Assembly (NCBI GenBank): GCA_013298025.1
Contig: JAAFJE010000016.1
Coordinates: 62,001 to 126,000 of the forward strand
Length of the DNA stretch: 64,000 nucleotides
Source: Cytophagales bacterium
Lineage (GTDB): Bacteria > Bacteroidota > Bacteroidia > Cytophagales > Spirosomataceae
Direction: 5' to 3'
Below the pieces are notes generated by a model that saw only the letters and a list, made by a program, of their open reading frames with translations, was not told where the DNA came from and searched no databases. Of the stretch, positions 1 to 64,000 are shown one piece after another. The translations under genes were made by a program, and so were the position numbers. The number at the start of each line of letters is the position of its first letter. Position 1 is the first letter of the stretch.

Positions 1-142
1 CTTGTGTGCCTCTCAGTGCCGCAAAAAGTATTTGTTGCCCTGCTTGGCGAGAGTCGATGGTAAGCCCAACGATGCTTTGGTTTGGATTGCCAACAATACT
101 TGTAAAGGCAACATCTTTGATAATATCAGCTAATAATTTCAT
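1..142 (-). CDS. murE: MurE, UDP-N-acetylmuramyl-tripeptide synthetase (N-terminal part)
   Basis: Cytoplasmic Mur ligase that adds the third amino acid of the peptidoglycan stem peptide. Only the first 47 codons are in the window; the gene runs off the left edge. The start ATG is at 142. The N-terminus begins MKLLADIIKDV and contains GLTIDSRQ, which matches the MurE N-terminal substrate-binding domain. It follows ftsI with a gap of 73 bases and the same orientation, the standard order of the dcw cluster (rsmH-ftsL-ftsI-murE). Identification rests on this short stretch plus the context. Confidence 0.8.
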   Translation of the reverse strand, partial: MKLLADIIKDVAFTSIVGNPNQSIVGLTIDSRQAGQQILFAALRGTQ

Positions 143-215
143 GCGTAATAGTACTTTGTAAATGATTATAGTGTTGATAATCAGTTGTTTTTTAAACAGA
201 TAAGGCTTGGGTAAG

Positions 216-2342
216 TTATTGCAAAACCAAGTCGATGCTACGATTTTTGGTAAAAACTGTTCCCGGTGGAATACTTTGGCTGACTACCTTTCCAACGCCT
301 TTAAAATTGGCTCGTAAGCCTCGGTTTTCTAAGATGAAAAGGGCATCTCTGAGCGACATTCCCCTGATGTCGGGGACTTTATTCTTTTGGGTATATTTGG
401 GTTGAATCGTAATATTATCGGAATCTTTGGCTTTGTTACTGACCGAAAACCAGCCTTCTTCGTCGAGTTCTTGTTCGATGTTGAACTCTTTGTTGATTTC
501 TTTTAAATCAGAAGAATGCACAATCATTTTTGTTTGGGGAAAATTAACCGTTTTCTTGGCATCGGCAATCATGGGTTCGTGCATTTGGATGTCGGACGCA
601 TAAATTTTATCGGCAATTTCTTTGAAAACTGGAGCACAGGCATCGCTGGCATACAAGGCTTGGCGATTGAACCCATGCGGATTGTCTATCACTACGGCAA
701 TGCTGTAGCGAGGGCGGTCGGCAGGAAAATAGCCCATAAAAGAAGTATAATACATTCCTTCTCGGTATTTGCCGTTGATAAGTTTTTGCGACGTGCCTGT
801 TTTACCTGCAATTTTGTACAAAGGATTGCTGATGTTTTGGGCAGTGCCTCGTTCGACCACACCTTCGAGCATTCTGCGGACTTTCTCTAAGGTTTGTTCC
901 GAACAAATAGGGTCTTCGTATTGGCGTTGCGAAAGGTGAAAATCTTCAATTACTTCGTCGGCAATTTGCGTTGAACGCACAATAATGGGCTGAATCCATT
1001 TGCCATTGTTGGCAATAGCATTATAGAAAGTGAGCATCTGCAAAGGCGTAATTAGCTCGCCATAGCCAATAGAATTCCAGTACATAGCCGTTTTGTCCCC
1101 TTTTTTGGGTTCACGAATGATAGGCGGCATATCGGGTTTTAGCTGGAATTGTAAAGGTTCTTTCAAATGAAATTTTTCTAAATATTCGTAGTATTTCCTT
1201 TGTTTACCGCCAAAATATTTCATCATCAGTTTCATGATGCCTACATTCGACGATAACTCAAATACTTCTTGTGCCGAAATAGTGCCGTGTCCGCCTTTTT
1301 TAGAGTCTTCAATTTTTGAATTTTGAAACCTGAAAACGCCATCGCCTGTGGCAACCAACTCTTCGTTGTTGAGTCCTGCCTCTTCAATCATGGCTATCAT
1401 CGAAGGCAGTTTGAATACCGAACCGGGGTCGGTGCGGCCTAGTACGGCGTGGTTGTAGGTTTCGGCATACGCCGTGCTGTCTTTGCCTACACGGGTGAGG
1501 TTGGTCATCGCTTTGATTTCGCCTGTGGCAACCTCCATCACAATTACGCAACCTTTTTCGGCATTGTATTGGCGTAAGGCGTGCATGAGCGAGGTTTCGG
1601 CTACGTCTTGAATATTGACATTCAGGGTGGTATGTACGTCTAGCCCTGCCACAGGAATGCTCTCTTCGCCTCCTTCGATGGGTCGCCAGCTACCGCCACC
1701 AATTTTTTCAAAAAGTCCTTTGCCCGGTGTACCCGACAAAGCCACATCGAAACTATTTTCGACCCCAACTTTGTCTTTATCTTTTTTATAACCGATGGTT
1801 CGGAAGCCCATTTTACCAAAAGGATTATACCGAACATTGATTTTTTCAAAAACGACACCGCCTTTAAATTTACCCGACCTAAAAATAGGCCATTGCTTCA
1901 TTTGCTTTACTTCTTGGTAATCTAAAAGTCTATCATTCAACACAATATAACTTTCTTGTCGGCGGCGAGCCAAATCTATTTTAGCATAGTAATCTTCATA
2001 GCTTTTATCATTGAAAAACGTAGCCAATTTTCTACACAACGAATCAATGCCTTCTTCATAAATCTTGCGGTTGCGTTTGTTTCGCATACTCACCAAGGGG
2101 TCGAAACCAAGCTTGTATTTGGGCAAAGACGTTGCCAATAAACTGCCGTCGTCGGCATAAATATTACCCCGAACAGCCTCAATAATACGTTGACGCACAT
2201 ACGATTGCGAAGCTTTTTCTCGTAAACGAGGGCCATCAATGCGTTGAATATAAATGATACGCCAAACGATACCCAGAGCAAAAAAGATAATGCATAAAAA
2301 AACGATACGGATTCGTAATACAATACTTTTCTTGATATTCAT
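216..2342 (-). CDS. ftsI: FtsI/PBP3-type septal peptidoglycan transpeptidase with PASTA domain
   Basis: Class B penicillin-binding protein that cross-links septal peptidoglycan in the periplasm. A single membrane anchor spans residues 8-30, followed by the PBP dimerisation domain and the transpeptidase domain. The catalytic motifs are visible: SVFK at 308-311 (SxxK, active serine), SSN in ELSSNVGIM, and KTGT in IAGKTGTSQK. The last ~55 residues (from VPDIRGMSLRDAL) form one PASTA domain, common in Bacteroidota FtsI/SpoVD-like proteins. It lies between ftsL and murE in the dcw cluster. Start ATG at 2342. Confidence 0.93.
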   Translation of the reverse strand: MNIKKSIVLRIRIVFLCIIFFALGIVWRIIYIQRIDGPRLREKASQSYVRQRIIEAVRGNIYADDGSLLATSLPKYKLGFDPLVSMRNKRNRKIYEEGIDSLCRKLATFFNDKSYEDYYAKIDLARRRQESYIVLNDRLLDYQEVKQMKQWPIFRSGKFKGGVVFEKINVRYNPFGKMGFRTIGYKKDKDKVGVENSFDVALSGTPGKGLFEKIGGGSWRPIEGGEESIPVAGLDVHTTLNVNIQDVAETSLMHALRQYNAEKGCVIVMEVATGEIKAMTNLTRVGKDSTAYAETYNHAVLGRTDPGSVFKLPSMIAMIEEAGLNNEELVATGDGVFRFQNSKIEDSKKGGHGTISAQEVFELSSNVGIMKLMMKYFGGKQRKYYEYLEKFHLKEPLQFQLKPDMPPIIREPKKGDKTAMYWNSIGYGELITPLQMLTFYNAIANNGKWIQPIIVRSTQIADEVIEDFHLSQRQYEDPICSEQTLEKVRRMLEGVVERGTAQNISNPLYKIAGKTGTSQKLINGKYREGMYYTSFMGYFPADRPRYSIAVVIDNPHGFNRQALYASDACAPVFKEIADKIYASDIQMHEPMIADAKKTVNFPQTKMIVHSSDLKEINKEFNIEQELDEEGWFSVSNKAKDSDNITIQPKYTQKNKVPDIRGMSLRDALFILENRGLRANFKGVGKVVSQSIPPGTVFTKNRSIDLVLQ

Positions 2343-2444
2343 GGATAAAACAGTCTTAGTAAATGAATACAGTATGAAAGAAGATTACCGATGTTGGAAT
2401 TGAGTAAAGGGCTTTGTTTTTCCCAAACTTAGGTTGTTGCTATG

Positions 2445-2828
2445 TTACCAATCTTTCACAATGATTTTGGTGGGAGGCGTTTTGTTTTCTTCCAAGCCCA
2501 TTTTTTCTACCTTTTTAATTACCTCCGATTGTTTGCCAGCTTTCATAAAAGCCGCTTGTTGGGTGGTATAATCGGCCCTCACTTCCTCTAGCTCGGCTTT
2601 GGCTTTGTCGATGCGGTGAATCAGCCCTTCGGTATTGATAGACGAGCCAATGTATAAAATAATCAAAAAGCAAATCCACAAGATATAACGCAACTGAGTG
2701 GCGGGAAATTCGCCTCCCAATATTTTATCAGGACTAAAAATAGAATCAAAGAAAGCAAACAAACTCGCTCCTTTGCCCTTTACCTTTTCAGTAGATGAAG
2801 AAGGTTGTTTTGATACATTTCTTGCCAT
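2445..2828 (-). CDS. ftsL: FtsL-like cell division protein
   Basis: Small bitopic divisome protein of about 127 residues. A charged, Ser/Lys-rich cytoplasmic segment is followed by one membrane helix (YILWICFLIILYIGSSI) and a periplasmic coiled-coil-like stretch (KAKAELEEVRADYTTQQAA). The start is placed at MARNVSKQ (2828), because the eight codons upstream begin with a non-ATG codon. FtsL is poorly conserved, so the call depends on topology and on its place between rsmH and ftsI. This is the family usually called FtsL or S-adenosyl-methyltransferase-associated protein in Bacteroidota. Confidence 0.8.
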   Translation of the reverse strand: MARNVSKQPSSSTEKVKGKGASLFAFFDSIFSPDKILGGEFPATQLRYILWICFLIILYIGSSINTEGLIHRIDKAKAELEEVRADYTTQQAAFMKAGKQSEVIKKVEKMGLEENKTPPTKIIVKDW

Positions 2829-2852
2829 AGACTTCGTGATTGAGCTAGTCAA

Positions 2853-2880
2853 TTGTGAATGAGTGAGTTGTGAATGAGTG
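2853..2880. repeat. Two direct copies of a 13-base repeat in the rsmH-ftsL gap
   Basis: TTGTGAATGAGTG occurs at 2853-2865 and again at 2868-2880, in the 123-base gap between rsmH and ftsL. No function can be assigned; it could be replication slippage. Confidence 0.5.
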
Positions 2881-2951
2881 TAGGCTAGTATTAATCCTCA
2901 AATCTCCCCTACTATAATATTCACTAATTCACTAACTCGCTGATTAATAAA

Positions 2952-3863
2952 CTATTTTGCTACGGTTGCAATGCGTAATTTGGCACTGCGAGAGCGGTTG
3001 TTGCGGCCTAGTTCTTCGGGGCTTGCCTCAATTGGCTTACGAGAAACGGCTTCTAGCGGTTTTGTCACCGTTCCAAAAATAATGTCTTTTTGTAATTCGC
3101 CTGAAAAATTACCAGCCTTGATAAAGTTTTTGACCAAGCGGTCTTCGAGCGAATGGAATGTAATGACACACAAACGGCTGTCGGCATCTCGCAACAATTC
3201 GGGGGTTTGTGCCAAAAACTCTTCTACCACTTCCAATTCTTGATTTACCTCAATCCGAATGGCTTGAAATACCTGTGCAAAATACTTAAACTCCTTAAAT
3301 TTGGGGGCGTGTTGTTCTAAAATCGCCTTTAAGGCTGCCGTCGTTTCGATAGGGGCATTCGACCTCGCCGTATGAATGGCGGCTGCCAAGGTTTTCGCAT
3401 TTTTGATTTCGCCGTACATCCCAAAAATTTTATGGAGTTTTTCTTCGGGATATTCATTAATCACTTGGTATGCCGAAAGCTCGGCTTTTTGGTTCATTCG
3501 CATATCTAATGCCCCATCAAAACGAATCGAAAAACCTCTGCTAGGTTCATCAATTTGGTGCGAAGAAATGCCCAAATCGGCCAAAATGCCATCTACTTTT
3601 TTTACGCCATACAAACGTAAATATTTTTTGATATACCTAAAATTTGCTTCGATAAAAGTAAAACGCTTGTCGTCAATGGCTTGGGCGTTTTTCTTAGCGT
3701 CGGGGTCTTGGTCGAAAGCGTATAGCTTTCCTTTTTCGCCCAATTGAGCCAAAATAGCTTTAGAATGACCGCCACCGCCAAAGGTGACATCCACATAAAC
3801 GCCATCGGGACGAATATTCAACCCTTCAATACATTCTTCAAGCAAGACCGATTCGTGATACAT
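2952..3863 (-). CDS. rsmH: RsmH, 16S rRNA (cytosine-N4)-methyltransferase
   Basis: SAM-dependent methyltransferase that modifies C1402 of 16S rRNA together with RsmI; the older name is MraW. The start is set at MYHESVLLEE (3863), the conserved family N-terminus; a 20-codon upstream extension is not conserved-looking. The SAM-binding motif DVTFGGGGHSKAIL and GILADLGISSHQID are clear, and the end KLRIATVAK fits the family. It is the first gene of the dcw cluster here; no mraZ precedes it. A good promoter lies about 100 bases upstream. Confidence 0.95.
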   Translation of the reverse strand: MYHESVLLEECIEGLNIRPDGVYVDVTFGGGGHSKAILAQLGEKGKLYAFDQDPDAKKNAQAIDDKRFTFIEANFRYIKKYLRLYGVKKVDGILADLGISSHQIDEPSRGFSIRFDGALDMRMNQKAELSAYQVINEYPEEKLHKIFGMYGEIKNAKTLAAAIHTARSNAPIETTAALKAILEQHAPKFKEFKYFAQVFQAIRIEVNQELEVVEEFLAQTPELLRDADSRLCVITFHSLEDRLVKNFIKAGNFSGELQKDIIFGTVTKPLEAVSRKPIEASPEELGRNNRSRSAKLRIATVAK

Positions 3864-3966
3864 TTTATGATAAATTAACTGTTTGTTGCTAGAAAAAAAC
3901 GGTACTTTTATACCAAGATGCACCTATTTGGAGGCACAACCGCCCTCCTTTTCTAACTTAATCTTA

Positions 3967-3998
3967 CAAAAATACAGAAAAACTACAAGGCATTCCAA
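3967..3998 (-). promoter_or_regulatory. Bacteroidota-type promoter for rsmH and the dcw cluster
   Basis: On the minus strand there is TTG (3996-3998), a 21-base spacer, then TATTTTTG (3967-3974), which matches the -33 TTG / -7 TAnnTTTG consensus of Bacteroidota. Transcription would start near 3960, giving a leader of about 95 bases. The leader contains a small GGAGG/CCTCC hairpin (3930-3948). Confidence 0.5.
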
Positions 3999-4111
3999 CG
4001 GCACTCTAAATTAAGTGTAAAGAGAAGAATAAATTCATCCTAAATCCTAGGGGCTACAGATAATTAATAACTAAAATACAATTTTCATCTGCATATTTCA
4101 TTCTAATCTAT

Positions 4112-4119
4112 TAACTTTG
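4112..4119 (+). promoter_or_regulatory. Probable -7 box upstream of carB
   Basis: TAACTTTG matches TAnnTTTG and lies about 135 bases before the carB start. No clear TTG is seen at -33. The carB leader contains no riboswitch that I recognise. Confidence 0.4.
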
Positions 4120-4252
4120 TGCAATTTTTGAGCTTACCCCTCCTTGGAAGCCTAAAAATTGTACAAAATATTCTTGCACTAGCATTTAACTAATGTACGA
4201 ATAACCAAAGAACTATCAACGTATCAATTTTTAACTAACATAAAGTACAGCC

Positions 4253-7078
4253 GTGCCTAAAGACACATCCATCAAGTCCGTTCTTATCATTGGTTCAGGA
4301 CCAATTATCATCGGTCAGGCTTGCGAATTCGATTATTCTGGCTCGCAAGCGGCTCGCTCTCTTCGTGAAGAAGGCATCGAGGTTATTTTGATTAACTCGA
4401 ACCCCGCCACGATTATGACAGACCCTCTCAATGCAGACCATGTATATCTGAAGCCACTTGAGAAGAAATCGATTATTGAAATCTTAGAGAAACATAAAGT
4501 AGATGCCGTTTTGCCAACAATGGGTGGTCAGACGGCATTAAATTTAGCTATTGATTGCGACGCTGCGGGTATTTGGGAAAAATATGGTGTGCGTATCATT
4601 GGCGTGGACATCAAGGCCATCGAAACTACCGAAGACCGAGAGAAGTTCCGCTTAAAAATGCTAGAAATTGGCGTTGGGGTTTGTAAGGGTCGTACTGCTC
4701 GTTCTTTCTTGGAAGGAAAAGAAATTGCCCAAGAAACGGGCTTTCCGCTCGTTATTCGTCCTTCGTTTACACTCGGCGGTACTGGCGGTGGCTTTGTCAA
4801 TAGCCCTAAAGATTTTGATGCCGCCCTCAACAAAGGCTTGCACGCTTCGCCTGTACACGAAGTATTGGTAGAGCAGTCGATTATGGGTTGGAAAGAATAT
4901 GAATTGGAATTGCTCCGTGACAACCTCGGCAACGTAATTATTATCTGTTCGATTGAAAACTTCGACCCTATGGGTATCCATACGGGCGACTCAATCACAG
5001 TGGCACCTGCCATGACTTTACCCGATACCATTTATCAAAAAATGCGTGATATGGCCATCAAAATGATGAATGCCATCGGGAAATTTGCAGGTGGTTGTAA
5101 CGTACAGTTTGCCTTAAATCCAGAAAACGACGACATCATTGCTATCGAAATCAACCCTCGTGTATCTCGTTCGTCGGCTTTGGCTTCTAAAGCTACGGGG
5201 TATCCGATTGCTAAAATTGCCGCTAAAATGGCGATTGGTTACAACCTCGATGAGCTTACCAATGCTATCACGGGTTCTACGTCGGCTTTCTTCGAGCCTG
5301 CCCTCGACTACGTGATTGTAAAAGTGCCTCGTTGGAATTTCGATAAATTCCAAGGAGCAGATAAGAGCCTTGGTTTACAAATGAAATCGGTGGGTGAAGC
5401 CATGGGTATTGGTCGCAATTTCCAAGAAGCTTTGCAAAAGGCTTGCCAGTCGCTCGAAATCAAACGCAATGGTATGGGTGCCGATGGCAAGGGCTTGCAA
5501 GACCAAGAGGCCATCATGAAATCGTTGGCAAATCCTTCTTGGAATCGTCTTTTCCATATCTACGATGCCTTCAAAATGGGTATTTCGTTCAAAACGATTC
5601 GCAACCTTACCAAAATTGATAAATGGTTCTTGTACCAAATCGAAGACTTGGTAAGAGTTGAAAACGAACTCGAAAAATATAGCGTTCACAACGTATCAAA
5701 AGCCTTGTTGGAAGAAGCCAAACACAAAGGTTTTGCCGACCGCCAAATCGCTTATGCCCTTCGTTGCTTAGAGTCGGAGGTGTATGATTTACGTCAGAAA
5801 ATGGGTATTACCCGTGTTTACAAATGCGTGGACACCTGTGCTGCCGAATTTGAGGCTAAAACGCCTTATTTCTACTCTACTTTCTCGCAAGGTTCTGAAA
5901 CATTCGACAACGAATCGGCTGCTACGGAGAAGAAAAAAGTGATTGTACTAGGTTCTGGTCCCAACCGTATCGGACAAGGCATTGAGTTTGACTACTCTTG
6001 TGTACATGGTATTTTGGCAGCGAAAGAAGCAGGTTACGAGGCGATTATGATTAACTCGAACCCTGAAACCGTTTCGACCGACTTTGATATTGCTGATAAA
6101 TTGTACTTCGAGCCAGTTTTCTGGGAACACGTCTATGAAATCATTCAGCACGAAAAACCAGAAGGCGTGATTGTGCAGTTGGGCGGACAAACGGCATTGA
6201 AATTGGCAGAAAAACTTTCTAAATATGGTATCAAAATCATCGGTACGTCGTTTGAAGCCCTCGACTTGGCAGAAGACCGTGGTGCATTTTCTACTTTATT
6301 GAAAGAAAACAATATTCCTTACCCTAAATTTGGCGTATGCGAAGATGCTGATAATGCCGTAGAACTTGGCCGTGAATTGGGCTATCCGTTGTTGGTGCGT
6401 CCTTCTTACGTATTGGGTGGACAGTCGATGAAAATTGTGATTAATGAGCAAGAACTAGAACAACACGTAGTGGACATTCTGCGTGACATTCCGGGTAATA
6501 AAATCTTGCTTGACCACTTCCTCGAAAATGCCATCGAAGCCGAAGCCGATGCCATTTGCGATGGCGAAGATGTGTATATCATCGGTGTGATGGAACATAT
6601 TGAGCCAGCAGGTATCCACTCGGGCGATTCTCACTCGGTGCTACCTCCGTTCGATTTATCAGAAAACGTGATTCGTCAAATCGAAGAGCATACAAGAAAA
6701 ATCGCCGTGGCACTTCAAACCAAAGGCTTGATAAATATCCAGTTTGCGGTAAAAAATGAAATCGTATATATCATCGAAGCCAACCCTCGTGCTTCTCGTA
6801 CTGTGCCATTTATTTGTAAAGCTTACCAAGAGCCTTACGTGAATTTTGCTACGAAAGTGATGTTGGGGGCTAAAGTCAAAGATTTTAATTTTAGTCCTAA
6901 GAAAAACGGATGGGCTATCAAGATTCCAGTGTTCTCATTCAACAAATTCCCGAATGTAAACATGGAGCTTGGCCCAGAAATGAAATCGACAGGCGAAGCG
7001 ATTTACTTCATTGATTCGTTGAAAGACGAATTTTTCCGCAAAGTGTATAGCGAGAGAAATTTGTACTTGTCGAAATAA
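4253..7078 (+). CDS. carB: Carbamoyl-phosphate synthase large subunit, short form
   Basis: Makes carbamoyl phosphate from glutamine-derived ammonia, bicarbonate and two ATP for arginine and pyrimidine synthesis. Both ATP-grasp halves are complete: the first opens with GSGPIIIGQACEFDYSG near residue 12, the second with GSGPNRIGQGIEFDYSC near residue 565. The protein ends at ~941 residues, right after the second synthetase half (STGEAIYFIDS). The C-terminal MGS-like allosteric domain (about 130 residues in the 1073-residue E. coli enzyme) is therefore absent, a short form known from other Bacteroidota. The start is GTG at 4253. The small subunit carA is not in the window. Confidence 0.96.
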   Translation: MPKDTSIKSVLIIGSGPIIIGQACEFDYSGSQAARSLREEGIEVILINSNPATIMTDPLNADHVYLKPLEKKSIIEILEKHKVDAVLPTMGGQTALNLAIDCDAAGIWEKYGVRIIGVDIKAIETTEDREKFRLKMLEIGVGVCKGRTARSFLEGKEIAQETGFPLVIRPSFTLGGTGGGFVNSPKDFDAALNKGLHASPVHEVLVEQSIMGWKEYELELLRDNLGNVIIICSIENFDPMGIHTGDSITVAPAMTLPDTIYQKMRDMAIKMMNAIGKFAGGCNVQFALNPENDDIIAIEINPRVSRSSALASKATGYPIAKIAAKMAIGYNLDELTNAITGSTSAFFEPALDYVIVKVPRWNFDKFQGADKSLGLQMKSVGEAMGIGRNFQEALQKACQSLEIKRNGMGADGKGLQDQEAIMKSLANPSWNRLFHIYDAFKMGISFKTIRNLTKIDKWFLYQIEDLVRVENELEKYSVHNVSKALLEEAKHKGFADRQIAYALRCLESEVYDLRQKMGITRVYKCVDTCAAEFEAKTPYFYSTFSQGSETFDNESAATEKKKVIVLGSGPNRIGQGIEFDYSCVHGILAAKEAGYEAIMINSNPETVSTDFDIADKLYFEPVFWEHVYEIIQHEKPEGVIVQLGGQTALKLAEKLSKYGIKIIGTSFEALDLAEDRGAFSTLLKENNIPYPKFGVCEDADNAVELGRELGYPLLVRPSYVLGGQSMKIVINEQELEQHVVDILRDIPGNKILLDHFLENAIEAEADAICDGEDVYIIGVMEHIEPAGIHSGDSHSVLPPFDLSENVIRQIEEHTRKIAVALQTKGLINIQFAVKNEIVYIIEANPRASRTVPFICKAYQEPYVNFATKVMLGAKVKDFNFSPKKNGWAIKIPVFSFNKFPNVNMELGPEMKSTGEAIYFIDSLKDEFFRKVYSERNLYLSK

Positions 7079-7098
7079 GATAGGGTAATTGTTAAATA

Positions 7099-7130
7099 AA
7101 AGCTAACCAAAGGATATTTGGTTAGCTTTT
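7099..7130 (+). terminator. Rho-independent terminator of carB
   Basis: A perfect stem built on AGCTAACCAAA / TTTGGTTAGCT with a short loop, followed by a T-run, 20-50 bases after the carB stop. Confidence 0.8.
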
Positions 7131-7316
7131 ATCGTTATTGGAGCTTCAACGTTTTGTTGACTCTTACGAGGGATTTTTTCCTATCTTTTATATAGATTTT
7201 TTAGAAGGAAATACATGGGAAATAATTACAAGGGTCTAATCAAGAATGATTTAACCATACCCGATGTTTTAAATTATCCAAACTTATAAAATTGTCGGTC
7301 TGACAATAACGCCATT

Positions 7317-7799
7317 CTAGTTGGGTAATTTATCTTTCAAATAGCCATACGTCCAAGTCCCTGCAATGGCACTTAGCAATGTAATGATGACGGCTACAAA
7401 ACCACTACCAATTTGTGCAAACAATGGCCCTGGACACGCTCCCGTAATTGCCCAGCCTATGCCAAAAAGTAAGCCTCCATATATTTGTCCTTTTTGAAAT
7501 TTTTTAGGATGAAACACCACTTGCTCGCCAGCTAATGTTTTGATATTGAATTTCTTAATAAGAAAAACCGAAACCATGCCCACCACTACGGCACTGCCAA
7601 TGACACCGTACATGTGGAAACTTTGCAGACGGAACATTTCTTGTATTCTGAACCAAGAGATGATTTCGGCTTTGACAAACACAATGCCAAACAGGATTCC
7701 TACTACTAAATATTTAAGATTGGCAAGCCCCGTTTCGCTTTTTTTCATGGTATTGGGGGCTTCGCAAACAAATTCTTCTTGTTCTAAGGTCGATTTCAT
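7317..7799 (-). CDS. YeeE/YedE-related membrane protein (DUF6691 type)
   Basis: Polytopic inner-membrane protein of 160 residues, half of a split YeeE/YedE (TsuA-like) transporter. The family is implicated in uptake of thiosulfate or other sulfur compounds. About four hydrophobic segments are visible, with the characteristic KGQIYGGLLFGIGWAITG followed by ACPGP near the C-terminal half; the conserved Cys-Pro-Gly is the family signature. It follows the 190-residue partner by 21 bases and forms an operon with it. No rhodanese or sulfur dioxygenase gene lies next to the pair, so the substrate is not supported by context. Confidence 0.8.
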   Translation of the reverse strand: MKSTLEQEEFVCEAPNTMKKSETGLANLKYLVVGILFGIVFVKAEIISWFRIQEMFRLQSFHMYGVIGSAVVVGMVSVFLIKKFNIKTLAGEQVVFHPKKFQKGQIYGGLLFGIGWAITGACPGPLFAQIGSGFVAVIITLLSAIAGTWTYGYLKDKLPN

Positions 7800-7820
7800 G
7801 ATTGATAGAAAATAGAGTGA

Positions 7821-8393
7821 CTAAAAAAGTTTGAAAATCAGAGGTAAAAGCAAGTGCGTAGAAGCAAAACCGCCTACCATAAAGCAACAAGTGGCAATAA
7901 CCGAAGGTATTTGCAGGTTAGAAATGCCCATAATGGCGTGTCCCGACGTACAACCGCCAGCCCAACGTGTGCCAAAACCTACCAAAAAACCGCCCAAGAC
8001 AAAGAATATCAAGCCTTTTAAGGTAAAAATATTGTCTAAAGAAAAAATATCGGCAGGCATCAATCCCTCAAAATCTTGAATGCCCAAGGCTTGTAAAGCA
8101 GTAACGGTACTGGATGCAATGGCAATTGGCTCAGGATTTTTTAGGAAATTAGTGGCTAAAAATCCGCCTATGGCAATGCCCAAAACAAAGAACAAATTCC
8201 ACGCTTCTTTCTTCCAATCATATTTAAAGAAAGGGAGGTCGGCAGGAATACAAGCCGCACAAATATGTCGTAACGACGACGAAATGCCAAACGATTTGTT
8301 GCCAATGAGTAGAAGCGTTGGCACGGTTAGCCCAATCAGCGGCCCAGCCATATACCAAGGCCAAGGTTGTTTAATAAGTTCTAATAAGTCCAT
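7821..8393 (-). CDS. YeeE/YedE family membrane protein
   Basis: First gene of the two-gene pair, 190 residues, with several membrane segments. The signature VGFGTRWAGGCTSGHAIMG carries the conserved Gly-Cys-Thr-Ser-Gly-His motif of YeeE/YedE. Together with the next gene it would form a full transporter-sized unit for a sulfur species. The hydrophobic N-terminus starts MDLLELIKQPWPWYMAGPL. The substrate is inferred from family membership only. Confidence 0.82.
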   Translation of the reverse strand: MDLLELIKQPWPWYMAGPLIGLTVPTLLLIGNKSFGISSSLRHICAACIPADLPFFKYDWKKEAWNLFFVLGIAIGGFLATNFLKNPEPIAIASSTVTALQALGIQDFEGLMPADIFSLDNIFTLKGLIFFVLGGFLVGFGTRWAGGCTSGHAIMGISNLQIPSVIATCCFMVGGFASTHLLLPLIFKLF

Positions 8394-8548
8394 AAAATAG
8401 TTGTTTACTGTATTACTGCGTGATTTAGTATTTTGTTACGCCTCAATATTATTTTGCCTTTAGTGGCTGTTTTACAGTTGCTTATGAATGTTTTCTAAAA
8501 AATCATAAACAAAAAATCCTCGCTAGAAAAGCTTTTGCTGTTGTTTTA

Positions 8549-8585
8549 CCAATACAACAACCCGTAAAAAAAGTCGTTGTATTGG
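8549..8585. repeat. 10-bp inverted repeat upstream of the YeeE/YedE pair
   Basis: CCAATACAAC at 8549-8558 is repeated in inverse at 8576-8585, with a 17-base loop. It lies in a 600-base gene-free stretch (8394-9009), about 160 bases before the YeeE/YedE start, so it could be an operator or leader hairpin. No T-run follows. Confidence 0.4.
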
Positions 8586-8740
8586 CATAAATTAGGGGTT
8601 AGTGTCATAGAAAACAAGAGATATTCTATAAAATTTATAGATTTAATAGATAAATACTAAAGCTATAACAAATCAACATAAAAACAAACCCAAAAAGTTC
8701 TTCGGATGAGCTTTGGTATCTGCAAAAGTAGTACATAGAA

Positions 8741-8780
8741 AAAAGAGCCAATGTGATATTTGTTACATTGGCTCTTTTTC
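8741..8780 (+). terminator. Strong hairpin with T-run
   Basis: AAGAGCCAATGT pairs perfectly with ACATTGGCTCTT and is followed by TTTTTC on the plus strand; A-runs on the left mean that it could also act on the minus strand. No obvious gene ends just before it, so the transcript it terminates is not identified. Confidence 0.6.
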
Positions 8781-8832
8781 TTGTGAATAATCTTACAACA
8801 TGGTTGACGGACAAACGTAGTCGGTGATGGGG

Positions 8833-8922
8833 ATAATTTGAAGATTTGGTGATTTGAAAATTTGAAGATGGGGTGAGATGATTTGAAGATTTGAAAATTT
8901 GAAGATGAGGTGATTTGAAGCT
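8833..8922. repeat. Degenerate short tandem repeat, ATTTGAARATTTG type
   Basis: About 90 bases made of variants of GATTTGAAAATTTGAAGATG separated by GGTGA-like spacers. It is non-coding and lies between two terminator hairpins. It looks like slippage-prone low-complexity DNA. Confidence 0.6.
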
Positions 8923-8955
8923 GTTGTAGAGTAGCTTATCTGTTAAATTTGTATC

Positions 8956-9000
8956 AACAAAAAAAGCGGTAAAGATATTTCCTTACCGCTTTTTTGTTGA
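8956..9000 (-). terminator. Terminator of the fatty-acid hydroxylase gene
   Basis: A long near-perfect inverted repeat (CAACAAAAAAAGCGGTAA against TTACCGCTTTTTTGTTG) starts 10 bases after the stop codon of the gene on the minus strand. The T-run exists on both strands. Confidence 0.75.
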
Positions 9001-9009
9001 AATTCGTCA

Positions 9010-9660
9010 TTATAAATTATCTGCAACCTTGGTTTTGTCCATGGTATCCATTGTTCCAAAGATATAATCCCATAGGGGAGAAGATACCCCAAACACGGCA
9101 TTGCCATCTTTATAATGGTGTACGGCATGGTTTATCCACAATTGTTTGAGAAAGTTTTTGGGTGGCGGATAAGCATGTACCGAATAGTGTACCAACAAAT
9201 AGCTTGCATAGCCCCAAATAAACCCAGGGAAGAAGGCATAAGCCGCTTCGCCCATCAGCACAAAAAAGAAGGCAAACAAACTAGACGCTACAACAATAGC
9301 CAATACGGGGGGCATTGCCAAGCGTGTTTTGTCTTTAGGGTATTCGTGGTGTACGCCATGTGCTACATACTGAAATTTGGCACGGGCTTCGGTAGTGGGT
9401 TCGATGTGGTAAACACTTCGATGAACCCAATATTCGACGAAGGTAAATACCAACGCTCCTGTGACAAAAAGTGTACCAATCAACCAGTTTTCTAAAGCTG
9501 TATAAACAAAAGCATACCATCCGAGTAATGCTCCGGATACAAAAAATAGCGTAACAGGCACAGCAATGTGTGTACGAGATAGTTTTTCTAAGATAGGGTT
9601 TTCAAACAATTGTTTGGTACCACTATTCTTGGGTCTCATTTTTTTCTTGGTCTCTTCCAT
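9010..9660 (-). CDS. Fatty acid hydroxylase superfamily protein
   Basis: Integral-membrane di-iron oxygenase of 216 residues, of the sterol desaturase / fatty acid 2-hydroxylase superfamily. Histidine boxes are visible in order: HRSVYH (about 105), HGVHHEYP, HYSVHAYPP and NHAVHHY near the C-terminus, with hydrophobic helices between. The arrangement resembles the FA2H/Scs7 type that hydroxylates acyl chains of sphingolipids, which many Bacteroidota make; a carotenoid substrate is also possible. It is a single gene with its own terminator. Confidence 0.8.
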   Translation of the reverse strand: MEETKKKMRPKNSGTKQLFENPILEKLSRTHIAVPVTLFFVSGALLGWYAFVYTALENWLIGTLFVTGALVFTFVEYWVHRSVYHIEPTTEARAKFQYVAHGVHHEYPKDKTRLAMPPVLAIVVASSLFAFFFVLMGEAAYAFFPGFIWGYASYLLVHYSVHAYPPPKNFLKQLWINHAVHHYKDGNAVFGVSSPLWDYIFGTMDTMDKTKVADNL

Positions 9661-9845
9661 AATCTTATACGAGATGAGTGGGCCTAAAATTCGTTACCAG
9701 TAAAATTGTATTTAAGTAATAAAATTTTCATTAAAAAGGTTTATTTGTTGAATTATTACAGCAAATATACAAAGTTTTGCTTTTCTATAGTGGTTCTATA
9801 GATTGATTTTTATCACCGTTTATCAAATATTCGTATTAAGTATTT

Positions 9846-11003
9846 TCAATCAACAAATACCTTTTGCGGAAACTTCCAACTTTTGGAGGTTACACGCTCG
9901 TAATACTTTTCGTACATAGGCAAAATATTGGCTATGTCAAATTCTTTGGCACGTTCCAAAGCGTTGTGCCTAAACGTTGCCAATCGTTCTTCATTTTCGA
10001 GTAAATAAACGGTGTTTTTTGCCATATCTTGTATATCGCCTACCTTACTTACAAAGCCCGTTACGCCATGAATGTTCACTTCGGGAATCCCCCCAGCGTC
10101 GGACGAAATGATGGGCACTTCGCAGGCCATCGCTTCTAATGCCGCCAAGCCAAAACTTTCTTTTTCGGAAAGCAATAAAAAAACATCGGCCAACGACAAT
10201 ACTTCTTCTATGACATCTAACTTGCCCAAAAACCTCACGTCGTGTTGTACGCCCAATTCTCGGCAAAGCATTTCGATAGAAGTTCGTTCTGGACCATCGC
10301 CTACCAGCAAGAGTTTACTCGGTATTTGTTGATTCACCAAATGAAAAACCCGCACTACATCTTCGATGCGTTTTACCTTCCGAAAGTTGGAAGTGTGTAT
10401 TAATAATTTTTCACCATTGGGGCAAATCGCAATTTTGAAATGGTCTTTGCGAAGTTTTTTAAAGCGAGCTAGGTCGATAAAATTGGGTATTACTTCTATT
10501 TTACTGATAATTTCAAACTCGTCGTAGGTGTCGTTTTTAAGGCTTTCCGATACGGCCGTCACACCGTCTGACTCGTTGATAGAGAACGTTACGACTGGTT
10601 CAAAAGAAGGGTCTTTGCCTACCAGCGTAATGTCTGTACCGTGCAATGTTGTGATAAAAGGAATATGTACCCCTTTCGATTTTAAGATTTGTTTCGCTAA
10701 AAAAGCTGCCGAAGCGTGAGGGATAGCATAGTGAACATGCAGTAAATCAAGCTGTTCGTGTAATACAACACTGGCGATTTTACTCGCTAATGCCGATTCA
10801 TACGGCAAATATTGAAACAAAGGATAACTCGAAACACTTACTTCGTGGTAATAAATGTTTTCGTTAAAAAAATCTAAACGAGAAGGCTGGCTGTACGTAA
10901 TAAAATGTACTTCGTGACCGGCTTTTGCCAAGGCTTTGCCAAGTTCGGTGGCCACTACGCCACTGCCGCCATACGTTGGATAGCAAACGATTCCGATTTT
11001 CAT
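9846..11003 (-). CDS. bshA: BshA, N-acetyl-alpha-D-glucosaminyl L-malate synthase
   Basis: GT4-family glycosyltransferase that joins GlcNAc from UDP-GlcNAc to L-malate, the first step of bacillithiol synthesis. Its 385 residues begin MKIGIVCYPTYGGSGVVATE, the typical BshA glycine-rich N-terminus. ITLHGTDITLVG lies in the N-terminal Rossmann half. The C-terminal half has the GT4 donor-site region (SEKESFGLAALEAMACEVP, with EX7E-type acidic residues). No bshB or bshC lies nearby. Start ATG at 11003. Confidence 0.9.
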   Translation of the reverse strand: MKIGIVCYPTYGGSGVVATELGKALAKAGHEVHFITYSQPSRLDFFNENIYYHEVSVSSYPLFQYLPYESALASKIASVVLHEQLDLLHVHYAIPHASAAFLAKQILKSKGVHIPFITTLHGTDITLVGKDPSFEPVVTFSINESDGVTAVSESLKNDTYDEFEIISKIEVIPNFIDLARFKKLRKDHFKIAICPNGEKLLIHTSNFRKVKRIEDVVRVFHLVNQQIPSKLLLVGDGPERTSIEMLCRELGVQHDVRFLGKLDVIEEVLSLADVFLLLSEKESFGLAALEAMACEVPIISSDAGGIPEVNIHGVTGFVSKVGDIQDMAKNTVYLLENEERLATFRHNALERAKEFDIANILPMYEKYYERVTSKSWKFPQKVFVD

Positions 11004-11325
11004 TGAGATTGATTGTTTGACTACAAGTGTCTTTTATAAAATTTTTGGCTTTGTTATGGCTGTTTCTTTAATTCTGTTGCTTACCTGAAACAAGCAAGCA
11101 AGTAATTTTCTCAAAAAGTTATATCTTTAGGTACTGAAACAGTATGTAGATAATTAATGGTTATGCGTATTTAGTCTATAGTTGTTTCGCTTTGAATTAG
11201 CAAGAGAAGCTTAACTTTCGGACACTTTACTACTTACAACACAAAAAAAACTTTTTTTTCTCCCTATTATTAAAGATTTTATTCAAACGGCAACACATCA
11301 TAATACAACAAAATACCATGAATAT
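11004..11325. other. Gene-free stretch between divergent bshA and the UbiA gene
   Basis: 322 bases, A+T-rich, with runs of A and T just before the UbiA gene. It must carry the divergent promoters. No match to TAnnTTTG with a good -33 box was convincing, and no RNA gene or repeat was seen. Confidence 0.4.
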
Positions 11326-12216
11326 ATGAAAGTATCTTCGCACAACATTGGTTTTAGACAAATACTATTAGGTTTTTTGAGGCTTATAAGGTTTCCTAAC
11401 TTGCTGATTATCATATTTACGCAATATTTTGCCCGTATTTTTTTAATTCATGAACAAGGACTTTCGTTATCGGTTTTGCAAGAAGTTTTTACGGATAAAA
11501 ATTTATTGTTGATTGTTTTAGCCACTTCGCTCATTGCGGCTTCGGGTTATGTGATTAATGATTATTACGATATAAAAATAGACCTCGTGAATAAGCCCGA
11601 ACGGGTGATTATTGGGCGATATATCAAACGGCGTTGGGCGTTGGCTATTCACCAATTGTTTAATGCCATAGGCATTGCTTTGGGCTGGGCAGTCAATAGA
11701 AAGGTTTTTATTGTCAATATTGTAGCGGTATTTTGTCTTTGGGTATATTCCAACCGTTTGAAGCGATTGGCATTTTGGGGAAACTTTCTGATTAGTATTC
11801 TTACAGGATTTTCGCTACTTATTTTAGCGGTATATTATCCGGGGCATCAACGAGAGGTTTGGATTTATGCCATTTTTTCTTTTGCTATTACCCTTGTGAG
11901 AGAAATTATCAAAGATATGGAAGATGTGAAAGGCGACGAAAAACATGGCTGTAGAACTTTGCCTATCATTTGGGGCATTGCCCAAACCAAATGGCTTTTG
12001 TATGTATTTATTGGGTTTTTTATTGTGGTGTTGTTTGGCTTGTCGGCACAATTGCCCAACCATAAAATACAATATATTTTTTCGGGGATGATGTTGCCAT
12101 TGGCATATTTAATTTATCGTTTGGTATATGCCGACAAGCCTAAAGATTTTGCCTTTTTGAGTCACGCTTGCAAACTACTGATGTTGTTGGGTGTATTGAG
12201 TATGGTGTGGGCCTGA
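11326..12216 (+). CDS. UbiA-family prenyltransferase
   Basis: Polytopic membrane prenyltransferase of 296 residues. The two Asp-rich, Mg-binding motifs are present: NDYYDIKIDLVNKPER near residue 85 and DMEDVKGDEKHG near 205. The form resembles (di)geranylgeranylglyceryl-phosphate-synthase-like UbiA proteins common in Bacteroidota, rather than MenA or UbiA itself. The acceptor cannot be told from sequence. The gene converges on the RND operon with 16 bases between the stops. Confidence 0.8.
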   Translation: MKVSSHNIGFRQILLGFLRLIRFPNLLIIIFTQYFARIFLIHEQGLSLSVLQEVFTDKNLLLIVLATSLIAASGYVINDYYDIKIDLVNKPERVIIGRYIKRRWALAIHQLFNAIGIALGWAVNRKVFIVNIVAVFCLWVYSNRLKRLAFWGNFLISILTGFSLLILAVYYPGHQREVWIYAIFSFAITLVREIIKDMEDVKGDEKHGCRTLPIIWGIAQTKWLLYVFIGFFIVVLFGLSAQLPNHKIQYIFSGMMLPLAYLIYRLVYADKPKDFAFLSHACKLLMLLGVLSMVWA

Positions 12217-12232
12217 TAGCCCACACCAATGC

Positions 12233-13672
12233 TTAACGCCAGCCACCACCGAGCGAGCGGTACAAGCCAATAACGGCATTGTATTGCTTACGTTTGATGC
12301 TGATGAGTTCTATTTGTGCCTGTAAGGCATTTTTCTGTGCCGTAATTACTTCTAAATACGTGGCTCGTCCCGACCTAAAAAGCTCTACCGAAATACTAAT
12401 AGAGTTCTTTAAGGCTGTTACTTCTTCGTTTTTCAATTTGTAGGTTTCGGAAGTGGTGTTGATAAGGTTTAGATAATTATACACTTCTGTAAAAGCTCCT
12501 ACAACCGATTTTTGATAATTGAGGTAGGCCGTTTTTTGTTCGGCTTCGGCACTCATCAAATTGGCATACAATTGCCTACGATTGGCCAAAGGTGCTACCA
12601 AACCAGCTCCAAGGCTATAAGCCGCCGAAGCAGGGTCTAGGAGTAACAAAGCATTGAACGACTGTAAGCCCAATGTTCCTGTGATATTTAAAGAAGGATA
12701 AAACGCCTTTTTCGCACTGGCAAGGTCGGCATTGGTGGCAATTATCTCCATTTCAGCTTGCTTGATGTCGGGGCGACTTTCCAACAAAGCCGATGGCACG
12801 CCCGTAACCAAACGAGGCGGAATGACCTTTTCCCAAGCAAACACAGGCCTTTTGATGGGTTGTGGGTAGCGTCCGAGGAGGAAATTGAGCTTACTTTCTG
12901 TTTCTAAAATCTGTTGATTTACTTCTATTTTGAATGCCATCGAACTGAGTAACTGTCCCTTTAGCAATTCAATTCCCAATTGGTTGGCTTCGCCAGCTTG
13001 TTTGAGAATACGCACCATTTCGAGCGAAGATTCTTGTAATTGGATGTTTTCTTCTAAAAAAACTAACTCATTATCCAAAACCAATAACTCATAATACGCA
13101 TCGGCAATTTCGGCAATGAGGTAGGTTTCTACTATATTTTTGCCATAATTAGAAGCCAAGAATCTGGCTACCGCCGCTTTTTTCTGGCTTTTGAGTTTGC
13201 CCCAAATATCTGCTTCCCAAGAAGATTGCAAGCCAAGCTGAAAATCAGGAACAAAAGGTGCAGGCAATTGTTGCTTGTCACTGAGATTCGACGAAAATTT
13301 TGTATCATAATTTCCTACGCCGTCGATGGTATAATTTCCAAATTTACGTCCTCCCAAGCCAACTACAGCCGACAGTTCGGGCAAGCCCAACCCTTTGGTA
13401 AACCGCACGCCAGCCTTGGCCATTTCTATTTTTTGTAAACTCAACAGGCGGTCGAAATTATTTTTCAATGCCGTATCAATCAAAGCCATCAGGGTTGAAT
13501 CGCCCAAAAAGGTTTTGATAGAAGGCAACGACACTTGGTTGGTATCGGCCAAAGGATGGTACTTGGGTGCAAGTACCATCGTAGGTTTATCTTGGGGAAT
13601 ATCGTTATTCAACTTACAGCCGCCTATTCCTAGCAGGAGTAGTAAGCAAAGGCTATATTTCAGTTTATACAT
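12233..13672 (-). CDS. TolC/OprM-type outer-membrane efflux lipoprotein
   Basis: Outer-membrane channel of a tripartite RND efflux system. The start is placed at MYKLKYSLCLLLLLGIGGCK (13672), which gives a lipoprotein signal with the lipobox cysteine at residue 19; a 21-codon upstream extension would bury the signal. Two OEP repeats follow, with long helical regions and the family motif ESRPDIKQAEMEI. The start overlaps the pump stop by 8 bases, so the two are translationally coupled. Length (479 residues) is normal for the family. Confidence 0.9.
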   Translation of the reverse strand: MYKLKYSLCLLLLLGIGGCKLNNDIPQDKPTMVLAPKYHPLADTNQVSLPSIKTFLGDSTLMALIDTALKNNFDRLLSLQKIEMAKAGVRFTKGLGLPELSAVVGLGGRKFGNYTIDGVGNYDTKFSSNLSDKQQLPAPFVPDFQLGLQSSWEADIWGKLKSQKKAAVARFLASNYGKNIVETYLIAEIADAYYELLVLDNELVFLEENIQLQESSLEMVRILKQAGEANQLGIELLKGQLLSSMAFKIEVNQQILETESKLNFLLGRYPQPIKRPVFAWEKVIPPRLVTGVPSALLESRPDIKQAEMEIIATNADLASAKKAFYPSLNITGTLGLQSFNALLLLDPASAAYSLGAGLVAPLANRRQLYANLMSAEAEQKTAYLNYQKSVVGAFTEVYNYLNLINTTSETYKLKNEEVTALKNSISISVELFRSGRATYLEVITAQKNALQAQIELISIKRKQYNAVIGLYRSLGGGWR

Positions 13673-16600
13673 AAGCTTCTTCAATAGTTTTATTTTTTTT
13701 CTTCTTTTTAGAAGACAATCCTGCAAAAAACACATACAAGCCCGGAATAATCACGATGCCGAAAACTGTTCCGAAAATCATGCCTCCAGCAGCAGCCGTA
13801 CCGATGGTTTTGTTGCCAATAGCCCCTGCACCCGAAGCCATCATCAATGGAATAAGTCCTGCCACAAAGGCAAAGGAAGTCATCAAAATCGGACGGAAAC
13901 GAGCAATAGCACCAGCTATGGCCGCTTGCATGATGCTCTTGCCTTGTTGTTGTTCTTGGAGGGCAAATTCAACAATCAAAATGGCATTTTTACCCAACAA
14001 ACCAATGAGCATAACCATTGCCACCTGTGCATAAATGTTGTTTTCGAGGTTGAAAATGTATAAGAAGAAAAACGAACCAAAAATCCCGATAGGCAAGGAA
14101 ATCAATACCGCCCACGGTAAAACAAAGCTTTCGTATTGGGCAGAAAGCAACAAATACACAAAAAGCAAACAGAGCATAAAAATGTACATGGCTTGGTCGC
14201 CCGAAAGCACCTCTTCACGGGTCATTCCCGACCATTCGTAGGTAAAGCCTCTTGGCAACGACTGCTTGGCAACTTCTTGAATCGCCTTGATAGCATCGCC
14301 CGTACTGTAACCTGCCGCAGGCTCGCCGTTGAGCATGGCCGATACATACATATTGTAGCGTGTAAGCTGCTCTGGCCCATATACCCGCTCGATGCGACTA
14401 AAAATAGAATAAGGCACCATTTCGCCTTTTTTATTTTTAATCCTAAGCTTCATGATGTCTTCTGGTTGAGCCCTAAATTTCGGGTCTGATTGTACCATTA
14501 CTTTATACATTTGTCCGTATGTAATAAAGTTGGTGGCATAAAAACTACCAATCAGCGATTGGAGGTTGCTCATGGCGTTATCGACCGAAATGCCCTTTTT
14601 CGCTGCCATATCTTGGTCAATATGAATCAGGTATTGTGGAAAGTTGGGGTTAAAACTCGAAAACACATCCTTGATTTCGGGTCTTTTTTTCAATGCTTCC
14701 ATAAAATCTTCGGCAACTTCGGCGGTACGTTGCAAATTACCTGTACCCGTTTTATCCAAAAGCCTAAATTCAAACCCACTGGCATTACCAAAACCTGGCA
14801 CTGCTGGCGGTGGAAAAAACTGAATATCAGCCCCTTTGATGTCCTTTGTTTTTTCAATCAAAACATCAATTAAGTAATTGGCGGTTACGGCTCTTTCCTC
14901 CCAAGGTCGGAGGTTGATGGTACTCATCCCAAACGAAGCTCCTACGCCGTCGGTCATCATACTGAAACCCGACAAGCTCGAAATAGAGGCCACTTCTGGG
15001 ATGGTTTGGGCAATTTTGTCTATTTCGTTCATGATTTCCTCGGTACGTTCGAGGGTAGCTCCTGCTGGGGTAGTTACACTGGCATAAATCGTACCCTGGT
15101 CTTCAGTCGGAATAAAACTCGTTGGCAATACTTTGGCAATGCCCCAAGTACCCACCGAAAACACAACCAATACGCCAAAAGTAATCAGTCGGCGGTTGGC
15201 GACTCGTTTGATTACGACACCATAGCGACCTGTTAGCTGCTCAAATTTGTTGTTAAATTCTTTGAACAACTGGTCGATAAAAGTCTTTTTATGGGGCCCT
15301 TCGGTATGTGGATTCTTCAAAATCAAGGCACAAAGTGCTGGCGTGAGCGTAAGGGCATTGACACCCGAAATCACGATAGCAATGGCCATAGTTACGGAGA
15401 ATTGTCGGTAAAAAACGCCCACAGGCCCATTGAGAAAGGCTACGGGTATAAACACCGCCGACATCACCAACGTGATAGCCATAATCGCACTGCTAATTTC
15501 GCCAATAGATTCGATGGTGGCTTGCTTGGCATCTATGTGCTTTTCTTCCATTTTAGCGTGTACCGATTCTACCACTACAATGGCATCATCTACTACAATC
15601 CCGATGGCCAAAACCAAGGCGAAAAGTGTAAGCAAATTGATAGAAAATCCAAAAAGCTGCATGAAAGCAAACGTTCCGACCAACGATACAGGCACCGCCA
15701 ACACAGGAATAAGCGTTGAGCGTACATCTTGCAAGAAAATAAATACGACCAATGCCACCAAGATAAAGGCTTCAAAAAGGGTTTTGATTACTTCGTGAAT
15801 AGAGGCATCCAAGAAACGAGATACATCGTAGCTGAGGGTGTAAGTCATGCCCGGCGGAAAAGATGTTTCTTTGAGGTATTCCAAACGGCTTTTGATGTCG
15901 GCAATTACCTGACTAGCATTCGAGCCGGGGCGTTGCTTCAATACAATGGCTGCCGAGGGTTTACCGTTTTCTTTTGATAAAACATCGTAGTCTAAAGACC
16001 CAAATTCTATGTCGGCAACATCTTTCAGCCGTAGCATTTCGCCACTGTCGGTTACTTTGATGACCACATTTTCGTACTGTTCTTTTTGGGTCATTTTTCC
16101 TGTATAACGCAATACATATTGTAAGGACTGCGACTGTCGGCCAGAGCTTTCACCAATTTTACCGGGAGCAGCTTCTACGTTTTGTTCTTTGAGAGCTTTC
16201 ACGATGTCTTCGGCAGAAATTTCGTAGGCATCCATGCGTCCGGGTTTGAGCCATACACGCATGGCGTATTCACGAGAACCGAGGATGTCGATAAAACCAA
16301 CGCCATTGATACGCTTGAGTTCGGCTAAAACATTAATATCGGCAAAGTTGTAGATAAACTTCTCGTCGAGCGTTGTGTCTTCGCTGATGAGGTTGATATA
16401 CAACAACATACTGTTTACTTCTTTTTCCGTAACAACACCTGCCTTAATTACTTCTTCGGGGAGTTCGTCGAGTACCGTAGTGGCACGGTTTTGCACGTTT
16501 ACGGCTGCCACATCGGGGTCGGTGCCTACTTCAAAATAGACTTGAATGATACTGGTGCCGTCGTTGCCCGACATAGAAGTCATGTAGGTCATGCCGGGTA

Positions 16601-16814
16601 CACCATTGATGGCCCTTTCGAGCGGCGTAACAACCGCCTTGGCACAAACTTCGGCATTGGCACCGGTATATTTGGTCGTGACGGTAACGGCAGGCGGTGC
16701 AATATCTGGATATTGTGTAACGGGCAGACTAAACATAGCCAGCACCCCCATAATCACAATAAAAATCGAGATGACCAACGATAGCACTGGTCGTGTGATG
16801 AATTTTGCAAACAT
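13665..16814 (-). CDS. RND efflux pump, HAE1/AcrB family
   Basis: Inner-membrane proton/drug antiporter of 1049 residues. It has the 12-helix RND layout with two large periplasmic loops. The proton-relay residues are visible: the DD pair in IGIVVDDAIVVVES (TM4) and the lysine in GLLGKNAILIVEF (TM10). The N-terminus (MFAKFITRPVLSLVISIFIV) is canonical for AcrB. It lies between adaptor and outer-membrane channel in one operon, which supports multidrug or lipophilic-compound export rather than metal export. Confidence 0.95.
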   Translation of the reverse strand: MFAKFITRPVLSLVISIFIVIMGVLAMFSLPVTQYPDIAPPAVTVTTKYTGANAEVCAKAVVTPLERAINGVPGMTYMTSMSGNDGTSIIQVYFEVGTDPDVAAVNVQNRATTVLDELPEEVIKAGVVTEKEVNSMLLYINLISEDTTLDEKFIYNFADINVLAELKRINGVGFIDILGSREYAMRVWLKPGRMDAYEISAEDIVKALKEQNVEAAPGKIGESSGRQSQSLQYVLRYTGKMTQKEQYENVVIKVTDSGEMLRLKDVADIEFGSLDYDVLSKENGKPSAAIVLKQRPGSNASQVIADIKSRLEYLKETSFPPGMTYTLSYDVSRFLDASIHEVIKTLFEAFILVALVVFIFLQDVRSTLIPVLAVPVSLVGTFAFMQLFGFSINLLTLFALVLAIGIVVDDAIVVVESVHAKMEEKHIDAKQATIESIGEISSAIMAITLVMSAVFIPVAFLNGPVGVFYRQFSVTMAIAIVISGVNALTLTPALCALILKNPHTEGPHKKTFIDQLFKEFNNKFEQLTGRYGVVIKRVANRRLITFGVLVVFSVGTWGIAKVLPTSFIPTEDQGTIYASVTTPAGATLERTEEIMNEIDKIAQTIPEVASISSLSGFSMMTDGVGASFGMSTINLRPWEERAVTANYLIDVLIEKTKDIKGADIQFFPPPAVPGFGNASGFEFRLLDKTGTGNLQRTAEVAEDFMEALKKRPEIKDVFSSFNPNFPQYLIHIDQDMAAKKGISVDNAMSNLQSLIGSFYATNFITYGQMYKVMVQSDPKFRAQPEDIMKLRIKNKKGEMVPYSIFSRIERVYGPEQLTRYNMYVSAMLNGEPAAGYSTGDAIKAIQEVAKQSLPRGFTYEWSGMTREEVLSGDQAMYIFMLCLLFVYLLLSAQYESFVLPWAVLISLPIGIFGSFFFLYIFNLENNIYAQVAMVMLIGLLGKNAILIVEFALQEQQQGKSIMQAAIAGAIARFRPILMTSFAFVAGLIPLMMASGAGAIGNKTIGTAAAGGMIFGTVFGIVIIPGLYVFFAGLSSKKKKKNKTIEEAYV

Positions 16815-16825
16815 AAGGGTAAGGA

Positions 16826-17959
16826 TTATTTAAGAGAATCGTTTTTAGAAAGAGTTCTACCTATTTCGCTCATGGCTACAAATTGAGGCTTCACTTCCAT
16901 GTCTTCTTTTACATTCTGAATACCTTCATAAATGATGCGGTCTTCTTTTGTCAAACCTCCTTCAATGATGAAAAAGTGTGGCAGTCGTTGCGATACTTTT
17001 ACGGCTCTCGATTTCACTTTGTTCTTATTGTCAATCACATATACATAAGTTCTGTCTTGAATTTCAAAAGTAGCCTTTTGCGGAATCAACATGGCATTGT
17101 GGTAGCGTTTGAGCAAACGTACTTTGCCACTAGCCCCATGTTTGAGGATGCGTTCGGGGTTTGAAAATCTTGCACGAAAGGCAATGTTTCCCGTATTGGG
17201 GTCGATTTCGCCTTCGCTGGTTTCAATGCGTCCTTTGAATGGATGTTCTTCGCCATTGGCAAGCATCAACGTTACTTGTGGAGCGGTGTTTTTCTGCTCT
17301 TTGAAATTATTGGCATAATTGAGGTATTCTTTTTCCGAAACATCGAAATAGGCAAATACTTCATCATTTTTGCTGATGGTGGTCAAGAGTGTTCCGTCTT
17401 CAATCAAACTTCCTACTTTGTTGGGAATGCGGTTGGTAAATCCACTAAAAGGAGCTTTGATTTGGCAATACGAAAGCTTGATTTTGGCGAAAGATTCATT
17501 GGCTTGGGCTTCTTCTACCTTGGCGTTGGCAAGCTCTACTTTATTTTGAGCAATGGCAAGTTCGGCTTTTGAAACCACATTTTTTTCTACGAGTTTTTTT
17601 ACATTATTCAAATCCAATTCGGCAGCTTGTAGCTCGGTGGTCATACTTCGTACAATGGCTTTGGTACGAATCACGTCTTCTTTCAACTCAGGGTTATTGA
17701 TGGTAAACATCAGTTGTCCTTGTTGCACAAATTTACCTTCATCAATATGAATTTTCTCAATATAGCCTTTTACCCTCGCCCGAATTTCAACGTTTTGCAC
17801 AGCATAAATTTCGGCTACATAATCGGTATGCAGAAAAGTATCTACAACTGCGGGCGACGTTACGGAGTAGTTTTCTACTACCAAGTCATTTTTTTCTTCT
17901 TTTTTGTGGCAGGCAAGTGTCAAAAAGCCGAAGAATGCGGCAACTAATAATTTTTTCAT
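16826..17959 (-). CDS. RND efflux periplasmic adaptor (AcrA/MFP family)
   Basis: Membrane-fusion protein that links the pump to the outer-membrane channel. The start is set at MKKLLVAAFFGFLTLAC (17959), which gives a lipoprotein signal with Cys17; nine upstream codons are excluded. The lipoyl/barrel-sandwich half-motifs (VEIRARVKGYIEKIHIDEGKF and the matching IKAPFSGFTNRIPNKVGSLI) flank a coiled-coil hairpin. It is the first gene of the three-gene efflux operon, 11 bases upstream of the pump. Confidence 0.92.
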   Translation of the reverse strand: MKKLLVAAFFGFLTLACHKKEEKNDLVVENYSVTSPAVVDTFLHTDYVAEIYAVQNVEIRARVKGYIEKIHIDEGKFVQQGQLMFTINNPELKEDVIRTKAIVRSMTTELQAAELDLNNVKKLVEKNVVSKAELAIAQNKVELANAKVEEAQANESFAKIKLSYCQIKAPFSGFTNRIPNKVGSLIEDGTLLTTISKNDEVFAYFDVSEKEYLNYANNFKEQKNTAPQVTLMLANGEEHPFKGRIETSEGEIDPNTGNIAFRARFSNPERILKHGASGKVRLLKRYHNAMLIPQKATFEIQDRTYVYVIDNKNKVKSRAVKVSQRLPHFFIIEGGLTKEDRIIYEGIQNVKEDMEVKPQFVAMSEIGRTLSKNDSLK

Positions 17960-18428
17960 ACGTTTTTCTATTTGTCTTATGGGCATTCATAGCAGTAAGC
18001 TGCTATAAATACCTACAAAAGTGCTGTTATCATGTTTGGTCGCTTAAACCTATTGAGAGAGGTTGGCAGCGAGATTAAATGCTTTACTTAATTATGCTAT
18101 TTGGTGTAATGTATCAAGCGGCGTTTGACCCAATAACGAGTTTTTTTTTAGTTTAAAATAGTTTGACAGGATTGAATCCCAATAAAGGCTATTAGTTTTT
18201 ATACTAAATATTGGTATGCTAACATTTTAAATTCATATTTCATCTTTATACTATGAGTATGGATTTTGCCCCATACTCATAGCTTAATTTTAGCTTGCTG
18301 ATTAGATGAAGTATAACTCAAAAAATATCATAACATTTACCATTGTTCTGAAAAACAATAGATTAGTGCTAGAAATTACCCGTAGGTTACTTGATACAAA
18401 CTGTTGGGAAAGAAAAAAATGATATGAC
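17960..18428. other. Gene-free region upstream of the efflux operon
   Basis: 469 A+T-rich bases between the efflux operon and a small hypothetical gene on the same strand. It should hold the efflux promoter. No regulator gene, repeat or RNA gene is evident. Confidence 0.4.
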
Positions 18429-18806
18429 CTAAACTTGGGGTGGAGGCGTAGTGAGGGCTATAATGATGCCTTGATAATGATTTTGATAAAAATTATTGTT
18501 GATGGAAGTGTTCAAATGCCAAAAAGCAAAGCGTTGGGAATGTTGTGCCAAAAATGCTATTTCAGATACATCTTTGTCTTCGTCTTCGTTGTCGTCGGAA
18601 GAGGAAGGGTCTAAATCAATGGCATCAATATGAGAATAATGAAAAGTAGTAGCGTGCAAAAAATACTGGGAAGTTGTTGTTTTTAACGCAAAATTTCTTT
18701 GAATTGTACTATTTTGTTTTAATTCGTTATGGGTTTTACTATTATTTACAAAAAGTAACAATAGTACATAAATAGAAAAAATTATATGTGTTATAATTCT
18801 ACCCAC
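18429..18806 (-). CDS. Small exported or membrane-anchored protein of unknown function
   Basis: I do not recognise the 125-residue product. It begins with a hydrophobic segment (ITHIIFSIYVLLLLFV) that can be a signal or anchor, carries an acidic patch (DPSSSDDNEDEDKDVSE), and ends in TTPPPQV. The start is a GTG at 18806; no ATG lies in frame. A strong promoter match ends only a few bases upstream, so the mRNA would be almost leaderless. That promoter is the main argument that the gene is real. Confidence 0.55.
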   Translation of the reverse strand: MGRIITHIIFSIYVLLLLFVNNSKTHNELKQNSTIQRNFALKTTTSQYFLHATTFHYSHIDAIDLDPSSSDDNEDEDKDVSEIAFLAQHSQRFAFWHLNTSINNNFYQNHYQGIIIALTTPPPQV

Positions 18807-18819
18807 GATTGTTTTTTGA

Positions 18820-18852
18820 CAAAATTACAATTTTAGGATTAAAAAAATACAA
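18820..18852 (-). promoter_or_regulatory. Bacteroidota-type promoter of the small hypothetical gene
   Basis: On the minus strand TTG (18850-18852), a 22-base spacer, and TAATTTTG (18820-18827). The expected transcription start is within a few bases of the GTG start codon. Confidence 0.5.
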
Positions 18853-19028
18853 GTTTACGTTTGATTTTCGACATAATACTTTAAAATAGATTCAAAAAAG
18901 CTATTTTAACAGACGAAAATTGCAATTTTTGTAAAATTAGCTGTTGTGTTGTTAAAAAAATAAAAATGTATGATAAATTAAAATTATACAATTTATAAGA
19001 ATAGCTGACAAAGTTTGTCAAAGACTTG

Positions 19029-19065
19029 GTTTTATACAAATAATATGTTGTATTATTTGTATAAA
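19029..19065. repeat. 16-17-bp inverted repeat after the DUF4834 gene
   Basis: TTTTATACAAATAATA pairs with TATTATTTGTATAAAA around a 5-base loop. It lies just past the DUF4834 stop. The T-run is on the plus strand, so it is either a weak terminator of the minus-strand gene or only an RNA-end stabiliser. Confidence 0.5.
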
Positions 19066-19075
19066 ACGGGCTTTT

Positions 19076-19330
19076 TTATTTTACTTCTTCATAATCAATG
19101 TATTCGCCACCGCTAAAATCATCGGCGTTTTTGCCTTTTTTGGGCGGTACGAAATCTATGTCAATTTGCCCTTCTCTCTTGTGGCGTTGTTTTTGTTGAT
19201 ACTGCTGCTGCTGGTTCATAAAATCCCTCTGAGCTTTGTCCATTTGCGAGGCTACAAAACCTCTCAATAGCCATCTAAACAACCGAGGAATGACAAATAC
19301 AATGAGTGCAAATATGATAAGGTATTTCAT
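19076..19330 (-). CDS. DUF4834 family membrane protein
   Basis: 84-residue protein with one N-terminal membrane helix (YLIIFALIVFVIPRLFRWLL), a Gln-rich cytoplasmic helix (MNQQQQYQQKQRHKRE) and the conserved tail GEYIDYEEVK. This layout is that of DUF4834, a small family found in Bacteroidota with no known function. Start ATG at 19330. Confidence 0.75.
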   Translation of the reverse strand: MKYLIIFALIVFVIPRLFRWLLRGFVASQMDKAQRDFMNQQQQYQQKQRHKREGQIDIDFVPPKKGKNADDFSGGEYIDYEEVK

Positions 19331-19505
19331 TGCAATGATAATTAGTAATGGTTCTGTACGCTATTTTAACACCAAAATTACAGAATAGTTCTTTTTAAAG
19401 TGCTTAAATTTTGCTTAGTTTTTACCAACGGTTGTATTTCTCCGTAAAATGCAACCTGAACTTACCAAGTGTGAGCAAGGTACGTATCCTGTTTTGTAAG
19501 AAACG

Positions 19506-20411
19506 CTAAAATGGGGTCAATTGTTGAGCCAAAATGGCTAAACCTTCGTCGAAACTATGCGGTTGGTATCCCAATTGTTGTTGGGCTTTGGTCAAGATAA
19601 ATCCTGTGCGTGGCGGGCGTTTATCGGGTTCATGAAAAACACTGGCGTTTACTTCCTGAATCAAGCTGGCATCTAGTCCGAAAAAATGGGCAGTTTTCAA
19701 GGCCATTTGATACGGACTCATCAAATCTTTACCCGAAATATGGAAAATGCCTTGGGCTTGTTGCGCTACGGCAAGCCAACAGCCTAATGCCAAATCTTCT
19801 GCCAGTGTAGGCGTTCGCCATTGGTCGTTTACTACCTTGATGGCTTGTTGTTTTTCTAAAGATTTTTTCACCCATAAAATCAAATTACTGCGGCTCATAT
19901 CGGCAGCAATGCCATACACCAACACCGTTCTGATGATGCTCCAAGCCAATCCCGAAGCTTGTACAAGCGTTTCGGCGGCTAGTTTGCTTTTGCCATACAG
20001 CGATACAGGATTGGGCTGGTCGTCTTCTCGATAAGGCCCAGCTTCGCCATCAAAGACAAAGTCGGTTGATACATAACAGAAATAGGCTTGCCAACGTTTG
20101 CTTGCTTCGAGCAAATGGGCTACGGCGTTCACATTGACCTCCCAACAAGCCTCTGGATTGGCCACACATACATCGACGTGTGTCATGGCGGCGGCATGAA
20201 TCACCGCATGGGGTTGGGTTTTGGCAAAAACGGCTGCTACTTGTTGGGCATCGGTGATGTCCATTGGCTCGTAGGTATAGCCTTGGGTAAAAGGCAGACG
20301 GTTTTCGCCTTTGGCGGTGGCAATCAACGCCACGTCAGAACGATTGCGTAAGTGTGCCACCAGTTTTTGCCCCAGTAGTCCGTTACTTCCTGTAATCAAA
20401 ATACGCTTCAT
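19506..20411 (-). CDS. RmlD-like SDR family reductase
   Basis: Extended short-chain dehydrogenase of 301 residues, of the dTDP-4-dehydrorhamnose reductase (RmlD) family. The NAD(P) motif ITGSNGLLGQKL is at the N-terminus, STDFVFDGEAGPYREDD follows the central strand, and the catalytic YxxxK is in SLYGKSKLAAE. No other rhamnose genes are adjacent, so the exact sugar-nucleotide or other substrate is not established. It lies 90 bases downstream of fmt on the same strand. Confidence 0.75.
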   Translation of the reverse strand: MKRILITGSNGLLGQKLVAHLRNRSDVALIATAKGENRLPFTQGYTYEPMDITDAQQVAAVFAKTQPHAVIHAAAMTHVDVCVANPEACWEVNVNAVAHLLEASKRWQAYFCYVSTDFVFDGEAGPYREDDQPNPVSLYGKSKLAAETLVQASGLAWSIIRTVLVYGIAADMSRSNLILWVKKSLEKQQAIKVVNDQWRTPTLAEDLALGCWLAVAQQAQGIFHISGKDLMSPYQMALKTAHFFGLDASLIQEVNASVFHEPDKRPPRTGFILTKAQQQLGYQPHSFDEGLAILAQQLTPF

Positions 20412-20500
20412 AGGGAATGGTTAAGCTATTGAGTGAATGAGTGGTTTGTGCGTTAATTTTTCATTTTCAAATACTTCATTTATCAATTCAATGGTCTTGC

Positions 20501-21421
20501 TTATAACTTATTTCCTCGCAAAAAGTCTTCGATGCTCATGCGTTTTTTCATTTCTAGTTGCAGTTCTTCAATGGCAATCATGGCATCTTCGCACTGCACA
20601 TACAATTTAGTTTTATGGTCGGTAAAAAATGCTCCTATAGCCAATTTTTCACCTTCATAGTCATGAACCAAACGAGTTTTATACACTTTACAACCCTTGC
20701 CTGCAAGGGTTGTCCAAGCGGCAGGGTAGGGCGACAAGCCTCTGACAAAATTATGTACCGCTTGGGCCGTTTGCTGCCAGTTAATTTGACACGTTTCTTT
20801 AAAAATTTTGGGAGCATGACGCAGCTCTTGGTTTTCGTCTTGTGGCATTTGTGGGTACGAGCCTTGTGCAATTGCTTGTACGGTAGTAAGCACCAAGTTT
20901 GCTCCTTTGTACATCAAACGCTCATACACTTCGCCTACGGTGTCGTTGGGAGCAATGGGTTCTTTTTCTTGAAAAATGATAGAACCTGTATCTATTTCAT
21001 GTTTTAAGAAAAAAGTAGTCACGCCTGTTTCGGTTTCTCCATTGATAATAGCCCAGTTGATAGGAGCGGCCCCACGGTATTGAGGCAACAACGAGCCATG
21101 CAAATTGAATGTTCCGAGTGGGGGCATATTCCAAACTACTTCGGGGAGCATTCTGAATGCCACAACAATTTGCAAATCAGCCTGATAGCTTTTGAGTTCT
21201 TCTAAAAATGCAGGAGCTTTGAGTTTTTCTGGTTGTAATAAAGGAATATGCGGTGCATGATTGACTACATATTCTTTTACCGCCGACATCCCTAATTTTT
21301 GTCCACGCCCCACAGGCTTGTCGGGGGCTGTCACCACAGCTACTACATTACAATGATTTTCAACCAATACCTTGAGGCTTGCTACGGCAAACTCGGGCGT
21401 ACCCATAAAAATAATTCTCAT
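20501..21421 (-). CDS. fmt: Methionyl-tRNA formyltransferase
   Basis: Transfers a formyl group from 10-formyl-THF to initiator Met-tRNA. The 306 residues begin MRIIFMGTPEFAVASLKVL. The active-site motif NLHGSLLPQYRGAAPINWAI carries the Asn-His...SLLP residues, and the invariant Asp lies in FLKHEIDTGSI. The C-terminal tRNA-binding domain starts near residue 205 (VHNFVRGLSPYPAAW). Length is normal. Confidence 0.95.
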   Translation of the reverse strand: MRIIFMGTPEFAVASLKVLVENHCNVVAVVTAPDKPVGRGQKLGMSAVKEYVVNHAPHIPLLQPEKLKAPAFLEELKSYQADLQIVVAFRMLPEVVWNMPPLGTFNLHGSLLPQYRGAAPINWAIINGETETGVTTFFLKHEIDTGSIIFQEKEPIAPNDTVGEVYERLMYKGANLVLTTVQAIAQGSYPQMPQDENQELRHAPKIFKETCQINWQQTAQAVHNFVRGLSPYPAAWTTLAGKGCKVYKTRLVHDYEGEKLAIGAFFTDHKTKLYVQCEDAMIAIEELQLEMKKRMSIEDFLRGNKL

Positions 21422-21531
21422 ATTATATACATTAGTCTTGCTAGTCTTGACGTTTCTCTTGTTGGGTAAGCATAACTCAATCCTTACATTTTATATTTAT
21501 TCTTCTAATAACACAAAAAAATAATTAGATT

Positions 21532-21561
21532 TTGAAAACGCTTAAAAATGCTTTATCTTTG
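21532..21561 (+). promoter_or_regulatory. Strong Bacteroidota-type promoter upstream of greA
   Basis: TTG (21532-21534), a 19-base spacer, then TATCTTTG (21554-21561). Both boxes and the spacing fit the consensus. Predicted start of transcription is near 21568, over 220 bases upstream of greA. Confidence 0.6.
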
Positions 21562-21581
21562 TTCTCTCAATTCTAAAAAAT

Positions 21582-21617
21582 ATGAAAAGAGTCAGACGCA
21601 TAACATTCATAGAGTAG
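21582..21617 (+). CDS. Possible 11-codon leader peptide upstream of greA
   Basis: An ATG at 21582 opens MKRVRRITFIE and a stop, about 14 bases after the predicted transcription start and before a terminator hairpin at 21654. A short basic peptide in this position could be an attenuation leader, but there is no independent proof that it is translated. Confidence 0.25.
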   Translation: MKRVRRITFIE

Positions 21618-21653
21618 CTTCAATTTTTCTGCAAAGGTCTTAAAAAATCTTGT

Positions 21654-21681
21654 AGAACGGTTGGAAGCCGTTCTTTTTTGT
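21654..21681 (+). terminator. Terminator inside the greA leader
   Basis: GAACGG / CCGTTC stem with a 7-base loop, followed by six T. It lies between the greA promoter and the greA start, so most transcripts may end here as a ~110-base RNA. Confidence 0.6.
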
Positions 21682-21790
21682 TTGTTAGGAGTGCTGAAAG
21701 ACGTACAATTATTGGTTTTGCTGGCAAGTTTTTGTCAGTAATTTTTTTTGTATCTAACTCAATTTGAAAATATAAACATCGTATAAAAAC

Positions 21791-22264
21791 ATGGCAAAGA
21801 TACAGTATTATACCCAAGAAAAGCTAGACGAGCTAAGAGCCGAGCTTCAGTATTTAAAGATTCAGGGGCGTGCCGATATGGCAAGACAAATTGCCGAAGC
21901 ACGTGACAAAGGGGATTTGAGTGAAAACGCAGAGTACGATGCCGCCAAAGATGCACAGGGCTTGTTGGAGTTGAAGATTTCTAAAATGGAAGAAATCATT
22001 GCTAATGCAAGGGTATTAGACGAATCGAACATTGATACTTCTAAAGTATCTATTTTATCAAAAGTTCGTATCAAAAACCGTAAAAACGGGGCGGTTGTCA
22101 CTTATACATTGGTTTCGGAAGAGGAAGCCGACTTAAAAGCGGGTAAAATCTCTATTTCATCGCCTTTTGGGAGAGGGCTTTTTGGGAAAAAAGTAGGCGA
22201 TATTGCCGAGGTGGTTGCACCTGCGGGCAAACTTGAATTCGACATCTTAGAAATTTCGAGATAA
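21791..22264 (+). CDS. greA: Transcription elongation factor GreA
   Basis: Stimulates the RNA-cleavage activity of stalled RNA polymerase. The 157-residue protein has the N-terminal coiled-coil (KLDELRAELQYLKIQGR... through DLSENAEYDAAKDAQ, which carries the conserved acidic tip) and a C-terminal FKBP-like domain (SPFGRGLFGKKVGDIAEV). Start ATG at 21791. The leader holds a promoter and an early terminator; a second terminator follows the gene. Confidence 0.95.
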   Translation: MAKIQYYTQEKLDELRAELQYLKIQGRADMARQIAEARDKGDLSENAEYDAAKDAQGLLELKISKMEEIIANARVLDESNIDTSKVSILSKVRIKNRKNGAVVTYTLVSEEEADLKAGKISISSPFGRGLFGKKVGDIAEVVAPAGKLEFDILEISR

Positions 22265-22285
22265 TAAAACGATGTTTTGCTCTTA

Positions 22286-22320
22286 AAAAATCCTTGCGTA
22301 TCATACGTCAAGGATTTTTT
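22286..22320 (+). terminator. Terminator of greA
   Basis: AAAAATCCTTG pairs with CAAGGATTTTT (with a CGT/ACG extension) and is followed by T-rich sequence, 20 bases after the greA stop. Confidence 0.8.
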
Positions 22321-22384
22321 GTTTTGCTACCCCTAAAAAATATTTCTCATACGCTCTTGGGCTTTTTTTTCGTTTCTGTCTTTG

Positions 22385-22392
22385 TATATTTG
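22385..22392 (+). promoter_or_regulatory. Probable -7 box of the BatA-domain gene
   Basis: TATATTTG matches TAnnTTTG, about 42 bases before the ATG. The nearest TTG is about 25 bases further upstream, somewhat long for the spacer. Confidence 0.4.
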
Positions 22393-22433
22393 TTTATTAC
22401 ATCTTTTGTTAGGGCATCCATACCCACAACTTT

Positions 22434-24500
22434 ATGCAATTTTTATATCCAGCGTTTTTATGGGGTTTGGTGGCGATAAGCATACCTGTATTGGTACATT
22501 TATTTAACTTTCGCCGAACCAAAAAAATCTATTTTACCAATGTAGCTTTTTTAAAGGCTGTTAATACCCGTACCTCTTCGTTCCGCAGGTTGAAGCACTT
22601 GCTGATTATGGCGGCTCGTATGTTGGCAATTGCCTGTTTGGTATTGGCTTTTGCACAACCGTATTTGCCTGCCAAAAGTGGCTTAGACCTCAAAGGGCAT
22701 ATACTTACGAGCGTGTATATTGACAATTCGCTTTCGATGCAAAACAAAGAACATACGCAAAACAACCTCGATAGGGCTATTACTAAATTGGAAGAATTGC
22801 TTACGGTGTTTCCACAAAGTGCTATTATGCAACTGGTTAGCAATATTTTTGGGGCTGACGAATACCATTTGGCGAATCCACAGCAAATCAAAGAGCGTAC
22901 CACAAGCTTGCATTTTACCCATACGCCTCGTAGTTTGTTGCAGGTGTATCAACGCCAAACCCATTTGGCTGCCAAACACACTACACAAGGCGGTACACAA
23001 CACATTTGGTTTAGTGATTTTCAAAAAAGTACGACCGGTGATTTGCGTAAGTTACAAGTAGGAGCAAACGACCGCCTTTTTTTAGTGCCAGTACAAGCCC
23101 CTGCCGTACAAAACGTATTTGTCGATTCGCTGTGGTTGAGTACGCCTTTTGTGCGTACCATGCAAGGCAATACCTTGGTGGTAAAGCTGATGAATACAGG
23201 CAATAATGCCATTCAAAATTTATCCATTAGGCTTTTTCTCGACGACATCCAAGTGGCTTCGTCGGTAGTAAATTTGCCTGCCAACCAAGGTGCTACAACA
23301 ACGTTTCAGGTGACGCTGAAAGATAAAACGTTTAAAAAAGGACGCATTTCTTTCGACGATACACCTATTACTTTCGACAACGATTATTACTTTGTGTTGC
23401 AACCAAGTCCAGCGATTCAAATTGCCCATATCTATAGCCAAGACGTTACAGAGCCTTATATCAAACACGTTTTTGAAAACGATAGTGTATTTCAAATCAA
23501 AAGTCAATTGGCCAATAATATCGACGTAGGACAACTCCAAACCGCCGATTTACTCATTGTAGAAGGCTTGCCAAGCATTGATGGAAGCTTGAAAACAGCC
23601 CTCGACGAGTTTGTGAGCGGTGGTGGTTCGGTGCTGGTGATTCCTTCGCAAACGCCCAATGTGGCGAGTTACCAAGCTTTTTTAGGAAATTATGGTATCA
23701 GAAATGTACAGCAAATTGGCAATAAACCGAGTAATCCTCAACTATTAGCCGAACCGCCTGCCAATACAGGTTTTTATGCCGATATTTTCGACCAAAGTTT
23801 ACAACAAAAATTGGTACAAATGCCTTCGCAAAATGCCTTACTTTCGTGGCAAGTAGCAGGCGAAAAGATTCTTCGTTTCAGAAATGACCAAGCCTTTTTG
23901 AGTGTGTCGAAAGCCAAACAAGGAGCCGTGTATTTGCTGGCATCGCCTTTGAGCCAAGCTTGGGGCGAGCTAAGTCATAACGCTATTTTTGTGCCAACCA
24001 TGTATAAAATTGCGGCACTCAGTGCCAGACAAGAGCCCTTGGCGTATTCGTTTGCAGCCCATAATTTTAGGATAGATTTACCCAATATGCCTGATAAAAA
24101 TGCCCGTTTTAGCCTAAAAAATCAGCAGTTGGAGCTATTGCCTGTGCAATATTTGGTAGGAAAACAACTGACTATCGAACTGCCAAAATCGAACGAACTA
24201 CAAGATAATCAACGGGTTGAATCGGGATATTATGAATTGATGCTCAACGGTAAGCCACAGCGATTGCTTGCTTTCAACCATAGCCATGCCGAATCGCAAA
24301 TGCGTTTTTATAGTACCGAAGAGCTCAAGCAATTAGTAGCAGGACAAAAAAATATACAGGTATTTGATAAACTTGACGATGCCGCTTTGGTTAAGACTTT
24401 TAAGGAGCAATATTTCGGACAAGCCCTTTGGAAGTATTTTCTGGGAGCAGCTTTGCTATTTTTAGCCATAGAAATACTTTTGATTAAATTTTACCGATAA
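22434..24500 (+). CDS. BatA N-terminal-domain membrane protein
   Basis: 688-residue protein beginning with the BatA (aerotolerance) N-terminal domain: MQFLYPAFLWGLVAISIPVL, then HLFNFRRTKKIYFTNVAFLK and a second helix (LLIMAARMLAIACLVLAFAQ). A large periplasmic region follows, with VYIDNSLSMQ resembling a von Willebrand type A MIDAS motif (DxSxS-like), and a final membrane helix (FLGAALLFLAIEILLIKFYR). This is the long single-gene type found in Bacteroidota, often followed by unrelated genes. Its role in envelope stress is suggested by family only. Confidence 0.8.
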   Translation: MQFLYPAFLWGLVAISIPVLVHLFNFRRTKKIYFTNVAFLKAVNTRTSSFRRLKHLLIMAARMLAIACLVLAFAQPYLPAKSGLDLKGHILTSVYIDNSLSMQNKEHTQNNLDRAITKLEELLTVFPQSAIMQLVSNIFGADEYHLANPQQIKERTTSLHFTHTPRSLLQVYQRQTHLAAKHTTQGGTQHIWFSDFQKSTTGDLRKLQVGANDRLFLVPVQAPAVQNVFVDSLWLSTPFVRTMQGNTLVVKLMNTGNNAIQNLSIRLFLDDIQVASSVVNLPANQGATTTFQVTLKDKTFKKGRISFDDTPITFDNDYYFVLQPSPAIQIAHIYSQDVTEPYIKHVFENDSVFQIKSQLANNIDVGQLQTADLLIVEGLPSIDGSLKTALDEFVSGGGSVLVIPSQTPNVASYQAFLGNYGIRNVQQIGNKPSNPQLLAEPPANTGFYADIFDQSLQQKLVQMPSQNALLSWQVAGEKILRFRNDQAFLSVSKAKQGAVYLLASPLSQAWGELSHNAIFVPTMYKIAALSARQEPLAYSFAAHNFRIDLPNMPDKNARFSLKNQQLELLPVQYLVGKQLTIELPKSNELQDNQRVESGYYELMLNGKPQRLLAFNHSHAESQMRFYSTEELKQLVAGQKNIQVFDKLDDAALVKTFKEQYFGQALWKYFLGAALLFLAIEILLIKFYR

Positions 24501-24527
24501 ATTAGTAAACAACTAAATCACAAAACC

Positions 24528-24989
24528 ATGTCATTACAAAAAGGAGACAAAGCCCCCTTATTTACCTTGTACAACACTGAAAGACAAGAAGTGTCGTTGG
24601 CCGATTATGCAGGAAAAAACGTTGTATTGTTGTTTTTTCCTTTTGCTTTCACCAGTGTTTGTACGGCAGAATTATGTGAAATGCGTGACAACATCGCCAC
24701 GTATGCGAGCCTAAACGCCGAAATCTTGGCGGTGTCGGTCGATTCTTTGTTTACATTAGGGAAATTCAAAGAAGAGCAAAGCTTGCCATTTCCTTTGTTG
24801 TCTGATTTCAACAAAGAAGTATCAAAAACCTACGATTGCTTGTACGAAAGCTTTGCTTTTGGCACAAAAGGCGTGTCGAAACGTTCGGCATTTGTGATTG
24901 ATACCGAGGGCGTAATTCAATATGCAGAAGTATTAGAAAATGCAGGCGAAGTACCCAACTTTACGGCAGTAAAAGCGGCATTGGCTTAA
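24528..24989 (+). CDS. Peroxiredoxin, AhpC/TSA superfamily (BCP-like)
   Basis: Thiol peroxidase of 153 residues that reduces peroxides. The peroxidatic cysteine is in FTSVCTAELC (T-S-V-C), with a second cysteine five residues later, the CxxxxC spacing of atypical 2-Cys BCP/PrxQ enzymes. It begins MSLQKGDKAPLFTLYNTE, typical for the family. The conserved arginine is in GVSKRSAFVID. It follows the BatA-domain gene by 27 bases and may be co-transcribed with it. Confidence 0.88.
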   Translation: MSLQKGDKAPLFTLYNTERQEVSLADYAGKNVVLLFFPFAFTSVCTAELCEMRDNIATYASLNAEILAVSVDSLFTLGKFKEEQSLPFPLLSDFNKEVSKTYDCLYESFAFGTKGVSKRSAFVIDTEGVIQYAEVLENAGEVPNFTAVKAALA

Positions 24990-24994
24990 AAGCA

Positions 24995-25036
24995 AAAAGG
25001 CATGAATAAAAGTTATTACATTTATTCATGCCTTTT
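24995..25036. terminator. Bidirectional terminator between the peroxiredoxin gene and rplI
   Basis: AAAAAGGCATGAATAAA and TTTATTCATGCCTTTTT form a perfect stem around a 10-base loop. The A- and T-runs let it serve both convergent genes. Confidence 0.85.
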
Positions 25037-25059
25037 TATACAAAAGTTGTGCTAAAAGA

Positions 25060-25503
25060 TTAGTCAGCTACAACTGTGAATTGCACTTTGTGTTTCACTT
25101 CTTTGTGAAGGTCTAAAGTAGCAGTATATTCACCGATAAATTTCACTTCGGTATCCAAAGCGATTTTCTTACGGTCCACTTCAAAACCTTTCTCTTTCAA
25201 AGCTTCAGAGATTTGGATGCTCGTAACACGACCGAAGATTTTGCCACTTTCACCCACTTTCGCAGCGATAGTAAGCGAAGTATCACCGATAGAATCGGCC
25301 AAGGTTTGAGCGTCTAATTTAATTTTCTCAGCTTTGTGAGCAACTTGTTTCAAGTTTTCAGCAAGGATTTTCTTGTTAGTTGGCGTTGCCATTACAGCAA
25401 AACCTTGCGGAATAAGATAGTTACGGCCATAACCAGGCTTCACCGTAACGATGTCGTTTTTATAACCAAGACCTGCGATGTCAGTCTTTAAGATGATTTC
25501 CAT
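25060..25503 (-). CDS. rplI: Ribosomal protein bL9
   Basis: Large-subunit protein of 147 residues. The start is set at MEIILKTDIAGLG (25503), the universal L9 N-terminus; four upstream codons are excluded. The signature GYGRNYLIPQGFA follows, then the connecting helix and the C-terminal domain. It is last in the rpsF-rpsR-rplI operon. Confidence 0.96.
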   Translation of the reverse strand: MEIILKTDIAGLGYKNDIVTVKPGYGRNYLIPQGFAVMATPTNKKILAENLKQVAHKAEKIKLDAQTLADSIGDTSLTIAAKVGESGKIFGRVTSIQISEALKEKGFEVDRKKIALDTEVKFIGEYTATLDLHKEVKHKVQFTVVAD

Positions 25504-25580
25504 TGTATTTGTCAAAGATTTTTAGTTGATGGTTGTTGTAACAACCCTAAACTTTTCACGTAAATCAGAGGAGGCTTGTC

Positions 25581-25832
25581 CTATTTCAAACCATCTGCAA
25601 CGTAAGGCATAAGAGCCAAGTGACGAGCACGTTTTACGGCTTGAGCCACTTTTCTTTGGAATTTCAAAGAAGTTCCAGTAATACGACGAGGAAGAATTTT
25701 ACCTTGTTCGTTTACCAATTTCAATAAGAAATCTGGGTTTTTGTAATCAATGTATTTGATGCCTGATTTTTTGAAACGGCAATATTTTTTGCGTACTACG
25801 CTTTTGTCAACTGGTTCGTTTACTAAAGTCAT
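25581..25832 (-). CDS. rpsR: Ribosomal protein bS18
   Basis: Small-subunit protein of 83 residues, with the typical core [19 protein letters not shown] and the basic helix [20 protein letters not shown]. It lies between rpsF and rplI, with no ssb gene between, as usual in Bacteroidota. Confidence 0.96.
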
Positions 25833-25878
25833 GATGTTAAGTCAGTTAAATGTTGTTGGATTCGACCTAATAGGAACA

Positions 25879-26241
25879 TTATTCAGCTTTCGCTTCTTGT
25901 TTTTTACCTACTAACCCTTTGCTCTTACGCTCGTTGTATGCCACAGCGTGCTTATCAAGTGCTATTGTCAAATAACGGATAACTTTCTCGTCACGCTTAT
26001 ACTCGATTTCCAATTTAGCAACCAAGGTAGGAGGTGCTTGGAATTCAAAGATTTGGTAGTAACCAGTCGTTTTGTTTTGAATAGGGTACGCCAGCTTACG
26101 AATGCCCCATGCTTCCTCATTGATGATTTCAGCACCGTTATCGGTCAAAACTTTTTTAAATTTTTCAACGGCGTCCTTTGTCTGCTGTTCTGACAAAACG
26201 GGAGTTAAGATGAACACCGTTTCATAATTACGTAATTCCAT
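25879..26241 (-). CDS. rpsF: Ribosomal protein bS6
   Basis: Small-subunit protein that binds S18 and 16S rRNA. The start is placed at MELRNYETVFILTPVL (26241), the conserved S6 N-terminus; 24 upstream codons belong to the leader. WGIRKLAYPIQNKTTGYY is the S6 signature. First gene of the operon. Confidence 0.95.
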   Translation of the reverse strand: MELRNYETVFILTPVLSEQQTKDAVEKFKKVLTDNGAEIINEEAWGIRKLAYPIQNKTTGYYQIFEFQAPPTLVAKLEIEYKRDEKVIRYLTIALDKHAVAYNERKSKGLVGKKQEAKAE

Positions 26242-26310
26242 AAAAATGATAAAATTGTTAAACTGTTTTTTTAAAAGGACTGCAAAATTAACAGCTTTTG
26301 TTATAAAAAG

Positions 26311-26318
26311 CAAATGTA
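26311..26318 (-). promoter_or_regulatory. Probable -7 box of the rpsF operon
   Basis: TACATTTG on the minus strand, 70 bases upstream of the rpsF start. No clear TTG at -33. Confidence 0.4.
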
Positions 26319-26599
26319 ATCTGTAATTTTTTGATAGTCAGGGAGGTAATAATATTTACGCAAAATAGTATTGGTAAAGATGTATCAGACAAGCAACGAT
26401 AACATTTATATAATTGCTCCCAACACACGCTACCCTGCTCTATCCTTTTAACATCACGACTTTTAGATGGAAAATGAGTAAAATTGTTAGACCAAAAGCT
26501 TTATGTACGAAAAGAGACTATTCTCCCCAACTTTAGCATTAATTAACACAACTATTATGTAGGCTTTTAGGAGCTTACCAAACACTCAATTGATTTAGT

Positions 26600-27961
26600 A
26601 TGATACAAAAATGTATGAAAGCGTTGGTTGTTTTGACCTTACTTTCTTTTGGTAGCATGGCACAAAAAGAACAATGGACTCCGTTGTTTGATGGTAAAAC
26701 GCTCAAAGGCTGGAAGCAACTTGGCGGACAAGCCAAGTATGAAGTGAAAAACGGAGAAATTATTGGTACAACGGTTGCCAATACGCCTAATTCCTTTTTA
26801 TGTACCGAAAAAGAGTACGGTGATTTTATATTAGAACTCGACCTCAAAGTGGCAGAAGGCATGAACTCTGGGATTCAATTCCGTAGTTTATCGAAACCCG
26901 ACTACCAAAATGGCCGTGTGCATGGCTACCAAGTAGAAGTGGACCCCTCTGACCGCAACTGGTCTGGCGGATTGTATGACGAAGGACGCAGAGATTGGTT
27001 GTACATTCCGAATATCAATCCTGAAGGAAAAAAGGCATTCAAGCATAACGAACAATGGAACCACTACCGTGTAGAAGCCATTGGCAACACGATTCGTACT
27101 TGGGTAAACGACATTCCTGTTTCGAGCTTGATTGACGACGTAACTGCCCAAGGGTTCATCGCCTTGCAGGTGCATTCGATTTATGGCAATATGAAGGAAG
27201 GCATGGAAATTCGTTGGAAAAATATCAAAATCCAAACCCAAAACCTCAAGCCTCGTCCTGCCGATGCTACGCCTGTGATAAACCTTACCCTCAATAACTT
27301 GTCGGCATTAGAACAAGCCCAAGGCTTTAAGTTGTTGTTTAATGGCAAAGATTTTACGGGTTGGAGAGCCGTGCATTCAGATAAAATGCCTGAAAAACGT
27401 TGGAAAGTAGAAAATGGCACTATCAATATAAGTCCTTCCGATGGCTCTGAAACAGGCAACGACATCGTTACGACCGAGCAGTATGGTGCATTTGAAATTA
27501 CGTTTGAATTTAAGTTAACTGATGGGGCAAATTCAGGTTTGAAATATTTTGTCAACGAACAATTCGATTCAGGAGGCAAATCGGGTGTTGGCTTAGAGTT
27601 TCAAGTACTAGACGATGAAAAACACCCTGATGCTAAAATGGGGGTTGTGGGCAACCGCACGCTGGCGAGTTTGTACGACCTGATTCCTTCGTATAAGCCC
27701 GACAAACGTTTCCAAAGAAAAATTGGCGAATGGAACCAAGGCCGTGTGATTGTGTATCCAAACAATATCGTACAGCACTGGCTCAATGGCTTTAAAGTAG
27801 TAGAATACGAAAGAGGAAGTAATATTTTCAAGGCATTGGTTGCCCGCAGCAAATATGCCAAATACGATGGCTTTGGGTTGAATGAAAAAGGAAACATCCT
27901 TCTCCAAGACCACGGTGATAATGTTTCGTTCAGAAATATCAAAATCAGAGAGTTGAAGTAA
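26600..27961 (+). CDS. Secreted protein with two DUF1080 (3-keto-disaccharide hydrolase) domains
   Basis: Exported protein of 453 residues with a signal peptide (MKALVVLTLLSFGSMAQ). Two copies of the DUF1080 concanavalin-like domain follow: one opens WTPLFDGKTLKGWKQLGG near residue 26, the second FKLLFNGKDFTGWRAVHS near residue 243. Some members hydrolyse 3-keto-glucosides; many are uncharacterised. The next gene is a Gfo/Idh/MocA oxidoreductase, the class that can make 3-keto sugars, and the pair is commonly found together. Confidence 0.88.
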   Translation: MIQKCMKALVVLTLLSFGSMAQKEQWTPLFDGKTLKGWKQLGGQAKYEVKNGEIIGTTVANTPNSFLCTEKEYGDFILELDLKVAEGMNSGIQFRSLSKPDYQNGRVHGYQVEVDPSDRNWSGGLYDEGRRDWLYIPNINPEGKKAFKHNEQWNHYRVEAIGNTIRTWVNDIPVSSLIDDVTAQGFIALQVHSIYGNMKEGMEIRWKNIKIQTQNLKPRPADATPVINLTLNNLSALEQAQGFKLLFNGKDFTGWRAVHSDKMPEKRWKVENGTINISPSDGSETGNDIVTTEQYGAFEITFEFKLTDGANSGLKYFVNEQFDSGGKSGVGLEFQVLDDEKHPDAKMGVVGNRTLASLYDLIPSYKPDKRFQRKIGEWNQGRVIVYPNNIVQHWLNGFKVVEYERGSNIFKALVARSKYAKYDGFGLNEKGNILLQDHGDNVSFRNIKIRELK

Positions 27962-27984
27962 AAATAGTAACACAACAATAGAGG

Positions 27985-28021
27985 GTAGCGTCTTCAACGG
28001 CTATTGATTAGAAGACGCTAC
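27985..28021. repeat. 11-bp perfect inverted repeat between the DUF1080 and oxidoreductase genes
   Basis: GTAGCGTCTTC at 27985-27995 and its inverse at 28011-28021 around a 15-base loop. No T-run follows, so it is more likely an mRNA processing or stability hairpin than a terminator. Confidence 0.5.
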
Positions 28022-28072
28022 GATGAGTTTCCAATTTTACATTTCCCCATATTTAATTATTACTTATTTACC

Positions 28073-29410
28073 ATGGAAAGAAGAGATTTCGTCAAACAGT
28101 CGGCTATTGCTTCGTTAGGAGCTTTGGCATTTAGCCCCAAATCATACAGCAGAATCATCGGTGCCAACGACCGTGTGAGGGTTGGTTGTGTTGGTTTTTC
28201 AGACCGCTTCAAAGCATCGCACGTACCGCCATTCAAAGAATTTATGAAAGAAATGAACTTTGAAATGGTGGCTCTTTCAGACCTTTGGAATCGTCGTCGT
28301 GATGAAGGCAAAGCATTTTTAGAAAAAGAACTAGGCGGAAGCATTACCACGTACCGCAACAACGATGAGTTGTATGCTTCTAAATCGGTCGATGCGGTGT
28401 TTATCTCAACGGCAGATTTTCAGCACGCCATTCATACCATCGAGGCTGTACAAGCAGGCTGCGATACTTATACCGAAAAGCCATTGGCCGAAACCATGGA
28501 CGATGCCCGTGCGGTATTGAAAGCCGTAAAAGCTTCGGGGAAAATTGTACAAATTGGCTCACAACGCCGCAGTGGACCAAACTACTGGGCCGCCGACGAA
28601 TTTATCAAATCGGGTAAATTTGGCGATATTAAAATGGTAGAATTGATGTGGAACGTAAACCAACCGGGCCGTTGGAGAAGACCAGATCTCACTGCTATTT
28701 TGAAAGAATCGGACATCGACTGGAAACGCTTCTTAATCAACCGTCCTGCCGATACGTTTGACCCACGCAAATACTTAGAATACCGCTTGTTCTGGCCTTA
28801 TTCGTCGGGTATTCCGGGGCAATGGATGAGCCACCAAATTGATACCGTACACTGGTTTAGTGGTTTGGCACATCCACGCAGTGCTGTTGCCAATGGCGGT
28901 ATTTATCAATGGAACGACGGTCGTAAAAATGCCGATACACTTACAGTTGTATTCGATTACGGCCCACTCAACGACCCAAGCAAAGGTTTCCAAGTGATGT
29001 TTACGAGCCGTTTCTCTAATTCGGCTGGAGGTACAAAAGAAATTTACTACTCGAATGGTGGAGAATTAAACCTCGACAACAACAAAGTGTCGCCTAACGG
29101 TGGTCTTGGTGCCAGAGAAGCCGCTGCGATGGGACTAAAAGCTAATTTGTTGCCAGAATTTTCGTTGAGTCAAGCTTCTAAAGTAGAAACCAACGCCAAT
29201 ACGGGTTATGATATTCTTACGTCTGCCCACATCAAAAACTGGATGGAATGCGTTCGTTCTCGTAAGCAACCCAATGCACCAATCGAAGCAGGGTATCAGC
29301 ACTCTATTGCGTGTATCATGGCAAACGCTGCTTATCGTACAGGAGAAAGAGTAACTTTCGACGAAAAACGTCAAGAAGTATTGGCGGCAGGCAAAGTATT
29401 TAAGTATTAA
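28073..29410 (+). CDS. Gfo/Idh/MocA family oxidoreductase, exported
   Basis: NAD(P)-dependent sugar oxidoreductase of about 445 residues. The start is at MERRDFVKQS (28073); the RRDF followed by a hydrophobic stretch (AIASLGALAF) looks like a Tat signal, expected for a cofactor-loaded periplasmic enzyme. The Rossmann part begins DRVRVGCVGFSDR. The conserved EKP of the family is in CDTYTEKPLAET, and the substrate region includes the HQIDTVHWFSG stretch. It is paired with the upstream DUF1080 gene, suggesting joint action on a saccharide. Confidence 0.88.
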   Translation: MERRDFVKQSAIASLGALAFSPKSYSRIIGANDRVRVGCVGFSDRFKASHVPPFKEFMKEMNFEMVALSDLWNRRRDEGKAFLEKELGGSITTYRNNDELYASKSVDAVFISTADFQHAIHTIEAVQAGCDTYTEKPLAETMDDARAVLKAVKASGKIVQIGSQRRSGPNYWAADEFIKSGKFGDIKMVELMWNVNQPGRWRRPDLTAILKESDIDWKRFLINRPADTFDPRKYLEYRLFWPYSSGIPGQWMSHQIDTVHWFSGLAHPRSAVANGGIYQWNDGRKNADTLTVVFDYGPLNDPSKGFQVMFTSRFSNSAGGTKEIYYSNGGELNLDNNKVSPNGGLGAREAAAMGLKANLLPEFSLSQASKVETNANTGYDILTSAHIKNWMECVRSRKQPNAPIEAGYQHSIACIMANAAYRTGERVTFDEKRQEVLAAGKVFKY

Positions 29411-29468
29411 TGTAGAATTGTGAGTTAGCGTTTTAGTTTTGGGCAACTTACGAAGGTTCAAATAAAAT

Positions 29469-29505
29469 TGGCGTAGTGGCAACTCTTGCAGTTGCCACTA
29501 CGCCA
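29469..29505. repeat. Long perfect G+C-rich hairpin
   Basis: TGGCGTAGTGGCAACT pairs without mismatch with its inverse around a 5-base loop. It lies between convergent genes (oxidoreductase and nitroreductase). Flanking A-runs rather than T-runs on the plus strand make it atypical as a terminator; on the minus strand AATTTTATTT follows it. A REP-like element is the alternative. Confidence 0.6.
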
Positions 29506-29610
29506 AAAAATGCCAATAATATTGAAAACGCTTCTGAACAAGATAAAATCCTTCATAAAGCCCTAATCCGATACAGCAATTGAATTTTTCCTCCAAAGCA
29601 CCAAACCGTT

Positions 29611-30243
29611 TTACAACGCTACAACTAATTCATCTACAGGTTTTCTTACTTTTTTGGCTTTAGCAAGGTAATCTTTGGCTTCGTCACGGTAGCCTAATGG
29701 CATCAACAACACACTTTTCAATCCTTTGGCGGACAAGTTCAATAATTCATCCAAAGCAGCATTATTAAAGCCTTCCATGGGCGTTGCGTCAACGCCTTCT
29801 ACTGCGGCGGCGGCCAAGCCCGTTCCCAAGGCAATATAGGCTTGTCGGGCCATCCAATTGAAAGCCGAAGCCTCGTCAAGTTTTGCTACAGCACCATCAA
29901 TCATTCCTTTGAAACCAGCCAAACTTTCTTCCGAAACACCTCTTTCGCTGGCTATTAACTGAATATACTTGTTGATACGTTCGGGTGTAGCAACATCCCA
30001 AGCGGCAAAGATGACCAACGCCGTAGCAGCCGTAATTTGCGGTTGGTTGTAGGCTACTGGTTGTATTTTTGCTAACGTTTCTTTATCCTGAATCACTAAA
30101 AGGTTATAAGGCTGCAAACCCATCGACGAAGCGGAAAGACGAATGGCTTCTGTAATGGTATCAATTTTTTCTTGAGGAACAACCTTAGAGGCATCCATTT
30201 GTTTGGTGGCATAACGCCAATTGAGTTTTTCTATCAAGCTCAT
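29611..30243 (-). CDS. Nitroreductase family NAD(P)H oxidoreductase
   Basis: FMN-dependent oxidoreductase of 210 residues. The N-terminal MSLIEKLNWRYATKQMDASK with RYATK is the nitroreductase phosphate-binding region, and SASSMGLQPYNLLVIQD is the second FMN-binding stretch. LMPLGYRDEAKDYLAKAKKVRKP closes the fold. It resembles NfsB-like dihydropteridine reductase / nitroreductases. It is the last clear host gene before the accessory region. Confidence 0.85.
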   Translation of the reverse strand: MSLIEKLNWRYATKQMDASKVVPQEKIDTITEAIRLSASSMGLQPYNLLVIQDKETLAKIQPVAYNQPQITAATALVIFAAWDVATPERINKYIQLIASERGVSEESLAGFKGMIDGAVAKLDEASAFNWMARQAYIALGTGLAAAAVEGVDATPMEGFNNAALDELLNLSAKGLKSVLLMPLGYRDEAKDYLAKAKKVRKPVDELVVAL

Positions 30244-30376
30244 ACGATTAAATATGTTTATACATTAAATGTTAATACATTTTAATAAACCACTAATTTA
30301 ATAAACCACTAAATCGTAATATTAGTTCCATGAACTACTCTATATTTAGTGTGTTTGGAAATTGGCGTGTTTTTGT

Positions 30377-30492
30377 ACACCAACAGCCATTATTTCAGAA
30401 ATGTTAGGTCACGATTCTGAAAAACAACCAAAATATATTTGGATTCATTCGGTAATGATGTACTCGACGAAGCAATGAAAAACCTTTTGTAA
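30377..30492 (+). pseudogene. Relic of the 3' end of a tyrosine integrase gene
   Basis: These bases match, almost base for base, the last ~120 bases of the intact integrase gene at 34172-34293, plus about 15 bases beyond its stop. One A is missing from the A-run after the GHDSEK codons, so the reading frame is broken before the catalytic tyrosine. Nothing upstream of 30377 matches the integrase. It marks the edge of an older related insertion. Confidence 0.85.
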
Positions 30493-30522
30493 TTTAACCA
30501 TAAGCAAACTTCGATGCTATCA

Positions 30523-30555
30523 TAAGATTGGGCAATCAGCAATTGCCCAATCTTA
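30523..30555. repeat. 14-bp perfect inverted repeat next to the integrase relic
   Basis: TAAGATTGGGCAAT and its inverse surround a 5-base loop. The core ATTGGGCAAT / ATTGCCCAAT also occurs in the palindrome inside the DUF1016 gene (34644-34672), which follows the intact integrase; the relic may therefore include a fragment of such a gene. Confidence 0.45.
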
Positions 30556-30917
30556 TTACTTCCCCATCGTGTATTCAAGAATAAATAGCTGATATTACCA
30601 ATGAAAATTAATTATTGCCACAGAAGCTTTAAGAGCTAAGAATAATTGTCCAGACGCTGTCTGGATAATTAGAGAGAATGCAGTCATACCCTCCAGAAAG
30701 GCTACTTTCACGCTTGGGCTTTTCTCATTTTGTGGCACTAAGTAATTACGCAGTTTTATTACGAATACGGAAAATGTAAATCTTTAGACTAATTTCAAAT
30801 GCCATATATTAATAATTAAATTTGTATTTTAGATACTTACTACCAAAGTACCAAAGTCTTATAGCAGCAAATTAAAACTATTTTTAAACTTACCTAGAAA
30901 GATCAAACATAATAATT
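30556..30917. other. Gene-free, decayed stretch before the KAP NTPase
   Basis: A+T-rich and without an intact gene. A near-perfect inverted repeat lies at 30643-30670 (CCAGAC / GTCTGG core). A 46-codon open stretch without ATG (including EALRAKNNCPDAVWIIREN) may be a gene fragment. A weak -7 box (TAAATTTG, 30817-30824) precedes the NTPase gene. Confidence 0.4.
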
Positions 30918-32504
30918 ATGGAAAAAAATGAAAAAACGGGCAACCAATATTCACATAGAGTAAAAAACCATTTATCCGTTGAATTATTAATGGAAAATTT
31001 TAAAAAGCATCTAGATATAGATGATAATCTAAGGATTTTTTTTTCTGCTAAATTTGGTTCTGGAAAAACCTATTTTTTACATGAATTTTTTGATTTTTAT
31101 TCTTCTGATTATGAGGTTATTAAGTTGTTTCCCATAAATTATACAACAGCAAATAATAAAGATATTTTCGAGCTAATAAAATTTGATATATTATTCCACT
31201 TAATCAGGTTTCATGAAAGTAAAATTGACCAAAGTTCGATTTCTACTTTTTTGAAAATACAATGGTTTTTACATGGAAAGTTGAAATCAATGGATATTAA
31301 TTTTACTCTTGAATTTCTAGAACCATTATTAGATATTGAGGCGGTAAAATCGAATTTGCCAAGTTGGACAACAACTTTAACTACGTTACAAAAAATTTTT
31401 AAAATAGCCAAGAAGGGATATGATGAGTTTTTAACAAAAGTGAGTAATGATGATTTAGATTTGAGTGATTGTTTCCTAGAGCAAATAATGAAGGAGTTTC
31501 ATGAATATGAACATGATCCTATTACTCAAATAATTAAAAATACGTTAAACAAAATATACGATAACGGAAACGGTAAGAAGATCGTATTGTTAATTGACGA
31601 CTTAGATAGATTAGATCCCGATCATTTGTTTAGACTGTTAAATATTTTTGGAAATCATCTTTCTCTTTCCAGTGGCAATAAGGTTCTATATTTGAATGAG
31701 AATAAATTTGGTTTTCACAAGATTATCTTGGTTGGAGATATTAGAAATGTACACAGTATTTACGAACATAGATATGGGAGTAAAGCTGATTTTGAAGGAT
31801 ATTTTTCAAAATATTATTCGAAGGATATTTATAAGTTTGACATTAGAGCTATTTTACTAAAGAGAGATAACTATACAGGCAGGCTACAATCTATTGCCCA
31901 AAGCACTATTGCTAAGAGTTTTTTTCCTATCTATTTAAATCCAATGAATCAGGAACATCAAGAAGGAAAAGCTTTATTGGAATATATGTTTTTGTTTTTT
32001 ATTAATGAAGGGCAAATAAGTTTCAGAAGCATTCATCAAAAGCTTAGAGCAGATTTTTCTTCAGAAAAGATACGAATCGATTATTCGTCAGTTTATACCT
32101 CTATCATATATAATATCACAACCTACTTTATTTGGTTTTTTGACTCTAAAGAAAATTATCTAACTGCGTTATCTAAGTGCCAAGACTTGCCAATAAATAA
32201 ATCAAATGTTTTTGGTGGTTCTATATTTCATGAATTGTTAATATTTTCATCACAAGACCTGAAAACAGAATCAGACTTTGAAAGCCTAAAAAAAAGTAAC
32301 AGCCCATTTCCCATTTTAGCTAAAATGTTTGGCTCTGATAAAGAGTGTAGCTTGTCCTTTTCAATAGATTATTCTAATATTTATGATGGTAAGAATAAGA
32401 TCCAAAATTTAAAATATTTTGATGAGAACAAGAATGATATTGCCCCAATTCCTGAAATCTCTTTTAAAAGCCTTTACTTTTCGTTCATACTGAGGTATAT
32501 GTGA
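30918..32504 (+). CDS. KAP-family P-loop NTPase
   Basis: STAND-like P-loop NTPase of 528 residues. Walker A is SAKFGSGKTYFL near residue 44 and Walker B is KKIVLLIDDLDRLDPDH near residue 224, with the DDLDR typical of KAP NTPases; the arginine-rich sensor region follows (ILVGDIRNVHSIYEHRYG). KAP proteins often act in defence islands or at membranes, but here the hydrophobic segments usually inserted in the domain are not obvious. Base composition is much more A+T-rich than the host genes. It sits between an integrase relic and tRNA fragments, so it is cargo of an older element. Confidence 0.75.
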   Translation: MEKNEKTGNQYSHRVKNHLSVELLMENFKKHLDIDDNLRIFFSAKFGSGKTYFLHEFFDFYSSDYEVIKLFPINYTTANNKDIFELIKFDILFHLIRFHESKIDQSSISTFLKIQWFLHGKLKSMDINFTLEFLEPLLDIEAVKSNLPSWTTTLTTLQKIFKIAKKGYDEFLTKVSNDDLDLSDCFLEQIMKEFHEYEHDPITQIIKNTLNKIYDNGNGKKIVLLIDDLDRLDPDHLFRLLNIFGNHLSLSSGNKVLYLNENKFGFHKIILVGDIRNVHSIYEHRYGSKADFEGYFSKYYSKDIYKFDIRAILLKRDNYTGRLQSIAQSTIAKSFFPIYLNPMNQEHQEGKALLEYMFLFFINEGQISFRSIHQKLRADFSSEKIRIDYSSVYTSIIYNITTYFIWFFDSKENYLTALSKCQDLPINKSNVFGGSIFHELLIFSSQDLKTESDFESLKKSNSPFPILAKMFGSDKECSLSFSIDYSNIYDGKNKIQNLKYFDENKNDIAPIPEISFKSLYFSFILRYM

Positions 32505-32584
32505 TTATAAATAGCATGTAGCAAAACATCAACCAATTCCTATGGTATATGGATTTTAGATTTACACTGACAGGTCATGTCCAA

Positions 32585-32848
32585 AGCGTGGCTCCAGATG
32601 ATTATAAACAAACAAGGAGCTACAATTTCTCGTAACCCACTGATTTTCAGTAGTCGGGATGACAGGATTTGAACCTCCACGCTCCAAGCGTGGCTCCAGA
32701 TGATTATAAACAAACAAGGAGCTACAATTGCTTGTAACTCCTCGTTTCCTGTCGGGATGACAGGATTTGAACCTCCACGCTCCAAGCGTGGCTCCAGATG
32801 ATTATAAACAAACGAGGAGTTACAATTGCTTGTAACTCCTCGTTTCCT
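32585..32848. repeat. 98-bp tandem repeat of tRNA-Pro 3' ends with hairpins
   Basis: Read on the minus strand, each unit holds a tRNA-Pro T-arm and acceptor 3' strand (TTCAAATCCTGTCATCCCGA), a terminator-like hairpin, then TCTG and a hairpin of the type CCACGCTTGGAGCGTGG. The tRNA-end starts are at 32653, 32751 and 32849 (spacing 98 bases), preceded by one degenerate unit. The best terminator hairpin (AAACGAGGAGTTACA / inverse) is at 32810-32845. None of the copies is a complete tRNA. Confidence 0.8.
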
Positions 32849-32892
32849 GTCGGGATGACAGGATTTGAACCTGCGACCCCACGCCCCCCAGA
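32849..32892 (-). other. attL: 44-bp copy of the tRNA-Pro 3' half
   Basis: Identical to 51485-51528, which covers the 3' half of the intact tRNA-Pro gene from the anticodon loop to the discriminator base. Identity stops exactly at 32892. It lies 180 bases before the integrase gene and marks the left end of the island. Confidence 0.85.
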
Positions 32893-33005
32893 AGTATAAC
32901 AGTTATGTTTTAATATTTTTCAATTTTATTTAATTGCCTATAAAACAACAGTATAACTATTTTTATCTTTCTATTACTTGCAATTATTCATGGTTATTTA
33001 CTACA

Positions 33006-33047
33006 TTTGTTTAAACTTTGTTTAAACCCAAAAATAGTTTAAACAAA
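33006..33047. promoter_or_regulatory. Probable integrase arm-binding sites, left end
   Basis: TTTGTTTAAAC occurs at 33006-33016 and 33017-33027, and inverted at 33037-33047. The same 11-mer is found near the right end (51413-51423). Repeats at both ends close to the att cores are what arm-type integrase sites look like; they also overlap the likely integrase promoter region. Confidence 0.5.
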
Positions 33048-33072
33048 TCAAATCAGAATAAATCGTAAGAAC

Positions 33073-34293
33073 ATGACCTCAGCGAAAGTACTTCTCTTCA
33101 CATCAAAGCTACTTAAAAATGGTGAATATCCAATTGTATTAAGATTAACCAAAGACCGCAAATTCAAGTATATAAGTCTTGGTTTTAGTTGCTCATTAGA
33201 CCTTTGGGATGATAAAAACAATTACCCCAAAAAGAAACACCCAAACCATAAAGAAATGACCATAACGATTGATTCTGTACGGAATAAAGCCAATCGTGAA
33301 ATTTTAAATCTGGAAAATCAGGGGAAAGAATATTCTTTAGAAGAATTAGCCAACATACTTCAAGCTGAAAAGAAGAGAAAGGCTATTACCATATTCAATT
33401 ACTTTGAAGAGATAATTAGCAAAAAAGAACAATCTGGTAAAGTTGGTTATGCCAATGCCTTTATAGAGTCACTTAATAAACTCAAGACTTTTAGAAATGG
33501 GAAAGATTTAGAGTTTTCTGATATTACTTTCAATTTTTTAAAGCAGTACGAAGACTGGCTAATTTCTCAGAAACTAATGCCCAATACCATTTTTTATTAC
33601 CTAAGAACCTTGAATACTTTGCTTGGCTATGCCAAAAAAGAGGAGTTAGTAAAGCCCGACTACTACCCTTTCAAGGATTTTGGGTTTGCTAAATATCGAA
33701 ATGTAAAAACAAAGAAAAGAGCGATTACAAAAGAAGATATGCTTGCTATTATCAATCAGGAGTTACCTGCACAATCTCGTCTTGCTCGTTCTCGTGATTT
33801 TTTCGTTTTTAGCTATTATTGTGGTGGCATCAACTTTGTAGATATGGCAAACCTTAAATGGTCGAATATCATCAATGGGCGATTAGAATATGTTCGTCAA
33901 AAAACCAACGAGGCGTATAATATTATACTACTTCCTCCTGCACAAAAAATTTTACAATATTTTAGAGAAACGAATTTCGTGCGTCAAGATTCTTATATTT
34001 TTCCGATTCTTTCAGATTTCCATAAAACGCCACAACAAATGAGAGACCGCATTCATAAGGTAAACAGGCAAACCAACGAAGACATGAAAGAGATTGCTAA
34101 AATGTTGGGAATTAACGAAACAATAACTACTTATGTAGCTCGACATTCATTTGCAACTATTCAGAAAAAAAGCGGAACACCCACAGCCATTATTTCAGAA
34201 ATGTTAGGTCACGATTCTGAAAAAACAACCAAAATATATTTGGATTCATTCGGCAATGATGTACTTGACGAAGCAATGAAAAACCTTTTGTGA
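33073..34293 (+). CDS. Tyrosine recombinase/integrase of the island
   Basis: Site-specific recombinase of 406 residues. The N-terminal arm-binding domain (VLRLTKDRKFKYISLGFSCS) is followed by a SAM-like core-binding domain (about 105-200). The catalytic domain contains the first Arg region (RSRDFFVFSYYCGGINFVDM), box II TYVARHSFAT with catalytic Arg/His, and GHDSEKTTKIYLDSF with the nucleophile tyrosine. This is the type found on Bacteroidota conjugative and mobilisable elements. It lies just inside attL, reading inward. A truncated copy of its 3' end is at 30377. Confidence 0.92.
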   Translation: MTSAKVLLFTSKLLKNGEYPIVLRLTKDRKFKYISLGFSCSLDLWDDKNNYPKKKHPNHKEMTITIDSVRNKANREILNLENQGKEYSLEELANILQAEKKRKAITIFNYFEEIISKKEQSGKVGYANAFIESLNKLKTFRNGKDLEFSDITFNFLKQYEDWLISQKLMPNTIFYYLRTLNTLLGYAKKEELVKPDYYPFKDFGFAKYRNVKTKKRAITKEDMLAIINQELPAQSRLARSRDFFVFSYYCGGINFVDMANLKWSNIINGRLEYVRQKTNEAYNIILLPPAQKILQYFRETNFVRQDSYIFPILSDFHKTPQQMRDRIHKVNRQTNEDMKEIAKMLGINETITTYVARHSFATIQKKSGTPTAIISEMLGHDSEKTTKIYLDSFGNDVLDEAMKNLL

Positions 34294-34321
34294 TTTAACA
34301 GTAAACAAACGTTCTCAAACG

Positions 34322-35434
34322 ATGAATTTCAATACCCTTATAAACTCAATTACTACAACTGACAGCGTATTACAGACAGAAGCAGTAAAAGCTATCAATA
34401 AAGCTCTAACAGCCAGAAATTGGCTCATAGGTTTATACATAGTAGAGTTTGAACAAAATGGAGAAGACCGTGCGGAGTACGGTGCTAAACTTTTACAGAA
34501 ATTAGCCGAAAGACTCAATTCAAGAGGGCTTTCATTTAGAAATTTAAAGTTATTTCGACAAGTATATACAGAGTATTCTCACCTTTCTCAACCTATTCAG
34601 GCTTATTTGAAGGGACAAGGAATTATCTCTAAGCTAGATAGCTCAATTGGGCAATTGCCAATTGCCCAATTGCAAAATACTGATAGTCAATCAATAAAGC
34701 TAAATCCTATTGATGTTTTTAATAATCTTTCTTATACACATCTAACAGAACTTATCCATATCAAAGACCCACTCAAACGTACTTTTTATGAGATGGAATG
34801 TGTGAAAGGAGTGTGGACACACAAGGAGTTGAAACGTCAAATACACTCCTTATACTTTGAGCGTATGGGCTTATCAGAAAATCCTACCAAGTTGGCATCG
34901 CTGGTGCAACGCAAAACTCTTCCAGCCACTCCCACCGATTTAATAAAAGATGAGCATATTTTTGAGTTTATGGGTTTGAAGCATCAAATTTTAGAAGAAT
35001 CAGCCTTGGAAGACTCACTACTTAATCACCTTCAAGAATTTCTTTTAGAACTCGGACACGGCTTTTGTTTTGAAGCAAGACAAAAACGTATTCTGATTGG
35101 GGAAGAGTATTACTATATCGACTTGTTGTTCTATCATAGAGTATTAAAATGTCATGTATTAATAGAGTTAAAAGTTGAACAATTTGAGTACGCTCACGCA
35201 GGGCAATTAACCACGTATTTGAATTACTTTAAGCAAACGCAAATGACCGAAGGAGATAATGAACCTATCGGAATTTTGCTAGTTACGGCAAAAGACAACG
35301 CTTTGGTTCATTTTGCCACTGCTGGTAACGATAACCTATTCGTAAGCAAATATCAGCTTCATTTACCTACTCAAGAACAGCTAGAAGACTTTATGCGTAA
35401 GGAAATGGAAAGATTAGCTTCTCTTTCATCGTGA
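34322..35434 (+). CDS. DUF1016 / YhcG-type PD-(D/E)XK nuclease-domain protein
   Basis: 370-residue protein. The N-terminal DUF1016 part (ALTARNWLIGLYIVEFEQNG, RGLSFRNLKLFRQVY) is followed by a nuclease domain with Asp in YYYIDLLFYHR and the ExK in HVLIELKV. These proteins are frequent beside type I R-M loci and on mobile elements; the biological role is uncertain. The gene follows the integrase by 28 bases. Inside it, 34644-34672 is a near-continuous palindrome of 14-bp arms encoding IGQLPIAQLQ, which probably arose by local expansion. Confidence 0.85.
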   Translation: MNFNTLINSITTTDSVLQTEAVKAINKALTARNWLIGLYIVEFEQNGEDRAEYGAKLLQKLAERLNSRGLSFRNLKLFRQVYTEYSHLSQPIQAYLKGQGIISKLDSSIGQLPIAQLQNTDSQSIKLNPIDVFNNLSYTHLTELIHIKDPLKRTFYEMECVKGVWTHKELKRQIHSLYFERMGLSENPTKLASLVQRKTLPATPTDLIKDEHIFEFMGLKHQILEESALEDSLLNHLQEFLLELGHGFCFEARQKRILIGEEYYYIDLLFYHRVLKCHVLIELKVEQFEYAHAGQLTTYLNYFKQTQMTEGDNEPIGILLVTAKDNALVHFATAGNDNLFVSKYQLHLPTQEQLEDFMRKEMERLASLSS

Positions 35435-35593
35435 ATTATATGTCACCTAATCAGTGGCTTTTAAACTGACGTTGCCTTAACCTCAATTAACCAAAAATTA
35501 GAGTGCTGGATTCTACCTTTCTTACTTGCTGATCTTTTGAGTGGTAGTTCTCACATTTGATTGCCATCATGTTTTATTCTAAAATTGAATTTT

Positions 35594-36584
35594 GGTAGTC
35601 CTGTAAATGTAATGCTTTATTTATCTTTGTCATAAAAAAGGTAAAATGAACTGTAGTCATTGCGGTAGTACAACAACAAAGAAGAATGGTCATACCCATT
35701 ACGGGAAGCAAAACTATTTATGTCATACTTGCAACCGTCAATTTGTAGAAGGTGGTCAAGATTGGTTTGTATCTGAATCTGATAAAACTCTTATCAACAA
35801 ATTGCTTTTAGAGCGAATCTCATTATCTGGTATTTGTCGAGTATGCGATGTGAGCGAGCAATGGCTTTTAGCCTATATCAAAAAGTTGTATGAAAACTTA
35901 CCAGATGATTTGAATGCAGACTTGACTTTGCCTGATATTGAAGCTTACTTAGCAGACAGGATGGATGAAGAAATAGGCAGGATAGAGGTTATAAAAAAAA
36001 TTCGATTGCATTACAGGAATACATTCAAGTATCAGAAAGTGAGGTAATTACAGAAGAGGATAACCCTTTTGAGGAGAATTTGGTTGATATTGAGAATAAC
36101 GATTTGTTAGTAACCGAATTGTATAGCAAAGAGCGATGCGTGAGGGTGGAATTTTATGGTATTCAACTTGACGAACTATGGAGCTTTGTGGGTAATAAAG
36201 AGAATAAGCAGTGGTTATGGCTTGCTCTTAATCCTATTAATAGGCAAATTATAGCCTTTCACGTGGGAGGGCGTTCAGCAGAAGATGCACAGTTATTTTA
36301 TGAAAAAATACCAGCTGTTTTCAAAGGTGGTACAGGCTTTTTTTCCGACTATTGGCAAGCCTATGTAGAGCCTTTTGGGAAAGAGAATCATTTCGGCGTT
36401 GGTAAAGATAGTGGCTTGACAGCTTATATTGAGCGTTTTAATGGAACATTAAGACAAAGAGCATCCAGATTAGTTAGAAAAGCTTTAAGTTTCTCAAAGT
36501 CACTCGAAAATCATATTGGTGCAATAAAATACTTTATTTGTAACTATAATCTTGAAAGAAAAGCATTACATTTTTAGGACTACC
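35594..36584 (+). mobile_element. Intact IS1-family insertion sequence (991 bp)
   Basis: Terminal inverted repeats of 24 bp (35594-35617 and 36561-36584) begin GGTAGTCCT and differ at only two positions. A 7-base target duplication, GAATTTT, flanks the element (35587-35593 and 36585-36591). It sits in non-coding DNA between the DUF1016 gene and the helicase gene. Intact ends, intact genes and target duplication suggest recent insertion. Confidence 0.9.
35646..36577 (+). CDS. IS1-family transposase, made by -1 frameshift (InsA-InsB)
   Basis: The first reading frame (35646-36047) encodes an InsA-like protein with an N-terminal zinc finger (CSHCGSTTTKKNGH, CHTCNRQF) and an HTH. The second (in frame from about 35990, first ATG-type start at 36080, end 36577) encodes the DDE catalytic part (QLDELWSFVGNKENKQWLW, then FFSDYWQAY, and ERFNGTLRQRASRLVRK). 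They overlap at an A8 run (35993-36000), where a -1 slip would fuse them, as in classical IS1. A promoter with TATCTTTG (35622-35629) lies inside the left end. Confidence 0.88.
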
Positions 36585-36785
36585 GAATTTTTTGTATAAA
36601 TTCCATGAGTTATAAAGAATGTTTAATAGCAAGCTATTCTGTTTTTAAGCGATGTAAAATAGCTTGGGTTGATTCTGCCTAAGTTACCACCAGTTCATTG
36701 CTTCCAACGGAGATAAATACCTGGTACATGATAAATCTATTTTAAACAACAAATTAAATCGTTTTCAGATAATCATTCTTTAATA

Positions 36786-36793
36786 TATCTTTG
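36786..36793 (+). promoter_or_regulatory. Probable -7 box of the helicase-methyltransferase operon
   Basis: TATCTTTG, about 29 bases before the helicase ATG; no perfect TTG at -33. The IS copy upstream leaves this promoter intact. Confidence 0.45.
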
Positions 36794-36821
36794 AAAATGA
36801 TTTAATAAAGAAATTTATCCA

Positions 36822-39800
36822 ATGCCAAGTCAATTTTTCACTAACGATTCAAATAATAGCTTACTTCAAAAATTTCAGGGAGTTTTTGAAAATATGGCAA
36901 ATCTTCATGCTTTTCATGCTGTTGTTGGATATTTTCGTGCCTCTGGATATTTTGCAATTAGAGAAAATCTGCTCAAACTTGTAGATGTTAAAATTTTAGT
37001 GGGTATAGATGTTGATTCAATTATTGCTCAAGCACAAAAAGTGGGATTAGACTTGTTCAAAGAAGATGAATTAACACAAAAAGAATTTTCAAAATGGTTG
37101 TATAATGATATTAAAGAAGCGAAGTATAGTAAAGATGTCGAAACAAGTATCATTCAATTTATTGAAGATATTTCTTCTAAGAAAATTGAAATTAGGGCAT
37201 CAAAAGATAGAAAGCTTCATGCTAAAATATATGTGTTTCTTCCAGATGGGTTCAATGAACACAAAGATGGTAGAGTCATTATGGGGTCTTCCAATTTGAC
37301 AAGTGCTGGTTTAGGAATAAAACATCTCTCAAACAACTATGAATTCAATGTTGAGTTACGTGGATACGAAGATGTATTGTTCGCTGAAAATGAATTTCAA
37401 AGATTGTGGCGAGTATCAACCCCTATTCTACCCGAAAGCCTTCAAAATATTGTCAAAAAAACTTACTTAGAAAGAGAGTTTTCTCCTTTTGAGATTTACA
37501 TAAAATTCTTGATTGAATACTTTGGTAAAAATGTTGAATATGACCCTGAATCAGTAGGTGATTTACCAACGAGTTTCAAAAAACTTTCTTACCAAGTAGA
37601 TGCTGTTAATCAAGGTTTTAAAATGTTGGAAGACCATAATGGCTTCTTTTTAGCTGATGTAGTAGGTACTGGGAAGACGGTAATGGCAGCAATGCTTGCC
37701 AAAAGATTTATTATTGCCAATGGTACTCAAAAAACAAGAATACTAATCGTATATCCTCCTGCTCTTGAAAAAAACTGGAGAAATACTTTCAAACTTTTTA
37801 ACATTGATAGATATACTCATTTTATCAGTAATGGAAGTTTAAATAAAATTATTGATGAAGACATTAAGTATGCTTCTAAAGAAGAATATGATTTGATATT
37901 AGTTGATGAGGCTCACAAATTTAGAAATCACCGTTCTATTGCTTTCCAGAACCTCCAAATTATATGTAAATCAGGAAGAATTCAAAATGGGATGATAGAA
38001 GGTAATCAAAAAAAGGTAGTTTTGATTTCAGCGACTCCATTGAATAACCATCCAAGAGATATATACTATCTTATCCAACTTTTTCAAAATACTCGAAGTA
38101 CAACGCTACCAAATGTACCTAATTTACAACGCTTTTTTAATCCATATTTTGAAGATTATGAAAGATTAAAGCGTTTAAGAGAGCCTGAAAATGAAGACGA
38201 AAAAAAGGCGTTTTATGAACACATAAGGGTAGAAATAAAGCGTATTTATGCCGCTATAAGAGAGAATGTTATATACCCTATTACTATTCGTAGAACACGT
38301 ACAGATTTAAGAATTGAGCAGTATCAAAAAGACCTTGATTCACAAGGTATAAAGTTTCCTGAGATTGCTGACCCAGTGGCTATTGAATACAAATTAGGTT
38401 TAAAATTAGAAAAATTATTTTATACTACTATTGGGATTCTAACCAATGAAAATCTACTTTACTATGCTCGCTATCAAGCCATTAGTAATTTAAAATCTGA
38501 AATAAAAGATAAATACTACGAACAGGCTGACAGAGTATCTCTTGCACTTGCAGTTATTATGAAAACAATGATGGTGAAACGCCTTGAAAGTAGTTTTACA
38601 GCTTTCAAAATTTCACTTAATAATTTTCAAAAAGCCACAAATAACATGATAAAGATGTTCGAGAATAATCGAATATTTATTGCACCTGATTTAGATATAA
38701 ATAAATTACTGGATGAAGGTTGGAGTGATGAGGAAATTGAAACTCGTATTCTTGAAATATCAGAAGAAAAACCTAATAATCGTGTTTTTGAAGCCAAAGA
38801 CTTTGAGGATGATTATTTAGGACAACTTCAAAATGATGCAAAAATTTTAGATAAACTTTGTAATCATTGGCTTGAAATCAAAAACGACCCTAAATGGGAT
38901 GCTTTTGTTGCATTACTACAAACTGAACTGTTCTCTGCAACAAAAAATGCCTCTGGAAAATTAGTGATTTTCTCAGAATCAAAAGACACTACAAACTACC
39001 TTTTCAATCAATTGAGGCAAAATGGCTTTGATAAGGTTTTATCCATTTCTGCTGACAATAGAAAACAGATGTTTGAAACTATTCTTGAGAACTTTGATGC
39101 TAATTATGATAAGGAAAAGAAGAATGACTATAATATTATTTTAACAACAGAAGTATTAGCAGAAGGGGTGAACCTTCATCGTTCAAATATTATCGTTAAT
39201 TATGATACACCATGGAATGCCACTCGACTTATGCAACGCATAGGTAGGGTCAATCGTATTGGCTCAACGGCAAAATGTGTGTATAACTATAATTTTTATC
39301 CCTCTGCTCAGGGAAATGAAGAAATACAATTACGAAAAACTTCCTACATGAAATTGCAGGGTTTCCACTCTGCTTTTGGTGAGGATTCTCGTATCTATAC
39401 CATTGAAGAGGTAGTTGAACAGTTTAAAATGTTTAAGGATGGTATGCCCGAAGATGAGGATGTAAGGTTAAGATACTTAGACTTCCTGCGTAATTTTATG
39501 AAAAATAATCCTGATGAGTTCAGACGAATTAAAAAACTACCTCCCAAAGCCAGAACTACTCGAAAATCAACCGAAAAAAGCGGTACATCTATCGCATTTA
39601 TGCAAAATAATATCAAGAAAGAAGTATATTTTGTAAATACAGATAATAAAGCTATACCTCTCAGATTTGATGAGGCTGCTCGTATTTTTGAGGCAAATAT
39701 ACATGAAAAGGCTTTGGATATGCCCGATTTCCACTTTGAGCAAATCAATAAATGCTCAACTCAATTTGAAATAGATGCTCGTAGTAGTGTGATTAGTACT

Positions 39801-40130
39801 CTTGATGATGAAGCCAATATAAGAACAAACACTGCAAAAAAGTTTTTACGTTCTATTCGTACTAATGCTTTAACAGAAGCTTGTGAGGAAGCCTATCGAA
39901 AACTCATTCCTTTGTTGGAACAAGGAACTTATACCAATTTAGTAAACGATTTGGATAAAATAAGAAAGAAAAACCTCAAACAACAAGAAGTAGAAAAAGC
40001 AATCATCAAAATTTCTGAACGCTATGTAAGTAAACTACATATCGAACAAGCAGACCCAGACGAAGCTGAAAAAGAACTCCACATAGAATACAAAGAACCC
40101 GAAATTATTATTTCAGAATCGTTTATTTGA
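36822..40130 (+). CDS. SNF2-type helicase with N-terminal phospholipase D-like domain
   Basis: 1102-residue ATP-dependent DNA translocase. Residues ~15-200 form a PLD-like domain with an HKD-type motif (LHAKIYVFLPD followed by GSSNLTSAGLG), often a nuclease in such proteins. The SNF2 motor follows: Walker A ADVVGTGKTVMAAM near 280, DEAH box ILVDEAHKFRN near 362, motif III SATPLNNHP, and the C-terminal lobe with TEVLAEGVNLH and QRIGRVNRIGS. The methyltransferase gene starts 20 bases later, so they form a restriction-type pair in which this protein would be the restriction or translocation arm. Confidence 0.88.
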   Translation: MPSQFFTNDSNNSLLQKFQGVFENMANLHAFHAVVGYFRASGYFAIRENLLKLVDVKILVGIDVDSIIAQAQKVGLDLFKEDELTQKEFSKWLYNDIKEAKYSKDVETSIIQFIEDISSKKIEIRASKDRKLHAKIYVFLPDGFNEHKDGRVIMGSSNLTSAGLGIKHLSNNYEFNVELRGYEDVLFAENEFQRLWRVSTPILPESLQNIVKKTYLEREFSPFEIYIKFLIEYFGKNVEYDPESVGDLPTSFKKLSYQVDAVNQGFKMLEDHNGFFLADVVGTGKTVMAAMLAKRFIIANGTQKTRILIVYPPALEKNWRNTFKLFNIDRYTHFISNGSLNKIIDEDIKYASKEEYDLILVDEAHKFRNHRSIAFQNLQIICKSGRIQNGMIEGNQKKVVLISATPLNNHPRDIYYLIQLFQNTRSTTLPNVPNLQRFFNPYFEDYERLKRLREPENEDEKKAFYEHIRVEIKRIYAAIRENVIYPITIRRTRTDLRIEQYQKDLDSQGIKFPEIADPVAIEYKLGLKLEKLFYTTIGILTNENLLYYARYQAISNLKSEIKDKYYEQADRVSLALAVIMKTMMVKRLESSFTAFKISLNNFQKATNNMIKMFENNRIFIAPDLDINKLLDEGWSDEEIETRILEISEEKPNNRVFEAKDFEDDYLGQLQNDAKILDKLCNHWLEIKNDPKWDAFVALLQTELFSATKNASGKLVIFSESKDTTNYLFNQLRQNGFDKVLSISADNRKQMFETILENFDANYDKEKKNDYNIILTTEVLAEGVNLHRSNIIVNYDTPWNATRLMQRIGRVNRIGSTAKCVYNYNFYPSAQGNEEIQLRKTSYMKLQGFHSAFGEDSRIYTIEEVVEQFKMFKDGMPEDEDVRLRYLDFLRNFMKNNPDEFRRIKKLPPKARTTRKSTEKSGTSIAFMQNNIKKEVYFVNTDNKAIPLRFDEAARIFEANIHEKALDMPDFHFEQINKCSTQFEIDARSSVISTLDDEANIRTNTAKKFLRSIRTNALTEACEEAYRKLIPLLEQGTYTNLVNDLDKIRKKNLKQQEVEKAIIKISERYVSKLHIEQADPDEAEKELHIEYKEPEIIISESFI

Positions 40131-40149
40131 ACAAACACCTAATATTGCT

Positions 40150-43100
40150 ATGAACAAAACGGATATTCAAACCATTTTACAAAAACCATATCAATTAAGT
40201 CACTGGACTGAATTTTTAAAGGATATTTTCGGTGGAAGCTACCGAAATAATCCTCCTGCTATTGAGTTGCCTAACAATGATGTAGCTCATACTGCTTATG
40301 AAATTGGGCAGTTTACCACCACCGACAATATGCTGGTGGGTGTATATGAAGTGAAAATTAAAGACGGTGTAAGTATCGAAAACAAAAGAGTAAGTTTAAG
40401 GAATCTACTCAGGTCTGTTTACAGGGTTGTAGATGCGGCTTTAATTGTATTCGATACTGGCGAAACTTGGCGATTTAGCTACGTTTCTGAAATATTCGTT
40501 CGTGATGAAGCAGGAAATAGAAAACAGTTTAAAACCGACCCGAAACGATACACTTATGTATTGGGAAATGGTAGTGGTGTACGTACTGCTACCGAACGTT
40601 TTTTTGAACTATCAAAAAAAGGACAACAGGTTAAGCTAAAAGACTTGAATGATGCTTTCTCTGTCGAGCTTCTTACTAAAAACTTTTATCGTGACTTGTC
40701 GGATTGGTACTTCTGGGCTTTAACAAACGTAACATTTCCTGATGATGCCGAACCTAACGATGAAGTACGCAATGCTACTTCGGTGATAAGATTGATTACT
40801 CGCTTGATATTCGTGTGGTTTTTGAAACAAAAAAAACTTGTTCGAGATGAGCTTTTTGATGAGGCTACGATAAAGGAAATCTTGAAAAACTTTAATACTA
40901 ACAACGACCAACAAAGCAGTACCTATTACAAAGCTATTTTACAAAACCTATTTTTTGCTACACTCAATACTGAAATGACAGATGATAAACGCAAATTTAT
41001 CAATCGACAAACTGGTGTTCAGGGATTTTATCGCTATGAAAGATATTTCCAAAATAAAGAACGTTTCCTTGAATTAACCAAAGAAACGCCTTTCTTAAAT
41101 GGTGGACTCTTTGAAAACTTAGACCGTAACATTGGCGAGCCTAACGAAATCAGAATCGACTGTTTTTCTAATCGTTTATCGAATGAAAACCGACTAATTG
41201 TACCAGACTATCTATTTTTTGGAGAAGATACTACCGATTTAAGTAGCGTATATGATGACAAAAAAAGAAAAGCGGTACAGGTAAAAGGCATTATCCATAT
41301 TTTGAAGAGCTATAATTTTACAGTTGAAGAAAATACGCCAACCGACATCGAAGTAGCTCTTGACCCCGAACTACTTGGAAAAGTTTTTGAAAACCTATTG
41401 GCTTCCTACAACCCTGAAACAAAAACAACTGCCAGAAAACAAACTGGTAGTTTTTATACTCCTCGTGAGATTGTAGAATATATGGTGGACGAAAGCCTAA
41501 AAGCCTACTTAAAAGAAGCCTTACAAAACAGAACCGAAAATAACATTGAGGAGTGCTTAGACAACCTTTTTAGCTATTCCAACGAATATAACCCATTCAA
41601 TGAACAAGAAACGCTTGTACTGATTGGTGCTATTGACCGTTGTAAAATTCTTGACCCTGCTTGTGGTTCGGGAGCTTTTCCGATGGGGATTTTACAACGA
41701 TTAGTATTCTTATTACGAAAACTTGACCCCCTAAATGAGTACTGGCGTGAACAACAAATCTCAAGAGCTACCAAAGAGTTTGAGCAAGCCCTAAGACTCG
41801 GACAAAGCATTGATTTACAAACCCAAATACAAGAAATTACAGATACTTTTACCCATAATACAGATGACTTTGGTCGTAAATTGTATCTTATCGAAAATTG
41901 TATTTATGGCGTAGATATTCAGCCAATTGCTGTACAAATAGCCAAGTTGCGTTTCTTTATTTCCCTGATGGCAGAGCAAAATTCATTACAACAAGGAACA
42001 AACCGTGGCATACGCCCACTACCCAACCTCGAAACTAAGTTTGTGGCTGCCAATACACTTATTGGGCTTGAAAAACCAAGCCAACTCTTGCTGAAAAATA
42101 CGACTATTGATGTATTGGAGAAGCAATTGGAAGAAGTAAGACACAAACATTTCTTTGCCAGAACTCCAGAAACCAAAAAGAAATACAGACTAAAAGACCA
42201 AGAACTTAGAAAAGGAATCGCCCAATTGCTCAGTAACGACGGTTGGAAGCCCAGCAGTGCCAACCAAGTGGCAGCTTGGAATCCTTACGACCAAAGTACT
42301 TTTGCCTCTTTCTTCGATGCTGAATGGATGTTTGGGATAATCGATGGATTTGATATTGTGATTGGTAATCCTCCGTATGTCAGTGCAAATAATATGAGCT
42401 ACGAAGATAGAAATGCTTTGAATAAATCAGAGGAATATCAATACTTAAAAGGTAAATGGGATTTATATGTTCCTTTTGTGGAAAAATCAATTAAAATTCT
42501 ATCACGAAATGGTTTTTTTGTCTTTATAATTCCTTACGGAATATTAAATCAACCATTTGCCGAGGAACTTAGAAAAGCTATTTTGAAAGATTTCAAACTT
42601 CTATCAATAGTTGATTTGAAGAATAATAAAATTTTTGAAAATGCAACGGTACCATCTTGCATACCCATTATTCAGAGAAAGAAGAGTTTCAACCATGAGG
42701 TGAGTATACTAGGTTATTCTAAATCTGAATTTGCCAAAAATTATGGTATCAATATTCAGAAATATCATAACACTGAGCAGAATATGTTTAGGACTGAAAA
42801 CTTGAATAAGTTGTCTAGTATTTTAGATAGAATCAAAGCGAAAGGAAACACATTAGAGTCTAATTTTTATGTATCAACAGGAGCAGAAATTCATGGTAAA
42901 GAGTCAAAAGATGATATTGGGAAAACTATACCGGGAAAAAGTAAATTTGATGTACTTCATAAAATCTACAGTCAAGGTTTAAAACCTTATATAGAAGGTT
43001 CAGCTATTCCCAAATCTAAATCAGGAAGATATTCTTTCCCTAAAATAGATACTTGGTTAGATTACTCTAACCCTCAATTAATGCGTTCGGCCAAATTTAG

Positions 43101-43722
43101 TGAACTATTTGAAAGCGAGAAAATTATTTTAAGAGCTAGTAGTGGTAATCTAAGAATTCTTGCAATCTATGATGATAGAAATATATACACTTCTCATAAA
43201 TCAATCATCATTATTGAAAATTCAAATTTGCCTCAAGGTCATCTGTTGAAAAAAGATATTTCATTATTAAATTTAAAATACTTACTCGCAATACTGAATT
43301 GTCAGCTTATTGATTTCTACTATGGGACTGTATTTGGAGGGTTTATAGATGTTTATCCGAATAATTTAAAATCTCTACCCATTCCACAACTAAGCATTGC
43401 TCAACAGCAACCCTTTATTCGCCTTGTCGAATACATTTTACACTTAAAAAAAGAAGGTAAAGGAGAAAGTAATATAATGGCAAAGTATTTTGAGGAAATT
43501 GTGGATGGCTTGGTGTATGAGCTTTACTTTGAAGAAGAGCTTCATCAAGCAGGTGTTTATTTTCATAAGCATTTACAGGCACTGCCAAGTATTAGTGAAG
43601 ATACTATGAGCATAGCAACAATTTTCAGCGAACTGTACTCACCCAATCATCCCGTGCGTGAAAGTTTATTTAAGCTTGATACCGTAGAAGAAGTAGCCAT
43701 TATTATAGGTAAAAACCATTAG
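40150..43722 (+). CDS. Eco57I-like N6-adenine DNA methyltransferase (type IIG/ISP-like)
   Basis: 1190-residue SAM-dependent DNA methyltransferase. The SAM motif I is KILDPACGSGAFPMGIL near residue 500 and the catalytic NPPY is in FDIVIGNPPYVSANN near residue 740. Upstream is the helical domain with ARKQTGSFYTPREIVEYMV. The C-terminal region (from about 900, VSTGAEIHGKE) looks like a TaqI-type target-recognition domain. An N-terminal VGVYEVKIKDG may be part of a PD-(D/E)XK site, but this is weak. It forms an operon with the PLD-helicase: methylation protects self DNA, the helicase/nuclease acts on foreign DNA. Confidence 0.88.
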   Translation: MNKTDIQTILQKPYQLSHWTEFLKDIFGGSYRNNPPAIELPNNDVAHTAYEIGQFTTTDNMLVGVYEVKIKDGVSIENKRVSLRNLLRSVYRVVDAALIVFDTGETWRFSYVSEIFVRDEAGNRKQFKTDPKRYTYVLGNGSGVRTATERFFELSKKGQQVKLKDLNDAFSVELLTKNFYRDLSDWYFWALTNVTFPDDAEPNDEVRNATSVIRLITRLIFVWFLKQKKLVRDELFDEATIKEILKNFNTNNDQQSSTYYKAILQNLFFATLNTEMTDDKRKFINRQTGVQGFYRYERYFQNKERFLELTKETPFLNGGLFENLDRNIGEPNEIRIDCFSNRLSNENRLIVPDYLFFGEDTTDLSSVYDDKKRKAVQVKGIIHILKSYNFTVEENTPTDIEVALDPELLGKVFENLLASYNPETKTTARKQTGSFYTPREIVEYMVDESLKAYLKEALQNRTENNIEECLDNLFSYSNEYNPFNEQETLVLIGAIDRCKILDPACGSGAFPMGILQRLVFLLRKLDPLNEYWREQQISRATKEFEQALRLGQSIDLQTQIQEITDTFTHNTDDFGRKLYLIENCIYGVDIQPIAVQIAKLRFFISLMAEQNSLQQGTNRGIRPLPNLETKFVAANTLIGLEKPSQLLLKNTTIDVLEKQLEEVRHKHFFARTPETKKKYRLKDQELRKGIAQLLSNDGWKPSSANQVAAWNPYDQSTFASFFDAEWMFGIIDGFDIVIGNPPYVSANNMSYEDRNALNKSEEYQYLKGKWDLYVPFVEKSIKILSRNGFFVFIIPYGILNQPFAEELRKAILKDFKLLSIVDLKNNKIFENATVPSCIPIIQRKKSFNHEVSILGYSKSEFAKNYGINIQKYHNTEQNMFRTENLNKLSSILDRIKAKGNTLESNFYVSTGAEIHGKESKDDIGKTIPGKSKFDVLHKIYSQGLKPYIEGSAIPKSKSGRYSFPKIDTWLDYSNPQLMRSAKFSELFESEKIILRASSGNLRILAIYDDRNIYTSHKSIIIIENSNLPQGHLLKKDISLLNLKYLLAILNCQLIDFYYGTVFGGFIDVYPNNLKSLPIPQLSIAQQQPFIRLVEYILHLKKEGKGESNIMAKYFEEIVDGLVYELYFEEELHQAGVYFHKHLQALPSISEDTMSIATIFSELYSPNHPVRESLFKLDTVEEVAIIIGKNH

Positions 43723-43820
43723 ATTTTACCGTTTACTAAGTTTTCTTTCCATTAAAAGCTAAAACATTTGGTATAAAAGGCTGTAAATAAGATATTTAAG
43801 TGAAATTTAACACAAAACTT

Positions 43821-45482
43821 ATGAAACAGCTAACTCTATTACTCGTGCTTTTGGTTTCCATGTTCTCGGCTTATGGGCAGAAAAAAACTACGGATAAATC
43901 AAGGTTTTCGTTGAAAGCGGATACCTCTAATTTTGGAAAAAAAATGCCAATAAATAATTCCAATTTGGTAAGTTACTCATCCTTCAAAAGGATTTTTAAA
44001 CGAGATTTTGCATCTGTAGTAGGTACAAATAATTTACCTACCAACCAATTAATTGTAGGTCTGAATAAACCAGAAATATTATTTGGCAAATTATTTCAGA
44101 TATACAAAGACCCAAGTAAATCTATGCCTATATTAGGGCTATATCCCTTTTTAGGAGGAAAGCTCAACAACGATGATGAGTTTCGATTAGGAATTAATAA
44201 TACAAACAGTATTCATCTAAAATATGGGGGAAAAGTAGTTTTTTTCCCTTTGGGTTTAGCAAAAAAAACACGCTATTTTTTCAACTTGAGCGATTCCAAA
44301 ACGAAATTATTTATTGATAAAAATCAATTAATAAAACAAAAGCTAATAAGCGATTATGATAAAACAACATTTGAAGCAAAAAAGAAAAAGCTCTCTGACG
44401 AAGAAAAACAAATAGAAGAGGAAATAACCCAAAAAACAGAAAACGCTAAAACTATCAAGTATCTGTTAGGCTTAAAGTCCACTTTAAATATAAAGGTAGA
44501 TGATACCAATAAGTTAACAATCAGCCAAGAAGGAGGAGTTAATAGTATTGTTTTTGAGAAAGATGAAATTGAATCGGCTATCCAAAATATTCGTAAAAAT
44601 AATGGTTTTATACGCACAGTTGGAGTTAAAAATAAAAACGTTTTCATTCTCACCAACGAAAAAGACACAATTAATATATCACCAGTAGATATACTTAAAA
44701 GTTTAGATATATCAGATGATGACATTTCTAATTTGAAGGACAAAAAAAATAAAATAATAGCCAAAAAGATTGAAGTTGAAGAATTAGATGCTTCTTCCGA
44801 AAAGGACTTAAAAAAAATGTTGGAAGACAAAATATTCGAGGCTGAAAAAGATGCTCCTTGGACTAAACGTCACTTTTTATGGTTTACACTTGATTATGAT
44901 AATATTCCTCAAAGTGTGAATTTATTTCGTAATAACTCAATTGAAAAAGACCAAATTTATAGAAATGGCTCTTTAGGTATCTCTATTAACTACTCATATT
45001 TTAAGAAAAAATTGGGTTTTAATGGCTTTGCCAAATTTGAAAAATACAACAATAACAGTTTTTTGACAGATTATGATGCCATAACAATACTAAAAGATAG
45101 TATATTAACTGGTACACAATACAAAATTGCAGAATCAACAGAAGTCTATGATGTTCGTAAATTGACCACCTCGCAATTAGTAGAAAAGTCTAATAGAAAT
45201 CTATTAACATTAGGCATGACTATACTTAAAAGTTTTGGAGATATTGATAAAAAATATGGCGTAACTACTGAATATAAATCAGACTTAGACAAGAAAATCG
45301 CTAATTTAAAAATTGGTTTGATATTTCCAGTTATACTGGATAATTCAAAAGCCGAACAGTCAAATTTAATCTTTGAATTAGTCCTTCCTGATGTACACTC
45401 AAAAAGTATTGGTAATGATGAGAGTGCGTTTAAGCGGTCATACATTAACTTAAAATTAGGTATCCCTATAAACTTTTTATAA
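43821..45482 (+). CDS. Exported protein of unknown function on the island
   Basis: About 553 residues; I do not recognise the family. The start is placed at ATG 43821, which gives a signal peptide (MKQLTLLLVLLVSMFSAYGQ); a GTG seven codons upstream is possible. A Lys/Glu-rich helical middle (FEAKKKKLSDEEKQIEEEI) is followed by a region rich in beta-strand pattern (LGISINYSYFKKKLGFNGFAKF, INLKLGIPINFL), so the C-terminal half could be an outer-membrane barrel. It ends 6 bases before the ATPase gene, in one operon with it. An exported protein beside restriction genes is unusual. Confidence 0.6.
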   Translation: MKQLTLLLVLLVSMFSAYGQKKTTDKSRFSLKADTSNFGKKMPINNSNLVSYSSFKRIFKRDFASVVGTNNLPTNQLIVGLNKPEILFGKLFQIYKDPSKSMPILGLYPFLGGKLNNDDEFRLGINNTNSIHLKYGGKVVFFPLGLAKKTRYFFNLSDSKTKLFIDKNQLIKQKLISDYDKTTFEAKKKKLSDEEKQIEEEITQKTENAKTIKYLLGLKSTLNIKVDDTNKLTISQEGGVNSIVFEKDEIESAIQNIRKNNGFIRTVGVKNKNVFILTNEKDTINISPVDILKSLDISDDDISNLKDKKNKIIAKKIEVEELDASSEKDLKKMLEDKIFEAEKDAPWTKRHFLWFTLDYDNIPQSVNLFRNNSIEKDQIYRNGSLGISINYSYFKKKLGFNGFAKFEKYNNNSFLTDYDAITILKDSILTGTQYKIAESTEVYDVRKLTTSQLVEKSNRNLLTLGMTILKSFGDIDKKYGVTTEYKSDLDKKIANLKIGLIFPVILDNSKAEQSNLIFELVLPDVHSKSIGNDESAFKRSYINLKLGIPINFL

Positions 45483-45488
45483 AATAAC

Positions 45489-47315
45489 ATGAAAATCAAA
45501 ACCATAAAAATACACAATTACAGAGCGTTCTATCCTCAAAAAGACAGTAATCAAAATTCAAAACCTTATGAAATTGAGGTAAATGGTAAAAATGTATTGA
45601 TTTATGGTGAAAACGGCTCGGGAAAAACATCACTTTTCCGGGCCGTTCGTGATTTCATCAAGTCAAGTCAGTCATCACTGCCTTTTGAATCTAATGCTTT
45701 CGTTCCATCACCAAACGGTGTTATGGAAGAAGGAGAAATATCTTTGGATTTTATAGGAAATACTCAAGTTTTTAAATTCACAAACGATGCTGGGAGAAAT
45801 AATGCAAATACTGACCCTAATATTAAATCAGCTGATAAGGCAAGCGGTTGGTTAACTTATGCTGAAATTTTAAAAACCTATTTAGTAGATAAACAGAAGC
45901 CCGATTTATTTGATTTATTGGTGAAGCAAATACTAACGAATCATTTCCTTCCACCATCTACAAGCAAAACTATTGGCGAAGAATGGACTTTACTTGAGAA
46001 CAATATAAATGGGCGACGAAACAATCCAGCAGTGAAGCCATTACTCAAGGCAAATGGAAAACTCAATTGTGATGATTTTAACAGTGGATTCAAAATATTG
46101 TTAAAAGGTTTGCAAAACGGAGCTAATAACATCGAAGGGATTGAATCAATTTTAAATAATTGGCTTTCAACATACTTCAAAAATGGGCTACAAGTAAGCT
46201 TTAATTTCCAAGACGTAATAGAAGAAACGAATACTGGCAAGAGTAAAAAAAGATATGAATTAAAACGGTCATTGACGTTGGATATTTCACTTCATGGCAC
46301 TCCTATTCCCATCGCTGAGTACCAAATTTTTTTAAATGAAGCTCGTCTGTCAGCTTTGGCTATCTGTATCTTTTTAGCAGCTTATAAAACTTATCCAACG
46401 GATACTATTCCTACTAAAATATTGTATTTAGACGATGTATTCATTGGTTTAGATATGTCTAATCGGCTTCCTCTGTTTGATATATTACAAAAGGAGTTTA
46501 TTCAAAATGGTTATCAAGTTTTTGTGAGTACCTATGATAGAAGTTGGTTTGAATTAGCCAAAAAACATCTTTCGGATTGGAGTACAATTGAGATGTTTGT
46601 AGGAGAAAACGAACATCCAGTGATAATTCCAAACAAAGGTAATCTTCAAAGAGCCAAGGAATACTTCAAGGCAAAAGACTATCCTGCCGCAGGCAATTAT
46701 TTGAGGAAAGAGGTTGAACGATTAGTTTTAGTCCATCTACCAATAACATACAGATATGATAATAGTGGAGTTTTACTAACTGAATTAGAGCGTTTAATAG
46801 ACCAACTCATCAAGTATTATAAAGATTGTCATTGTGAAACTTCAATAGATGCTGATTTACAACAATCTCTTAAAATGTTCAAAGACCTTGTTCTTAATCC
46901 TTCATCACACTACGACTTGAAAAGTCCTTTATATAAAATAGAAGTTGAAAAAGCTTTTGAGGTAGTAGAAAAGTTATCTCAATTACCCACCATTGACCGA
47001 AAACTTCTTTTAGGAATGGGAAGTTCTTTGTATTATGAAAATACAGCCCAAGCATACAAAGCCGAGTATATGCTGGTCGAAAATGTGTATAAAATAACTG
47101 CCGCATCAGACGTTATCATTACCGATGCAAAACATAAATTGATTAGGTTTTGGGAAAGCGCAGTAGAGAAATCTGGACATAATGATAAAATTACCCTCTC
47201 AGAACGTGTAAAAAGAATTGAACATCATCTCCATTTACCAGCCAATACAGTTAATTGGAAAGATGATTTTAAAACGAGTGAGGGTAGAAGTTTGAACCAA
47301 CTTAGTGCACAATAA
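45489..47315 (+). CDS. ABC/RecF-like AAA ATPase with C-terminal helical domain
   Basis: 608-residue ATPase of the SMC/RecF/OLD-like class. Walker A is LIYGENGSGKTSLFRAV near residue 45. The signature-like LNEARLSALAICIFLA and Walker B KILYLDDVFIGLDMSNR lie near 285-325. The C-terminal ~220 residues are helical (AKEYFKAKDYPAAGNYLRKE, then LNPSSHYD), similar to the HEPN-like tails of defence ATPases such as RloC; that resemblance is inference. There is no long coiled coil. It overlaps or abuts the next gene, suggesting a two-gene unit. Confidence 0.75.
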   Translation: MKIKTIKIHNYRAFYPQKDSNQNSKPYEIEVNGKNVLIYGENGSGKTSLFRAVRDFIKSSQSSLPFESNAFVPSPNGVMEEGEISLDFIGNTQVFKFTNDAGRNNANTDPNIKSADKASGWLTYAEILKTYLVDKQKPDLFDLLVKQILTNHFLPPSTSKTIGEEWTLLENNINGRRNNPAVKPLLKANGKLNCDDFNSGFKILLKGLQNGANNIEGIESILNNWLSTYFKNGLQVSFNFQDVIEETNTGKSKKRYELKRSLTLDISLHGTPIPIAEYQIFLNEARLSALAICIFLAAYKTYPTDTIPTKILYLDDVFIGLDMSNRLPLFDILQKEFIQNGYQVFVSTYDRSWFELAKKHLSDWSTIEMFVGENEHPVIIPNKGNLQRAKEYFKAKDYPAAGNYLRKEVERLVLVHLPITYRYDNSGVLLTELERLIDQLIKYYKDCHCETSIDADLQQSLKMFKDLVLNPSSHYDLKSPLYKIEVEKAFEVVEKLSQLPTIDRKLLLGMGSSLYYENTAQAYKAEYMLVENVYKITAASDVIITDAKHKLIRFWESAVEKSGHNDKITLSERVKRIEHHLHLPANTVNWKDDFKTSEGRSLNQLSAQ

Positions 47316-47349
47316 TGAATATGATTTTATCACTATAAAATTTGATACT

Positions 47350-48258
47350 ATGGATAATTTTTCAAATAGAATGGCATTTATTAATCAATATGGCGATTTT
47401 CTCAAAAATCAACCGTACATAGAAAGCCTTCGGCTATTGTATCCTAATTTATTCAAAGGGTGGGAACGAAATGAAGAAGATAATATAAAAAACCTCAAAA
47501 CAAAACTCTATTATGCCAAGCTGGCTAATCAAGATGTTAATACGATAATAGACGATGAAATTTCAAAATGCTACCAAATAGTGTCAAAGGAAAACAACAT
47601 AATGTTATTGAATATTGCTAATAGTAAAATGGAAGCAATTGGAGAATTACTAAAAGACAATGTATCAACAATTCTTGAAAATCAATTTCAGCTAGACGAT
47701 ATATCAGACTATACCAATATTGACAAAACAAAGATATTATCACTTGCTGAATTTATCAATAGTCATGCCGTGCAACCCCATAACTCTTCGGCTATTAGTG
47801 TTTATACTGATGAATTTGAAAAGTTATCGACGGCAGAACAGGAACAAAGATTTAAGGATATTATGAACATAAATAATGAAACGGAACAGCAAAATATGTT
47901 TTTTGAACATAAAATTATAAAAACATGGTTTGTCAATAAATATTTTCTTCGTTTAGTCAGTGAAAGTAATGACCTAAAAGACCCTGTCAGTAATAAAATT
48001 GAGAATAATGAAAGAATAGAATGGAACGGCACACAAAAAGAATTAGCAGAATTATTTGTTGAATTACATCGTAAAAAGTGGATAGATGAAATTCCTTCTA
48101 AGCTTATCAAACAATATTTCACAAAATCAGATACTATTGAGCAAGTACTAAAACCTACACAAGACAAAAAAACACAAGAAAAAAGTTACGAAGGTATCTT
48201 TACAATTGCATACAGACCACGCTTTGACGCAATAAGGCAATGCTCTAAAAAACAATAA
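47350..48258 (+). CDS. Partner of the island ATPase; RteC-like C-terminal domain
   Basis: About 302 residues from ATG 47350; a GTG at 47305 would add 15 codons and overlap the ATPase stop. The N-terminal two thirds are helical without a recognisable motif. The C-terminal segment IEWNGTQKELAELFVELHRK resembles the winged-helix-like domain at the end of Bacteroidota RteC and other mobile-element proteins. A terminator follows. Probably a regulator or effector of the ATPase; function unknown. Confidence 0.55.
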   Translation: MDNFSNRMAFINQYGDFLKNQPYIESLRLLYPNLFKGWERNEEDNIKNLKTKLYYAKLANQDVNTIIDDEISKCYQIVSKENNIMLLNIANSKMEAIGELLKDNVSTILENQFQLDDISDYTNIDKTKILSLAEFINSHAVQPHNSSAISVYTDEFEKLSTAEQEQRFKDIMNINNETEQQNMFFEHKIIKTWFVNKYFLRLVSESNDLKDPVSNKIENNERIEWNGTQKELAELFVELHRKKWIDEIPSKLIKQYFTKSDTIEQVLKPTQDKKTQEKSYEGIFTIAYRPRFDAIRQCSKKQ

Positions 48259-48267
48259 CTTATACCT

Positions 48268-48305
48268 AAAAAGTCGTTACGGTAATCATTATAGTAACGA
48301 CTTTT
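48268..48305 (+). terminator. Terminator after the ATPase-partner operon
   Basis: AAAAAGTCGTTAC pairs with GTAACGACTTTT around a 13-base loop, followed by TTTT. Confidence 0.75.
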
Positions 48306-48351
48306 ATCTTGCCTTTTCATCAACTTTGTCATGTTCAAAATAGATACAAAC

Positions 48352-48696
48352 ATGACAGAAACAATTCTAATTACCTTCTCTAAACATGAATTCAAGGAAT
48401 TCATTAAAGGCACAATTCAGGAAGCAATGAGTGAGCAAACGAACTCCTCAAAAGGTAAAACTTTCCAATCACACGAGTATCTCTCTATTGATGAGGCTTC
48501 AAGTTATCTTCAACTCCCTAAAAACACATTATACAGCTATTGCCATAATAATGTAATTCCGTATCACAAAAGAGGAAAAAGAAACTACTTTCTTAAAGCT
48601 GATTTGGATGTGTGGATGGCATCAAATCGTAAAAACTCAGTAAGAGAAATTCAAGAAGAAGCTCTGACTAAACTAAAGAAAGGAGGCTCACGATGA
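48352..48696 (+). CDS. HTH (MerR-like/excisionase) DNA-binding protein
   Basis: About 114 residues from MTETILITFSKHEF (48352); an ATG seven codons earlier is probably too close to the promoter-like CAACTTTG at 48320. The core HEYLSIDEASSYLQLPKNTLY and KRGKRNYFLKADLDVWM is the helix-turn-helix of excisionase/MerR-like proteins. It is the first gene of the mobilisation/replication block, a frequent place for an excisionase on Bacteroidota mobilisable islands. Its stop overlaps the next start (ATGA). Confidence 0.75.
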   Translation: MTETILITFSKHEFKEFIKGTIQEAMSEQTNSSKGKTFQSHEYLSIDEASSYLQLPKNTLYSYCHNNVIPYHKRGKRNYFLKADLDVWMASNRKNSVREIQEEALTKLKKGGSR

Positions 48697-49091
48697 ATCA
48701 TCTTTCCTCTACTCCCAATACAAGTGGCTCTGTATTATATTGGGAAGCTGTTTGCAAACAAGAGATGTTGCGTATCGACAAGCTAATGGAAGCGAAGTGT
48801 AAGCGTTTAGCCTACCTACGACAAAAGTTGGATGAAGAGATGGATAGTAAAGTGTTTTACCAAATCAAGTCCCTAGAAGAAGAAATTCATACCATTTTAG
48901 GATTGATAGATACGACCCAATCACTAAAGCAAGCATACCTTGGAGAAACTGCGAATGTCGCTGATTTACTCACTACGCTCACTTGTGAAAATCAGGTACT
49001 AACAGAGCAGACCCGTTTAATGAATTGTGCGATTGAGCTTATGTTAGAACGAAGCTTTACTACTCAAAAAAAGGGAGAAAATGAACATTAA
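48693..49091 (+). CDS. Hypothetical coiled-coil protein of the mobilisation block
   Basis: 132 residues, mainly helical and charged (RIDKLMEAKCKRLAYLRQKL, EIHTILGLIDTTQSLKQAYL). It has no motif that I recognise. It overlaps the HTH gene by 4 bases and the RepA-like gene by 11 bases, so it is translated as part of that operon. Confidence 0.65.
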   Translation: MNHLSSTPNTSGSVLYWEAVCKQEMLRIDKLMEAKCKRLAYLRQKLDEEMDSKVFYQIKSLEEEIHTILGLIDTTQSLKQAYLGETANVADLLTTLTCENQVLTEQTRLMNCAIELMLERSFTTQKKGENEH

Positions 49092-50217
49092 TAAGTATGC
49101 CCAATTGCTCAATCCAGAGCCAACGAACGGAGGTTTTCCTAGTTATGCCAATCCCAATCTTGCGAAGGTATTGGCGACTCAGAAACGCCTTACAACCAAT
49201 AGTTGTCAGGCGATAGCCTTTAGTTTGCCCATCATTACCTATCAAGATACAGGGATTATTTACCCCAATACTATCAACATCATTCAGGGAAAGAAGGGCG
49301 TACATAAATCAAGGTTAACGGAAATCTTTTGTGGTTTGATGTTGAGGCAACACCTACCAATAGCAACGCACCAGTTTTTAGGAATGGTGCGTGAGCCAAT
49401 GCACAAGGCAGTGGTATTATATGTTGATACCGAACGAAATATCAACGACCAGTTTCCTTATGCTATTCAAAAGATTAAGCTATTGGCAGGATACCCGATA
49501 GAAGAAGAGCCTCCAAATTTCGATTATATCTCACTTATTGATATTGCTCGCAGTGAAAGATTTGATACGCTCAATGAGTATATCAAGCGTTTCAGAGTTC
49601 AACATGAAAATCATAATCTTTTCATCGTTTTTGATGTTGTGACCGATTGTGTTGAGAACTTCAATGATGTTAGAGAAAGTCTAAGGCTTGTGGATATGCT
49701 CAATGAAACCATCAACCTATACAACGTTACTTTCCTTTGTGTCATTCATGAAAACCCTTCGGCGGGTAATGACAAAGGACGTGGGCATTTAGGTACAGAA
49801 CTCAATAATAAAGCCTCTCAGGTCATACAAATCGGTTTCGAGAAAGACAACCAAGGCAATGATACCGACTTAATACGCTTAAAGTTTCTACATTCAAGAA
49901 ACACCAAACGACTAGAGCCGATTTATGTGCAATATTCAGAAGAAACGAAAGGTTTGGTATTGGCGAATGTTGATTTTATCAATGAAAAATTGGCGATGAA
50001 AAAAACAAAAGCCCAATTAATTGATATTCAAAACTGGCTTACCAATCATCTAAAGGAAGCTAAAAGTAAAAAAGAGCTAATCGAGGAGATTAAAATCGCT
50101 TTTGATTGTGGAGAAAGAACGATTGAAGATAGGTTGAAAGAATTAGATGACAAAGGTTTTATAAAACGCTTTACTGTGGGCAGAAGTGCCTATTATAAAT
50201 TGATTATTCCATTCTAA
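49081..50217 (+). CDS. RepA/AAA_25-like ATPase of the mobilisation block
   Basis: RecA-fold ATPase of 378 residues, similar to replicative helicase RepA of mobile elements. The P-loop is IIQGKKGVHKSRLTE near residue 68 (G-K-K-G-x-x-K-S). Acidic residues are in VLYVDTERN and NLFIVFDVVTD, and VIHENPSAGNDKGRGHLG is the sensor loop. The last ~70 residues look like a winged helix (GERTIEDRLKELDDKGFI). Related proteins help plasmid-like replication or mobilisation of excised islands. Confidence 0.75.
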   Translation: MNINKYAQLLNPEPTNGGFPSYANPNLAKVLATQKRLTTNSCQAIAFSLPIITYQDTGIIYPNTINIIQGKKGVHKSRLTEIFCGLMLRQHLPIATHQFLGMVREPMHKAVVLYVDTERNINDQFPYAIQKIKLLAGYPIEEEPPNFDYISLIDIARSERFDTLNEYIKRFRVQHENHNLFIVFDVVTDCVENFNDVRESLRLVDMLNETINLYNVTFLCVIHENPSAGNDKGRGHLGTELNNKASQVIQIGFEKDNQGNDTDLIRLKFLHSRNTKRLEPIYVQYSEETKGLVLANVDFINEKLAMKKTKAQLIDIQNWLTNHLKEAKSKKELIEEIKIAFDCGERTIEDRLKELDDKGFIKRFTVGRSAYYKLIIPF

Positions 50218-50218
50218 G

Positions 50219-50268
50219 AACGTTCGCACTCGCAAAGCCATATATAGGGGTTTGCGAATGCGAACGTT
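50219..50268. repeat. 17-bp inverted repeat after the RepA-like gene
   Basis: AACGTTCGCACTCGCAA pairs with its inverse at 50252-50268 with one mismatch, around a 16-base loop. No long T-run follows. It could be a replication or operator site or an intrinsic terminator. Confidence 0.5.
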
Positions 50269-50284
50269 ATAAAAACAGCAAATC

Positions 50285-50473
50285 ATGAGCAATTCTACCA
50301 AATATCCCCCAATGAATCGAACCGAATTGGCTCGAAAATATAAAGTGAGCATTCCAACCTTTAACAAATGGCTAGGGTTGATACCAGAGCTTGTTTTGAT
50401 AGAGAACCAAAGAATCTTTACGCCTAAACAAGTAGAAATTATTACCACACACCTAGGCGAACCACCTGATTAA
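50285..50473 (+). CDS. Small HTH protein
   Basis: 62 residues. MNRTELARKYKVSIPTFNKWL is a helix-turn-helix, followed by a short wing (NQRIFTPKQVEIITTHLG). Such proteins are common between the rep and mob genes of Bacteroidota mobilisable elements. Start ATG 50285. Confidence 0.65.
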   Translation: MSNSTKYPPMNRTELARKYKVSIPTFNKWLGLIPELVLIENQRIFTPKQVEIITTHLGEPPD

Positions 50474-50492
50474 TTCCCTAAAAACAAGTAAG

Positions 50493-50637
50493 CATTAACG
50501 TAAATTAATCCGAATTAACCCACGTTAACCCTCATAAACTCGAAAGCGGTTTATGGGGGTTAATTAGTTTTATACCAATAAAATTAACAGGAGTTAATTT
50601 TCAAATGTAAATCACGATTAATTAACGAAAGAGTCCA
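50493..50637. other. Candidate oriT/origin region with iterated TTAA motifs and hairpin
   Basis: Directly upstream of the MobC-like gene: several spaced TTAAC/TTAAT motifs, then an inverted repeat (TAACCCTCATAAAC at 50526-50539, inverse 50549-50562, one mismatch). Inverted repeats next to mobC genes are typical of oriT; the identification is positional only. Confidence 0.4.
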
Positions 50638-51063
50638 ATGAACGAAATCAGAACAGGTAGAGCCTTGCAATTGGAAAGGCTTCAATATGCTACCAACAAA
50701 GTAACCCTCGGCTTCAAATGTGAAGCTCAAACCAAAATAGCCTTGGCTCAGGAAGCCCAACAGATAGGAATGACTCTCAGCGAATATGTTGAAACAGTTA
50801 TTTCGAGCAGAAACCATCAAGTAAAATCAAGTGAAGATGGTACTTCGGAGTTAATGACCACGGTAGCCTCTCAGCAAAAGCTTATCGACAAGCTCAAAAC
50901 AAAGGTTAATTTTTATGAAAACGACCTACTGCGAAGAGCCTTTCATAGTCATAGAGGGCAAACCATCGAATACACCAATAGTCATGGCAAAATAGTGAGC
51001 AAAACTATCAGCCAAATAGAAGACGTTTTCACTGTATTATTAGACACCGTAAAACTATCGTAA
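50638..51063 (+). CDS. MobC-like ribbon-helix-helix mobilisation protein
   Basis: 141 residues. KVTLGFKCEAQTKIALAQEA and GMTLSEYVETVI form a ribbon-helix-helix DNA-binding domain, followed by a coiled coil (LMTTVASQQKLIDKLKTKV). This resembles relaxosome accessory proteins of Bacteroidota. The relaxase gene that normally follows is missing, so transfer would need a relaxase in trans, or the block has been truncated. Confidence 0.65.
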   Translation: MNEIRTGRALQLERLQYATNKVTLGFKCEAQTKIALAQEAQQIGMTLSEYVETVISSRNHQVKSSEDGTSELMTTVASQQKLIDKLKTKVNFYENDLLRRAFHSHRGQTIEYTNSHGKIVSKTISQIEDVFTVLLDTVKLS

Positions 51064-51065
51064 CC

Positions 51066-51329
51066 ATGTTTGAAACCATCGCACATCCCTTTGAGCAAGT
51101 AGGCGAAAGCCTATCGGGTTTAGCTGTAGAAACAGCCATTGGCGTGGTCACACCATCAACCAGTAAAGGCTTTGGAGTGCTACGTATGCTCTTGATTTTG
51201 TTACTCTTGATATTCGGCGTAGGTTTTTACATCGTCTTTTACTACTTGCCAAGAAAGAAGGAGGAGAAACAATCATTGGAGGAGAATGAAACTATTCCCA
51301 ATAAAAAAATAGCTTCCGTTGTTGATTAG
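51066..51329 (+). CDS. Small membrane protein at the island right end
   Basis: 87 residues with one membrane helix (LRMLLILLLLIFGVGFYIVF) and a charged tail (KKEEKQSLEENE). It starts 3 bases after the MobC-like gene. Such small membrane proteins are found after mobC in related islands; its function is unknown. Confidence 0.6.
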   Translation: MFETIAHPFEQVGESLSGLAVETAIGVVTPSTSKGFGVLRMLLILLLLIFGVGFYIVFYYLPRKKEEKQSLEENETIPNKKIASVVD

Positions 51330-51412
51330 ACAATACTATTACAATTCTCATTCATCCATATCTCTGGATTACCAGATACACTTATGGTTAAGGTACAAAT
51401 ATTTATCTATAA

Positions 51413-51435
51413 TTTGTTTAAACCATATTTAAACC
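51413..51435. promoter_or_regulatory. Probable integrase arm-binding site, right end
   Basis: TTTGTTTAAAC at 51413-51423, followed by a variant ATTTAAACC at 51427-51435, matching the 11-mer repeats near the left end (33006-33047). About 50 bases inside attR. Confidence 0.5.
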
Positions 51436-51441
51436 GAAAAT

Positions 51442-51474
51442 AAAAAAGGAGTCACAGTTTCTTGTAACTCCTTG
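51442..51474 (-). terminator. Terminator of tRNA-Pro, supplied by the island
   Basis: On the minus strand AAGGAGTTACA pairs with TGTGACTCCTT and runs into six T, 12 bases past the tRNA 3' end. It is inside the island; a hairpin of similar sequence lies outside attL at 32810-32845, so island and host each carry a version. Confidence 0.75.
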
Positions 51475-51484
51475 ATTTTCAATA

Positions 51485-51528
51485 GTCGGGATGACAGGAT
51501 TTGAACCTGCGACCCCACGCCCCCCAGA
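51485..51528 (-). other. attR: 3' half of the intact tRNA-Pro gene
   Basis: Same 44 bases as attL (32849-32892), running from just after the discriminator into the anticodon loop. The island therefore rebuilt the tRNA 3' half on integration. Confidence 0.85.
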
Positions 51529-51559
51529 CGTGTGCGCTACCGGGCTGCGCCACATCCCG
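51486..51559 (-). tRNA. tRNA-Pro (anticodon GGG)
   Basis: 74 bases folding into a full cloverleaf: acceptor CGGGATG/CATCCCG, D-stem GCGC/GCGC, anticodon stem CACGT/GCGTG with loop CTGGGGG (anticodon GGG), T-arm GCAGG-TTCAAAT-CCTGT, discriminator A. CCA is not encoded, as usual in Bacteroidota. It is the integration target of the island and the last element of the GIY-YIG repeat array upstream. Confidence 0.95.
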
Positions 51560-51564
51560 AATAA

Positions 51565-51819
51565 TTACTGTTTCTCTGCTATATCTGCAAGAAACCTAAC
51601 CGCTCCTCTCTTTTTTATTTTTGTTTCAAGCATACCAGCTTCGCTATCTTCTAATAAATCGGATTTCCAAACACATATCCACGGGCTTCCCGATTTGGTA
51701 GAAGTATTTAGCCCAGCGTTATGTTGAGCAAGTCTTCGTTCAAAATGTATTGTTTTACCTGTATAATATTTAGCTGTTTTTGAGCTAAATAGTATGTAAA
51801 CAACAGTATCTTTCGGCAT
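51565..51819 (-). CDS. GIY-YIG nuclease, array copy 1 (type A)
   Basis: Small single-domain GIY-YIG endonuclease of the UvrC/URI superfamily, 84 residues from MPKDTVVYILF. VYI and YYTGKT correspond to the GIY and YIG strands, R in FERRLAQHNAG is the catalytic arginine and E in MLETKIKKRG is the metal-binding glutamate. An in-frame extension to 51891 (MWRSPVAHT) reads through the tRNA fragment and is rejected as start. This copy has GLNTSTK and EAGMLE. It is the copy next to the intact tRNA-Pro, 6 bases upstream of it. Confidence 0.85.
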   Translation of the reverse strand: MPKDTVVYILFSSKTAKYYTGKTIHFERRLAQHNAGLNTSTKSGSPWICVWKSDLLEDSEAGMLETKIKKRGAVRFLADIAEKQ

Positions 51820-51860
51820 AGATGTAAAGGATTTGAATCTCCACGCCATCGGCGTGGCCT

Positions 51861-51895
51861 CAGACGTGTGCGCTACCGGGCTGCGCCACATCCCG
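51861..51895 (-). pseudogene. tRNA-Pro 5' half, array copy 1
   Basis: Identical to the first 34-35 bases of the intact tRNA (acceptor 5' strand, D-arm, anticodon stem 5' strand, CTG of the loop), then diverging to AGGCCACGCC. The hairpin CCACGCCGATGGCGTGG follows (51841-51857). Confidence 0.9.
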
Positions 51896-51900
51896 AATAA

Positions 51901-52155
51901 TTACTGTTTCTCTGCTATATCTGCAAGAAACCTAACCGCTCCTCTCTTTTTTATTTTTGTTTCAAGCATACTAGCTTCGCTATCTTCTAATAAATCGGAT
52001 TTCCAAACACATATCCACGGGCTTCCTGATTTGGTAGAAGTATTTTGCCCAGCGTTATGTTGAGCAAGTCTTCGTTCAAAATGTATGGTTTTACCTGTAT
52101 AGTATTTAGCTGTTTTTGAGCTAAATACTATGTACACAACAGTATCTTTCGGCAT
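51901..52155 (-). CDS. GIY-YIG nuclease, array copy 2 (type B)
   Basis: 84-residue GIY-YIG domain as in copy 1, with all catalytic positions kept. Type B residues: YIVFSSK near the start (this copy only) and GQNTSTK. The gene is intact, and the stop is 3 bases before the next tRNA sequence in the array. All differences between copies are single bases, so the copies arose by recent duplication or are homogenised by gene conversion. Confidence 0.85.
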   Translation of the reverse strand: MPKDTVVYIVFSSKTAKYYTGKTIHFERRLAQHNAGQNTSTKSGSPWICVWKSDLLEDSEASMLETKIKKRGAVRFLADIAEKQ

Positions 52156-52196
52156 AGATGTAAAGGATTTGAACCTCCACGCCACCGGCGTGGCCT

Positions 52197-52231
52197 CAGA
52201 CGTGTGCGCTACCGGGCTGCGCCACATCCCG
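52197..52231 (-). pseudogene. tRNA-Pro 5' half, array copy 2
   Basis: Same 35-base tRNA 5' half as in copy 1; the following hairpin is CCACGCCGGTGGCGTGG and the T-arm-like segment is AGGTTCAAATCCT (type B). Confidence 0.9.
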
Positions 52232-52236
52232 AATAA

Positions 52237-52491
52237 TTACTGTTTCTCTGCTATATCTGCAAAAAACCTAACCGCTCCTCTCTTTTTTATTTTTGTTTCA
52301 AGCATACTAGCTTCGCTATCTTCTAATAAATCGGATTTCCAAACACATATCCACGGGCTTCCCGATTTGGTAGAAGTATTTAGCCCAGCGTTATGTTGAG
52401 CAAGTCTTCGTTCAAAATGTATTGTTTTACCTGTATAATATTTAGCTGTTTTTGAGCTAAATAGTATGTAAACAACAGTATCTTTCGGCAT
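52237..52491 (-). CDS. GIY-YIG nuclease, array copy 3 (type A)
   Basis: 84-residue GIY-YIG protein with an intact frame. It shares GLNTSTK with copy 1 and has VRFFADI where the others have VRFLADI. Catalytic Arg and Glu are preserved. Confidence 0.85.
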   Translation of the reverse strand: MPKDTVVYILFSSKTAKYYTGKTIHFERRLAQHNAGLNTSTKSGSPWICVWKSDLLEDSEASMLETKIKKRGAVRFFADIAEKQ

Positions 52492-52532
52492 AGATGTAAA
52501 GGATTTGAATCTCCACGCCATCGGCGTGGCCT

Positions 52533-52567
52533 CAGACGTGTGCGCTACCGGGCTGCGCCACATCCCG
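52533..52567 (-). pseudogene. tRNA-Pro 5' half, array copy 3
   Basis: 35-base tRNA 5' half, followed by the type A hairpin (CCACGCCGATGGCGTGG) and AGATTCAAATCCT. Confidence 0.9.
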
Positions 52568-52572
52568 AATAA

Positions 52573-52827
52573 TTACTGTTTCTCTGCTATATCTGCAAGA
52601 AACCTAACCGCTCCTCTCTTTTTTATTTTTGTTTCAAGCATACTAGCTTCGCTATCTTCTAATAAATCGGATTTCCAAACACATATCCACGGGCTTCCTG
52701 ATTTGGTAGAAGTATTTTGCCCAGCGTTATGTTGAGCAAGTCTTCGTTCAAAATGTATGGTTTTACCTGTATAGTATTTAGCTGTTTTTGAGCTAAATAG
52801 TATGTACACAACAATATCTTTCGGCAT
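52573..52827 (-). CDS. GIY-YIG nuclease, array copy 4 (type B)
   Basis: 84-residue GIY-YIG protein, frame intact. It carries MPKDIVVYILF and GQNTSTK, like copy 5. Catalytic residues preserved. Confidence 0.85.
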   Translation of the reverse strand: MPKDIVVYILFSSKTAKYYTGKTIHFERRLAQHNAGQNTSTKSGSPWICVWKSDLLEDSEASMLETKIKKRGAVRFLADIAEKQ

Positions 52828-52868
52828 AGATGTAAAGGATTTGAACCTCCACGCCACCGGCGTGGCCT

Positions 52869-52903
52869 CAGACGTGTGCGCTACCGGGCTGCGCCACATC
52901 CCG
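52869..52903 (-). pseudogene. tRNA-Pro 5' half, array copy 4
   Basis: 35-base tRNA 5' half with the type B hairpin (CCACGCCGGTGGCGTGG) downstream. Confidence 0.9.
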
Positions 52904-52908
52904 AATAA

Positions 52909-53163
52909 TTACTGTTTCTCTGCTATATCTGCAAGAAACCTAACCGCTCCTCTCTTTTTTATTTTTGTTTCAAGCATACTAGCTTCGCTATCTTCTAATA
53001 AATCGGATTTCCAAACACATATCCACGGGCTTCCTGATTTGGTAGAAGTATTTTGCCCAGCGTTATGTTGAGCAAGTCTTCGTTCAAAATGTATGGTTTT
53101 ACCTGTATAGTATTTAGCTGTTTTTGAGCTAAATAGTATGTACACAACAATATCTTTCGGCAT
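52909..53163 (-). CDS. GIY-YIG nuclease, array copy 5 (type B, promoter-proximal)
   Basis: 84-residue GIY-YIG protein with the same sequence as copy 4 at protein level. It is the first gene after the array promoter. Catalytic residues preserved. Confidence 0.85.
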   Translation of the reverse strand: MPKDIVVYILFSSKTAKYYTGKTIHFERRLAQHNAGQNTSTKSGSPWICVWKSDLLEDSEASMLETKIKKRGAVRFLADIAEKQ

Positions 53164-53204
53164 AGATGTAAAGGATTTGAACCTCCACGCCACCGGCGTG
53201 GCCT

Positions 53205-53239
53205 CAGACGTGTGCGCTACCGGGCTGCGCCACATCCAG
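53205..53239 (-). pseudogene. tRNA-Pro 5' half, array copy 5 (outermost)
   Basis: Same tRNA 5' half, but the acceptor begins CTGGATG instead of CGGGATG, a substitution at position 2. This end borders unique host DNA and is probably the ancestral tRNA 5' end. Confidence 0.88.
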
Positions 53240-53281
53240 AACTTATGCTACCCTTACGACATATTCTGTTATTTGGGACTG

Positions 53282-53312
53282 CAAAATTACACGTTGTGTA
53301 GTAAAAACACAA
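53282..53312 (-). promoter_or_regulatory. Promoter of the tRNA-Pro / GIY-YIG array
   Basis: On the minus strand TTG (53310-53312), a 20-base spacer and TAATTTTG (53282-53289), a full consensus match. Transcription would start near 53275, about 35 bases before the outermost tRNA 5' half. No comparable promoter is visible at the ends of the internal units. Confidence 0.6.
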
Positions 53313-53360
53313 GTGTTGCACGTAAATTTTCTATTGATTGGCTATCGTTTAGCGCCTTGA

Positions 53361-53426
53361 ATAGGATTTTTGATTTTTGGGAAAAAGCGTGATTTGATAC
53401 TTTATCTCCGAAATCAAAAATCCTAT
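53361..53426 (-). repeat. 16-bp perfect inverted repeat after rho
   Basis: ATAGGATTTTTGATTT at 53361-53376 and its inverse at 53411-53426, with a 34-base loop, beginning 10 bases past the rho stop. No clear T-run, so terminator function is uncertain; it separates rho from the tRNA promoter. Confidence 0.55.
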
Positions 53427-53435
53427 CGTCGAAAC

Positions 53436-55175
53436 CTAGCGATTCATAGAAGCTAAAAAGTCGTCGTTGCTGCGGGTATGACGCATTTGTTGCAATAGGA
53501 AGTCCATTGCCTCCACCGAGTTCATATCGCTCATGTGCTTGCGTAAAATCCAAACACGCTGTAGGGTTTCTTTATCCATGAGCAAATCTTCACGGCGTGT
53601 ACCCGAAGCTGGTACGTCGATGGCAGGGAAGATACGGCGGTTCGACAACTTACGGTCGAGTTGCAATTCCATGTTACCCGTTCCTTTAAATTCTTCAAAA
53701 ATTACTTCGTCCATCTTAGAGCCTGTATCAATCAAAGCCGTAGCGATGATCGTCAGCGAGCCACCATTTTCTACATTACGGGCTGCTCCAAAGAAACGCT
53801 TAGGTTTGTGCAATGCGTTGGCATCGACCCCACCCGAAAGAATTTTTCCAGAAGAAGGAACGACCGTATTATACGCTCTTGCCAGACGAGTAATTGAATC
53901 CAACAAAATGACTACGTCGTGTCCACATTCTACCATGCGTTTGGCTTTTTCAAGGACAATACTTGCCACCTTGACGTGCCTTTCGGCTTGTTCGTCGAAG
54001 GTTGATGAAATCACTTCTGCACGCACACTTCGTTGCATATCTGTCACCTCTTCGGGGCGTTCGTCAATCAATAAAATCAACAAATATACTTCGGGGTGAT
54101 TTTTGGCAATAGCATTGGCAATTTCTTTGAGCAATACCGTTTTACCTGTTTTAGGCTGGGCTACAATCATCCCTCTCTGTCCTTTTCCGATCGGAGCAAA
54201 CAAGTCGAGAATACGAGTAGAATATTGGTCGTGACGAGCAGAAAGGTTTAATTTTTCGTCAGGGAATAACGGTGTGAGGTATTCAAAAGGAATACGGTCA
54301 CGGATTTCTTCGGTTGTTTTACCATTGACCGACTCTACACGCAACAAGGCAAAGTATTTTTCCCCTTCTTTAGGTGGACGAATAGCCCCACGCACGGTAT
54401 CGCCAGTTTTCAAGCCAAACAATTTGATTTGCGACGGCGATACATAAATATCGTCGGGCGAAGCCAAATAGTTATAGTCGGCCGAGCGTAAAAAGCCATA
54501 ACCGCCATCTTGCATGATTTCGAGTACTCCTTCGTTTTCGATAATCCCATCAAATTCACGAATCGCTTGGTTGTAAATAGGCTTTTTCGTGATACCGTTG
54601 TTGGTAGGCAAAGGTCTTGGCGACTCTACGACTGGCTCTACATAAGTATTATTGCTCATTGGTACGCCTAATTCATCAGGAGTGATGAAAGAAGTATCAA
54701 TAGACGCAAATTCATCTTCTACATCGGCGGGCAAATCTATGATAATAGGGTCTTCGTCGAAGTCGAAACTAAGGTCTTCGGCAGGAGCTTCTATTTTCTT
54801 GTGTCTAGTATCTTTCAACGGTCTATTTTTAGGCGTTGACTCCTTTGCTTTGATGATTGGCATATCTACTTTGGGAGTAGTAGATGTTTCGGTTTCAGAG
54901 GCTTCAGGCTTCTGAATACGTTGTCTTTTAGGGCGTGGGCTATCAGATGCCGGCACACTCTCTTTCCTCACTTTTCTCTCTGGTTTTTGTTCGTTTTCCA
55001 TAGCATCGCTAGAAGCAGTGTTTAGCTGTTGGGATTGGCTTTTTTGCTGCTGGTCAAGTATTTTATAGATGAGTTCTTTTTTAGGAAGGTCACTAATGTT
55101 TTTGATGTTGATTTCCTCGGCAAGCTCACGAAGCTCAGAAATAAGCTTCATCTCTAATTCGTCAATATTATACAT
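53436..55175 (-). CDS. rho: Transcription termination factor Rho
   Basis: Hexameric RNA helicase that ends transcription, 579 residues. The start is set at [16 protein letters not shown] (55175). The N-terminal Rho domain ([20 protein letters not shown]) is followed by a long low-complexity insert of about 150 residues rich in charged residues, Pro and Ser, then the RNA-binding cold-shock domain ([20 protein letters not shown]). The ATPase has Walker [14 protein letters not shown], Walker [18 protein letters not shown], and the Q/R-loop region with [15 protein letters not shown]. The insert makes it longer than the 419-residue E. coli Rho, as in other Bacteroidota. Confidence 0.96.
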
Positions 55176-55459
55176 ACAAATTTTATACAAAGGCTACTTG
55201 GTTTTAAGCCTCAAAAGTGGTGGTGATTAAGTATTTTTTAATTAAATAAAGATGGTAAATTTTACTATCAAAATTTCGGAAAAATTGGTATGAGGTGGAA
55301 GATGATGTTAAGATGTTAAGCAGATATTTGTCGGAGCTTAACGGAAGATATTCACTGAATCATAAATCTTGTTGCAATGATAATACCAATCTTTGAGATT
55401 GTCAAGCGGTTCGATTTTTTTTTGTACAAAAAGAAGCTATTTTCCTTATAAAAGCCGTA

Positions 55460-55562
55460 TATAGAGTGCGACATAACTTGTCAGAATAAGAATCTCTAAA
55501 AACCTTACAGGTTTTGAAAAACGATAAGGTTTCATTCCAAGTAAGTTATGTCATTCTCTATA
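55460..55562. repeat. 103-bp MITE-like element
   Basis: The ends TATAGAGTGCGACATAACTT (left) and the inverse of TATAGAGAATGACATAACTT (right) are 20-bp terminal inverted repeats with 3 mismatches. The interior has a second small inverted repeat (AAACCTTA / TAAGGTTT). No coding capacity. Confidence 0.45.
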
Positions 55563-55782
55563 GATACTTAACTTGCCACGTGCGTAATCGCCGAATCATT
55601 AAATTTCATCGTAAGTGAATACGCTGATATAACGGTGTATAGATAGCTATTTTTTAATCAAAAACAGAAAATATTTGTTTGTACATCACTATTTAGAGGA
55701 AAACCCCACATTTGAAAGTGAAGGGTGCTTTGACCGCTGCGAGGTACTACGAATAATGATATACTTTTCTGCTTTGTTTTTG

Positions 55783-55790
55783 TAGCTTTG
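55783..55790 (+). promoter_or_regulatory. Probable -7 box of the Lrp/AsnC-type gene
   Basis: TAGCTTTG matches TAnnTTTG, 65 bases before the start codon. Confidence 0.4.
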
Positions 55791-55855
55791 GTATTGTTAC
55801 CTATATTGCAGACAAAAGAACGATAGACTTCATTTTCAAACTTTCATGATTGCGT

Positions 55856-56329
55856 ATGTACCATTTAGACAATACCGATTTACGTATTTTGCAACTTTTA
55901 CAAGAAGATGCCCTGATGACCAATAAAGAGATTGCTGCCAAGCTCAATCTGACTACTACGCCTGTCCATGAACGTATCAAACGTTTAGAAAACGAAGGAA
56001 TTATAGAAAAATATACGGCTATTCTGAATAAATCGAAACTTGGTAAAAGCTTAGTAGTATTGGTTGACGTGACCTTGAAAGAACACGCTGCCGAGTTTTT
56101 GGCTCAATTTGAAAGAGATGTGTTATTACTTCCCGAGGTGGTGGAATGTTATTGTGTATCGGGAGGCTCTGATTTTTTATTAAAAGTATTGGTAAAAGAT
56201 ATGGACGAATATCGACATTTTATTTTGCATAAACTTGCTACTTTATCAAATATAGGCAACGCTCAAAGCCGATTTGTGGTAAACGAAATCAAAAGCCAAA
56301 CGCCCGTCCCAATTCATATTGAATCATAA
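55856..56329 (+). CDS. Lrp/AsnC family transcription regulator
   Basis: 157-residue DNA-binding regulator. The N-terminal winged helix is LDNTDLRILQLLQEDALMTN with the recognition part LNLTTTPVHERIKRLENEGI. The C-terminal RAM (ligand/oligomer) domain includes VLVDVTLKEHAAEFLAQFER and VVECYCVSGGSDFLLKVLV. The start is taken at ATG 55856 rather than the TTG two codons earlier. The target genes are unknown; the neighbouring divergent gene is rho. Confidence 0.9.
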   Translation: MYHLDNTDLRILQLLQEDALMTNKEIAAKLNLTTTPVHERIKRLENEGIIEKYTAILNKSKLGKSLVVLVDVTLKEHAAEFLAQFERDVLLLPEVVECYCVSGGSDFLLKVLVKDMDEYRHFILHKLATLSNIGNAQSRFVVNEIKSQTPVPIHIES

Positions 56330-56466
56330 ATTGATATTTTTCTATAAAAAATTGTAATTAACAGGTGAATATCTATCAAATAGCACTTACTTTTACCATT
56401 TCATTCACATACAACTCCAAACCTTCCTTAACAAAACCATTAATTGTGTAGAAATGCTATGTTGCT

Positions 56467-57621
56467 ATGATGTTTAAAATCATCGGACTTATGAGCATTA
56501 TTGGTGCGTTGGTCCTTACTTCTTATTTTTTGTACCACTGGAAAGCTAATCATAAAGCAAACTTATACCTCGGCTTGTTCTTGGCATTGGTTTCGATGAA
56601 TAACATTTATTTCTTGCTGGGGCATCAAACCAATGTATTGCTTGATATTCCTTATTTGATTCATGCGATAGATGGGCTTCGGCTCTTGTGGGGTGTTTTA
56701 CTGTATTTTTTTGTAGAGGCATTTACGGGCAAGCAACCATTGCAAAAGCGTGTGGCGTACCTGCATTTTGTGCCTGCTTTGGTAGCTGTGGTCTATTTTA
56801 CTTACACGTTGTTGTACTTACCCATAGCGAATGCCTCCTCCTATACTTCCGCAATTCTACAACACAAACCTGTGTATTACCAATGGTACTGGGTAATAGT
56901 CTATTTTTCTAATGTAGCGTATTTGATGGCTAGTTTGCTGAAATTGGGTAAAATACGCCTAGGAATGAATAATACATTTAACGATTTAGATAAAAAACGC
57001 TATAATTGGCTTTTTACAAGTATTATTGGTTTGGCTGTTATTCATTTTATGATTCCGCTGATTTATAAGACACTTAGCTCTCATTTGTTTGCTTTCTTAC
57101 CAATATTTGTGGTTGCCCTCGAAGGCGTATGGCTATGGAAGATATATCAAGATGCAGCCATTTTTGAGTATCAAGTCGAGCCTACCCCCAAAAGTGCTGA
57201 AGAAAATAACCGTTTTTCGGCTACTTATCCTACGCTTGAAAGTGCCAAGCAAGCATTAAATAGCTTTTTTGTTGAACAAAAACCGTATTTAAAACCCGAC
57301 CTTAATATCAGGATGCTCAGTGAAGCCTTCGGAATGCCCAGTTATCAGGTTTCGCAGGTGATTAATCAGGGTTTCGAGAAAAACTTTTTCGATTTGGTTA
57401 ATCATTTTCGGGTTGAGGAAGCTAAAGCAAGATTGCTTGATAAACAGTACAAACACTTGACTTTAGAAGGAATTGGTTATGAATGTGGCTTCAATTCAAA
57501 ATCGTCTTTTTATGCTGTGTTTAAAAAATATACCCAACAAACCCCTTCCGAATTTCGTAAAAATACCTTAGAGCAACAGTCGGATAATCGTGAGGATTTG
57601 CCAAATGATGTAGGTAGTTGA
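56467..57621 (+). CDS. AraC-family regulator with N-terminal membrane domain
   Basis: 384 residues. Seven or so hydrophobic segments fill residues 1-235 (for example IIGLMSIIGALVLTSYFLYH, ending with LFAFLPIFVVALEGVWLWKI). The C-terminal AraC DNA-binding domain runs from about 285, with the two HTHs in IRMLSEAFGMPSYQVSQVIN and LTLEGIGYECGFNSKSSFYA, ending KKYTQQTPSEFRK. This membrane-bound type is common in Bacteroidota; the signal is unknown. Confidence 0.88.
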   Translation: MMFKIIGLMSIIGALVLTSYFLYHWKANHKANLYLGLFLALVSMNNIYFLLGHQTNVLLDIPYLIHAIDGLRLLWGVLLYFFVEAFTGKQPLQKRVAYLHFVPALVAVVYFTYTLLYLPIANASSYTSAILQHKPVYYQWYWVIVYFSNVAYLMASLLKLGKIRLGMNNTFNDLDKKRYNWLFTSIIGLAVIHFMIPLIYKTLSSHLFAFLPIFVVALEGVWLWKIYQDAAIFEYQVEPTPKSAEENNRFSATYPTLESAKQALNSFFVEQKPYLKPDLNIRMLSEAFGMPSYQVSQVINQGFEKNFFDLVNHFRVEEAKARLLDKQYKHLTLEGIGYECGFNSKSSFYAVFKKYTQQTPSEFRKNTLEQQSDNREDLPNDVGS

Positions 57622-57764
57622 TGGTTTTAATCAGTTGGTAATGAATGGATTAACACTTTGTTGCTAAAAATACTGGAGTCAGCTTAATTATTCTGAACTT
57701 ACGAGTTTTGTCCAAATTCGTAAATACAGACTACAGGAGTAAAACAATGTAGCTACTTATTTTG

Positions 57765-58035
57765 TAGCTTTGTTCATGCAATTGTACGTGCGTACAAAAA
57801 TTCCTCCCTTAGCTCTTTTCTATTTAATATTTAGATTTTATAATTGCATTGCTTATCACAGATGTGGTATGACAAAAGCTATACAATCAAACATTATACG
57901 GTAATATATTTCATAAGCAATACTTCTTTTCTTACCTCTTTTCCCAAAATTTTAGCTAGATATTTTCAACAATATCTAATAGTGGTTAGGTAATACACTA
58001 AACGCCTTTTCAGCTTGGGAAGGCGTTTTTTATTG
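57765..58035 (+). ncRNA. Possible structured RNA between a promoter and a terminator
   Basis: A -7 box TAGCTTTG (57765-57772) and a terminator at 58000-58035 delimit about 250 bases without an open reading frame. Inside, ATTGCTTAT (57848-57856) can pair with 57913-57921, and TAGATATT / AATATCTA form a hairpin at 57957-57978. No known RNA family was recognised; this is a candidate only. Confidence 0.3.
58000..58035 (+). terminator. Rho-independent terminator
   Basis: AAACGCCTT pairs with AAGGCGTTT, followed by TTTTTATT on the plus strand. No protein gene ends just before it on that strand (the AraC-type gene stops about 380 bases upstream). It could also help end the MCE gene on the minus strand. 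Confidence 0.65.
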
Positions 58036-58052
58036 TATCGCTTCACACCTAA

Positions 58053-58997
58053 TTACTTGACTACCGGAGGGGTACTTTTACGACCAAAAACAGAGATATT
58101 TACATAACGTTTGGGTGCTAGACGGAAGTCGATGAGGAGTTTATCTAAATCGACCATCGTTTTATTAAGGCTTTTATACAACGAATCGTCTTTCATTAGC
58201 TTGCCCATTGTACCATTGCCTGCTTGAACGCCCGCTAGTACCTGATTCAGCGATTTGAGCGATTGTTGGGTAGCAATGAGCGTTTGGTTCATTTGCAAGG
58301 CTTGTAGCGAGTCGGCGATAGAGCTAAACTTGCCAAGCAAAGGTTTGAATTGTTTTTCGGTTTCAACCAAATTCCCCGAAAGGTTCTTCAAGTTGCCCGT
58401 AATGCCGTGGAGGTTATTTCTATTTTCGCCCAAGGTAGCATTTAACGTGGCAAACGTTTGGTCGGCATTTTTGAGCAAAGAATTAAGTACGTGCGATGTC
58501 CCTTTGAGGTTGTAAGCAAGGCTATTGAGTGCTACCAATAACGAATCGAGATGGCCTAGGGCAGGGGTGGCTTTGGCTTTGAGTAGGTCGGTTAAGCCAG
58601 TTTCGGATTGACCAACCAAAAAACCTCCTTCGGCCAAAGGCTTGGCTTGGACATTTCCGAGTTGGAGGCGTAAAATTTTAGCTCCTAGTAGCCCATCGGA
58701 GGCCAGAATCGTTTTAGAATCGGCAGGAATGACCAGTTCCTTTTGAATGGCTAAGGTCACTTTTACGGTGTGAGCCGCATCTTGTTGTAGCTCCACGGCC
58801 TTGACAAGCCCTACTTTTGCTCCGTTGAGAATTACTTGGCAAGACGGCAGCAAGCCCTGAGCGTCGTTGAATACAACATAATATGTTTTGTCGGATGAAA
58901 AGAAATCAGAACCTTTTAAAAAGTTAAATCCCAAGTATAAGGATGTAAACGATACAACGGCAAGAATGCCGACTTTTATTTCTTTGGCTATAGTCAT
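58053..58997 (-). CDS. MlaD/MCE-domain protein
   Basis: Substrate-binding protein of an Mla-type lipid transport system, 314 residues. One N-terminal membrane anchor (KVGILAVVSFTSLYLGFNFL) is followed by the MCE domain (YYVVFNDAQGLLPSCQVILN, GLLGAKILRLQLG) and a long helical C-terminal part (SVLNSLLKNADQTFATLNAT-like pattern). In Bacteroidota it is usually located near the mlaE/mlaF genes; these are not in this window. It follows the amidase gene by about 110 bases on the same strand, a common neighbourhood. Confidence 0.88.
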   Translation of the reverse strand: MTIAKEIKVGILAVVSFTSLYLGFNFLKGSDFFSSDKTYYVVFNDAQGLLPSCQVILNGAKVGLVKAVELQQDAAHTVKVTLAIQKELVIPADSKTILASDGLLGAKILRLQLGNVQAKPLAEGGFLVGQSETGLTDLLKAKATPALGHLDSLLVALNSLAYNLKGTSHVLNSLLKNADQTFATLNATLGENRNNLHGITGNLKNLSGNLVETEKQFKPLLGKFSSIADSLQALQMNQTLIATQQSLKSLNQVLAGVQAGNGTMGKLMKDDSLYKSLNKTMVDLDKLLIDFRLAPKRYVNISVFGRKSTPPVVK

Positions 58998-59104
58998 TAT
59001 GATTCAAACTTTAAACCTAGTACCACAACGTTGAGAACAAACTTTTTATTACGGTAGGTACATTGCACAAGGCTTTTCAGATAGATTTTCGGTAAAGTTA
59101 ACAG

Positions 59105-59917
59105 CTAATTTTCGATTTCTTGTTTATAAGATTTAAAAGCTCTAAAGATAGCTTCGGCTACCTGGCTTTGTCCTTCTTCCGAAGATAAAAAATCTTCTTC
59201 TTGAGCGTTTGATAAAAAGCCTGCTTCTATCAATACACTAGGCATGGTTGTTTCCCAAAGTACCAAAAAGCCTGCTTGCTTTACACCGTAACTATGGCGG
59301 TCGGTATGAACCCTGAGTTGGCGTTCGATTTTTTGGGCAAATTTCAGGCTATTCATCATAAAAGCATTTTGATAATTGGCCATCATGATATGCGACAAGG
59401 GCGAATTGTCGAAGCCTTTGTAATTTTTCTGGTAATCTCTTTCTTGAAAAATAACCGCATTTTCTCGTTTGGCTACATCAAGGTTGTTTTGCGTTTTATG
59501 CAAACCCATCGTATAGGTTTCGGTACCATGAAGCTTGCTTGATGGGCTTGCATTGCAATGTACCGAAATAAATAAATTGGCTCTGTTGCGATTGGCGATA
59601 GACGAACGCTCGTGTAGATTGACAAAAACGTCTTTTTGTCGGGTATAAAATACCTTTACCGAAGGATACGCCTCCTTGATACGCCGACCCAAGGCCAACA
59701 CTATCTCTAACGCAACATCCTTCTCTCTTGTTCCCGATGCCCCCGAACAACCGGGGTCTTTTCCGCCATGACCAGCGTCTAGCACTACCGTTTTGATTTT
59801 TCCACTCCCAACAATAGTGGAAAGTGTGTCATTTTCGGCTTCTACCTGAATACCTTTAAATCCAGTGAGCCAAGCTATTACCAAAAAAACTGAGCCTGCT
59901 TTAAGAAAGTTTAACAT
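59105..59917 (-). CDS. N-acetylmuramoyl-L-alanine amidase (Amidase_3)
   Basis: Zinc hydrolase that cuts the bond between MurNAc and L-Ala in peptidoglycan. It is exported by an N-terminal signal (FLKAGSVFLVIAWLTGF). Zinc ligands and the catalytic Glu are visible: VLDAGHGGKDPG, the Glu in EKDVALEIVLALG, ISVHCNASP, and LIEAGFLSNAQEE. 270 residues, Ami_3 domain only, without an obvious AMIN or SPOR domain. Confidence 0.92.
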   Translation of the reverse strand: MLNFLKAGSVFLVIAWLTGFKGIQVEAENDTLSTIVGSGKIKTVVLDAGHGGKDPGCSGASGTREKDVALEIVLALGRRIKEAYPSVKVFYTRQKDVFVNLHERSSIANRNRANLFISVHCNASPSSKLHGTETYTMGLHKTQNNLDVAKRENAVIFQERDYQKNYKGFDNSPLSHIMMANYQNAFMMNSLKFAQKIERQLRVHTDRHSYGVKQAGFLVLWETTMPSVLIEAGFLSNAQEEDFLSSEEGQSQVAEAIFRAFKSYKQEIEN

Positions 59918-60056
59918 TATTTTCTGAATGGTTCGTTATCAAGAACGTTGAATAAAGTAATTTTGTACTTTAAAAGTTTATGACTTGCTAGTAAACGTTT
60001 GACCAAGCATAGTTGTCATTGACTTACTAGATTTTACCAGAACAAATCCAATTCTA

Positions 60057-62912
60057 ATGGATAACTTCCGTAATATAAGCAAATATAATTTTTTAAGTCT
60101 TTCAAAAAAAATTCTTCGTACAACGGCATTGCTCTTGGCTGTACTGCTTGGGGTATGTTATACGCCACAGGTGCGGGCCCAGCGTTTGCTCAGAGGGCTG
60201 CGTGAAGCGGCAGGTATCAAGAGTAAAGATACGAAAGCAAAACCTGTAATCACAGACTCGCTCAAAAAAGTCACGCCCGACAGCCTCGCTCTAGCTGTAC
60301 CCGATTCGCTCAAGAAGCAAGACCAGCTCGAAACCACCGTACAATACACCGCCAAAGACTCGACCATCATGGACACCGAGAAGCAGATTGTGTATCTATA
60401 CGGCGATGCGAAGGTGACTTATGGAAATATTTCGCTACAAGCCGATTATATCCAGCTCAATTGGGACATCAATCAGGTGTGGGCAAAAGGCTCTTTAGAT
60501 TCGGCTACGCAAAAGCTCAAAGGGAAGCCTATCTTCAAACAAGGCAACGACGAGTATAATGCCGAAGAAATTCGCTATAATTTTAAGTCGAAAAAAGCAC
60601 TAATCCAAGGTATTGTGACCCAACAAGGCGAGGGCTATATTCAAGGAAAAAAAGTAAAGAAAGACGACGAAGACAACCTGTATATCCGAAATGCCGTTTA
60701 TACCACTTGTAATTTGGCACAGCCGCACTTTCATATTAGTGCTTCACGTATTAAAGTGGTAGGGAAAAAAGAAATTGTGTCGGGGCCTTTTCATATCGAA
60801 CTCAACAATATTCCTTTGCCTATTGGTTTGCCTTTTGGCTTTTTCCCATACAAGCCGCCACAAGAGTCGGGTACGTCTGGTATTATTATGCCTACCTATG
60901 GCGAAGAACCGCTCGGAAGGGGTTTTTACTTGCGTGATGGAGGGTATTATTTTGCGATTAGTCCGAATATTGGCTTGCGACTTACAGGCGAAATTTATTC
61001 AAAAGGAAGTTGGGGCTTTGGGGCAAACTCGCAGTATGTCAAACGCTATCGCTACAGCGGAAGCTTTAATTTACAATACAGAAAAGGGATTAGTGGCGAC
61101 GAAATCGCACCACAAACCCGTAACGATTTTTCTATTCAGTGGTCACATACGCCCCAAAGTAGAGGTTCGTCGAGCTTTTCTTCGTCGGTCAATATTGCCA
61201 GCAATAGCTACAACCAATACAATAGCTTTAATACTTCGGCGTATATTTCGAGTGCCATCAACTCTTCGGTACAGTATTCAAAAAATTTCGGACAAACCCT
61301 TCGCACGGGAACGAGCCTTAATATTTCGCAAAATACTTCTACGAAAGAAGTACGTGCCGACATTAATTATAACTTTGGTCTTAACCAAATTCAGCCTTTC
61401 AAAAAGAAAAGTGCGGTGGTTGACCGTTTTATCGACCAGTTCCGTTTTGGGCTAGACTTCAATGGCTCCATTGGTATAACCAACAAAGTAGCCCTCGACA
61501 ACCGCTCTTATTTGAGCTTGCCTTACAATGTGTATCGCCGCCAAGATACAACCGATACCGATTTGAACAAGCCTATTGTTTCGTCTGCTACGGCATCGGC
61601 AAACCTAGAACGAGATGGCGTTGTGCCTTTCAATCTGAATACCTTGCCCGACCTCGTGCGTAAGGCTCAAATGAAAATGCAGTATTCGATTCCTATTTCT
61701 TTACCCAATATCAAGCTTGGTCGATACATCAACCTTACGCCAAGTTTTAGTTTGTCGGGTAATGTTTATACCCAAAAATATACCTACCGATTTGTAGAAT
61801 ACAACGATTTGGCTAAAAATGATTCCATCGCAAAATTAGGAGCGGTGCGGATTGATACGGCTCGTGGAGGCTTTTATGTCGATTATCAATATTCGTTTTC
61901 GGCAAGTATGAACACCCGTTTGTATGGAACGTTGCGTTTCAAAAAAGGCAGGCTCGAAGGCATTCGTCATACCATGACACCCTCTATTAGTGTTACTTAT
62001 ACGCCTAATTTTACCGACCCTAAATTTGGCTTTTACGATGATGTACAAATTAGCAAATCTGGCGAAACTATCCGTATATCTCGGTTTAATCCTACACAAA
62101 CCAACCTCGGTAGCCAATCGGGTGGTATTAGTTTTAGTTTAAATAATACTTTAGAAGCTAAAATAAAAGCTAAATCAGACACGGCACAGAAGGAATCTGA
62201 AAAAATCACTTTGATTGATAACTTTTCATTTTCAACCAATTACAACTTCTTTGCCACGGCATACAAGCTTGCTCCTGTGAGTTTTGGGGCTACGTCGAGG
62301 GTGAAAAAATTTGATATAAATATCGGCGGAACGCTCGACCCCTACGTTTATACCCAAAATTCGAGCTACGGCTTGGTCGGAAAACAAGAAGATAAGTACT
62401 TGTTGTTGGAAGGACAAGGCCTTGCCAACCTCTCGAATTTCAACTTATCTGTTGGTAAAAGCTTCAAACCTGGTGCCAATAAGCCCAAAACGAGCTCGAA
62501 TGCTACCGAAGGACAAATCAACCAAATCAACCGCAATATCAATGATTATGTAGATTGGAGTGTCCCTTGGGATTTTATGTTTAGTTACCAGTTTAGCTAC
62601 AGCAAACGTGGACTCGCTCCTTCAACAACCGTGAGTGCTATGACGTTTTCGGGAAGTGTAAAACTGACAGAAAAATGGGATTTTAGGCTACAGTCGGGTT
62701 ATGATTTTATCAATAAAGGTGTTTCGTTAACGAATATTTCTATCCACAGAGATTTGCACTGCTGGGAAATGCAATTCAACTGGACACCAGCCGCCAGTCC
62801 TTTGTATGGCCGTGCGAGTAGCTATTCGTTCGATTTAAGGGTAAAATCTTCGCTTTTACAAGAACTCAAACTTTCTCGTCGTCGTACTTTCTACGACCGA
62901 GGAGGATTCTAA
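60057..62912 (+). CDS. lptD: LptD-like outer-membrane LPS assembly protein
   Basis: 951-residue outer-membrane protein. After a signal-anchor region (ILRTTALLLAVLLGVCYTP) comes an OstA/LptA-like beta-jellyroll (VYLYGDAKVTYGNISLQADY), then the large LptD barrel, with many alternating strands to the C-terminal YSFDLRVKSSLLQELKLSRR. Conserved barrel stretches include LPIGLPFGFFPYKPPQESG. This is the Bacteroidota-type LptD, which would insert LPS into the outer leaflet. Confidence 0.88.
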   Translation: MDNFRNISKYNFLSLSKKILRTTALLLAVLLGVCYTPQVRAQRLLRGLREAAGIKSKDTKAKPVITDSLKKVTPDSLALAVPDSLKKQDQLETTVQYTAKDSTIMDTEKQIVYLYGDAKVTYGNISLQADYIQLNWDINQVWAKGSLDSATQKLKGKPIFKQGNDEYNAEEIRYNFKSKKALIQGIVTQQGEGYIQGKKVKKDDEDNLYIRNAVYTTCNLAQPHFHISASRIKVVGKKEIVSGPFHIELNNIPLPIGLPFGFFPYKPPQESGTSGIIMPTYGEEPLGRGFYLRDGGYYFAISPNIGLRLTGEIYSKGSWGFGANSQYVKRYRYSGSFNLQYRKGISGDEIAPQTRNDFSIQWSHTPQSRGSSSFSSSVNIASNSYNQYNSFNTSAYISSAINSSVQYSKNFGQTLRTGTSLNISQNTSTKEVRADINYNFGLNQIQPFKKKSAVVDRFIDQFRFGLDFNGSIGITNKVALDNRSYLSLPYNVYRRQDTTDTDLNKPIVSSATASANLERDGVVPFNLNTLPDLVRKAQMKMQYSIPISLPNIKLGRYINLTPSFSLSGNVYTQKYTYRFVEYNDLAKNDSIAKLGAVRIDTARGGFYVDYQYSFSASMNTRLYGTLRFKKGRLEGIRHTMTPSISVTYTPNFTDPKFGFYDDVQISKSGETIRISRFNPTQTNLGSQSGGISFSLNNTLEAKIKAKSDTAQKESEKITLIDNFSFSTNYNFFATAYKLAPVSFGATSRVKKFDINIGGTLDPYVYTQNSSYGLVGKQEDKYLLLEGQGLANLSNFNLSVGKSFKPGANKPKTSSNATEGQINQINRNINDYVDWSVPWDFMFSYQFSYSKRGLAPSTTVSAMTFSGSVKLTEKWDFRLQSGYDFINKGVSLTNISIHRDLHCWEMQFNWTPAASPLYGRASSYSFDLRVKSSLLQELKLSRRRTFYDRGGF

Positions 62913-62915
62913 ATA

Positions 62916-62944
62916 AAAAAGGCGGATGCAACATCCGCCTTTTT
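62916..62944. terminator. Bidirectional terminator between lptD and the receptor gene
   Basis: AAAAAGGCGGATG and CATCCGCCTTTTT form a perfect stem with a 3-base loop, starting 3 bases after the lptD stop and 7 bases from the stop of the convergent gene. Confidence 0.9.
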
Positions 62945-62950
62945 CGTTTA

Positions 62951-64000
62951 TTAACTTCTTCCTTTGCCGCCACCGCCGCCGTCGTTGCCTTCGTTGTGTT
63001 GAATAGCAGGTTTGACATCTGTATTGCCAAAATTATAGGTAAGTGAAAGCCTAAAACGGCGGTTGTCCCAACGATACGTACCTACACTTGTGAGGTTGAC
63101 GGTTTCTACGGTATTACGCCAATTGTTGAAATTGAAAGGGTCTTGGACTAAAAATTTAACCGTTACCTTTTTGTTTACTAAAAACTGTTTCAAGCCAAAA
63201 TCTATGCCTCCTTGGGGCTTAGAGGTTTGAAATCCCCATGTTTCCCCCGAATTTATCCAGCCTGAAATTTCGCCTGAAAGTGTTTTTGAAAGGGTAAAAG
63301 TTTGTTGGATATACGCTCCGCCATAAGGCTGCTTGATGTCAACATTGGTTTGCTCTCGGCTGTATTGATATACATTGATGCCTCCCCAAAGATTGACATT
63401 GGCGTTCCACCATTTTGTGATTTGAAAAGGAAGAGATGCGTCGATACTCCACCAACCAATTTTACCACTTACGTTTTCTGATGATTCTCGAATAAGCTTT
63501 TTGCCTTGAATCAAAGTGCTGTCCACATCGTAAACGTCGGTCGAAAACTGATTGACACCCACATAACTCAACGAAAAACTATATTTGTCGAAAAAGGTAT
63601 TCGAGAGTGTCACCGTATTATTCAGCGAAGGCAGAATGGTCGGATTGCCCACTACGTAGGTTTGTGGGTAGAAAAAGCGTTGGAAGGTATTGAATACATC
63701 GCCGTCGGGTCGATTGATGCGGCGGCTGTAGCCCAGCGAAATAGCATAATCTTTGGTTACTTTTTGATTGTAAGTCAAGGTTGGGAAAAGATTAAAATAC
63801 TGTTGGCTCGAAATCGTTTGGTCGTTTATATCACTTCCTCGGTTGTCGGTATATTCGCCACGAAGTCCCGCTTGAATACTCACGTTTTTGCTGATTTCTG
63901 TATTTAACATAAAATAACCTGCCGCAATCGTTTCTCTAAAATGAAAGAACGAACGCATCAAATCGCCATTGGTGCGGAAGTTGTCGTTGAAATCTTTATT
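62951..64000 (-). CDS. Outer-membrane beta-barrel receptor, TonB-dependent type (C-terminal part)
   Basis: The frame is open to the right edge of the window, so this is the C-terminal 349 residues of a longer gene; the first in-frame ATG is not its start. The sequence shows strand after strand of an outer-membrane barrel (YAISLGYSRRINRPDGDVFN, RFRLSLTYNFGN) and a late Gly-rich tail (GNDGGGGGKGRS). YSRRINRP and the PTILPSLNNT region are typical of the OMP_b-brl_3 / TonB-dependent family of Bacteroidota. Confidence 0.82.
   Translation of the reverse strand, partial: NKDFNDNFRTNGDLMRSFFHFRETIAAGYFMLNTEISKNVSIQAGLRGEYTDNRGSDINDQTISSQQYFNLFPTLTYNQKVTKDYAISLGYSRRINRPDGDVFNTFQRFFYPQTYVVGNPTILPSLNNTVTLSNTFFDKYSFSLSYVGVNQFSTDVYDVDSTLIQGKKLIRESSENVSGKIGWWSIDASLPFQITKWWNANVNLWGGINVYQYSREQTNVDIKQPYGGAYIQQTFTLSKTLSGEISGWINSGETWGFQTSKPQGGIDFGLKQFLVNKKVTVKFLVQDPFNFNNWRNTVETVNLTSVGTYRWDNRRFRLSLTYNFGNTDVKPAIQHNEGNDGGGGGKGRS

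Follow-up and report, generated by a model that had tools for sequence, protein, structure and literature searches.

Within the 64,000-nucleotide stretch of DNA analysed here (the window), positions 51525-53241 form a tandem repeat with a period of 336 bp, 5.1 copies and 97% matches (Tandem Repeats Finder), in agreement with a preliminary description of five head-to-tail 336-bp units. All units lie on the minus strand, each consisting of a marked copy of tRNA-Pro followed by an 84-codon GIY-YIG gene, and the array closes, as had also been described, with a single intact tRNA-Pro(GGG) (51485..51559, minus strand; ARAGORN; Rfam 59.6 bits). No second intact copy of this tRNA was found among the own-genome matches to a query of only its first ∼40 nt. 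The five ORFs are located on the minus strand at 51565..51819, 51901..52155, 52237..52491, 52573..52827 and 52909..53163 (ORFs 1 to 5), and would measure 108 codons if they started at the upstream ATG within the tRNA copy. They differ at 9 variable nucleotide sites (5 nonsynonymous, 4 synonymous), several of which are patterned A-B-A-B-B, so the array units are not identical. This argues against an assembly artefact or chance duplication, as do arrays of four and five copies in large or single contigs of two other genomes (G082 and G700). Copy number in the window comes from a 53-contig draft assembly alone, and the chance that the array is an artefact or a chance duplication seems negligible.

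The preliminary description had seen in each unit a tRNA-Pro 5' half cut in the anticodon loop. The 5' half indeed matches the intact tRNA-Pro at 35/35 positions in four units and 34/35 in one, but each marked copy is a full-length tRNA-like stretch with its anticodon arm swapped for CCACGCC-GRT-GGCGTGG and its 3' side decayed. Three of the five copies scored 23.1 bits in Rfam, under the 29-bit cut-off, over model positions 1-71. On the minus strand, copy 5 (53163..53237), which is read first in the array, was detected by ARAGORN (unassigned, four-base anticodon) and by Rfam, copies 2 (52155..52229) and 4 (52827..52901) by Rfam at 23.1 bits, while copies 1 (51819..51893) and 3 (52491..52565) were placed from the Rfam matches via the 336-bp period. 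A pattern search located the palindromes that replace the anticodon arm at 51841..51857, 52177..52193, 52513..52529, 52849..52865 and 53185..53201 in copies 1 to 5. In upstream arrays, a promoter-like box precedes the ORFs and the tRNA follows them; expression of the ORFs is probably driven from that box.

One of the five ORFs was scanned against Pfam and matched PF01541 (GIY-YIG; E 4.8e-12); its 84 residues carry this domain only, and a DNA-binding domain was not detected. In an alignment of 13 rows that included the window's domain, the columns with Y, Y, G, R, H and E did not vary, and we take the catalytic residues to be among them. Pfam match and alignment together identify a GIY-YIG catalytic domain with its active-site residues kept, as had been claimed for the five intact genes. 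Against the group I intron endonuclease model TIGR01453 the protein scored 19 bits (cut-off 56), and its PHROG matches were weak. The nearest solved structures by sequence were UPF0213 proteins, which we take to be YhbQ-like (1zg2, 1.1e-10; 1ywl, 7.1e-10), and SLX1 (1.8e-4), while a fold search with a relative ranked the I-TevI catalytic domain first and UPF0213 next, none at E<=0.001. The nuclease is thus akin in sequence and fold to UPF0213/SLX1-like GIY-YIG proteins, the fold E-values being weak. SLX1 is structure-specific rather than sequence-specific. To our knowledge UPF0213 proteins are neither linked to tRNA genes nor arrayed, and a literature search on UPF0213/YhbQ with GIY-YIG returned no papers.

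The pattern CCACGCN{2,6}GCGTGG occurred at 10 sites in the genome, five in the main array, two at 32.6-32.8 kb (a second array) and three elsewhere, against 0 sites for the reversed control pattern. The second array's units, at 32751..32791 and 32653..32693 on the minus strand, each combine the palindrome CCACGCTTGGAGCGTGG with a tRNA 3' part and have no ORF. The two arrays are now separated by an integrated element of 18.6 kb that encodes a tyrosine integrase (33073-34293) and occupies the window's tRNA-Pro. Its 44-bp repeats cover the tRNA from its anticodon loop to its 3' end, and its far end (32849..32892, minus strand) is a tRNA-Pro 3' part identical over 44 bp to 51485-51528. Tyrosine-integrase elements insert within tRNA genes, duplicate one tRNA part and restore an intact gene, which is what the 336-bp units resemble; the units differ in having a palindrome at the junction, either half duplicated, a tandem 0.3-kb format and no integrase of their own, since their coding strand holds the GIY-YIG ORF only and the integrase belongs to the separate element. 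The units could be small passengers of site-specific recombination at anticodon loops serving as attachment sites, as the integrated element in the very same tRNA-Pro might lead one to think. However, its 44-bp repeat contains no palindrome, palindromes are found in T and D arms too and marked copies show mirror topologies (see below), and we regard this origin as very unlikely. Group I introns with GIY-YIG nucleases occur in tRNA anticodon loops, and thus share nuclease type and target gene with the units. A group I intron in the window was ruled out: Rfam at E<=0.1 across 51300-53500 gave tRNA only, and the intact tRNA is uninterrupted.

Relatives of the nuclease were present in 257/392 sampled genomes of the phylum. 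A tRNA gene lay within 600 bp at 142 of 157 fetched loci (79/89 in the host's order and 63/68 in the phylum sample, all 63 on the strand of the tRNA) and at 71/80 loci of named genomes, some of which are common to the other samples, compared with 1/30 loci for a control transposase; some of the tRNAs called are marked copies themselves (e.g. L100, L193 and two 'Stop' calls among the named-genome loci). The preliminary description had named a family lying mainly away from tRNA genes as an outcome that would speak against it, and the opposite was seen. The spacing between nuclease and tRNA was short, often 40-75 bp, at the order and phylum loci. The named-genome loci were found with one Flavobacterium-type protein as query, and a scan of the named genomes with the window protein gave no match. 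Searching 50,697 phage records with the window protein revealed no relative, while the protein of a relative had only a distant match in one Rhizobium phage (two records) and the Flavobacterium-type protein had no relative on plasmids; a vehicle for transfer was therefore not seen. The window protein had no homologue in four congeners of the window's genome (0/4). These retain rho, and since the 3.6-kb loci around it contain neither tRNA nor unit, they provide no empty site for the window.

Units of tRNA copy and GIY-YIG gene at the tRNA genes of related genomes, which the preliminary description had proposed to look for, were common: at 88/142 tRNA-linked loci, the same tRNA was present in an additional copy with an embedded palindrome, compared with 7-17 when a tRNA of another amino acid was used and 0-3 with a shuffled tRNA. 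The palindrome replaces exactly nt 27-43 (the anticodon arm) at 80/141 sites, although at least two of the 141 (L048, L193) are simply the normal anticodon arm of a tRNA-Pro copy. The outer stem TCCCG/CGGGA was present at 99/141 sites, while 110 different palindromes occurred in 120 locus-palindrome pairs; judged from these sequences, the stem of the palindrome is conserved and its centre free to vary. It occupied the anticodon arm at 18/23 Pro, 19/21 Ala and 4/4 Lys loci and at the majority of Ile loci, the T arm at 9/12 Asp loci, and was found at D arms as well. Marked copies upstream of the tRNA had the better-kept 5' half at 32/34 loci (1 opposite, 1 tie), and downstream copies the better-kept 3' half at 28/34 (6 opposite), which leaves 7 of 68 locus-side cases contrary to the mirror rule and 1 tie. 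This mirror pattern is as expected if an exchange had taken place on either side of the palindrome, and because of it we prefer an origin by single exchange over plain tandem duplication. Such copies may also have arisen by duplication with later decay of their inner half, which is ranked below single exchange. Neither the second array nor the mirror topology had been noted in the preliminary description, nor had the palindrome been seen as a conserved mark.

A nuclease tree (72 columns, short search) required 18 changes of tRNA amino acid, compared with at least 30 when labels were shuffled within host families; in this tree nuclease lineages are seen to track tRNA identity across host families. 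Presence and absence at a single site among close relatives were observed in one genus, where 28 loci with a common flank comprised 4 with a full-length ORF, 1 with an early-stop ORF, 1 remnant and 22 empty sites, with one to three units at one tRNA. L167, which is filled, and L168/L170, which are empty, have one and the same intact tRNA-Pro sequence. The element therefore gives the host's tRNA no protection, and its insertion destroys no target in the tRNA. For the four carriers, dN/dS was about 0.06-0.17 (six pairs), which is indicative of purifying selection on the ORF in this genus. ORF identity was about equal to flank identity in the four carriers, and we therefore assume vertical descent, with loss, for the most part; discordance is suspected only for L153, the locus with the early-stop ORF.

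As the same arrangement recurs at many tRNA genes of the phylum, we suspect a genetic parasite of tRNA genes, of a kind not recognised so far. We give about half of our confidence to a minimal homing-like element resident at tRNA genes, which duplicates itself by presumed cleavage while the tRNA is regenerated. Its tRNA linkage, the palindromes at tRNA-specific positions, the nuclease lineages tied to tRNA identity, the mirror test, the empty sites, the purifying selection in one genus and the fold nearest to the I-TevI catalytic domain (at weak E-values) speak for this reading. The unit would comprise a copy of the host tRNA gene with one arm turned into a palindrome, plus a domain-only GIY-YIG gene on the strand of the tRNA. 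Its nuclease would break or nick the intact tRNA gene near the future palindrome position, and the unit's own tRNA copy would act as repair partner. If the exchange fell in the 5' half, the unit would come to lie upstream, giving the window's order of marked copy, ORF and intact tRNA; if it fell in the 3' half, the unit would lie downstream, and the intact tRNA would be followed by the ORF and then the marked copy. One intact tRNA would remain in both cases, so that the host would survive. The marked copy, without the site, would be spared from cutting, whereas the intact tRNA could be used again as target, by which tandem arrays would grow. The regenerated tRNA envisaged in the preliminary description fits the two mirror topologies and the empty sites. 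These and the tRNA linkage of the family lend partial support to its minimal selfish element; the identity of the intact tRNA in filled and empty relatives speaks against a standard homing view. Also counting against the homing-like model are the UPF0213/SLX1 sequences as nearest solved ones, SLX1 being structure-specific, the failure to find a DNA-binding domain or a vehicle for transfer, the mostly vertical descent in the genus with empty sites, the cases contrary to the mirror rule, and the 5/9 nonsynonymous changes in the window's array. Conservation of the TCCCG stem is not demanded by this model.

Our literature search for such nuclease arrays at tRNA genes found no description, in line with the earlier statement that no system of this architecture was known. 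The closest parallel is SegB of T-even phages, which is reported to cut within tRNA genes and to drive tandem amplification of the tRNA-segB segment (PMC13096335); intronless homing has also been described (PMC2988022). A survey limited to phage and archaeal-virus proteins noted no preference for particular tRNAs (PMC13096335). In both cases a GIY-YIG gene adjoins tRNA genes, but SegB is phage-borne, whereas the window's family is chromosomal, measures ∼84 residues, has no detected DNA-binding domain for site recognition, and shows tRNA-tied lineages, palindrome-marked tRNA copies and mirror topologies. An element of the SegB type would moreover alter its target site, whereas the tRNA is the same in L167 and L168/L170 (assuming a target within the tRNA). 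By analogy, the window's element may work like SegB, with cleavage presumed, yet fall outside the SegB type as a domain-only, chromosomal element whose insertion leaves the intact tRNA unchanged. A device serving the host, in which nuclease and structured leader set tRNA expression or dosage, for instance by amplifying a tRNA region under attack, would suit the common strand and the often 40-75 bp spacing of ORF and tRNA, the purifying selection in one genus, and the case of SegB, which is reported to amplify the tRNA locus it belongs to when exposed to a tRNA-cutting defence (PMC13096335). We consider it unlikely, since the extra tRNA copies are broken and amplification would yield no working tRNA, 22/28 loci of one genus lack a unit at the same tRNA, and 0/4 congeners have a homologue of the window protein.

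Should the homing-like reading be true, most sampled genomes of a large phylum (257/392) would carry elements of a family not described so far, by which stretches of essential tRNA genes are duplicated without fatal harm to the host. Such a family would account for broken tRNA copies in tandem, offer minimal nucleases whose targets are predicted to be tRNA-specific as well as a chromosomal counterpart to SegB-driven tRNA amplification, and serve as a warning for tRNA annotation, as some marked copies are called tRNAs with odd anticodons. More tentatively, with a chance of about one in three, the units may represent a two-part selfish system in Bacteroidota and neighbouring phyla, made up of the domain-only nuclease and the TCCCG/CGGGA hairpin. 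The hairpin would be both terminus and recognition mark, tRNA genes would be obligatory hosts whose half-copies supply the homology through which the tRNA can be restored from one side or the other, and nuclease lineages would be specialised by tRNA. This would amount to a class of ∼0.3 kb mobile elements without transposase, integrase, intron or DNA-binding domain.

REP palindromes with their RAYT transposases likewise consist of short GC-rich palindromes beside a small nuclease gene, although the window's family has another enzyme fold and palindromes at fixed positions in tRNA copies. A REP/RAYT-like system with a GIY-YIG enzyme, in which the nuclease recognises and mobilises the TCCCG/CGGGA hairpin (single-stranded or cruciform), tRNA arms serve as targets of hairpin form and linkage to tRNAs marks where the hairpin persists, is in our view doubtful. 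The conserved outer stem around many different palindromes and the SLX1-like sequence kinship agree with it, and so does the number of TCCCGA..TCGGGA sites, which rises with nuclease count in 392 genomes (Spearman 0.53; 0.57 for 179 genus means; 0.26 pooled within genera, n=223). Part of this correlation is trivial, as the arrays add palindromes of their own, and it was not significant in 6/7 genera with >=8 genomes, the largest Flavobacterium-type genus included; hairpin recognition alone would also leave the tRNA-specific nuclease lineages unexplained. A RAYT as required palindrome source was unsupported: PF01797 (Y1 transposase) is present in 12/14 genomes, the window's among them, but had 0 matches in G317 and G082, which both bear arrays. 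Dispersed copies off tRNAs, one within a terminator-like hairpin (L112), are again what hairpin mobilisation would predict. The GIY-YIG gene was absent at L129 and at 15 fetched sites of genome G296, 13 of which have no tRNA in the locus, and the palindrome is thus not confined to arrays. The dispersed palindrome at L124 adjoins what is presumably a cobalamin riboswitch.

The minus strand of the window carries, at 51525-53241, a tandem repeat with a period of 336 bp (5.1 copies, 97% matches), which bears out the five-unit array of the preliminary description. Read on that strand, each unit consists of a tRNA-Pro copy followed by an 84-codon ORF that starts where the tRNA copy ends; as had been proposed, this ORF encodes a GIY-YIG domain (PF01541, 4.8e-12), and the AlphaFold model of the protein has a mean pLDDT of 89. 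The predicted fold of a relative from another locus (L029) matched, among solved structures, the I-TevI catalytic domain best (8e-3) and UPF0213 next (0.14), both with weak E-values. An intact tRNA-Pro (51485-51559; 59.6 bits) ends the array, also as described. The tRNA part of each unit had been read as a 5' half with a hairpin. Its 5' half is indeed near-identical to that of the intact tRNA (34/35 or 35/35 positions), and a palindrome (CCACGCC-GRT-GGCGTGG) occupies the place of the anticodon arm, but a decayed 3' side is still present, and in three units this marked copy aligns to the tRNA model over its full length (23.1 bits). At several sites between 51565 and 53235 two sequence types alternate over the five units in the order A-B-A-B-B, suggestive of the duplication of a block of two units. 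By eye, a TAnnTTTG box, which we take to be promoter-like from its consensus, was found at 53282-53289 ahead of the first unit, so that the ORFs sit between this box and the tRNA. The same genome holds five ORFs of the array type and one GIY-YIG match within a 629-residue frame, presumably UvrC, judging by its length.

Relatives of the window protein were present in 129 of 390 genomes of the order (its own genome counted in) and absent from the four congeners searched, and a profile search of 392 genomes from the phylum, scoring no more than 15 candidates in each, placed the family in at least 257. Tandem copies are common (e.g. four, five and three in genomes G082, G700 and G321). Among 89 loci analysed from the order and 68 from the phylum draw, a called tRNA lay within 600 bp of 79 and 63, respectively, compared with 1 of 30 loci of a control Y1 transposase, that one lying at a contig end and being leniently counted. 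The expectation that related genomes would hold the family at tRNA genes, rather than mainly away from them, is thereby upheld. In the named set 71 of 80 loci were linked, all 71 on the strand of the tRNA; this set overlaps the other two in some genomes, and the counts are not additive. The family was found in named Flavobacterium, Algoriphagus, Chitinophaga, Mucilaginibacter and Fodinibius and in assemblies labelled Ignavibacteria, Calditrichia and Cloacimonadota, not each of them among the 71. At one locus labelled Ignavibacteria (L317) the palindrome and flanks are identical to those of L178, possibly one record.

All 63 linked phylum loci share the strand of their tRNA, which lies upstream in 53 and downstream in 10; the order set has 64 same-strand loci (50 upstream, 14 downstream) and 15 on the opposite strand. 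The latter (L066, L072, L076, L078-L080, L082, L084-L088, L091, L094 and L097) belong to part of the window's family, where one lone member of the nuclease family stands 155-200 bp from tRNA-Ala(GGC); it is possibly a domesticated ortholog. Fourteen of the 15 unlinked loci have a tRNA part or marked fragment by the ORF (by eye), an Rfam tRNA match, or the end of their contig no more than 150 bp away, and only L024 has none of these.

Outside the intact tRNA we searched for perfect palindromes (stem of 6 or more, loop of up to 8) with both 9-nt flanks matching that tRNA at no more than two mismatches each. Such a palindrome was embedded at 88 of 142 loci; in control runs of five draws each, using the tRNA of a different amino acid gave 7-17 loci and using a shuffled tRNA gave 0-3. 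The 141 sites, at least two of which are plain anticodon arms (L048, L193), fall in the anticodon arm (104), the T side (29), the D side (6) and the variable region (2), and 80 of the 104 have identical boundaries, with nt 27-43 replaced. The outer stem is TCCCG at 99 of the 141 sites, TGGCG at 12 (mostly Pro) and CCCCG at 9, and the 120 locus-palindrome pairs comprise 110 different sequences, so that conservation is seen in the outer stem and the centre varies freely. Where the palindrome sits goes with the tRNA: it is in the anticodon arm at 18/23 Pro, 19/21 Ala, 4/4 Lys and 2/2 Ile loci and in the T arm at 9/12 Asp loci, with mixed positions for Gly, Val and Asn. In one genome (G296) marked copies adjoin tRNA-Val, tRNA-Asp, tRNA-Met and tRNA-Pro (L126, L127, L128, L130); neither the tandem copies beside tRNA-Asp nor the 96-bp units beside tRNA-Met have an ORF inside the repeat. 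In that genome TCCCGA..TCGGGA palindromes are found at a distance from tRNAs too (L111-L125, L129), for instance in a terminator-like hairpin loop (L112) or beside a riboswitch-like sequence (L124), and one 19-bp form repeats many times.

Among palindromes that, to one side of the anticodon arm, match the tRNA with at least 80% identity over 25 nt, the 5' side is preserved in marked copies upstream of an intact tRNA (mean identity 0.94-0.97, against 0.55-0.56 for the lost 3' side) and the 3' side in downstream copies (0.90-0.95, against 0.58-0.67 for the lost 5' side). Per locus, 32 of 34 upstream cases were as expected (one against, one tie), as were 28 of 34 downstream (six against). A single exchange between unit and tRNA gene on either side of the palindrome would give this mirror pattern; plain duplication with decay of the inner half would look similar. 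The reading that we favour, at about even odds of being right, is a homing-like cycle; it would begin with a break in the intact tRNA gene, whose occurrence and place we infer. The marked copy would serve in its repair, the repair would duplicate half the tRNA, an intact tRNA would be regenerated at the end, and the palindrome may be a protected or recognised site. The main rival, that the hairpin itself is the nuclease substrate, is favoured by the SLX1 kinship of the nuclease and the conserved outer stem, and we consider it rather unlikely; the two may be true together. The nearest worked example for a homing-like cycle at tRNA genes is SegB, whose cuts fall inside tRNA genes and whose tRNA segment becomes amplified in tandem through its action (PMC13096335). 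Of the homing endonuclease hallmarks, a DNA-binding domain and a target altered by insertion were looked for and neither was found, so we do not class members of the family as homing endonuclease genes. A literature search of titles and abstract openings, with few subscription papers and no preprints, returned neither tRNA-linked GIY-YIG arrays in bacterial chromosomes nor palindromes replacing tRNA arms. At L055 (2300-3600) a tRNA-like gene seems to be split close to its anticodon, where Rfam places a group I intron (RF00028, 79 bits, 3326-3579), and a GIY-YIG ORF and marked copies lie just upstream; two kinds of tRNA parasite perhaps share one gene.

One genus of the window's family offers empty sites. 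A tRNA-Pro query matched in 48/48 of its genomes, and 28 of 30 loci taken have tRNA-Pro, all 28 with a common upstream flank. Three of these hold one unit, one holds three, one an early-stop ORF, one a truncated remnant, and 22 no ORF, which is not a genus-wide rate because two further genomes of the genus (L018, L019) have the ORF in a different setting. The ORF of the L153 unit ends after 70 codons, and L152, among the 22, retains a scrap of the 5' half (by eye). At the empty L168 and L170 the flank joins the tRNA directly; at L167 it leads through three units into an unchanged tRNA. The promoter-like box again precedes the first unit at these loci (by eye), which places their ORFs, too, between box and tRNA. 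Six pairs of four carriers gave dN/dS of ~0.06-0.17 (pairs with L153 had no usable dS), and ORF and flank identities are alike (e.g. 86.8 vs 81.2%, 97.9 vs 96.5%), which makes vertical inheritance with loss the likely history of these carriers. L153, at 69-72% ORF and 78-82% flank identity to them, could represent a separate arrival or faster decay.

Lineages were compared on a tree of 90 nucleases, built from 72 columns by a short search and with many forks left unresolved; label tests used 63 rows, leaving out those with no or unassigned tRNA and the opposite-strand group. The tRNA amino acid changed 18 times, versus at least 33 in 200 shuffles and at least 30 when shuffled within host families, and the closest relative in a different host family served the same amino acid in 29/63 cases (shuffled maximum 21, mean 11). 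Host family changed 13 times versus at least 19 when shuffled, which indicates that host descent matters too.

The intact tRNA-Pro of the window is also the integration site of an element of ~18.6 kb (32893-51484), with the 3' part of the tRNA repeated over 44 bp at either end (51485-51528 and 32849-32892). It carries a tyrosine integrase (33073-34293) and, by Pfam, a defence-like block of a helicase with PLD domain, an Eco57I-type methylase, an SMC/AAA-like ATPase and a YhcG-type nuclease. A second array follows beyond the far end of the element and has two units, each with a palindrome (CCACGCTTGGAGCGTGG), a tRNA 3' part and a terminator-like hairpin, and without an ORF. Given these 3' parts beyond the element, the tRNA was probably flanked on both sides prior to the element's integration, by copies keeping the 5' half upstream and the 3' half downstream. 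The palindrome pattern occurs at 10 sites genome-wide, seven of them within these two arrays.
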